From a virus: a stretch of 29,328 nucleotides of DNA. Of this stretch, positions 1 through 29,328 are shown piece after piece. The stretch spans positions 1 through 29,328 of IMG/VR virus record IMGVR_UViG_3300021959_000273. One strand, given 5' to 3'. The notes below the pieces were generated by a model, which was given only the letters and a program-made list of their open reading frames with translations, was not told where the DNA came from and made no database searches. Both the position numbers and the translations under genes were made by a program. Position 1 is the first letter of the stretch, and every line of letters starts with the position of its first letter.

Positions 1-582
1 AGTTACAGAGTACCTATACCAATCATTACCATAACTTTCAACTTTTACTGTTGAATTAGTTGAATGAATAGTACCATTTAAAGAATCTCCGTAAACTTCG
101 TGTGCAGTAGTTCCATCATAAAAATATAATCTAAATTTACTATAATTTCCAGCTTTTATAAAAACAGATAATGTATTAGTTCCAGCAGTTAAAGAAGTAT
201 TTTTATATATTTGATGCCCACCATTAGTTGTTGTTGGTCTTAAAAAAGTTCCGTTTAAAACACCGCTTGGAGATATATTTTGATTACTTATTATGTTTAA
301 ATTAGTTGATGAATAACCACTAAAATCCTCTGAATGAGTAAGTAGGTTAGTCCTCTGTGGCTCTAAAAGATGATGTGGACACCCTACTACCTTACCATCA
401 AGTAAAGGATAGTTTAATCGTGACGAAGTGTTTGCAACTGACTCTATAAGTCCTTGTGCGTTTATGCGTGTCGCAGAGCTTCCTCTTGTATAGTCAAAGT
501 CTCCGCTACCATCACTCGGTAATACAGAGTATAACTTAGTGCCTTGTGCTGCTGGTATTAATGCTAAATTTGGTTTTGCCAT
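1..582 (-). CDS. Tail fibre / receptor-binding LamG-type protein, N-terminal part (continues across window ends)
   Basis: This is the first 194 codons of a gene that runs off position 1. It starts at ATG 582, 3 bases after the preceding gene's stop. Its N-terminal cap carries TRGSSATRIN, then GLIESV, then LLEPQRTN. The same cap is present in the two full-length paralogues at 26194-27441 and 27443-28624. A beta-rich carbohydrate-binding-like region follows and ends with YGNDWYRYSVT. The paralogue at 26194 has the equivalent YGNGWYKCSV at that point. The continuation is almost certainly the ORF at 28632-29328, giving about 424 aa against 415 and 393 aa for the paralogues. The probable role is a tail fibre or adsorption protein on the virion, inferred from position and domain type. 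The receptor cannot be read from the sequence. Confidence 0.75.
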   Translation of the reverse strand, partial: MAKPNLALIPAAQGTKLYSVLPSDGSGDFDYTRGSSATRINAQGLIESVANTSSRLNYPLLDGKVVGCPHHLLEPQRTNLLTHSEDFSGYSSTNLNIISNQNISPSGVLNGTFLRPTTTNGGHQIYKNTSLTAGTNTLSVFIKAGNYSKFRLYFYDGTTAHEVYGDSLNGTIHSTNSTVKVESYGNDWYRYSVT

Positions 583-585
583 TGT

Positions 586-774
586 TTAATTATTTAAGTC
601 TTTTAATGCAGTTGTGTGTGTCCAGTCTGCTAAACATTTTACTGCTTCTACTCCACCAGACCTTACATCCATTGTAAACTGTCCACTAACGAAATCTGGT
701 TTAGTTCCTATTGATGATGCTGTCTCTATTGCATTACCCCACCAAGTTGTGTTATATATTTCTCCGTATCCCAT
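586..774 (-). CDS. Small conserved phage protein, 62 aa
   Basis: This 62-aa protein starts MGYGEIYNTTWWG and ends at 586, 3 bases before the tail fibre start. It overlaps the end of the 38-aa ORF upstream. It has no signal peptide or membrane segment. The N-terminal GYGEIYNTTWWG stretch, with paired tryptophans, resembles small proteins I associate with fibre genes of flavobacterial phages, but I cannot assign a function. Its place between connector and fibre genes suggests a virion or fibre-assembly accessory role, which is inference only. Confidence 0.65.
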   Translation of the reverse strand: MGYGEIYNTTWWGNAIETASSIGTKPDFVSGQFTMDVRSGGVEAVKCLADWTHTTALKDLNN

Positions 775-868
775 CTTTTTGTTTTATATCAGTTTTTTCT
801 TCTTTCTCTTTTAGCTGTATATAGCTCTTTAAACGCTTTACGTTTACTTCTTTTACTTTATACTTCAT
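752..868 (-). CDS. Small basic/acidic protein, 38 aa
   Basis: A 38-codon ORF starts MKYKVKEVNVKRLKSY. Its ATG overlaps the stop of the connector gene in an ATGA arrangement, which is how most small genes here are chained. It is Lys/Glu-rich and probably helical. It overlaps the first 23 bases of the 62-aa gene in another frame, which is longer than the usual 1-8 base overlap. I therefore hold it less firmly than the other small genes. The function is unknown. Confidence 0.45.
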   Translation of the reverse strand: MKYKVKEVNVKRLKSYIQLKEKEEKTDIKQKDGIRRNI

Positions 869-1365
869 AAAACCCATCCGTTAAACGTAGTGTCTGAATC
901 TGGGCTTATATCGTTATCTGTATTGCTAGTGTATTCTGGAAACAATGAACTATTAAAACATAGATAATCCACTAATCTAGTTGAATAGTAATTAGCATAC
1001 TCTCTAGCTTTAGCTACTAAATAATCTACTTCGTTTTTGTCTACTGACTGAGAGTTCTCTGCTTGATGTTTATATACCCCTCCTTTTGCAATAGTATAAG
1101 CACTAAAAGGAATGTAATTCATTTGTGCAAACCAAATAAGCGTAGGCTGGATATAAGTATTTACTAAAGACAAATAATCCCCACTTAAATTACCAGCTAT
1201 AATATCCGCACTAATACGGTTGTATAAATCAGTTCCTAGTAAATTCTGTATATCAATTTCTTGTGCAACTTTAACAAATTGAATTATTTTGTCATAATCA
1301 ACATTTCCATCAATGATACTGTTCCTTACTAAGTCCTCTCTTTTTATAAATAATGCTGTTGCCAT
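865..1365 (-). CDS. Head-tail connector / adaptor-like protein (DUF6712-like)
   Basis: This 166-aa, mostly helical protein begins MATALFIKREDLVRNS and contains YDKIIQFVKVAQEIDIQNLLG and YLVAKAREYANYYSTRL. That arrangement (early helices, LLGTDLYNRI, then a second helical pair) is what I associate with DUF6712-type head-completion proteins of Bacteroidota phages. It starts one base after the portal stop. If right, it sits under the portal ring and links the capsid to the tail. The family assignment is from recognition only and position supports it. Other head-completion roles are possible. Confidence 0.6.
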   Translation of the reverse strand: MATALFIKREDLVRNSIIDGNVDYDKIIQFVKVAQEIDIQNLLGTDLYNRISADIIAGNLSGDYLSLVNTYIQPTLIWFAQMNYIPFSAYTIAKGGVYKHQAENSQSVDKNEVDYLVAKAREYANYYSTRLVDYLCFNSSLFPEYTSNTDNDISPDSDTTFNGWVL

Positions 1366-1366
1366 C

Positions 1367-3175
1367 TTAGTTTTTGAATTTCATTTTGTTCCAATATTCA
1401 GCAGTATATCCTTTATACTTCATATCCTTCGGAGCTACTGGTACTTTCTGTGCGTTCTTAGGAGCTTTAAAACCTTTGCTCTTAGCTTGTCCGCTTGTTA
1501 TCTCGCTTTTCTTTCCGTTCTTTACTTGGTAAGTCTTTCTAAACCACTTATGGTTACACCTAGCACCGCCTTTCCAAAGCCATATAGAATAGGTATCAGA
1601 GCCTCCTTTTCCAAATCCAGCATTTACCGCTTTTTTTGTCATTGCTTGAATGTCCTCTTTTCTATATACCTTCCCAGCATCTACCATTTTAGAACAAAAC
1701 TGTCTGCTTGTATCTTTAGTTCTTTGTGGCGAATAACTATAACGCACTAAAAACTCTACACCTTTTTGACTATCTTGTCTACTAGTGCCATCTTGCTTGC
1801 TTTTAGAATTAGGTCTAGCTACTCCAGTACTAACAAAGTTCCATATCTTAGATAATACAGTTTCGTCTTCTGTATTTAAGTCTGTAATAACCCCATCTAA
1901 CTCATCATCTAACTCATAATCTACTTCGCTTTCATCTACTAAGTCATACTCCTCTAGTAGTTCCTCTTCGCTTTGCCCTAAGTCTATTAATGAATCTGCT
2001 ATATCGCTACCTAACTCGTCTGGTAAATCTTGACTTAATTTAACCCCAGTTTCTTCTTCTTTTGTTTCTTCGTCTTCTACGTTTGTTAAGTCTGTAAACT
2101 CAAGCGGCTGAAGCGTTTTAAAGTACAATTTAAGCGATATCTGGTTATATGCTAGTATTGAGTCAAACGAGTCTATTAAAAGTGTCTGAAACGGTCTAAT
2201 AACCATATTATCCATAAGTGTACTAGCTGTCTTTAATTCTTCTGCATTATTACCTAAGCCAGAGTTATCTTTAATTCCTAATAACATAGGAGATACAACT
2301 CTATGAGACACCATTACTTTCTTAGATGATTCATCACTTAAGAACTGGTACTGGTTGTGTGCATCACTTAACTGTATAGGCTCTATAGTAGCAGCACTTT
2401 CTGGGTTGTCATTAAAAGCTAGTATAAATTTACCAGCATTAGAGCTACCAGAAAACTTCTCGTATATTCTATTCTCTAACATTTGACGTTCCTCTGCATT
2501 AGGTGTACCATTGTTAAAGTTAATTAACATTGATGGTGCTAATCCATTAAGGATGTTTGTTAGGTGGTAATTAGATATCTCTTGTTCTAGCTCTGCGTAT
2601 TGTAATCCTCCAGCATAGTCTGGACTAGAATAGTATTTGTATCCAGCTCTGTAAGGCTTAACGTACATTATCTCTATGTTTTCTTTGCTACATCCAAAAG
2701 CTGGTATTCTTACAGTACTATCTACGTTTTTAACTTTAGACCAATTATCAGAATAGTAATAAGCCTCTATCTCTCCTTTTTCGTTACACTTCTCAGCTCT
2801 TAGATTCTCTACTGGTATATGCTCAACTCTTGCTACTGTTTTTCTATCTTTAGAATATATAACTTGCATTGAACATTGCCCCATAAGTTTTAAGTCATAA
2901 CACAACTTTCTTACGCAGTCCTTATGAAATAAAGAAATCATTTTAGCGTATTGGTCTGGCTTCTTACTTGAATCTAAAGCATCTAATCCCCTTCCGTAAA
3001 TCATCTCACTAACTCCGTTAATAATAGCGTTATTTGTTGGGCTACCATTATATCGGTCTATAAGATATTTAAAGTAATTGTTATCTGCACCATAAGAAAC
3101 CCATTCCTTATTACCAGATTCAACAATATCTGGAGTTGTGTAGGTGCTTAAATTTACTATTCTTAAATCGTTCAT
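1367..3175 (-). CDS. Portal protein with C-terminal extension
   Basis: This 602-aa protein would form the dodecameric portal through which DNA is packaged and ejected. Residues 1 to about 370 have portal-like content: an N-terminal NNAIINGVSEMIYGRGLDA segment, a KLMGQCSMQVIYSKD strand pair, and a long helical region around LSDAHNQYQFLSDESSKKV. A very acidic linker follows (about 375-440). The last 130 residues form a separate domain with FCSKMVDAGKVYRKEDI, DTYSIWLWKGGARCNH and WFRKTYQ. Similar Cys/His/Trp-rich tails occur on head proteins of related phages, but the function is unknown to me. It lies 12 kb downstream of the large terminase and downstream of the capsid gene, unlike the usual terminase-portal adjacency. 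Confidence 0.75.
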   Translation of the reverse strand: MNDLRIVNLSTYTTPDIVESGNKEWVSYGADNNYFKYLIDRYNGSPTNNAIINGVSEMIYGRGLDALDSSKKPDQYAKMISLFHKDCVRKLCYDLKLMGQCSMQVIYSKDRKTVARVEHIPVENLRAEKCNEKGEIEAYYYSDNWSKVKNVDSTVRIPAFGCSKENIEIMYVKPYRAGYKYYSSPDYAGGLQYAELEQEISNYHLTNILNGLAPSMLINFNNGTPNAEERQMLENRIYEKFSGSSNAGKFILAFNDNPESAATIEPIQLSDAHNQYQFLSDESSKKVMVSHRVVSPMLLGIKDNSGLGNNAEELKTASTLMDNMVIRPFQTLLIDSFDSILAYNQISLKLYFKTLQPLEFTDLTNVEDEETKEEETGVKLSQDLPDELGSDIADSLIDLGQSEEELLEEYDLVDESEVDYELDDELDGVITDLNTEDETVLSKIWNFVSTGVARPNSKSKQDGTSRQDSQKGVEFLVRYSYSPQRTKDTSRQFCSKMVDAGKVYRKEDIQAMTKKAVNAGFGKGGSDTYSIWLWKGGARCNHKWFRKTYQVKNGKKSEITSGQAKSKGFKAPKNAQKVPVAPKDMKYKGYTAEYWNKMKFKN

Positions 3176-3176
3176 A

Positions 3177-3527
3177 TTATATTATTATAAAATCATTGTC
3201 AAAGCTATCCTCACTAACAAACTTATCTTTGTTTATTGTGTAATAATCGTTGCTAGATTGGTTAATAGTTTGATTAGTGCAAAAAACTTTATCCTTGTAT
3301 ATAGTATCACTACCGTTTAAAACCTCTAAAGTAAAAAAATCATTCTCTATAAGCGTTCCAAAAACAGCCGCAAAAGATAAATAATTCCCATCAATAGTAG
3401 ATGTAGTGTCAACAGAAACAACAGTATTCGTACTTTCACTTCTTAACTTTAGAGTTAAAGCACCTACAATAAATTGTCTAGGGATAACTTTAAAAGTCTT
3501 GTTTCCGTTTGTCTGTATTAACTTCAT
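3177..3527 (-). CDS. Beta-rich structural protein of unknown function, 116 aa
   Basis: This 116-aa protein begins MKLIQTNGNKTFKVIPR and contains LTLKLRSESTNTVV, FFTLEVLNGSDTIYKDKVFCTNQT and an acidic C-terminus ending DNDFIII. The alternating pattern suggests a single beta-sandwich. It is the first gene after a strong terminator (3573-3606) and carries the conserved 33-base leader cassette at 3528-3560. It is therefore probably expressed with the capsid genes. It stops one base before the portal start. I infer a virion decoration or adaptor role; no family is certain. Confidence 0.65.
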   Translation of the reverse strand: MKLIQTNGNKTFKVIPRQFIVGALTLKLRSESTNTVVSVDTTSTIDGNYLSFAAVFGTLIENDFFTLEVLNGSDTIYKDKVFCTNQTINQSSNDYYTINKDKFVSEDSFDNDFIII

Positions 3528-3560
3528 ATTAATATATAAAGAAAATTAAAATATTTTGTA
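3528..3560 (-). promoter_or_regulatory. Conserved 33-base start cassette, copy 1
   Basis: Minus-strand TTTATATATTAAT directly abuts the ATG at 3527, and TACAAAATA lies at -33 to -25. The same two blocks occur at the same distances before the genes starting at 6927, 14735 and 5807. It sits immediately after a terminator, so it could be a structural-gene promoter giving a very short leader, or a translation signal. Confidence 0.6.
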
Positions 3561-3572
3561 TAGTATAGGCAT

Positions 3573-3606
3573 AAAAAAAGGGCTATCCGTTAAGATAACC
3601 CCTTTT
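3573..3606 (-). terminator. Rho-independent terminator after the tail tube gene
   Basis: Minus-strand RNA reads AAAAGGGGUUAUC, loop UUAACG, GAUAGCCCUUUU, then more U. This gives a 13-bp stem with two G-U pairs and a U tract. It lies 18 bases past the tail tube stop and just upstream of the next gene's cassette. Confidence 0.85.
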
Positions 3607-3624
3607 AAACAATCAAATCAATCC

Positions 3625-4152
3625 TTATGAAGTTGGGTCAATTTGTACAGCAGAAGCATCAGCAGTAATTACAGATGGTGTTGCAAAGTAAGGCGGTGCA
3701 GTTTCTTGAGCGTTTACAGTTAAAGTGTAACCAGTCAAGTCTCCCATTGCAGCTCCAGTTGTAATAGTACCACCATTTACATCTCCTCCGTTCTCAAGAC
3801 CTACTACGAAATAGTTTCCGTTGTAATCTTCTACGCAAACGTGTGGTCTAGCGTGAGCAATTAATTTTAATTCTTCTTGTGTTGCTTTGTCTTGTAAAGT
3901 CAAAGTCATATTCAATGTAGTATCGTAGAACGTCGTCCCATTCTCTCTACTTGAAGAAATAGCGGTTTCCATTGATGAGTTACCTTTTACATCAAATTGA
4001 AACCAAGAAGGAGAGCCAGAAAAAGCTGTAATCTCTCCAGAAGCGATGGTAGCATCTCCTAAAGTACCAAAGTCAGCGAAATAAATGGTTTTTATACCAC
4101 CTACTGCACTTTTGCAAGGTACTTTTCTACCAGTTGTTAATGAACAAGCCAT
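3625..4152 (-). CDS. Major tail tube protein
   Basis: This 175-aa protein is Gly/Thr/Ala-rich with a beta-dominated pattern. It begins MACSLTTGRKVPCKSAVGG. The middle contains FYDTTLNMTLTLQDKATQEE and HARPHVCVEDYNGNYFVVG, and the end contains GAAMGDLTGYTLTVNAQE. The motif set (a TTFYD strand, ARPHV-EDxNGN, MGDLTGYTLTV) matches what I know as tail tube subunits of flavobacterial siphophages. It would polymerise around the tape measure. It is flanked by its own terminators at 4173-4202 and 3573-3606, so it can be made in amounts different from its neighbours. It directly follows the capsid gene, whereas tail tube genes usually sit near the chaperone. Confidence 0.7.
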   Translation of the reverse strand: MACSLTTGRKVPCKSAVGGIKTIYFADFGTLGDATIASGEITAFSGSPSWFQFDVKGNSSMETAISSSRENGTTFYDTTLNMTLTLQDKATQEELKLIAHARPHVCVEDYNGNYFVVGLENGGDVNGGTITTGAAMGDLTGYTLTVNAQETAPPYFATPSVITADASAVQIDPTS

Positions 4153-4172
4153 AAGTTATAGTTTTTTTAAAT

Positions 4173-4202
4173 AAAAAAGGGTAGGTGTTTTACCCACCCC
4201 TT
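4173..4202 (-). terminator. Rho-independent terminator after the major capsid gene
   Basis: Minus-strand RNA reads AAGGGGUGGG, loop UAAAACA, CCUACCCUU, then U's. The 10-bp stem includes three wobble pairs. It lies 20 bases after the capsid stop and before the tail tube start, so it probably attenuates read-through. Confidence 0.8.
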
Positions 4203-4222
4203 CCTAATGATTATTAATTTAA

Positions 4223-5158
4223 TTAAGCGTAAAGTACGATATCAGATACTTGTGCATATTGTACACCAGCAGTAAATCTCATAATTACTCGGATATTTTG
4301 AGAACCATCAGTATCTCCCATATCAATTACTCTTACTTCGTTTTGGTCTGACAATAAGCCAGTTCCAAAGAATAAGTTAGATTTTTCAGCAGCAATCATA
4401 GTGTTATCACTCATTCCTTTTGATACTACAATCTGAACACCATCAAAGAATAAACCTCCTAATACTTGGTTTGTCCCTTTGCTATCGTAACCAGCGTTAT
4501 CTCCAGCAGCAGCAAATCCTCCTAAAGCTCTAGTGTAAGCACGAGCTACATTAGAAGAAACATAAAGACGTAAATCTTCTTTTCCGTAAACAGCAGTAGG
4601 AATTGCATCTACAACTTTTCCAAGCTCAGCAATAACATTAGATGCTAAGATACCACCACCAACAGCAGCAATTTCTTGTCCAGCTGGTAAATCTCCATCA
4701 GCAGCAAGTAATACAGCTAATCCATCAAACTGACCAGATGTAGCGTTAGCTCCAGACCAGATGTTTTTTTCAATTCTATCAGCTACTTTAGCAGAAACGT
4801 GAGCTAAAACAAAATCAGAGAAAGATGCTGGTGCATCAGCAAAAGCAGAGAATCCCATCTCTAGTGCTTGCCAAGACTGGTGTAGCTCTTTCTTACAGAT
4901 TTGTAGGTTTACTTGAAACTCCTCAGCTAAAAGAACTTTTTCTGTTAAAGTTAAAGTTCCTTGATTTGTTGCAAAGTCACAAGATGCATCTTTAACGATA
5001 TCGTCAGTTGATGCTTTTTGTAGAACTGATTTGTATCTTACGTTAGGCAAGATTGTAATTTCATTGTTTGCTAGTGTGTCTCCAGAAAGTAACGCAGCAG
5101 CGATGTATTTTCCAGCAAATTCTCCAGCATAGGTACTGTTAGTGATTACTAAACTCAT
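4223..5158 (-). CDS. Major capsid protein (HK97-fold)
   Basis: This 311-aa protein begins MSLVITNSTYAGEFAG. It is Ala/Gly-rich and typical in length for HK97-fold subunits. Landmarks include an N-terminal arm, LTEKVLLAEEFQVNLQICKKE, a spine-helix-like HVSAKVADRIEKNIWSG, then VYGKEDLRLYVSSNVARAY and the closing beta strands VIMRFTAGVQYAQVSDIVLY. It follows the scaffold gene by 22 bases and the protease lies just upstream, which is the usual protease-scaffold-capsid set. The codon pattern is conservative and a terminator follows, consistent with high expression. Confidence 0.85.
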   Translation of the reverse strand: MSLVITNSTYAGEFAGKYIAAALLSGDTLANNEITILPNVRYKSVLQKASTDDIVKDASCDFATNQGTLTLTEKVLLAEEFQVNLQICKKELHQSWQALEMGFSAFADAPASFSDFVLAHVSAKVADRIEKNIWSGANATSGQFDGLAVLLAADGDLPAGQEIAAVGGGILASNVIAELGKVVDAIPTAVYGKEDLRLYVSSNVARAYTRALGGFAAAGDNAGYDSKGTNQVLGGLFFDGVQIVVSKGMSDNTMIAAEKSNLFFGTGLLSDQNEVRVIDMGDTDGSQNIRVIMRFTAGVQYAQVSDIVLYA

Positions 5159-5180
5159 TTTATTTAATTTTTAGTTGTTA

Positions 5181-5807
5181 TTATTTATTTAAATTTGATA
5201 TTACTCTATCCATTGTGTTAGGCTTTCTGTTTGAACCTATTCTAAATTTAGATAGTGTTTTGAAAGACTCTGGGTTTGAAACGATAGGCTCAGCACTTGG
5301 CTCATTTAATTCAGCTTGTACTTCTTCTGGTACTTCGTTAAGCTCTACTTTTTCGTGCTTAGCAAGTTCTTCAGTCATAAGGTTACCTATATCTTCAGCA
5401 CTCATTTCTTCTTTAGGCTCTAGCATAGCTTTGATTTCCTCAATCATTTCTTTTACTTCTGCTAGTTCTTCTTTAGTAGCGTAAGACATTTCTTCTTCGT
5501 TAGCCTCAACCTCTACTTGAGCTTCTACTTCTTCTTCTACTTCTTCTTCAGATTCCTCAGATTTGATTTCAGAAATAATTCCTTCTTCTTCTATAACTAG
5601 AATAGTTCCATCTTCAAGAGCATACTCTCCAATAGGTAAGGCAACTTTTTCATCTGAATCCTCAGTAACGATAAAGACTTCTTTACCACCTTCAAAGCTG
5701 TCAGCTTCTATAATAGTTCCGTTGTCTAGTTTCATTTGCTCTAACTTAACTTCCTCGTTAAGATTAAGAACGTCTTTGATTTTTTCAATCACATTGTTTG
5801 ACTTCAT
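5181..5807 (-). CDS. Head scaffolding protein
   Basis: This 208-aa, strongly acidic protein has three visible parts. Residues about 20-80 form a small beta-rich segment (KLDNGTIIEADSFEGGKEV, ALEDGTILVIEEEG). Residues about 80-150 are a Glu-rich coiled coil (EEEVEEEVEAQVEVE and EELAEVKEMIEEIKAML). The C-terminus is basic (SKFRIGSNRKPNTMDRVIS), as expected for the capsid-binding end of a scaffold. It lies immediately upstream of the capsid gene and downstream of the protease. The protein would guide procapsid assembly and then be cleaved or released. Cassette copy 2 precedes its start. Confidence 0.75.
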   Translation of the reverse strand: MKSNNVIEKIKDVLNLNEEVKLEQMKLDNGTIIEADSFEGGKEVFIVTEDSDEKVALPIGEYALEDGTILVIEEEGIISEIKSEESEEEVEEEVEAQVEVEANEEEMSYATKEELAEVKEMIEEIKAMLEPKEEMSAEDIGNLMTEELAKHEKVELNEVPEEVQAELNEPSAEPIVSNPESFKTLSKFRIGSNRKPNTMDRVISNLNK

Positions 5808-5840
5808 ATTAATATATAATTTAGTTTAATTTAATTTGCA
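5808..5840 (-). promoter_or_regulatory. Conserved 33-base start cassette, copy 2
   Basis: TTATATATTAAT abuts the scaffold ATG at 5807 and TGCAAATTA lies at -33 to -25. It is one base off the TACAAAATA form at two positions. The spacing is identical to the other three copies. Confidence 0.55.
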
Positions 5841-5843
5841 TTT

Positions 5844-5993
5844 TCAAGCACTAGTTTTTCCTATACCTTGATTCATTATATCGCCTTTACAGCACTTTAT
5901 AGAATAAACATCTCTATCCTTACATAAGCACCCCTTACGTCCACCCTTTGGACTTGTCTTACTTGGTGTGAAATATTTTAGTAGTTTATTCAT
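5844..5993 (-). CDS. Cysteine-rich small protein, 49 aa
   Basis: This is a 49-codon gene starting at ATG 5993, which overlaps the protease stop by 8 bases. The protein contains KGGRKGCLCKD, then KCCKGD, then NQGIGKT. The two cysteine pairs could bind zinc. I associate the pattern CLC-x(n)-CC-x-GD-x(n)-QGIG with small proteins near capsid genes of Bacteroidota phages, with no known function. It sits between protease and scaffold. Confidence 0.7.
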   Translation of the reverse strand: MNKLLKYFTPSKTSPKGGRKGCLCKDRDVYSIKCCKGDIMNQGIGKTSA

Positions 5994-6927
5994 TCTCTAA
6001 TTGTTTTAATTTAGATTCAGCCCAAGACATAGCGGACTTACCACCCCATAATAAATATGATATAGTTCCACAAGCCTCTGTATCTTTTGGGTTATAATAT
6101 GTTTCTGCTCTAGACAAATAAGAAAACATTCTTTTTATGGTCTCTTTAGATACTGGTTTCCCTTGTGCTAATTGTTGTGCTCTTACTTTCCCTACTTGTG
6201 TAGCACACTTGTTGTTTACAGCCTCATTAAGTTTTAAACCTCTCTTTGCGTTGTTACTTACTGATTGTGGATAATCTGAATAAGTTTCTAAAACCATTTT
6301 CTTACCACCTTTTACTCGCTTATCATTTTTAATAATAGCTTTTATTTCTTTTAGTAAGTATTCTGCTTCAGCTTCCTCAATAGCTGCTAGCTCTTCGTCT
6401 ATAGACTCTTTAGGTCTTTCCATCTTATCTGCGAAGTAGCCCTCTATACTAAACCCCTTTACCTTACCAGTCTTTACAAATTCGTTCCAAATTTTATCGT
6501 TGTTTACTTTTACCGAGCCAACCCAAGAGCCTAAAGGTAAATCCATACCATACTTAACACTCTTGTCGTGTACCTTATCTTCAACAATCCAAGACTCTAC
6601 TAAACTAAGTCCATTCACTTCGTATTGGTGTTCTAATGTAGCGTTGTTTTGTTTGCTATTCATTAAATACATTTGAGAGGCTTTTAAGACAGTATCTTTT
6701 GAAAAGTATATGTAATACTCGTCCTCTCCGTTTCGTCTATAAATAGGCTTGTTAGGTATCAATAAAGCACCCATAAGTATTCTACGTTCTTTGTCAACTT
6801 CTGCTAGTTTAAACTCTTGTGATTTAAGAGCTACAAAATCTTCTTCTATAGCTGGAGACTCGACTACACTAATAGCCTCTATTCCTAATTCGCTTTCCTC
6901 GTCTAATATTAGTTCAACTATTCTCAT
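5986..6927 (-). CDS. Prohead maturation serine protease (XkdF-like) with C-terminal domain
   Basis: This 313-aa protein has an N-terminal XkdF/prohead-protease-like part. It begins MRIVELILDEESELGIEAI, followed by SVVESPAIEEDFVAL. The NATLEHQYEV segment holds a candidate catalytic His100 and GFSIEGYF holds a candidate Ser160, the usual His-then-Ser order of S78/U9-type prohead proteases. Residues about 205-313 are a separate domain with LKLNEAVNNKCATQVGK, RMFSYLSRAETYY, CGTISYLLWGG and MSWAESKL, found fused to such proteases in related phages. It probably cleaves the scaffold and capsid during maturation. It is preceded by cassette copy 3, which fills the whole gap after the tape measure gene. 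Confidence 0.75.
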   Translation of the reverse strand: MRIVELILDEESELGIEAISVVESPAIEEDFVALKSQEFKLAEVDKERRILMGALLIPNKPIYRRNGEDEYYIYFSKDTVLKASQMYLMNSKQNNATLEHQYEVNGLSLVESWIVEDKVHDKSVKYGMDLPLGSWVGSVKVNNDKIWNEFVKTGKVKGFSIEGYFADKMERPKESIDEELAAIEEAEAEYLLKEIKAIIKNDKRVKGGKKMVLETYSDYPQSVSNNAKRGLKLNEAVNNKCATQVGKVRAQQLAQGKPVSKETIKRMFSYLSRAETYYNPKDTEACGTISYLLWGGKSAMSWAESKLKQLENE

Positions 6928-6960
6928 AATAATATATAAATGTTTTTTATTTATTTTGTA
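6928..6960 (-). promoter_or_regulatory. Conserved 33-base start cassette, copy 3
   Basis: TTTATATATTATT abuts the protease ATG at 6927 and TACAAAATA lies at -33 to -25. The intergenic gap is only 34 bases, so the cassette occupies essentially all of it. Confidence 0.6.
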
Positions 6961-6961
6961 T

Positions 6962-9292
6962 TTATCCTAATGTAGCACCTTCAACTATATTGTTTTGTAA
7001 ACTCTGTGCTGTTGTTACATCGTTAGAGACTACATAAGTTTGTATAGGTTGTTGTGATTGTCCTCCTATTGCCTCAGCTAATTGATTAGAATTACTAGCA
7101 CCTACAACATTAAAAGCTGGAGGAGATGGAGCAGCTCCAACACCACCACCAACAGAAGCACTACCGCCTCCACCACTATTAGGAACTTTTACACTTTTTA
7201 TAGATTGTATTTGCTTTAAACCTCCAGCAACCGCTGCACCAGCAGCCGCAATACCTAATGCTGGCCCAACAATAGGAATAGGTGCTAAAGATGCGTAACT
7301 AGATTGAGCAGATTGATATGTGCTTATCAAGGCTTGTGAAATAGCTAAAGCCTTACCAGCAGCAGTTTCTTTACCAGCTAATTGAGCGAATGAACCTAAA
7401 GCATTACCTACTTTTGCTAAGTTTTGCCTTTTAGCTTCAGCTTCTTTTTCGGCTAACTCAATACTAGCTTTTGTATTAGCGTCTTTAATTGATAACAATT
7501 CAGCACCTTGAGCTTTTTCTAAAATACTTGTATCTTCTCCGTATTTTTTAGCTTGCTCTATAAGGTTGAAGTACTTGTCATTTATTGCTTGAATCTCTAA
7601 CTCTTGTTTAGTTAGGCTTCTGTTAAAGAACTCATTTTCTGCATCTTCTATCTGTTGTAATAAATTTAATTTATTTTTAAGTTCTTGGTCTTGTGCTTTT
7701 TTAATTTCTTTAGCTAGTTTTTCTTCAGCTTTTAACCTTGCTTCTTTTTGTTCTTCAGTTTCCTCATCTATTTTTATTTTCTTCTCTTCATTTAATCCGT
7801 CTATTACTTTTTGTAATTCTTCTTCGGCTTTTATAATTTTCCTATTTTTCCATTCTTGCCAAAAAGCTCCTTTTTTAGCTCCTTCTTCCTCTAGCTTAGA
7901 AATCTCTTTCAGTTTTTTATTTGCAAAATTTACCATTAAGACAGCTTGAGCTAATTCTTCTTCAGCTTTATCAACATCAATACTACGACCAATAATTGGT
8001 ATATCTGCCAAGAACAGTTTAAACGTAGAGAATTCTTTTTGCATTTTACCAACAAACAAACCAACGTTAGCAGCTCTCTTTGATAAGCCAGCTTCTTGCT
8101 CTGCTGCGTTATCAGAATCGCCAAAATAATAATCTAATGTAAACCCAGCAAATTCAGTAACATCAGTTAATCTAGATATAGATTTAGTAAGGTTTTGAAT
8201 TGCCCCTCTAGATAGTTTATTTAAAATTCCTTCTCCATCCTCTATGTTTAACAAGAAACCATCCCAAGCAGAAGATAGTTTTGTTGTATCTCCTTCAAGG
8301 TTATCAAGTCGAATCTCTGCCATTGCTTTAGCAGCACCTCCCGCATCTTCAAATGCTACTTTTAAATCTTCAATGTCTTTAGTTCCTTCAGCTAATGATA
8401 AAAATGATTTAGCACCTACAACACCAACTAATTCAATAGCTGTTCCAAGTCCGTTTGATGAATTAACAACTTTTTCAAAAGCATCGTTAATGTCAATGCC
8501 TTTTTTATTTAACTCAATAAATGACTTTGCCAAACCAGTTCCAGCTACACTACCCTTTAAACCATTATTTGCTAATACTCCAAGATAAGCTGCTGTTTGC
8601 TCAATGCTTACCCCAGTTGCTCTTGCTACTGGTGCAACTACTTTTAAACTCTCTTTTAATGCTTCAAAATTTAATGCAGAGCTAGAGGTACTTTTAGCCA
8701 TTACATCTACAACCCTTTGCGTTTCAGCAGTAGTCAAACCAAATGACCGAACGACAGAACCAGCGAATTCAGCAGCACTAGCTAAGTCAATTTCTAAAGA
8801 TGCAGCTAAGTCTAATATAGCTGGAGTAGAATTCTTAATGTCTTCAATAGTAAAACCTAACTTAGCTAACTCAGTCTGTAATCCCACAACCTCGATAGCA
8901 GTAAACTGTGTAGTCGCACCTAATTGTTTAGCTTGAATCCCAAGTACCTTTAATTCATCAGCAGTATTACCAGTAACAGCTCTAAGTGTACTTAATCCTT
9001 TAGAAAAGTCTGCCCCTATTTTGTTAGCTTTTTTTAATACTGTTCCGAGAGCCCCTATGCCAACAACAAGAGCACCAATACCAGTAGATATGATAGCTGC
9101 CTTAAGTGCTTGAAGTGATGGTATAGCAGCCTTAATGGATGCACCCATACCAGAAAAAGCACCGCTTAACCCTTTACCAGTTTTTTTTGCAGTTTTTGAA
9201 GTTTTATCTACTTGTTGGTCAAGACCTTTTAACTTCTTGTCTACATCACTAGTATCCCCCTTTATTACTATTGTCTTTACTATCTTAGCCAT
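6962..9292 (-). CDS. Tail tape measure protein
   Basis: This 776-aa protein sets tail length. It begins MAKIVKTIVIKGDTSDVDKK. A Gly/Ala-rich hydrophobic stretch follows (about 55-90: LKAAIISTGIGALVVGIGA), then the TP901-type core (QAKQLGATTQFTAIEVVGLQ, SSALNFEALKESLKVVAPVA, TAAYLGVLANNGLKGSVAGT). A long coiled coil rich in Lys/Glu spans about 470-640. A second hydrophobic Ala/Gly region is near 660-710, and the C-terminus has a Gly/Ser/Pro-rich linker. By the usual rule of about 0.15 nm per residue this implies a tail near 115 nm. Unusually, the tail proteins precede it and head genes follow. Confidence 0.9.
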   Translation of the reverse strand: MAKIVKTIVIKGDTSDVDKKLKGLDQQVDKTSKTAKKTGKGLSGAFSGMGASIKAAIPSLQALKAAIISTGIGALVVGIGALGTVLKKANKIGADFSKGLSTLRAVTGNTADELKVLGIQAKQLGATTQFTAIEVVGLQTELAKLGFTIEDIKNSTPAILDLAASLEIDLASAAEFAGSVVRSFGLTTAETQRVVDVMAKSTSSSALNFEALKESLKVVAPVARATGVSIEQTAAYLGVLANNGLKGSVAGTGLAKSFIELNKKGIDINDAFEKVVNSSNGLGTAIELVGVVGAKSFLSLAEGTKDIEDLKVAFEDAGGAAKAMAEIRLDNLEGDTTKLSSAWDGFLLNIEDGEGILNKLSRGAIQNLTKSISRLTDVTEFAGFTLDYYFGDSDNAAEQEAGLSKRAANVGLFVGKMQKEFSTFKLFLADIPIIGRSIDVDKAEEELAQAVLMVNFANKKLKEISKLEEEGAKKGAFWQEWKNRKIIKAEEELQKVIDGLNEEKKIKIDEETEEQKEARLKAEEKLAKEIKKAQDQELKNKLNLLQQIEDAENEFFNRSLTKQELEIQAINDKYFNLIEQAKKYGEDTSILEKAQGAELLSIKDANTKASIELAEKEAEAKRQNLAKVGNALGSFAQLAGKETAAGKALAISQALISTYQSAQSSYASLAPIPIVGPALGIAAAGAAVAGGLKQIQSIKSVKVPNSGGGGSASVGGGVGAAPSPPAFNVVGASNSNQLAEAIGGQSQQPIQTYVVSNDVTTAQSLQNNIVEGATLG

Positions 9293-9423
9293 TTTATTTC
9301 TTGTTTAAGTGCTTTGTATCCTTCTTTTAATGTTGTAGGTAGTTTATGTTTGCCTTGTGCTATACGGATTAAATCAGTCTCTCCGTTTGCGTATTTTAAT
9401 CCTTCTATTATTAATTTTATCAT
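9280..9423 (-). CDS. Small protein upstream of tape measure, 47 aa
   Basis: This 47-codon gene runs from ATG 9423 to TAG 9280 and overlaps the tape measure start by 13 bases. The protein begins MIKLIIEGLKYANGETDLIR, then IAQGKHKLPTTLKEGY, and ends EIKWLR. It is mixed helical with no membrane segment. The function is unknown. Its placement suggests a tail-assembly accessory protein. Confidence 0.6.
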   Translation of the reverse strand: MIKLIIEGLKYANGETDLIRIAQGKHKLPTTLKEGYKALKQEIKWLR

Positions 9424-9432
9424 AATTTTTTT

Positions 9433-11721
9433 TTATGGTACTGCGACACAAGACATAATTGTTGTTACTCCGTTAGGACTTATAACCATAACCATTTGAG
9501 ACCCAGTATCGCAAAATTTAGTTTCATCATTCGTAATCCCTACTTGAGTATATGTGCCAGTTGATGGAAACGCTGTAAATGTTTCATTTGCATACATTAC
9601 ATCTCCGACTACTAGGTTTCTAACTGCACCTATATATGATTTATAATATAAAGTTACATTAGCTGAATTATAAGTAACTTCAATAGTGTTATAGTAAACT
9701 GTTAAATCATTTAATAATTCTATATCGCTTTTGCCAGTCTTTAGGTTAGTCTTAATTGAGTTTATTTTATATCTACGTCCATTAATATCAAACCTATCTG
9801 CTAAATTGTAGTTTAACAATATCTTTAAAGGCAAATAAGCAGTAACTTTAGTTAGTCTGTTTTTACTATTAAATATGCTTGTTATATAGTTTGAATAATA
9901 CTTTTGAAATAGAGTGCGTGAGAAATCTCCATCTGCATCATACTCATTAATTTCATTGTTAAAGTTTATATTATCCTTGCTAGTTGCATCGTCTAACGCT
10001 AAGGAATTACTAGGCACTATATATGTTGTTATAGGAGAATGTGTTGTAAGTCCATCTCTAAATGATATTTGAGTAGCACTAGTTTGTCTTATAGGATAAA
10101 ACAAAAATGGTTCTCCTATATAAGATTCCTCATTATCGTCAACACAATAACCCCATTGAATATCTGTATTACTTGAATCGTCTAAGTCTAAAAGTCTCTC
10201 AAATTTAAAATGTGCATAAGGTAACTCTACTTTATAAATACCTCCATCTAAATTTTCGTTACCGTTATATTCCTCTTTTGCCCACTCATAATTAAATAAC
10301 TGATTGTGTACAGCTGCTAAGAACGTATTAGTATCTTTATATCCAAAAGCAATTTCTTTGTATGGCAATGCTACGTTTACGTTACTAGTATTAACATCTA
10401 AATAACTGCTTATGTCATAATTAGTACCCTCAATATAAAAGTCGTCTAACGTTTGTACAACAATAGTACCAGCTTCGTTTACATAAGCTACTAAATTAAA
10501 CATCTTAAATAGACCAGATAGAAAGTCTATAACTTTAATTTCTGGTATCTGTTGCGTAATCTCAAACTGAATTTGTGCATTTACTGTAAAGTCTCCTTGG
10601 TCTGATGTTTCAAAAGTATTAGTTTGTCCTCCGCCACCTTGCTCAGTAGCTGTTATTTGCCACTTTATATTGGTAAAAGTTATTTGTTCTGAATGCTCTA
10701 TTACTACTGTATAATCTGAGTTGTTTACATACGCTTGTCCTGGCAATGTTATAAATTTGTTTTGAGTTGTTACGTCTGTACTAAAAGTATGAACACCGTT
10801 TCTTAAAATAGTAAGTGAATAAGGAATAGAGTTAGACCTAAGTAACGATAATGTTATACTGTCTAAGTCATAGTCAGAAGGTACGTTTGTTCTAAAAGTA
10901 GAAGTGTTAACCATACTTGCAAGGTCTCCAGATTCTGAAACCCAGCCATTTACTGTTGTAAAAAAAGTAGGTAGTTGTGCACCAAAGCCTACGTCTCCCT
11001 TCTTCCTATGCAGCCACATAAATAGGTTGTTGTATGGCAAATTAGTTGACGTAAAAAAGTCATTTGAAAATGTTATATTTGAGTAGTGGCTTTCTATAGC
11101 TTCTACTATTTTACGTATTCTTAAAGCGTATTTTAATTGAGACCATAATACTCCGTGCTGATGACCACTTTGATACCATAAGTTTCCGTCAGCCCCAGAG
11201 TTAGAAGATGTTTCAAAATACAGTCTATCTGTGTGCGTAATTAAAGGCACTATAACATCATTAGTAGTTGGGTCTCTTTGTAAAGCTGATTTAACTTCTG
11301 TTGTCGAATATATTTCATTAAGGCTATCTAAGTCAGTTAATACGTTTAACTTGTCTTCTCCTATAATGTCTTTCAAATCTACTGTATTGCCAAAGAAAGT
11401 TATGTTATAAGAATAGGGTATGTTTTCTTTTAGCTTTACACCCTCTAGTTTTATTTTACCTTTCTCAAAAGGATAAGTGTTTAGCTCTATAGTAGCGTTT
11501 TTCTTTATTCTAGCATCAAAGCCTCCATCTATATCAAAATTATAGTAGTGCTTAAATATCTTATTATTTGTTTTACTAGCTGGTACATTAAAGGTTTGAG
11601 TAAACGAAGTAAATATCTTAGCAACATCTCTTGCGTTCTTTATTGTCTGTGTTAACGATACAGATTCGTCTTGAAACAAATCTATCCTTTGCCCTTCTAT
11701 ATATAGTTCTATATTTTGCAC
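9433..11721 (-). CDS. Large tail protein (distal tail / baseplate-hub-like)
   Basis: This 762-aa, beta-rich protein uses a GTG start at 11721 that lies flush against, and in frame with, the TAG of the preceding gene. No ATG occurs in the first ~95 codons, so GTG is the only sensible start. The N-terminus (QNIELYIEGQRIDLFQDE, then ASKTNNKIFKHYYNFDIDGG) resembles tail-tip proteins common in flavobacterial phages, which bind the tube end and baseplate. Later parts include a DFLSGLFKMFNLVAYVNEAG segment like phage hub domains, and a NRLTKVTAYLPLKILLNYNL region. The role as tail-tip or hub protein is inferred from size, fold signals and neighbouring tail genes. Confidence 0.65.
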   Translation of the reverse strand: MQNIELYIEGQRIDLFQDESVSLTQTIKNARDVAKIFTSFTQTFNVPASKTNNKIFKHYYNFDIDGGFDARIKKNATIELNTYPFEKGKIKLEGVKLKENIPYSYNITFFGNTVDLKDIIGEDKLNVLTDLDSLNEIYSTTEVKSALQRDPTTNDVIVPLITHTDRLYFETSSNSGADGNLWYQSGHQHGVLWSQLKYALRIRKIVEAIESHYSNITFSNDFFTSTNLPYNNLFMWLHRKKGDVGFGAQLPTFFTTVNGWVSESGDLASMVNTSTFRTNVPSDYDLDSITLSLLRSNSIPYSLTILRNGVHTFSTDVTTQNKFITLPGQAYVNNSDYTVVIEHSEQITFTNIKWQITATEQGGGGQTNTFETSDQGDFTVNAQIQFEITQQIPEIKVIDFLSGLFKMFNLVAYVNEAGTIVVQTLDDFYIEGTNYDISSYLDVNTSNVNVALPYKEIAFGYKDTNTFLAAVHNQLFNYEWAKEEYNGNENLDGGIYKVELPYAHFKFERLLDLDDSSNTDIQWGYCVDDNEESYIGEPFLFYPIRQTSATQISFRDGLTTHSPITTYIVPSNSLALDDATSKDNINFNNEINEYDADGDFSRTLFQKYYSNYITSIFNSKNRLTKVTAYLPLKILLNYNLADRFDINGRRYKINSIKTNLKTGKSDIELLNDLTVYYNTIEVTYNSANVTLYYKSYIGAVRNLVVGDVMYANETFTAFPSTGTYTQVGITNDETKFCDTGSQMVMVISPNGVTTIMSCVAVP

Positions 11722-12891
11722 CTATCTAATATTGTTTATTTTATTATTAGCCATATCAAACTCTATAGTATAATCTACTAGCTTGTCGTTTAATGATGTT
11801 TTATGTGTAAATGATTTTGTCTTTACTACTAAAGGTCTAACCAATACCTCTGTATCTGTTATAAAAGTACCCCATACTTGTTCACTTAACATTAATTGTT
11901 CTATGACTTGGTTATAGTCTTCTGGCATATATCCAGTATTCATTGTTATACTGTCGTTACCTTGTACCATAAATTGAGTCTGCTGGTGTTGGTATGTTTT
12001 ATATGTAAGTGTGCTTAAGTCAAATACAGAAGATTTAAACTCCTCCCCTTTAACCTCTGTTTTTTCTATTGACTTTTTAAAGAACATTATATCTTGTAAA
12101 GCTCCAAACTTATTTACAAAAGTAACTTTGATAGGGTCGTATTTACATTCTTGTATGTTTTTAACATCTATAATTTTTACTTTATTAACACCATTTTGAG
12201 TATAGCTAATATGAATGCTATCACAGTCCATAAGTGTAAACTCGTCCTCAAATCCTTGTAAACAAACATTGTCTTCAAAAATACCACCAGCTAAAATAAC
12301 CCTACCTTGAAATGTATCAGCATAAGAATAGCCATTAGTAGCATAGTCTATTTGTTCTGCACTTTTATCGTTTTCTGATAAAGAAATAGATTTAACAACT
12401 TCACCATTTAAAACAAAAGCTACTGAATAAACAATAGAAGTGTTTACTGGTATAACAACAGCAGAATCATCTAACTTTAAAATAACGTTATTACTAATCA
12501 AAGCAGCATCGTTAATTATAGGGTTAGCACCCTCTTCAAAATATCCATAGCCATCAAAACCACAAAAACCGTTTGTATTGTCTGGCTCTATACCGCCTCC
12601 ACTTCCTCCAACTGCTGCATATATTATATTTATCCAAACATTTTGACCGACATACTGACCATCAAACTCTATCTCTAAATAATCTCTTATCAATTCGCTA
12701 ACCTCAAAAACTACAAAGTTATTAGTGCCTATTGGCTCTTTAGTTATTTGATATCTCTTTGTGCTGTCTGGCACACTTGCATTAGACACGAAATCTCCAG
12801 TATAAACGTGTAAATCTAGCCTAACAGATGTTAAGCCATCTTGTTTAACCTTTACATAAAAAGGGCTTCGTAAGTTTATTTGAGTTTGCAT
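11722..12891 (-). CDS. Tail structural protein, beta-rich, 389 aa
   Basis: This 389-aa protein starts MQTQINLRSPFYVKVKQDGL and consists mainly of predicted beta strands, with a Gly-rich loop GGSGGG near residue 95. It contains IHISYTQNGVNKVKIIDVKN and YKTYQHQQTQFMVQGND. No enzyme motif is visible. It lies between the gp10-like tail completion gene and the large tail-tip protein, with a 1-base gap upstream. I infer a virion tail component, perhaps a tip or fibre-attachment protein. The family is not certain. Confidence 0.65.
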   Translation of the reverse strand: MQTQINLRSPFYVKVKQDGLTSVRLDLHVYTGDFVSNASVPDSTKRYQITKEPIGTNNFVVFEVSELIRDYLEIEFDGQYVGQNVWINIIYAAVGGSGGGIEPDNTNGFCGFDGYGYFEEGANPIINDAALISNNVILKLDDSAVVIPVNTSIVYSVAFVLNGEVVKSISLSENDKSAEQIDYATNGYSYADTFQGRVILAGGIFEDNVCLQGFEDEFTLMDCDSIHISYTQNGVNKVKIIDVKNIQECKYDPIKVTFVNKFGALQDIMFFKKSIEKTEVKGEEFKSSVFDLSTLTYKTYQHQQTQFMVQGNDSITMNTGYMPEDYNQVIEQLMLSEQVWGTFITDTEVLVRPLVVKTKSFTHKTSLNDKLVDYTIEFDMANNKINNIR

Positions 12892-12892
12892 T

Positions 12893-13423
12893 TTACTTTT
12901 TGTTTATGTTTACTTGTATCTGTTTTTCTAATCCTATTGAGTATGCTTCTAATAATTCATCTGGTAAGCGTTTGAAAGCTGCCCTAAAAGGTTTTGTAAA
13001 AAACAAACTAGCTTTTATTCCAGTTTGATATATACTTCTACTTATTAAGTAAGATGTGCTATCATAGCTTAAGAACCTACCACTCTTCTTATCTCTGAAC
13101 TGTATGCCTTTACGTCTTACCCACTTGTTAATACTTTTTGTTAACCCTCCCTTTTTACCGCTTCCAGTTCCAAATCTATATGGGCTGTTAGGTGCTTTGT
13201 TACTTTTAACTTTACCTTTAACACCTAAATCTTGAAACGTTCCATAATCCTCCATTTCAAAGGTTAAGCTAAACCCTTTTGCTGTCTGCTCTACATCATA
13301 CCCTAAACTCTTATATAGACTACTAGAAGCATTCTTTTTACCTTTAGTTAAGTTACTTCTAGATTGCTGTATAACATACTTAGCAAATCCATTAAGAGAG
13401 TCTTGGGTTTCTTTGTTTAGCAT
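12893..13423 (-). CDS. Tail completion / HK97 gp10-like protein
   Basis: This 176-aa basic protein has the N-terminal helix LNKETQDSLNGFAKYVIQQS. A Lys-rich SNLTKGKKNASSSLYKSLGY segment follows, then a beta region (FSLTFEMEDYGTFQDLGVKG) and a long basic loop around SGKKGGLTKSINKWVRRKG. The F-x-D-x-G-x-KGK signature followed by a Pro/Arg-rich loop is typical of HK97 gp10-type and related tail-completion proteins. Its ATG overlaps the upstream gene's stop by 7 bases. It likely acts at the head-tail joint. Confidence 0.65.
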   Translation of the reverse strand: MLNKETQDSLNGFAKYVIQQSRSNLTKGKKNASSSLYKSLGYDVEQTAKGFSLTFEMEDYGTFQDLGVKGKVKSNKAPNSPYRFGTGSGKKGGLTKSINKWVRRKGIQFRDKKSGRFLSYDSTSYLISRSIYQTGIKASLFFTKPFRAAFKRLPDELLEAYSIGLEKQIQVNINKK

Positions 13424-13887
13424 ATAGTTATATCGTTAGCTACTAACACATCCATAGTTGCTGTCCATCCAGCTACTTTGTTTTCAAATCTATCATAGAA
13501 AGGCTCTAGGCTTGCATCTCCATCTAAAGCATACTGATTACTATATAAGTCTCCTTTACGCAACACCATTACTAGTTTATTTAAAACTCCTAATTGTGTG
13601 TTAAGTATATCTTGCTCGTTATTGTTGCCTCTAAATATATCCTCTGTTTTCTCTTTGCTTTCATCTACAACATCCATTGATAATACTGATATGTTAAACC
13701 TTAATACAGATTCTTCAGCATTTACATTGTTTATTATTATGTGTGATAAAGGGAATATACTTTGCTTAGATAAGTCAATATCATATATATCTCCAGTTGT
13801 AACTGTATTTACGTTTACATCACTTAGAAGCTGTGCCTCTATTGTTTCAGTTAATAAATAAAATCCTCTTATTCCAGTATTACTCAT
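13417..13887 (-). CDS. Putative tail terminator protein
   Basis: This 156-aa protein begins with the LTETIEAQLLSDVNVNTVTT segment, followed by GDIYDIDLSKQSIFPLSHI. It also has DILNTQLGVLNKLVMVLRKG and a closing FENKVAGWTATMDVLVAND. A short helix, strand, helix and terminal strand layout of about 150 residues is typical of tail-terminator (gpU/gp17-like) proteins, which cap the tail tube. Position between chaperone and gp10-like gene fits. The assignment rests on size, pattern and context, so an equally placed tail-completion role is possible. Confidence 0.5.
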   Translation of the reverse strand: MSNTGIRGFYLLTETIEAQLLSDVNVNTVTTGDIYDIDLSKQSIFPLSHIIINNVNAEESVLRFNISVLSMDVVDESKEKTEDIFRGNNNEQDILNTQLGVLNKLVMVLRKGDLYSNQYALDGDASLEPFYDRFENKVAGWTATMDVLVANDITIC

Positions 13888-14008
13888 TCTCTGTCATTTT
13901 AATGGTTTTCAAAGTTGTTACAAAAAACACAACTAAAATTGATATAGATACAAGGTTCAAGTGACTTTCTCCACAAGTACCAAATAAATGTTTTACTATT
14001 TCTATCAT
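13880..14008 (-). CDS. Small membrane protein, 42 aa
   Basis: This 42-codon gene has an ATG (14008-14006) that overlaps the stop of the frameshifted chaperone reading frame (TGA 14007-14005). Its own stop lies 5 bases inside the next gene. The protein begins MIEIVKHLFGTCGESHLNL and has one predicted transmembrane segment (about 20-34, VSISILVVFFVTTL). The coupled start supports translation. The function is unknown. The LFGTCGESHLN motif recurs in my memory of small proteins of flavobacterial phages. Confidence 0.6.
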   Translation of the reverse strand: MIEIVKHLFGTCGESHLNLVSISILVVFFVTTLKTIKMTENE

Positions 14009-14735
14009 TTGAATTTACTTTTTATATTCCTTGATTCTATTTCGTTTTTCTCTTTTGTATATGCTAAGAATGTTAAACACTCGTGAACATTTAGTTTAGT
14101 GATATTTTCAAACTTTGTAATATCTCCGTTAGCGATTCCATAGATTGAATTGTACCAACCCCATTTGGCAGAGAAGTTAGATACTGCACTAAGGTCTCCT
14201 CGTTCGCTTGATTCGAAGAGTTCAGCATAACTGTCGATAAGTCCTTCCCTAAATCGTAAAAAAAAACAATGGCTCCTAATACTGCATCTAATGGATAGTC
14301 CTTAGCATCTTCGTTTGTGTCTGGGTTATAGTCTTTAATCTTGTATCTATCCCCTTGCTTAAAGTCAATAGGTCTGTATAACACATTCATAGCCCTATGT
14401 AGGTTATTGTTGTCTCCTATGTAAGTGTCTAGGTCAACGTATTCCCCAAAGCTCATATCTTCTAAGCTAGGTATAAATCCATATTCTTGTTTGCCTAATT
14501 TAAACCTATTTATTAGTTGGTGGTTAGTATCAAACATATTATTTAATATAGTACAGATGTCTACTATATCAGTTGCTTTCATATTTCTAACAACTTGGTT
14601 AGGTACTTGACAGAATATCTCTATCATCTTAGATTGTACTTCTGATTCCTTTGCTACATCTAACTTAGCAAACTCTTGATACTGTCCTAGTGTAATCTCA
14701 TTTAGAGTTGTAGGTATGCTTAATTTTACTTCCAT
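14005..14735 (-). CDS. Tail assembly chaperone, long form made by -1 frameshift (G/GT-type)
   Basis: The ribosome would read 159 codons from ATG 14735, slip back one base on the T9 run at 14258-14266, and continue for 84 codons to TGA 14007-14005. The product is 243 aa. The -1 extension contains FSAKWGWYNSIYGIANGDI, TKFENITKLNVHECLTFLAY and EKNEIESRNIKSKF, a typical conserved chaperone second domain. This extension has no ATG, GTG or TTG before its conserved part: a TAA near 14300 closes the frame upstream. Its stop overlaps the next gene's ATG as ATGA. In lambda-like phages such fusions (gpGT) bridge the tape measure and tail tube subunits. Confidence 0.8.
14091..14735 (-). CDS. Tail assembly chaperone, short form (no frameshift)
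   Basis: This 214-aa frame-0 product begins MEVKLSIPTTLNEITLGQYQ. Landmarks are a tail-chaperone-like helical body with NRFKLGKQEYGFIPSLEDMS, GEYVDLDTYIGDNNNLHRAM, VLYRPIDFK and AVLGAIVFFYDLGKDLS. It ends after KISLN. It would coat the tape measure during tail assembly. By analogy with gpG/gpGT it should be made in excess over the long form. Cassette copy 4 precedes its start, and a terminator upstream separates it from the 76-aa gene. Confidence 0.75.
   Translation of the reverse strand: MEVKLSIPTTLNEITLGQYQEFAKLDVAKESEVQSKMIEIFCQVPNQVVRNMKATDIVDICTILNNMFDTNHQLINRFKLGKQEYGFIPSLEDMSFGEYVDLDTYIGDNNNLHRAMNVLYRPIDFKQGDRYKIKDYNPDTNEDAKDYPLDAVLGAIVFFYDLGKDLSTVMLNSSNQANEETLVQYLTSLPNGVGTIQSMESLTEILQSLKISLN
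14258..14266 (-). other. Programmed -1 ribosomal frameshift site (T9)
   Basis: In the reading frame the codons are GTT TTT TTT TAC, giving the slippery heptamer T TTT TTT. Slipping one base back gives TTA CGA next and opens the 84-codon extension. The run is also a homopolymer where a sequencing indel could occur. Confidence 0.75.
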
Positions 14736-14768
14736 ATTAATATATAAACATTTTTAATTTATTTTAGT
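14736..14768 (-). promoter_or_regulatory. Conserved 33-base start cassette, copy 4
   Basis: TTTATATATTAAT abuts the chaperone ATG at 14735 and ACTAAAATA lies at -33 to -25. It begins 13 bases after the terminator at 14782-14810, so if a promoter exists for the tail genes it should be here. Confidence 0.6.
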
Positions 14769-14781
14769 GACTATAAGATAC

Positions 14782-14810
14782 AAAAAAACCCCTACATTTC
14801 TGCAAGGGTT
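14782..14810 (-). terminator. Rho-independent terminator between P1 operon and tail operon
   Basis: Minus-strand RNA reads AACCCUUGCA, loop GAAA, UGUAGGGGUU, then a U7 tract counting the stem's last bases. The 10-bp stem has a stable tetraloop. It lies downstream of the 76-aa gene. Confidence 0.85.
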
Positions 14811-14816
14811 AAATCG

Positions 14817-14959
14817 CCTATCTTAAATTTCTTACTAATGGGTTGTTATCTCATAAACTCAACCAATACATATTTATACTTTTTAAGAAACATCCTCGAT
14901 GCAGTTAGTTGTTTCATATACTCTAACAATTTACATCTAATAATGCTTTTAGTTTTTTT
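14817..14959 (-). other. Intergenic stretch with one 23-codon ORF
   Basis: Between the 76-aa gene and the terminator there is one short ORF at 14846-14917 (MKQLTASRMFLKKYKYVLVE...). It has no overlap or spacing that supports translation. The stretch may be a 3' leader or may encode this 23-aa peptide. I see no other structure. Confidence 0.25.
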
Positions 14960-15190
14960 TTATTTATAAGATTTCTGTAATCTAACTTTTCTATTATTAA
15001 CATCCTCTCCTTGTATTGTGTAATCTCCAACAACCTCACATATTAATTGGTAATGTAAATCTGAAATATCACTAGGGTTTAGGTCAAATTCTAAAAATAC
15101 GTTATACACTTCCATTTTAACAGATGGTTTTAAGTCTCTCATTTCGTGTCTGTATTCGTGATTCCAAAAGTAATTGTTAATAGTTGTCAT
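14960..15190 (-). CDS. Small protein of unknown function, 76 aa, from promoter P1
   Basis: This 76-aa protein begins MTTINNYFWNHEYRHEMRDL, followed by SVKMEVYNVFLEFDLNPSDI and a basic C-terminus. It is predicted mostly helical, without a recognised domain. It is the only clear gene between promoter P1 and the terminator at 14782, so it is transcribed as its own unit. A leader AACAAAAACAAC precedes the ATG by a few bases, as in other early genes. It resembles a small regulatory or host-takeover protein in size and placement, but no evidence in its sequence proves that. Confidence 0.65.
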   Translation of the reverse strand: MTTINNYFWNHEYRHEMRDLKPSVKMEVYNVFLEFDLNPSDISDLHYQLICEVVGDYTIQGEDVNNRKVRLQKSYK

Positions 15191-15213
15191 AGTATTGTTG
15201 TTTTTGTTCCCTA

Positions 15214-15254
15214 CAAATATACGACATTATTTTAGTTATAAACAAATTATAAAC
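15214..15254 (-). promoter_or_regulatory. Bacteroidota-type promoter P1 with tandem GTTTATAA repeat
   Basis: On the minus strand TTTG (15246-15243) is followed after 21 bases by TATATTTG (15221-15214), matching the Bacteroidota -33/-7 consensus. The -33 box is embedded in GTTTATAATTTGTTTATAA (15254-15236), an 8-bp direct repeat with a 3-bp spacer. The start site should be near 15207. Confidence 0.8.
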
Positions 15255-15261
15255 ATAAAAC

Positions 15262-15283
15262 TTACGAAAACTTTACGAAAACT
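15262..15283 (-). repeat. Perfect 11-bp tandem repeat upstream of P1
   Basis: Plus-strand TTACGAAAACT occurs twice back to back (15262-15272 and 15273-15283), ending 8 bases from the promoter's repeat and 14 bases before the terminase stop. It may be an operator for a regulator of P1. Only this promoter has it. Confidence 0.6.
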
Positions 15284-15296
15284 TTTAGCCAACAGA

Positions 15297-16451
15297 TTAA
15301 GATACTGCATATTTTCCAAAGTTAGGTCTACTCATTATTGAGTAAGTAGCATATCTTACAGCATCTATTATGTGATTGTTTTTATCTACTGGCTTATTTG
15401 TTAGCTTACCGCTTCTATCCTCTAGCCATTTGTAGTTCCTAAACTCTTGTATAGCGTTATTGCTGTCGCTTGTTATATGTATCTTAAATCTCTTTAGTAA
15501 GTCTATACCAGCATTGATACTGTCTCTACCTTTTAAGCTAGGTTGTATGTTATGCCCCATACGTCTTAGCTCGTCTATTAGTCTAGGCTCTGCTGCATCA
15601 AAATAGATAGGGCTTCGTCTTTGTACCTCTTGTTTGAAATGGTCGCTTAAATCTCTTGTAGTCATCATTGTTCTATATAGATGCTCTTTGATGTATAAGT
15701 TGTGGTCTTTCTTGTACACACTAACTAAAGTGCTTGGGTCATTTGTATAACCAGCATCTGCTCCATAACTAATAAGTTCAGCATCGTGTGGTATATGTGG
15801 TACTTCTATATAGTTAAATATAGTAGCCTTACTTACACCTTTCTCTCCTAGTCCGTATATCTGCCAGTATTGTTCGTCTGTATCTTTTAAGCGTTCTATC
15901 TCTTTTACTATGCTATCATCTAAAAACTTGTTGTCTAAGTATGTGGTCTTATAAAACTCTACATCGTCTCTAGACAGCACTTTGTCGTATAACCAATGGT
16001 ATTCGTCTGAAGGGTTGTAATCGACTACTATCTTTTCAGTTGTTCTAAAGACTAATTGTTGCCAGTCCTCGTAGTCTAGTTCATTAGCTTCATTAATAAA
16101 AAGAAACTCTCTCTTACGTCCTCTAATCTTCTGTGGTTGGTCTACGCTTATAAACTCTACTAGGTTGCCATCTAAGGTGTATTCGCTATTAGACTTATTA
16201 TGATTAGCCTCATCATACTTTTTATGTTGTTTAAGTATGTCTATAAAGTCTCTCATTACAGAAGAGCGTACTGCTGGGAATGTCTTTCTACATATTGTTA
16301 TAGTCTTACCTTTGTTTACTTGGCAATAGTTAAAAATAATATAGAGCAAAATATTGTAAGTCTTTCCAGACCTAGTTCCACCTTGCTCCACTACTATCTT
16401 AGTTTGACTGTCTAAGAGATGTTCAAATACTACATTAACGTTTACTTCCAA
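15297..16451 (-). CDS. terL: Terminase large subunit
   Basis: This 384-aa packaging motor and nuclease has Walker A GGTRSGKTY (residues 24-32) and Walker B FLFINEAN (116-123, catalytic Glu121). The C-terminal RNase H-like nuclease has candidate acidic residues Asp232 (GADAGYTND), Asp285 (IYFDAAEP) and Asp363 (HIIDAVRYA). It pumps DNA into the procapsid through the portal. The start is TTG at 16451, immediately following and in frame with the small subunit's TAA. No ATG exists before the Walker A motif, so TTG is the only plausible start. The portal gene is not adjacent, which is unusual. Confidence 0.92.
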   Translation of the reverse strand: MEVNVNVVFEHLLDSQTKIVVEQGGTRSGKTYNILLYIIFNYCQVNKGKTITICRKTFPAVRSSVMRDFIDILKQHKKYDEANHNKSNSEYTLDGNLVEFISVDQPQKIRGRKREFLFINEANELDYEDWQQLVFRTTEKIVVDYNPSDEYHWLYDKVLSRDDVEFYKTTYLDNKFLDDSIVKEIERLKDTDEQYWQIYGLGEKGVSKATIFNYIEVPHIPHDAELISYGADAGYTNDPSTLVSVYKKDHNLYIKEHLYRTMMTTRDLSDHFKQEVQRRSPIYFDAAEPRLIDELRRMGHNIQPSLKGRDSINAGIDLLKRFKIHITSDSNNAIQEFRNYKWLEDRSGKLTNKPVDKNNHIIDAVRYATYSIMSRPNFGKYAVS

Positions 16452-16799
16452 TTATCTGTGTATCTTAATATTTATCTCTTTGTCTGTTGTATCGTGTTTA
16501 ACTTCTCTCTTTGTTCCGTTTAGCCTATGTGCTTCTTCATCGTCTGCTATAAGTTTCATTAGTCCTATTTGCAATGTAGCGTTATCACTTGCGTACCATT
16601 TAGCTCTCATAGATATCTTCATATTTATTCTATTCTTTGCTAATTCGCTTTTTATATCGTTACATTCTTGCAATTTATGGTCATAGAAGGCACGCTTACT
16701 AAACCCAGTATAAGCCATTATATCGCCTATAAATATTAGGTTATGTTTTTTTATTACTTCAATGCTTTCCTTTCTTAAGTCTTCTGTATTGTATGCCAT
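16452..16799 (-). CDS. Terminase small subunit-like protein
   Basis: This 115-aa helical protein begins MAYNTEDLRKESIEVIKKHN. It contains a putative DNA-binding helix-turn-helix (IGDIMAYTGFSKRAFYDHKL, about 27-46), then KNRINMKISMRAKWYASDNA, TLQIGLMKLIADDEEAHRLNG and a charged C-terminus. The order (DNA-binding segment, KWYxSDNATLQIGLMKL, EEAHRLNG) is what I associate with small terminase subunits of flavobacterial phages. It ends flush against the large subunit, which supports the call. It would recognise the phage DNA packaging site. Confidence 0.75.
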   Translation of the reverse strand: MAYNTEDLRKESIEVIKKHNLIFIGDIMAYTGFSKRAFYDHKLQECNDIKSELAKNRINMKISMRAKWYASDNATLQIGLMKLIADDEEAHRLNGTKREVKHDTTDKEINIKIHR

Positions 16800-16841
16800 A
16801 GTCTATTTATTGTATTTATATATAAACAGATTTACTTTTTT

Positions 16842-17198
16842 TTAGTCTTGTAGTATAGCTTCTACTTTTTCTATTTGCTCAGCTGTCATTTTATTGACTC
16901 GTTTTATTATGTTCATCTTACTGCTATTTATAAGAGTTTCATATATAAGGTCTAGGTCTGAGTTATAATAGTTGTGTTGGTCGTATGTGTTTACGCTATG
17001 TATTACGCTTGCGTGTGTTGTATTGAATCCGTTTACTGCATACTCCCTAACTATGTCTGACCATCTAAGTCTTAGTACGTCTACTAGATATTTGTTTGCT
17101 ACGCTTCGCATTTCTACTACGCTTCTACGTCTGCTTTGTTCTAGTATGTTTACGTCTGTGAGTTCTTTAATTGTATTTGCTATTGTTTCTATTTTCAT
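16842..17198 (-). CDS. Stand-alone DnaA domain IV-like DNA-binding protein
   Basis: This 118-aa protein aligns by eye with the C-terminal DNA-binding domain of DnaA. SRRRSVVEMRSVANKYLVDV (22-41) resembles the SRKREIVLARQIAMYL helix, and FNTTHASVIHSV (58-69) matches the DnaA signature HTTVLHA. There is no ATPase domain. It might bind DnaA-box-like sites in phage or host DNA, or help terminase recognise DNA, since the small subunit follows directly. Its ATG overlaps the preceding 44-aa gene's stop as ATGA. No DnaA-box array was found nearby. Confidence 0.65.
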   Translation of the reverse strand: MKIETIANTIKELTDVNILEQSRRRSVVEMRSVANKYLVDVLRLRWSDIVREYAVNGFNTTHASVIHSVNTYDQHNYYNSDLDLIYETLINSSKMNIIKRVNKMTAEQIEKVEAILQD

Positions 17199-17329
17199 AT
17201 CTTATTATCTATTACTTCTATTAAGTATCTTAATTCGCTTCTTTCCCATTCTCCTAAGTTAACTCCATTGATTAGGAATTTATAGTAGTCTTTACGTTCT
17301 GCATCTTTTAATTCTATATTTATATACAT
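17195..17329 (-). CDS. Small protein of unknown function, 44 aa
   Basis: This 44-codon gene begins MYINIELKDAERKDYYKFLI, followed by NGVNLGEWERSELRYLIEVI. It is separated from the upstream stop by one base and overlaps the next start as ATGA. Helical, mixed charge, no membrane segment. I recognise no function. Confidence 0.6.
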   Translation of the reverse strand: MYINIELKDAERKDYYKFLINGVNLGEWERSELRYLIEVIDNKI

Positions 17330-17330
17330 A

Positions 17331-17783
17331 TCAATCTATTTTATTAAATTCTGCTGTTTGTGTTTTTATTAGTTCGTCTTTGTTTTCAAAGTAGTTGTCT
17401 ATTAAAGCATCTATCATTACTAGCTCGTCTATAGAAGCTGTTTTTATTTTATGTATTAAGCTGTCTATTTTGTTTAGCACGTTTGTACACATCTCTGGGT
17501 TGTTGTTGTATATTACATTAAACCCTTGTTGATATTCTTTCTCTAGTATCTTTGATGTTTTATTTACTTGGTGCTTTACGTTTTGTTTAAAGCCTTTACT
17601 TCCTTGCAGCTCATCATTTGATTCTAATAGTAATTGACTTATTAGTACACTCTTTAAATAGTTTAAGTGTCTATCGCTTATTGGCTCACTTACTTCGTCT
17701 TTTACTCCTCTTACACCTTCTTGGTGTTCTAGTTCTTTTTGTTCCATATCTTCGTAGTATTTTATTTGTTCTTCTCTATCCAT
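17331..17783 (-). CDS. Helical protein of unknown function, 150 aa
   Basis: This 150-aa protein is acidic and almost entirely helical by pattern. Its N-terminal part is MDREEQIKYYEDMEQKELEH, with SDRHLNYLKSVLISQLLLES and KTSKILEKEYQQGFNVIYNN following. It overlaps the DUF3310 gene by 22 bases. It has no recognised domain and is likely cytoplasmic. Similar proteins without function are common between replication and terminase genes of related phages. Confidence 0.6.
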   Translation of the reverse strand: MDREEQIKYYEDMEQKELEHQEGVRGVKDEVSEPISDRHLNYLKSVLISQLLLESNDELQGSKGFKQNVKHQVNKTSKILEKEYQQGFNVIYNNNPEMCTNVLNKIDSLIHKIKTASIDELVMIDALIDNYFENKDELIKTQTAEFNKID

Positions 17784-17989
17784 TGTTGTTGCTGTTCTCT
17801 TAGGTATTCTATCTCACGTCTTAAGTAATCTGCTGCTTTCTCTAGGTCTTTAAGTTCATCGTCTTTCTTACCGCTTCGACAAATATACTTAATTATATTT
17901 CCTCTATTGAAGTTTAGTTCATAATCTTTAATAAAGTCTATAACGTCATAGCCTTTTCCGTTCTCGTAATGTAAATAGGTTGCTCTCAT
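17762..17989 (-). CDS. DUF3310 family protein, 75 aa
   Basis: This 75-aa protein matches the DUF3310 pattern. A GKGYDVIDFIKDYELNF segment is followed by GNIIKYICRSGKKDDELKDL, then EKAADYLRREIEYL. In this family the R/K-GxxIKYxxRxGxKxxxxxDLxKAxxYL core is diagnostic. Related proteins are linked to nucleotide metabolism, but the function is unproven. Its start lies 9 bases after the 40-aa ORF stop. Confidence 0.75.
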   Translation of the reverse strand: MRATYLHYENGKGYDVIDFIKDYELNFNRGNIIKYICRSGKKDDELKDLEKAADYLRREIEYLREQQQQWIEKNK

Positions 17990-17998
17990 AATTTTATT

Positions 17999-18121
17999 TT
18001 ATAGTAATGCTAATATTCTTAAATCTTCTTTTATATCTTTAATCATTGCTACTGCATCTTTATAGTCCTCGTTTTCTATTGCCTCTAGAACTATATCTAG
18101 GTCGTGTACAAATCTTATCAT
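17999..18121 (-). CDS. Small helical protein, 40 aa
   Basis: This is a 40-codon ORF. Its ATG overlaps the exonuclease stop in an ATGA arrangement (ATG 18121-18119, TGA 18120-18118). The protein contains FVHDLDIVLEAIENEDYKDA and is acidic and helical. Function unknown. The coupling to the exonuclease supports that it is translated. Confidence 0.55.
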   Translation of the reverse strand: MIRFVHDLDIVLEAIENEDYKDAVAMIKDIKEDLRILALL

Positions 18122-18831
18122 TCAGTTCTTAGTTTTAGTAAGTGATAACACTCAGAATACTTCTGACGTCCTTTACCTTTGTAGTCTTGTTTAAACAACT
18201 CTAACATCTTCCTAGTATATTGGTATTTAGTATCACATTCTTTTAAGTATTTCTCTGCAAACTTTTTACCCTTACCCTTAAAGTAATTTACATTGTCTGC
18301 TGTATCTCCTATTATCATTTGCTCGTAGAAGTTATATAAAGCCTCATCTTCGCTTATATCTAACACTTCCTTATGTTTGTAGTGGTAGTTGTACATAAGA
18401 CAAGGGAACTGCTTATAGTCCTTATCTATGCTTACTATCATAACATTATCTCTTCCTACTTCGTCAGACAATCCTTTCCAGTATCTAGCGACCATATCAT
18501 CTGTCTCTATACCATAACCCCAAATGCTATCGTATTCATCTTTCACGAATTGGTGCATCTCGTCTAATAGAGGTGGTAACTCTTGTTTTTTTCTATTGGC
18601 TTTATATACTGGTGTGATTAGTTTTCTAAAGTTTCCTTTTGAGCCACTAAATGTTACCACTCTTTCTATTGGGTACATATCCTCTAGCTTGTTTACAATA
18701 CTCATAAACTGCTCGTCAAATTTAGCTTGAGCATCTTCTATATCTCTATAGTATTTATCATCTTCTGGCTTGTCTCGTTTCTTATAACAAGAAGCAAAGA
18801 TTAAACTATCTGCATCTACTAGTAGTATCAT
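18118..18831 (-). CDS. 5'-3' exonuclease / flap endonuclease-like (FEN family)
   Basis: This 237-aa protein shows a full FEN active site. N-terminal MILLVDADSLI carries metal-binding Asp6/Asp8, and YKANRK (76-81) is the DNA-binding arch. GIETDDMVA supplies Glu109, Asp111 and Asp112. SIDKDYKQ supplies Asp136/Asp138, and GDTADN (175-180) is the H3TH-type metal motif. Length fits the phage RNaseH/FEN type. It would remove RNA primers and flaps during phage DNA replication, or degrade host DNA. No phage DNA polymerase is found in the window, so the phage seems to rely on the host polymerase. Confidence 0.85.
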   Translation of the reverse strand: MILLVDADSLIFASCYKKRDKPEDDKYYRDIEDAQAKFDEQFMSIVNKLEDMYPIERVVTFSGSKGNFRKLITPVYKANRKKQELPPLLDEMHQFVKDEYDSIWGYGIETDDMVARYWKGLSDEVGRDNVMIVSIDKDYKQFPCLMYNYHYKHKEVLDISEDEALYNFYEQMIIGDTADNVNYFKGKGKKFAEKYLKECDTKYQYTRKMLELFKQDYKGKGRQKYSECYHLLKLRTE

Positions 18832-18950
18832 TCTGTATCGTAGTTATAACAAGACCTAGAACAGTAAGTGTCTCCGTTAGTTTCAGTTCCACAAGTTCTA
18901 CATTCTGTTAGTTCGTCTGGCTGGTTTGTGTATTCATCCCATTCGTTCAT
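18828..18950 (-). CDS. Small zinc-ribbon protein, 40 aa
   Basis: This is a 40-codon gene with ATGA overlaps at both ends: its start overlaps the 91-aa gene's stop and its stop overlaps the exonuclease start. The sequence begins MNEWDEYTNQPDEL and has CRTCG and CSRSC. The spacing C-x2-C-x8-C-x3-C is a plausible zinc knuckle. It may bind nucleic acid or protein. Function unproven. Confidence 0.65.
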   Translation of the reverse strand: MNEWDEYTNQPDELTECRTCGTETNGDTYCSRSCYNYDTE

Positions 18951-19222
18951 ATATCAAATTGTTTTAATTGTTCGTTTAGGTCTTCTATCTGCTGTTGTAG
19001 TTGTGTTATAGCTTTGTTCTTGTCAGCTCTAATCATACTAACTCTTTTTAGTAGAACATCGTTCTCTATATTTAGTTGGTTAACGTATTGTCCTATTTCA
19101 CTCATACCTTTAACGAAGTTTCTTAATTCTTTGTTAGCTGGTTTAGCATCTCTCCACTCCATTACTTTCTCAGCAATGTGGTTAAACCAAAGGTTATAAG
19201 ATTGTTTTTGTAGTAAGGTCAT
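18947..19222 (-). CDS. Coiled-coil protein, 91 aa
   Basis: This 91-aa protein starts MTLLQKQSYNLWFNHIAEKV. Its second half is a coiled coil with heptad leucines and charged residues (LNIENDVLLKRVSMIRADKN, ITQLQQQIEDLNEQLKQF). It overlaps the 59-aa membrane protein's stop (TAATG). No enzyme motif is present. It may be an adaptor, but no function is assigned. Confidence 0.6.
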   Translation of the reverse strand: MTLLQKQSYNLWFNHIAEKVMEWRDAKPANKELRNFVKGMSEIGQYVNQLNIENDVLLKRVSMIRADKNKAITQLQQQIEDLNEQLKQFDI

Positions 19223-19401
19223 TATAAAGAAGCCCCTATAATAACACCTATACAGATAAGTAATCCAGCAAGAGTAAATACTATAACGACATCATCTCTC
19301 ATCATTTCTCTTTCTCTAATCTTCTGTAATTCTTTTTCTGTGTAAACTTTAATTCTTTTGTCTTTAACGTCAATGTGTAATCCAGTTTTTGTCTTTTTCA
19401 T
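19222..19401 (-). CDS. Small single-pass membrane protein, 59 aa
   Basis: This 59-codon gene encodes a charged N-terminal helix (MKKTKTGLHIDVKDKRIKVY) and a C-terminal transmembrane segment at about 38-57 (VVIVFTLAGLLICIGVIIG). Its stop overlaps the next start as TAATG. Tail-anchored topology suggests a role at the host membrane, perhaps superinfection exclusion or a lysis/replication anchor. That is inference only. Confidence 0.6.
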   Translation of the reverse strand: MKKTKTGLHIDVKDKRIKVYTEKELQKIREREMMRDDVVIVFTLAGLLICIGVIIGASL

Positions 19402-19412
19402 TTTGTTTGGTT

Positions 19413-19553
19413 TTAGTAAATGTTATAAATTATACTTCTAATTATTTCTTGTCTATTAAGTAATTTTTGTTTTAAATCCTTAGGAACTTCTGTTCTTAGT
19501 GTCCTATCAATGTCTTTTAACTCTTTGTTTAAATCGTCTAATTGTGTTAGCAT
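19413..19553 (-). CDS. Small coiled-coil protein, 46 aa
   Basis: This 46-codon ORF starts at ATG 19553 and overlaps the upstream 41-aa gene's stop by 7 bases. The protein MLTQLDDLNKELKDIDRTLR... is a charged helix with heptad spacing. Function unknown. Confidence 0.55.
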   Translation of the reverse strand: MLTQLDDLNKELKDIDRTLRTEVPKDLKQKLLNRQEIIRSIIYNIY

Positions 19554-19672
19554 TTATTTATTGTATCTAAATTTATTTTTATTAAATCGTCTAATAAATC
19601 TTCTGAGCAATTAAATTTTTTAAGAACCTTACTTGTGATTTCTTTAATTTCGTTAAATGTTTCTGTTGCCAT
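19547..19672 (-). CDS. First small gene of the P2 operon, 41 aa
   Basis: This 41-codon ORF begins MATETFNEIKEITSKVLKKF and ends LDTINKC. It is preceded by the AACAAAAACAATATT leader of promoter P2, so it is the first gene expressed from it. Helical, no known motif. Confidence 0.55.
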   Translation of the reverse strand: MATETFNEIKEITSKVLKKFNCSEDLLDDLIKINLDTINKC

Positions 19673-19699
19673 AATATTGTTTTTGTTTATTAATATATT

Positions 19700-19740
19700 G
19701 CAATATACAACATAATAAACGTTATAAACAAATTATAAAC
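19700..19740 (-). promoter_or_regulatory. Bacteroidota-type promoter P2 with tandem GTTTATAA repeat
   Basis: On the minus strand GTTTATAATTTGTTTATAA (19740-19722) contains the -33 TTTG, followed after 21 bases by TATATTGC (19707-19700). The -7 box departs from TAnnTTTG in its last two bases, so P2 may be weaker than P1 and P3. AACAAAAACAAT lies before the ATG at 19672. Confidence 0.75.
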
Positions 19741-19758
19741 ACTTTTTTTTTATTTTTT

Positions 19759-20220
19759 TTATTCTCCCATCTTAAAATAACTATCCCATATTCCTAGCTC
19801 AGTATCTTTTTCGTTTATATTTATTATAGTTGCATCGCTTTCTTTAAGTAAATAACAAGGCTTAGATACTTTCTTATTGCCCCATAGCGTAGTGTCTGGA
19901 CAATACATATTCTTTACCTCTAAGTCTTTTAGGTTATTAAGCCAAAACATATAATTACCTTTAGGGTCATTTACAAAATACAAAGCTATCTTACCAGTTG
20001 CTATTAATTTATCAAACTTAGCCTTTTCTATAATCTTAGTTTCATAGTATTTATTTCTAAACTTCATCTCTATAACACAGTCTTGAGATTTTGGAAATGG
20101 TGTCTTTCCCTCAGCATCCCAACTCATACTACCTTCTCCAGTATGATTTAATGTCCATCCATCTAGGTTTAATAATGTTACTACGGACTGTTCCCATTTA
20201 TGTATTTCTTTTATCATCAT
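19759..20220 (-). CDS. Putative PD-(D/E)XK-type nuclease, 153 aa
   Basis: This 153-aa protein begins MMIKEIHKWEQSVVTLLNLD. It has a possible PD-(D/E)XK core at Asp47, Glu51 and Lys53 (DCVIEMKFR), preceded by WDAEGKTP. A predicted beta-strand pattern follows (KIALYFVNDPKGNYMFWLNN). This could be a restriction-like or nicking nuclease used in recombination or packaging. Its ATG overlaps the upstream gene's stop. Only the core motif supports the nuclease label, so treat it as tentative. Confidence 0.45.
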   Translation of the reverse strand: MMIKEIHKWEQSVVTLLNLDGWTLNHTGEGSMSWDAEGKTPFPKSQDCVIEMKFRNKYYETKIIEKAKFDKLIATGKIALYFVNDPKGNYMFWLNNLKDLEVKNMYCPDTTLWGNKKVSKPCYLLKESDATIININEKDTELGIWDSYFKMGE

Positions 20221-20411
20221 TTATTATATAAGTTATCAATATCTTTAATCCACATTACTATTTCTTTAGGTCTACAACTACAAGGCTCGTAATACTTATG
20301 TTTGTAATAACGTGCGTGCAGCGTACATAATAGCTTGTATTGTGGTTGCGTTAGCTTTGTTGTTAAATTAGCTTTAAAGTCTACCCAATCTTCTCTATCT
20401 TTTATTGTCAT
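20217..20411 (-). CDS. Small protein of unknown function, 64 aa
   Basis: This gene starts at ATG 20411 (MTIKDREDWVDFKANL). That ATG overlaps the previous gene's stop as ATGA. A longer reading from 20435 would overlap the upstream gene in a different frame and is less likely. The 64-aa protein has a CSC motif (EPCSCRPKEI), then WIKDIDNLYNK. It is basic and helical. Function unknown. Confidence 0.6.
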   Translation of the reverse strand: MTIKDREDWVDFKANLTTKLTQPQYKLLCTLHARYYKHKYYEPCSCRPKEIVMWIKDIDNLYNK

Positions 20412-20551
20412 AGCTCTATATCTATATCTGACCATTCATTAAGTTTCTTCTGCCTTTCATCGCAGCCACAATCGTCTCCCCAAATCTTCTTTACCATCCA
20501 ACGTATTCCAGTATAGTAAGTGATGTAATAAACTAAGTCTCCTAATCTCAT
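20408..20551 (-). CDS. Small Cys-containing protein, 47 aa
   Basis: This 47-codon gene starts at ATG 20551, overlapping the PD-(D/E)XK-type gene's stop as ATGA. The protein begins MRLGDLVYYITYYTGIRWMV and has DDCGCDERQKKLNEW. A short hydrophobic N-terminal segment is followed by a C-x-C-D-E-R motif I have seen in other small phage proteins. Function unknown. Confidence 0.65.
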   Translation of the reverse strand: MRLGDLVYYITYYTGIRWMVKKIWGDDCGCDERQKKLNEWSDIDIEL

Positions 20552-20943
20552 AATCTAAATTTTTTAATATTCCATTTTTTACTAAAACCCTTCAATGTAT
20601 TACTAAGTGTTATTTCATTCTTTGCTTCTTTCCATTCTTTATTTATGTAAATACTATCTACATTACATTCATTTAACGGAATGTCCTTATCGTCATTTTT
20701 GAAGTTATGCGTAACATATAAAACAACGACCTTGTTAGTGTGCCAAGAGTCAGCTATTCTTTCTAATACTAATCTTTGACCTATTGGTATTTTATTACCT
20801 TTTCTTTTAACTTCCATTAATATCAACACCTCGTTATCAAACTCTAAAACTACATCAATGTCTGTTGGATGTATTTTACCGCTTTCAATTCCAGTAAAAT
20901 CTATTGTTTGTCTTATCTGTTTTGTGTTTCTTATTAAACTCAT
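20548..20943 (-). CDS. PD-(D/E)XK-fold nuclease candidate, 131 aa
   Basis: This 131-aa protein has a restriction-endonuclease-like core. HPTDIDVVLEFDNEVLILME is followed by VKRKG. Asp30 (or Asp28), Glu44 and Lys46 (MEVK) form D-x(n)-ExK, with hydrophobic strands around them. It could be a Holliday junction resolvase or other recombination nuclease. Its place between the sigma-like and small genes of the replication operon fits. The fold is supported by motif only. Confidence 0.55.
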   Translation of the reverse strand: MSLIRNTKQIRQTIDFTGIESGKIHPTDIDVVLEFDNEVLILMEVKRKGNKIPIGQRLVLERIADSWHTNKVVVLYVTHNFKNDDKDIPLNECNVDSIYINKEWKEAKNEITLSNTLKGFSKKWNIKKFRL

Positions 20944-21431
20944 AACTTTTCTTTTATATATTTTTTAGCGTTAGTATATGTGTTATAAAGTGAGTAATAA
21001 CTTATACCAGTATCTCTACTTAAAGATGCTACTGATTTACCACTAGCACATATTTCAAATACCTTTTTGTCGTACCAATACATATTATCTAGTATAGAAT
21101 CTATTTGCTGTTTACGAGCTGCATACTCTACTTCATCAATACCTAGATTCTCTGCTTGTTTAAGCTCGTCTATGTCTTCTAAATAAATTTTAATCTGTTT
21201 AGCTTCCTTTTTATATATGTTGCAATAAATACCTCTTAAAACCTTATAACAATAATAGTGGTTTATATCTCCATTAAAAGATAAATCCAACCCCTTCACA
21301 ATATCGTGATGGAGCTGGATATACATTTCGGAGACAATGTCTTCTGCACTACTAGGGTTGCACCCAAAAGACCTTACTATATTAATCCAGTCTTTGTGTT
21401 TGTCAAATGCTAATTCTAAGAGTGTTTTCAT
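20940..21431 (-). CDS. Sigma-70-like (ECF-type) transcription factor
   Basis: This 163-aa protein has the two-part layout of small sigma factors. Residues about 1-70 resemble region 2 (CNPSSAEDIVSEMYIQLHHD, YCYKVLRGIYCNIYKKEA). Residues about 108-160 resemble a region-4 helix-turn-helix (DKKVFEICASGKSVASLSRD, then TGISYYSLYNTYTNAKKYI). It might direct host RNA polymerase to phage structural genes. The cassettes at 3528, 5808, 6928 and 14736 are candidate targets. It could also be a non-sigma HTH regulator. ATGA overlaps link it to both neighbours. Confidence 0.65.
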   Translation of the reverse strand: MKTLLELAFDKHKDWINIVRSFGCNPSSAEDIVSEMYIQLHHDIVKGLDLSFNGDINHYYCYKVLRGIYCNIYKKEAKQIKIYLEDIDELKQAENLGIDEVEYAARKQQIDSILDNMYWYDKKVFEICASGKSVASLSRDTGISYYSLYNTYTNAKKYIKEKL

Positions 21432-22297
21432 AAAGTTGATTTCGTTAATGTTCTAGGTACAAAGTACTCTAAAGGGTCATAAATGTCAGCCCAAATACAA
21501 GGCAGACCAAATTCATTAATAGTAAAGCTAAATGTTTCAAATGGATAACCTCTGCTTCGCATACATTTTACTGTTACAAGGTCTTTGTTAGTTGTGTTTA
21601 ATTCTAATGAAGTAACTAGTTCCGCTTTCTTCTCAAGAAATGAACCTAAATGACCAGTCATTTTAGAACTTCCAAAGTTCTGGTGTATTACACATAAAAT
21701 ATGACAGTCAAACTTGGTTGATAGTTGCATAAGTTTTGAAACTGCTGCATTACAAGAAATTAAATCATTGACATCTGCAACGATATCAGCTACGCCATCT
21801 AGAATAACAAGACCGTTTTTTCCTTTATTTTGTTCTAATACATATTCTAAAAACTCTAACCTCTCTTTATATCCTACAGTCCTAAGAGCAAATGTTTTAT
21901 AGCAGCCAACTTCTTTTGTATTGCTCATATCCTCTATCCTTTTAAAGCTCCTAGCAGCGTGCCAATGCCCCATCTCTGTGTCTATATGAATTAAACAGCG
22001 ACCATCTCTATGACCTCTAAGTTTACCACCAAAGTTATTAGCACCACTTAAATAAACACTTGCTAAAAGAGAGCAGTAAAAACTTTTTTTTGATTTTGGT
22101 GGAGCTGTCACTACAGAGAGATTGCCATAGCTGCCCAAAGAAATTGGATATTTTAATTCTCCTCCTTTTGTTTGTATGGTAGAATGACCAAAACTTAAGG
22201 CACTAGGCGGGTAGTCAATAACTTCTGAAGTATCTATTGTACACTCCTCAGCTATAAGCTCCATTAACATATTTTTAGTTGTATCTTCTTCTGTCAT
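21428..22297 (-). CDS. RecA-fold ATPase, probable replicative helicase (RepA/DnaB-like)
   Basis: This 289-aa protein has Walker A APPKSKKSF (65-73) and a TEMG segment with Glu108 (HIDTEMGHW). Walker B is GLVILDGVAD (162-171), and a QNFGSSKMTGHLGSFLEKKA segment follows. The arrangement (KSKKSF P-loop, DTE, LVILDG) fits the RecA/KaiC-like family that includes RepA and hexameric replicative helicases. It would unwind DNA at the phage fork. There is no phage primase or polymerase in the window. It follows the terminator behind the ssDNA-binding gene, so part of the transcript may stop before it. Confidence 0.75.
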   Translation of the reverse strand: MTEEDTTKNMLMELIAEECTIDTSEVIDYPPSALSFGHSTIQTKGGELKYPISLGSYGNLSVVTAPPKSKKSFYCSLLASVYLSGANNFGGKLRGHRDGRCLIHIDTEMGHWHAARSFKRIEDMSNTKEVGCYKTFALRTVGYKERLEFLEYVLEQNKGKNGLVILDGVADIVADVNDLISCNAAVSKLMQLSTKFDCHILCVIHQNFGSSKMTGHLGSFLEKKAELVTSLELNTTNKDLVTVKCMRSRGYPFETFSFTINEFGLPCIWADIYDPLEYFVPRTLTKSTL

Positions 22298-22325
22298 CTT
22301 TTGTTTTGTTTTTTGTAAAGGTAAT

Positions 22326-22353
22326 AAAAAAGGCGGTTATTACACCGCCCTTA
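22326..22353 (-). terminator. Terminator between SSB and helicase genes
   Basis: Minus-strand RNA reads AAGGGCGGU, loop GUAAUA, ACCGCCUU, then U's. The stem includes one G-U pair. It starts 4 bases past the SSB stop, so it probably lets SSB be expressed above downstream replication genes. Confidence 0.85.
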
Positions 22354-22356
22354 AGT

Positions 22357-22653
22357 TTAAAATGGTAAGTCAGAAGTCTCAGCTTCTTGAGTCACAACTT
22401 TCTCTTCTTTCTCTGCGTTGACTATAGTACCATTGTTCCAAACAACTTTACCATTTGATAGATACTCTTTCTTTTTCTTAGCCTCTCTTTCTTCTTGTGT
22501 TTGACTAACATAAACCCCTACATTGTTTCCGTATCTTGTTTCGTCATTAACTGACATTGTAAGGTTAACATAGACGTTTCCATCTTTGCCAGCGATAAAC
22601 TTCTCTTTTGGTAGCTTTGCTACGTTTAAACTAAAATTGATTAATGCACTCAT
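22357..22653 (-). CDS. ssb: Single-stranded DNA-binding protein
   Basis: This 98-aa protein has an OB-fold-like N-terminal half (INFSLNVAKLPKEKFIAGKD, NVYVNLTMSVNDETRYGNNV, GVYVS). It ends with an acidic tail closing in DLPF, the tip that recruits repair enzymes in bacterial SSBs. It is shorter than E. coli SSB (178 aa). It would coat phage single-stranded DNA during replication and annealing. It sits beside the annealing-like gene and ends at a terminator. Confidence 0.8.
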   Translation of the reverse strand: MSALINFSLNVAKLPKEKFIAGKDGNVYVNLTMSVNDETRYGNNVGVYVSQTQEEREAKKKKEYLSNGKVVWNNGTIVNAEKEEKVVTQEAETSDLPF

Positions 22654-22678
22654 AATTGATTGTTTTTAATTGTTATTA

Positions 22679-23065
22679 TTACTTTCTTTTAAATGATTCT
22701 GATTCGTCTTCTCCAAATACTCCTAGCTCATAAAAGCCAGTTAACTTAAGAACTGCTCTGCTCATAGCTCGCTTCTCAGCCATCTCAGCAACATACCAAG
22801 AGTTAGTAGTTGATTCTTTGTATGAGTCCCCTTTTAAGGCACTTCCAAATGTTTCTATGTTAGCAGCTCCTTTACTTGCTATAGCTTTAAATACTGCGTA
22901 GTTTGGCTCACATCTTATTACTTCGTAGTTGATTTGAATCTTAGCTTTAGCTTGAATCTTATCAATTCCTTGTCTAGTAATAATTGTGTAGTGTTGGTGT
23001 TTAAAGAAATCTTCTTTACTTAACTCGTAAGTATTATACATCTCTAATAGCTTGTCTTTGTTCAT
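22679..23065 (-). CDS. Putative single-strand annealing protein (Rad52/ERF-like)
   Basis: This 128-aa protein resembles phage annealing proteins. It contains HYTIITRQGIDKIQAKAKIQ and YVAEMAEKRAMSRAVLKLTG (91-110), the AExRAxxRAxxKL helix often seen in the Rad52/ERF superfamily. An acidic end follows. Adjacency to SSB and to an exonuclease-bearing operon supports a recombination role. It is short for the family, and I cannot compute similarity, so this is tentative. Confidence 0.5.
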   Translation of the reverse strand: MNKDKLLEMYNTYELSKEDFFKHQHYTIITRQGIDKIQAKAKIQINYEVIRCEPNYAVFKAIASKGAANIETFGSALKGDSYKESTTNSWYVAEMAEKRAMSRAVLKLTGFYELGVFGEDESESFKRK

Positions 23066-23202
23066 TGTTTTTTGTTTAAATTATTAATTCTTATTTCTGT
23101 TTCTAATTCTCTAACCTTGTTTTCTAACGCTTCTATTCTAGCGTTTAAGTAGTCTATAGTATCTGGGCTTGATGTTCTTTTTACGTCTTCTGAATATGTC
23201 AT
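23062..23202 (-). CDS. Small coiled-coil protein, 46 aa
   Basis: This 46-codon gene starts 1 base after the upstream stop and overlaps the next start as ATGA. It carries a leucine-zipper-like helix at about 19-40 (LNARIEALENKVRELETEIR). It may form dimers. Function unknown. Confidence 0.6.
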   Translation of the reverse strand: MTYSEDVKRTSSPDTIDYLNARIEALENKVRELETEIRINNLNKKQ

Positions 23203-23203
23203 C

Positions 23204-23425
23204 TTATACTTCTTTAAATAGCTCGTAAGGACTGTTGTAATAACTTAGTAAGGTGTGTAAACTCATTACAACCCCATAAGATAAATCACTTACTTTAGTT
23301 TTTGTTTCTAGCTCTTGAGTTACTTCTTCTACTACTAACGGATAGTGAAAGTTTTGGTTTTCTAGCTTTGCTTTGTGTTCTGGTTTTAATCTTTCTGTTA
23401 AATACATTGTTTTTGTTTTAAACAA
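23204..23425 (-). CDS. First gene of the P3 operon, 73 aa
   Basis: This 73-aa protein begins MFKTKTMYLTERLKPEHKAK and contains VVEEVTQELETKTKVSDLSY. It is basic at the N-terminus and acidic later. It lies 6 bases after the P3 leader (AACAAAAACA), so it is the first product of the replication operon. No recognised domain; a regulator or accessory role would fit its position. Confidence 0.6.
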   Translation of the reverse strand: MFKTKTMYLTERLKPEHKAKLENQNFHYPLVVEEVTQELETKTKVSDLSYGVVMSLHTLLSYYNSPYELFKEV

Positions 23426-23464
23426 ATATACAAATAAATAATTCTTATAAACAAATTATAAACA
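23424..23464 (-). promoter_or_regulatory. Bacteroidota-type promoter P3 with tandem GTTTATAA repeat
   Basis: On the minus strand GTTTATAATTTGTTTATAA (23464-23446) contains the -33 TTTG, followed after 21 bases by the -7 TATATTTG (23431-23424). Transcription would start right at the 73-aa gene, so the leader is nearly absent. A terminator lies just upstream. Confidence 0.8.
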
Positions 23465-23503
23465 TACTTTTTTTAAAATACTTTTTGTCATATCTGTAAA
23501 ATA

Positions 23504-23530
23504 AAAAAAACCACCCTTAACGAGTGGCTT
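23504..23530 (-). terminator. Terminator closing the lysis/nuclease operon
   Basis: Minus-strand RNA reads AAGCCACUC, loop GUUAA, GGGUGGUUU, then U's. The 9-bp stem includes two wobbles. It lies between NinG and promoter P3, cleanly separating two transcription units. Confidence 0.8.
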
Positions 23531-23637
23531 AATTCAGCTAGTTAGTAGCCTAAACAAAAAACAAGATATATTCCTTTACAAATATAAGTAATACATAGGC
23601 TTATAAAACTATATATTATATAATAGTTATTAACAAA

Positions 23638-24039
23638 CTAGAAGTTTTGCTTACTTTTTAATTCTTGTAGTTTTTCTTTATAGTCGTTAAATATATCTAA
23701 CCATTCATCATCTGATAGCTTATATATTTCTCTTGACTTTATAAGTAGTTCTTCTGAGAGCTGGTCTCCTAACGCTAAAGAGTATTCATACTGTCTACCA
23801 TATTCAAACCTATTACATTTTCTGCACTGACTATAAACGTTTCTAGAGTCATAGCGTGTAGATAATCTACCTCTTGAAATGAAGTGTCCAGCATCGCTTT
23901 CTGTGAAGTGTATAGGCTTCTGGCAAGTTATACAGTTACAATAACCAGTATGGTCATCTGCATCCCTTCTTCTTATGTATTCGTGAAATACTTTATCAAT
24001 TTTAGTCTTCCAATACTTTAACGTCTTCTTTTTCGCCAT
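23638..24039 (-). CDS. ninG: NinG/Rap-like recombination nuclease
   Basis: This 133-aa protein carries the NinG signature. CNCITCQK has Cys34, 36 and 39, DAGHFISRG has His52, and TRYDSRNVYSQCRKCNRFEY has Cys72 and Cys75. NinG (lambda Rap) is a metal-binding Holliday-junction and branched-DNA nuclease that acts in phage recombination. Length and motif spacing are normal. The gene overlaps the upstream GIY-YIG ORF by 38 bases, longer than most overlaps here. It lies last in the operon, before the terminator. Confidence 0.85.
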   Translation of the reverse strand: MAKKKTLKYWKTKIDKVFHEYIRRRDADDHTGYCNCITCQKPIHFTESDAGHFISRGRLSTRYDSRNVYSQCRKCNRFEYGRQYEYSLALGDQLSEELLIKSREIYKLSDDEWLDIFNDYKEKLQELKSKQNF

Positions 24040-24508
24040 TACTATTGTGTTGTATATTATATTTAGGACTAAATAACTTTATATAATATTTTTCATAGCC
24101 TAGTAATTCATCTGCTGTTGCACCATAAGGCACTTTCTTTACAACATTCCAACTATCAAAGTTTTTAGTGTTTTCGTTTATGTGTTGTTTAATTCTTCCT
24201 ACTACATTTGTAGATTGTCCTATATATATAATTTTGTTTTTATGTATAAGGCAGTAAACGTAATAATTAAATTTTAACTTGTGTTTATTAGTAACAAGTT
24301 TATATTGTAAATTTTCTTTTACTGTTTTATTTTTAGGTATAATTACAGCTTCATTCAATTCACTCTTGTTAATATAGAGTCTTATACTACTAAATCCTTT
24401 TTGGTCTTTTATCCATTTTTTATATCTGTCTCTTTCTGATTCATTAGAAAAATTTTTATATAATTTTTTTTCTTTACCATAAAACTTATACTTAACTAAA
24501 TACCTCAT
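24002..24508 (-). CDS. GIY-YIG nuclease, probable homing endonuclease
   Basis: This 168-aa protein has a GIY-YIG domain in its C-terminal half. YYVYCLIHKNKIIYIGQSTN has the Tyr pairs, GRIKQH has the catalytic Arg, and GYEKYYIKLFSPKYN has the Glu and the final Asn. An N-terminal region of about 100 residues (MRYLVKYKFYGKEKKLYKNF) may bind DNA. I chose ATG 24508 because a start at 24649 would extend into the holin gene. An A-rich leader precedes 24508. Stand-alone GIY-YIG genes in phages are often mobile. The long overlap with NinG fits insertion into this operon. Confidence 0.75.
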   Translation of the reverse strand: MRYLVKYKFYGKEKKLYKNFSNESERDRYKKWIKDQKGFSSIRLYINKSELNEAVIIPKNKTVKENLQYKLVTNKHKLKFNYYVYCLIHKNKIIYIGQSTNVVGRIKQHINENTKNFDSWNVVKKVPYGATADELLGYEKYYIKLFSPKYNIQHNSNGEKEDVKVLED

Positions 24509-24596
24509 AATGTTTTTTGTTTTTAAAGATTGTTCAAATCTCCCAAAACCTAGCCAAAAAAACAAATTAAAAGTAAAATAGTTATTAACAAGTAAT

Positions 24597-24992
24597 TTAT
24601 TTCTTATTAATAGTAATGTTTTTAGATATCTTTTCAGCACTTCTACCAACTACATAACCACCAATACCTAGTTGTAGTAAATTCCAAAATTCATTCTCTA
24701 AAGGTGGGATAGTAAAGCCAAACAAAGGTGCTATAAACTTTACATAAATAACTATAAATCCAAAAGCTAACATAAGAATAGGTCTCCAGCTTCTTTGTAG
24801 CCAGTTACCTTTAGCTTCTGCAATAATTATATCGGTTTGCATTTTTTGTAACTCAAGTTCTTTCTCTTTCAATACTTGAATTATCTTGTTCTTAGCTTCT
24901 AAGCGTTCTTCATCATTAGTAAATAAGTTGTCTATTATACCACCTATTTCTTTGATTACATTACCACTTAAAAAATCTAATATCTTTTTCAT
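24597..24992 (-). CDS. Holin of the 3-TM / GTA-type family
   Basis: This 131-aa protein resembles the 3-TM holin family. It has an N-terminal amphipathic helical part (LFTNDEERLEAKNKIIQVLK), the NWLQRSWRPILML motif (63-74), and two hydrophobic segments (about 70-90 and 101-117). It ends in a basic tail. The amidase lies immediately upstream (4-base overlap). It would form inner-membrane lesions that release the amidase. Confidence 0.75.
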   Translation of the reverse strand: MKKILDFLSGNVIKEIGGIIDNLFTNDEERLEAKNKIIQVLKEKELELQKMQTDIIIAEAKGNWLQRSWRPILMLAFGFIVIYVKFIAPLFGFTIPPLENEFWNLLQLGIGGYVVGRSAEKISKNITINKK

Positions 24993-25417
24993 ATATCTTT
25001 GTATTCTTCATAGGCATCAAAGCAAGGACAAGACTTTGCTGCAAATTCTCTATGTCCGTGTATCGTTACATCATCTCCGTAAATAGACTTAAGAGTTGTA
25101 AGTAAATTAAGAAGACTTCTTTTTTGCTCATCAGTTCTTGTGTCTTTTGCTATCCATTTACCATTCTCTCCTCTTTCAGCTTCTACTCCTCCGACGTATG
25201 TGATACCAATTGAATCTGAATTCTCTCCCTTCGTGTGAGCCCCAGACCTTTCAATAGGTCTACCAACTTGTGTAAGACCATCTAAACTAATTACATAGTG
25301 ATAACCAATATCAGACCAGCCTCTTTTTAAGTGCCATTTTCTTATAGTATCAACAGAGATTTCTTTACATTCTTGTGTCGCTGTACAATGTACTATTATT
25401 TTATTTATTTTTCTCAT
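24989..25417 (-). CDS. N-acetylmuramoyl-L-alanine amidase (endolysin)
   Basis: This 142-aa protein is a T7-lysozyme-type amidase of the Amidase_2 family. Candidate zinc ligands are His10 (IVHCTAT), His122 (IHGHREF) and Cys130 (KSCPCFD), with Lys128 and Tyr41 (YHYVIS) near the active site. It cuts the amide bond between muramic acid and L-alanine in peptidoglycan. It is a single-domain enzyme without a signal peptide, so export needs the holin that follows. It overlaps the holin gene by 4 bases. Confidence 0.9.
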   Translation of the reverse strand: MRKINKIIVHCTATQECKEISVDTIRKWHLKRGWSDIGYHYVISLDGLTQVGRPIERSGAHTKGENSDSIGITYVGGVEAERGENGKWIAKDTRTDEQKRSLLNLLTTLKSIYGDDVTIHGHREFAAKSCPCFDAYEEYKDI

Positions 25418-25574
25418 TACTATTCTTTCTTTTATATCCTTCGTATATTTTCTGGAATGTATAAACTATAGAAGCAAGAAGTAGTATAATCTTTAAACTG
25501 TTTTCTACGTGCGTAAAGCTAACCACCAAAGAGATGGAATTAAATGTTGCTAATTTAAAATCTTCCATACTCAT
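25401..25574 (-). CDS. Small membrane protein, 57 aa
   Basis: This is a 57-codon gene from ATG 25574, overlapping the 32-aa ORF's stop as ATGA and running 17 bases into the amidase gene. The protein begins MSMEDFKLATFNSISL. A hydrophobic segment near 26-40 (NSLKIILLLASIVYTF) is followed by a basic tail. Its location next to the amidase suggests a lysis accessory protein, for example a second holin or antiholin, inferred from position and topology. Confidence 0.6.
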   Translation of the reverse strand: MSMEDFKLATFNSISLVVSFTHVENSLKIILLLASIVYTFQKIYEGYKRKNSNEKNK

Positions 25575-25669
25575 AACTTGATTCTGTCTAAGAACCTATT
25601 CCATATTACGATACACATAAATTGAAATGATTCTAATTTGTCCGCTAAATATCTTAATGCTCTTACCAT
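25571..25669 (-). CDS. Very small basic protein, 32 aa
   Basis: A 32-codon ORF starts at ATG 25669 (MVRALRYLADKLESFQFMCI), sharing TAATG with the upstream stop and ATGA with the next start. The stop/start chaining at both ends is the main evidence for translation. It has a short hydrophobic stretch. Function unknown. Confidence 0.45.
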   Translation of the reverse strand: MVRALRYLADKLESFQFMCIVIWNRFLDRIKL

Positions 25670-26070
25670 TACATTTTGTGTGATTGATAGTCTACACCAG
25701 CAAATGAGTGCATACCTTGTCCTTCATCAAAGTTTATAGCATAAGACTTCCATCCGTAAGGGTGGTCTATTGATGTAACTGCTGGAGTTATTACCATTCC
25801 ATCCTCGTCTAAGATAGCTTCTTCTTCTATGGTAGTTATTCCATCTTCCCACCAAGCCATATCAACGTGGTAGTTTTCTGACAATACTGGAGCAGTAATT
25901 TCTTCTCCTTCTTCGTCATACTCTCCTTGCTCTAAGACTATGTGTCCAAGCTCAACAGCAGCGAATCTAAAGTCTGGTACTAAATTACCTTCTGAGTCTT
26001 CTGTGTGTAAAGCATCAAATTTACTTTTAAACTGTGCTTGTGAATCGAATTCGTATTTACTTACTTTCAT
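25669..26070 (-). CDS. Conserved phage protein of unknown function, 133 aa
   Basis: This 133-aa, acidic protein begins MKVSKYEFDSQAQFKSKFDA and has SENYHVDMAWWEDGI, HPYGWKSYAINFDEGQGMHS and a FAGVDYQSHKM end. Such short acidic proteins lie beside fibre genes in related phages. I know no function. It may be a virion or fibre-associated protein. Confidence 0.6.
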   Translation of the reverse strand: MKVSKYEFDSQAQFKSKFDALHTEDSEGNLVPDFRFAAVELGHIVLEQGEYDEEGEEITAPVLSENYHVDMAWWEDGITTIEEEAILDEDGMVITPAVTSIDHPYGWKSYAINFDEGQGMHSFAGVDYQSHKM

Positions 26071-26193
26071 ATTATATTTACTTTTAGTTATAACTATTGG
26101 TTATTATATTGTCTGTATAGTTTTTTTAATTTTCTTATCTTATTGTGTTTCTTATGTAAAGATTTACTCTCGTTGTTATTATAGGTGTAATTG
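26071..26193. other. Intergenic stretch after the fibre genes
   Basis: A 123-base, AT-rich stretch with no terminator or clear promoter. One frame stays open for about 35 codons (KKHNKIRKLKKLY...) but has no start codon, so I do not call it. Confidence 0.4.
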
Positions 26194-27441
26194 TTACACT
26201 TGTGTTAATGCTATTGCTTGTGAATCTGTTAATGAGGTGTTATATGTCGTTATATTTTTAATTTTTCCACTTGTTGTATAAACACTATAGGAATAAGACC
26301 AACCCAATGAACGGATTGTAAAACTAGTATTTGGTGCACCTTGTGTAGTATTTAACTTAACACCATTTATAAAAAAATCTATAACATTACCATTTCTTTT
26401 TACTAGTATTTTATAATTTGTATTTGTTGATAATTCTGGACTACAACTAGCCATTAACACCTCTCCATCACCAGTTATCCTAAGAGTAGTGCTATTGACA
26501 ATCCATAGATAAGACTTACTAGTTGAATCACTACCAACTTGTCCTCCACCTAATAACATATCACCAAATTCCTTAAAAGAACCTTCGCAATAAATTGCAA
26601 AATCTTCATTAGCACCTATAGATATAGTGTGAGATAAAATGTTATTAGCACTTTGTAATTCAGCCAACCTCGTTTGGGCAGTACCTTGTGTTGGTATGTA
26701 AGATGTAGCGTAGCTTCCTTTCTCTACTTGAAATCCGTAAAAATGTGCGTTTTTCCCATTAGCATCATTTGCAGTAGGAAAAAAGAAATTTGAAGAAGTA
26801 TAACTAACTCTGAAACCAACCCAACCAGATAAATCACTACCTACAACAGTAGCAACAACTGAACATTTATACCATCCATTTCCGTAGTTTTCTATTTTAC
26901 CATAAGAACTTGAAGTAGTGCCATTTTCTAAATCAAAGTACGCTTCTCCATTTGAAGAACCATTAAATTGATTAAAAAATAAATATATAAAGTTATTATT
27001 TCCTTTTTTAGCAAAAACAGAAAATGTATAATCCCCAGCACTTGGTAATGTTATAGAACCAGTTTCCCCTATAACTTGGTTATAATCTCCGTTACCTTCA
27101 AGTGTAAAGGAATTTAAAGTACCATCTAAAGATATGACTTGATTTAAAGTTTTTGTAGCACTAAAAACTGTATAACTACTTCCGTTATCACTATTAGGTA
27201 AATAATTAGTCCTCTGTGGTTCAAGAAGCATAGCACCATTAGTATTATCTAAATAGTCAACCCTTGCATTGTTAGCTTGTACTGTTTCAATTAATCCTTG
27301 TTGGTTAACTCGTGTCGCTGAACTGCCTCTGCTGAAAGAGAAGGGCAACGGCTTATAGTTTCCACCTAAATCATTGTACGCAAGGATATTCCCTTCTGAG
27401 CCATACCATTCACTATTGCCAAATTTTAATGTATTCGCCAT
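26194..27441 (-). CDS. Tail fibre / LamG-type receptor-binding protein, paralogue C
   Basis: This 415-aa protein shares an N-terminal cap with its two neighbours: SRGSSATRVNQQGLIETV (37-54), then MLLEPQRTNYLPNS. A carbohydrate-binding-like domain follows (about 85-245), closing with GFQVEKGSYATSYIPTQGTA. The last 140 residues resemble a LamG/concanavalin-type domain (NTNYKILVKRNGNVIDFFIN). Three such genes stand in tandem, suggesting duplication with divergent sugar binding. They probably decorate or form fibres that contact host surface glycans. Confidence 0.75.
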   Translation of the reverse strand: MANTLKFGNSEWYGSEGNILAYNDLGGNYKPLPFSFSRGSSATRVNQQGLIETVQANNARVDYLDNTNGAMLLEPQRTNYLPNSDNGSSYTVFSATKTLNQVISLDGTLNSFTLEGNGDYNQVIGETGSITLPSAGDYTFSVFAKKGNNNFIYLFFNQFNGSSNGEAYFDLENGTTSSSYGKIENYGNGWYKCSVVATVVGSDLSGWVGFRVSYTSSNFFFPTANDANGKNAHFYGFQVEKGSYATSYIPTQGTAQTRLAELQSANNILSHTISIGANEDFAIYCEGSFKEFGDMLLGGGQVGSDSTSKSYLWIVNSTTLRITGDGEVLMASCSPELSTNTNYKILVKRNGNVIDFFINGVKLNTTQGAPNTSFTIRSLGWSYSYSVYTTSGKIKNITTYNTSLTDSQAIALTQV

Positions 27442-27442
27442 T

Positions 27443-28624
27443 TTATAATATGTTTAAATTTAATTCTTTTACTAATTCGCTTAATGACCTATAACTTGTG
27501 AGATACTCCAGTTCTGAATCCGTCAAAATTTCATCGTAGTAGCCAATTTCTTTTGTCTTGCCGTATAAAGGAGAAGTTCCACCTTGATAAGGATTATTAA
27601 ATGATATATTATTCAAACCACTAAAAGTAATTGCAGACGTATTTGTTTCCACTTCAAAACCATTTACCCAAAATGCAAAATCGTTTGATTTATATTTAAT
27701 TAAAATTTTTGTAGGCAATAAAATAGATGCAACAGTAAATTGTCTTAAAATATTTCCTCCAGTTCCTTGAAAATAAAATCTTATTTGATTATTTGAATCT
27801 AAAGCCATTATAATTCTATTGCTTGTACTTCCATCAGATAATGAAATATGCCTTACACTTGCATCATTAGCCAAAGCACTTACATCAGCAAACAATACTC
27901 CTTCACTATCATTAAACACCTCGCTATTACCCGCGTTGTTAGCTAAGTCGGCAGCACGTGTGACTGTTGAGCCAGAGGTGGGGATGTAAGATGTAGGAAA
28001 TGAGCCGACTTCTATTTGTGTGCCATAAGCGTGTATTACATTGCCTACTGAATTTTTAAGCCATATTCCACATAAAGAAACAGAGCCACCAGTATAATCA
28101 AATCTTTGCCATTCAGTACTCAAGGTTACAGTTAAGCCACCACCTTGATTTGGGTCGCTTATTAGTAATGTTTCCCCACCATTTGCTCCTTTTAAATATA
28201 TTGTTCTTGAAACTGATGCAGAAGGAGTACCAGCAAATCTATATATGCCATTATCCGCTGATGTTGCATTACTAAAATCTATAATAGATGCGTTTTGCAA
28301 ACCATCTGGCGATATTACTTGATTATCAGTTACAGTTATATTTCCTTGTTTTGTCCAATTAGCAAAAACATTACTATTTGTAACTAAATTAGTTCTCTGT
28401 GGCTCTAACAACGCTACTCCTTTATCAGTATCTGTATAGTCTATTCTTAGTTTATCGTGTCCTACTACCTCTATTAAACCCTCTTTGTTTACTCTTGTAG
28501 CTATTGAATCTCTTTCTACGTTGAAAGGTAGAGGCTTGTATCTATCGTTAGTATCTGAATAAGCCATAGACGAGCCAGTTTTCGTAGCCCATACTCCTTT
28601 ACCAAATTTTAATGCTTGTGCCAT
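27443..28624 (-). CDS. Tail fibre / LamG-type receptor-binding protein, paralogue B
   Basis: This 393-aa protein has the shared cap RDSIATRVNKEGLIEVVGHD (38-57) and ALLEPQRTN, a middle beta-rich domain, a conserved joint GSFPTSYIPTSGSTVTRAAD, and a C-terminal LamG-like domain (FNDSEGVLFADVSALANDAS, then FAFWVNGFEV). The C-terminal region is more like paralogue A (28632-29328 plus 1-582) than paralogue C: both have NDSEG and SALANDxSxR. It is 1 base upstream of paralogue C and 7 bases downstream of paralogue A. Confidence 0.75.
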   Translation of the reverse strand: MAQALKFGKGVWATKTGSSMAYSDTNDRYKPLPFNVERDSIATRVNKEGLIEVVGHDKLRIDYTDTDKGVALLEPQRTNLVTNSNVFANWTKQGNITVTDNQVISPDGLQNASIIDFSNATSADNGIYRFAGTPSASVSRTIYLKGANGGETLLISDPNQGGGLTVTLSTEWQRFDYTGGSVSLCGIWLKNSVGNVIHAYGTQIEVGSFPTSYIPTSGSTVTRAADLANNAGNSEVFNDSEGVLFADVSALANDASVRHISLSDGSTSNRIIMALDSNNQIRFYFQGTGGNILRQFTVASILLPTKILIKYKSNDFAFWVNGFEVETNTSAITFSGLNNISFNNPYQGGTSPLYGKTKEIGYYDEILTDSELEYLTSYRSLSELVKELNLNIL

Positions 28625-28631
28625 ATTATTT

Positions 28632-29328
28632 TTATTCTATTGTGTATAATTGTCCCTCTGCCATATCTGAGAAGCTGTCCCAAGATGTTAGCTCCTCTAA
28701 TTGTGTATCTGTTAATGCTGTATCAAAGTATTGTACTTGTTTAGTTTTTCCGTAGAATTTATCGCCGCCATCTCCTTTGTCAAACATTAGGTTGTCTAAA
28801 GTATTAGAAGAGAAGGTTGTTCCACTTGTATCAGTTCCAACTTTAATCCCATTAACCCAAAATTGAAAATCGTTTTCTTTATATTTAATAGCTGTTTTTA
28901 CCATTGTAGTTGAATCTGTAACTCCACTTGTAAAAGAAAATACTTCTCCACTTGCGTTTCGAATGTAAGCTCTTAAACTATTAGATGTAGATAAATATGA
29001 GAACATAACTCTATTAGTAACTGTACCATCTGAAATTGTTAAACTTCTAAATGTTCCATCATTAGCCAAAGCACTTATCTCTGCCATCAGACACCCTTCT
29101 GAATCGTTAAAGGTAGCTGCACTCCCAGAGCCAGTAGCAGTTTCTGCTAAACGAGTTGTAGCACTTCCGCTGGATTTGATATAGCTTGTTGGATAAGAAC
29201 CAGCTTCAAATTGCAAGCCAAAAATATATAAACCATCTACACCATTAGCAGCCCAATTATCTTGATAACTTTCATTAGTTACTCTAATTGTATAATTACC
29301 TACAGAAGTACTTGCGTTTGTAGCAGTT
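28632..29328 (-). CDS. Tail fibre / LamG-type receptor-binding protein, paralogue A, C-terminal part
   Basis: The reading frame is open from 29327 to the stop at 28632. It begins TATNASTSVGNYTIRV, continues through LYIFGLQFEAGSYPTSYIKS, then has FNDSEGCLMAEISALANDGT and FQFWVNGIKVG. This C-terminal LamG-like half lacks the N-terminal cap, which is found at 1-582. If the 4-base terminal overlap is collapsed, the two pieces join in frame (WYRYSVTATNASTSV). The TTG at 29216 is only an internal codon. Function as for its paralogues. Confidence 0.8.
   Translation of the reverse strand, partial: TATNASTSVGNYTIRVTNESYQDNWAANGVDGLYIFGLQFEAGSYPTSYIKSSGSATTRLAETATGSGSAATFNDSEGCLMAEISALANDGTFRSLTISDGTVTNRVMFSYLSTSNSLRAYIRNASGEVFSFTSGVTDSTTMVKTAIKYKENDFQFWVNGIKVGTDTSGTTFSSNTLDNLMFDKGDGGDKFYGKTKQVQYFDTALTDTQLEELTSWDSFSDMAEGQLYTIE

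Follow-up and report, generated by a model that had tools for sequence, protein, structure and literature searches.

Phage-specific late promoters are a known kind of element. In phage T4, the phage sigma factor gp55 directs late transcription from an A+T-rich -10 element (TATAAATA); unlike the cassette described here, T4 late promoters have no -35 box, need the sliding clamp together with T4 gp33, and give mRNAs with leaders. The promoters of Bacteroidota are unusual, and to our knowledge Bacteroidota have no Shine-Dalgarno signals. In F. psychrophilum, the host-type sigma A box TAnnTTTG lies at -12 to -5, a CGT in the -10 region is taken to indicate an ECF-sigma promoter, and leaderless mRNAs make up 5.5% (PMC9723704). 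The middle and late mRNAs of the Thermus phage phiYS40 are mostly leaderless (review PMC3594737); this is an unrelated phage of an unrelated host, in which the leaderless state was found by experiment, together with raised IF2 and lowered IF3. A literature search on late promoters of flavophages and on late-gene timing in Bacteroidota phages found no paper.

Here, we analyzed the virus record IMGVR_UViG_3300021959_000273 over its whole 29,328 bases (33% G+C; hereafter the window). Its nearest cultured relatives, found via the portal and tail genes, are the Nonlabens (Persicivirga) phages P12024S and P12024L (Inhavirus). The same two-box motif heads several late operons, five in the window, with the same sites in many relatives, and this cassette is almost certainly a promoter. 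The full explanation that we propose, a phage-specific late promoter which is read by a phage ECF-like sigma factor and gives leaderless mRNAs, is probable as a whole; what sets it apart from the known kind of element is its fusion to the start codon, and it is probably sigma-dependent.

Copies of the cassette in the window

The original prediction had placed four copies in this sequence. All four are real; they are minus-strand sites, and each runs up to the ATG of its ORF (3177-3527, 5181-5807, 5986-6927 and 14091-14735, respectively). The window was scanned with a 36-column matrix that was built from other contigs only, with the window left out, and that stops before the ATG. The scan gave five sites with scores of 27.3-35.3; the next best site scored 8.4, and the highest value that any of 60 simulated windows (first-order Markov) reached was 15.0. 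The five putative late promoter copies are as follows:

3528..3560, minus strand: -10 region TTATATATTAAT abuts the ATG at 3527; heads the portal operon; score 34.7
5808..5840, minus strand: abuts the ATG at 5807; heads the probable scaffold/capsid operon; score 31.4
6928..6960, minus strand: abuts the ATG at 6927; heads the prohead-protease gene; score 35.3
14736..14768, minus strand: abuts the ATG at 14735; heads the tail operon; score 33.6
16814..16849, minus strand: fifth copy; heads the terminase operon; score 27.3; orthologs are laid out alike

The cassette has two boxes: the upstream one, (C/T)AAAAT (YAAAAT), spans -31 to -26, and the -10 box, TTATATATTAAT, spans -12 to -1. The right half is nearly identical in all four ATG-touching copies, as had been predicted, with TTATATATTAATATG exact in three of them and one mismatch in 6928-6960, but the upstream block is looser than had been claimed, since two copies have TACAAAATA, 5808-5840 has TGCAAATTA and 14736-14768 has a CTAAAATAA-like sequence. 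The fixed distance to the ATG holds for these four copies and is the commonest state, but it is not a rule. In the fifth copy, the inferred +1 lies at 16813 and a 14-nt leader (16800-16813) precedes the ATG at 16799 (ORF 16452-16799), and thus the ATG spacing is not invariant even within the window.

Each of the five sites stands at the start of a unit, and the units follow one another in the order terminase, tail, protease, scaffold/capsid and portal. The structural genes in the window comprise the large terminase, tail gene(s), the tape measure, the prohead protease, the probable capsid and the portal, and it is this gene content that suggests late timing of the transcripts. The genes and terminators around the sites are:

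1367-3175: portal, downstream of 3177..3527 (phrog_33693, E 1.9e-116)
3177..3527, minus strand: 116-aa protein, first in the operon with the portal; no family match
3576..3605, minus strand: intrinsic terminator (hairpin) just upstream of the portal-operon promoter; z -3.8
4223-5158: probable major capsid, downstream of 5181..5807
5181..5807, minus strand: 208-aa protein, probable scaffold from its position and acidic composition; precedes 4223-5158
5986..6927, minus strand: prohead protease (Pfam Peptidase_S78_2, 54.5 bits, which exceeds the cut-off)
6962-9292: tape-measure ORF, upstream neighbour of the protease, with the 6928..6960 copy in between
14091..14735, minus strand: first gene of the tail operon (phrog_32199, E 2.4e-20; weakly phrog_166, tail protein)
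14787..14810, minus strand: intrinsic terminator just upstream of the tail promoter; z -3.7
15297-16451: large terminase, follows 16452..16799
16452..16799, minus strand: probable small terminase from its position before the large terminase; no family match

The probable scaffold 5181..5807 matches phrog_24921 and phrog_11320, which are both labelled 'unknown function'. Hairpins with U-runs lie just upstream of the copies at 3527 and 14735, and the copy at 6927 occupies the whole gap after ORF 6962-9292, which bears out the claims that two copies directly follow terminators and that one fills an entire gap.

The cassette in related phages

An exact search of IMG/VR for the cassette pattern matched at least 118 stretches, and among the matches listed nearly all stand at the ATG of orthologs of the same four genes. 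Since the exact pattern contained the ATG, loci fetched by terminase or sigma similarity alone were also inspected, and a later matrix scan, with the matrix ending before the ATG, covered all fetched loci and gave 359 distinct sites in related IMG/VR contigs. The ATG stands exactly at the inferred +1 in 292 of the 359 sites, with the -10 box directly upstream at a fixed distance; it stands 10-43 nt from +1 or further in 65 sites and 1-9 nt from it in none. The spacing between the two boxes is constant, while the distance from TATATA to the ATG varies (11, 21-25 and 51-52 nt). In terminase-operon orthologs, 14 nt or about 40-43 nt separate the cassette from the ATG; in some tail-gene orthologs, this distance is 12 nt. 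The sites, their spacing and their placement at operon starts can be read directly from the sequences; the search in relatives, which had been suggested as a check, thus found the cassette at orthologous sites with the box spacing kept.

At the sites with a leader, T is kept at -1 in 63/64 and A at +1 in 60/64 although the ATG is absent there; the two bases after +1 are free (AAG, ATA, ACA), and they complete an ATG in 1/64. Therefore, the final bases of the cassette are part of the promoter. In the terminase operon of relatives, the cassette precedes non-homologous first genes, among them one whose product begins with MQLINIQEV and two that encode further small proteins, which may be small terminases, and the cassette therefore follows the transcription unit and not the gene. 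Internal cistrons, the probable major capsid gene included, have no cassette, which was found only at operon starts.

The original prediction had left the choice between a shared translation enhancer and a phage-specific late promoter that gives near-leaderless mRNAs and is perhaps linked to the sigma-like gene. In F. johnsoniae, A residues at positions -3 and -6 promote initiation (PMC6847099). Three of the four copies carry such Kozak-like A's, the exception being 6928-6960 with its T at -3, so that the cassette could be an extended Kozak-like leader for a host without Shine-Dalgarno signals. This is very improbable, because the cassette stays intact when it lies 10-43 nt from the ATG, one of its boxes is 31 nt upstream, and it marks operon starts and not internal cistrons. 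In its simple form, a translation enhancer is refuted by the leadered copies, which keep the cassette without being tied to the position of the start codon; the cassette stands off the ATG in many orthologs and in the window's own terminase operon, and it precedes unrelated genes. The cassette also sits at module boundaries, as a conserved sequence that aids phage recombination and has no role in expression would do, but the two-box promoter layout, the position after terminators, the variable leader and the co-change of a genome's copies make this the least credible reading of all. The fixed box spacing, the ATG distance of either 0 or at least 10 nt and the non-homologous first genes argue for a promoter instead, and the predicted late promoter is well supported by the spacing, the leadered sites and the operon starts. 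One feature counts against it: if +1 is the A of the ATG, the upstream box at -31 is nearer than the usual -35.

The phage sigma-like gene and the -10 subtypes

The candidate reader of the cassette is encoded in the window:

20940..21431, minus strand: divergent ECF-like sigma factor, 163 aa (TIGR02937 sigma70-ECF, E 2.7e-8)

The match to TIGR02937 reaches 33.6 bits, below the curated (NCBI) ECF cut-off of 42.9, and we therefore name the protein ECF-like only; 29/31 of its relatives match the same family. The predicted structure (pLDDT 82) consists of two helical domains joined by a weak linker (79-98), which fits regions 2 and 4 only, with no region 3 domain, and its best fold match is M. tuberculosis SigH, with SigL also similar. 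The protein thus resembles the ECF sigma factors (SigH, SigL, SigE) in its predicted two-domain fold, and two related lineages have a CGT in the -10, but it differs from them in scoring below the curated cut-off and in that the window's own -10 has no CGT. The sigma gene is present in 10/10 tested cassette-bearing records of at least 26.9 kb. A search with the window's sigma sequence against isolates gave no match; the sole cellular match was a short contig of a Campylobacterales MAG, and thus we drew no inference about the host.

We consider it likely that the phage sigma reads the cassette. RNA polymerase carrying the ECF-like sigma (20940-21431) would recognize the cassette and start RNA at the A after the -10. 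The -10 occurs as the subtypes TTTATATA, ACTATATA, TTGATATA and CGTTATAT, and the sequences reveal that these change together within genomes and with the sigma clade. The sites of one genome share a subtype (2.32 differences within a genome vs 2.89 after shuffling, with 0/2000 shuffles as low), and on the sigma tree the subtype changes 4 times, where the minimum possible is 3 and the shuffled mean 11.6. Matched pairs would produce this agreement between subtype and tree, but so would vertical inheritance of the phage as a whole. A strict pairing does not hold, since the loci L173 and L118 combine a very divergent sigma (about 26% identity) with an ordinary cassette.

A promoter of the same anatomy could also have another reader, either a host alternative sigma or sigma A together with a phage activator or RNA-polymerase-binding protein. 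The link between sigma and cassette is deduced, L173 and L118 keep the cassette despite their very different sigma, and small binding proteins of other phages redirect the host polymerase (PMC5312081). However, the -10 is unlike the TAnnTTTG of host sigma A, no host motif described in the text of PMC9723704 fits, and the -10 varies with the sigma clade and becomes CGT in two sigma lineages, all of which make another reader unlikely. The CGT-type -10 is present in lineage B and in P12024S and absent from the window's lineage.

The strongest support for the proposed mechanism comes from P12024S, which keeps the layout while its -10 and its sigma both differ. Seven two-box cassettes, with the -10 CGTTAATA, touch the ATG of first genes before the structural operons of P12024S. 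Compared with the window, P12024S and P12024L are alike in the portal (37%), the protease (45%), the tail gene (28%) and the sigma-like gp33, whose record entry mentions Sigma-70 region 2 and which comes after a VRR-NUC gene; the sigma profile found gp33 among all P12024S ORFs with E 7.7e-9. They differ in the -10 (CGTTAATA and not TTATATATTAAT), in a very diverged sigma and in genome size (35.7 kb). In Flavobacterium phage Fpv5, the closest by terminase, no such cassette was found upstream of the ten genes inspected.

Start of the late mRNAs and promoters of the early genes

If RNA starts at the base deduced from the box positions and from the distribution of 0 or at least 10 nt, all but one of the window's five late mRNAs begin with AUG. 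In the tail, protease, scaffold/capsid and portal operons, the starting A would be the first base of the ATG, and their mRNA would therefore be leaderless, whereas the terminase operon, whose copy of the promoter stands 14 nt further up, would have a short leader. We regard leaderless late mRNAs as likely. RNA might instead begin slightly before the start codon, with the A's at -2/-3 as candidates, or the bulk of the late transcripts might originate further upstream: the +1 is deduced from the box positions, and the A's at -3 and -2 are conserved too. Against this stand the 292 sites with the ATG at +1 and none at 1-9 nt, the +1 A and -1 T that are kept where the ATG is missing, and the terminators directly upstream of two copies, and we consider a start elsewhere improbable.

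If the mRNAs are indeed leaderless, the phages would offer a well-defined group of highly expressed leaderless genes, which are rare in this phylum, as well as orthogonal promoters of compact size for use in flavobacterial genetics. The analysis puts forward a late promoter together with its likely reader and start base for a large group of marine phages of which few are in culture, and it indicates several naturally matched sigma/promoter pairs, one of them in a cultured phage, in which the arrangement is testable. A more speculative and doubtful idea is that this marine flavophage lineage switches its whole late programme to leaderless translation along with its own promoter, with a phage factor adapting host ribosomes or initiation factors to 5'-terminal AUGs. 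In that idea, each structural operon starts exactly on its ATG; the lineage is widespread, and its host phylum is one where leaderless mRNA is rare.

For the early genes, we propose that the host polymerase uses TTTG/TAnnTTTG promoters. Two promoters of this host type were found by pattern match:

15214..15246, minus strand: TTTG-N21-TATATTTG, before ORF 14960-15190
23423..23455, minus strand: TTTG-N21-TATATTTG, at the start of early gene 23204-23425

Because about 2 chance matches to TTTG-N21-TATATTTG are expected in the window, these calls rest on position and conservation; the TAnnTTTG of gene 23204-23425 is conserved in 73% of its orthologs. By pattern, the early genes thus use the Bacteroidota sigma A promoter (TTTG / TAnnTTTG), which is unlike the cassette, and a reading of the cassette itself by host sigma A was rejected, since the cassette has no TAnnTTTG. 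The proposal of two start-signal classes holds in that the two early genes with this promoter have A-rich leaders, but not for the leader that had been assigned to the early genes: a AACAAAAACA-like leader occurs in 36% of the orthologs of ORF 21428-22297 and in few others, and so is no general signal. A scan of the window with the sigma-70 consensus gave fewer promoter-like sites than shuffled sequences (49 vs 57.5) and was set aside. In relatives, a TAnnTTTG lies inside the spacer of some copies of the 3177 type, which is not the case in the window.

Relatives of the sigma factor

The sole relative of the divergent ECF-like sigma factor (20940-21431, minus strand) in a cellular genome lies on a 3.5-kb contig (L239) of a Campylobacterales MAG; this contig is perhaps phage DNA that was misbinned. 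In the phages L173 and L118/L254, the sigma-like protein is only ~26% identical and its C-terminal part differs, and the ordinary cassette is retained alongside this divergent protein.

First gene and leader of the terminase operon

In many relatives (e.g. L044 and L073), the terminase operon opens instead with a gene whose product begins MQLINIQEVKPNENNPRFIKDYKF and is possibly ParB/Srx-like; the same late promoter precedes this replacement gene. In two other related loci, L026 and L027, a hairpin and U-run lie within the ~40-43 nt that separate the late promoter from the ATG of the ortholog of 16452-16799 (the probable small terminase gene), an arrangement that resembles an attenuator.

Small ORF and contig ends

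One small ORF was read by eye between the prohead protease gene and the next promoter:

5844-5993, minus strand, small ORF of 49 codons

No terminal repeat of at least 13 bases was found in the window. Despite this absence, the contig probably represents a nearly complete genome with circular permutation: a tail-fibre-like ORF is open at one contig end and a similar ORF enters at the other (1-582 and 28632-29328), and the sequence order of the two matches.
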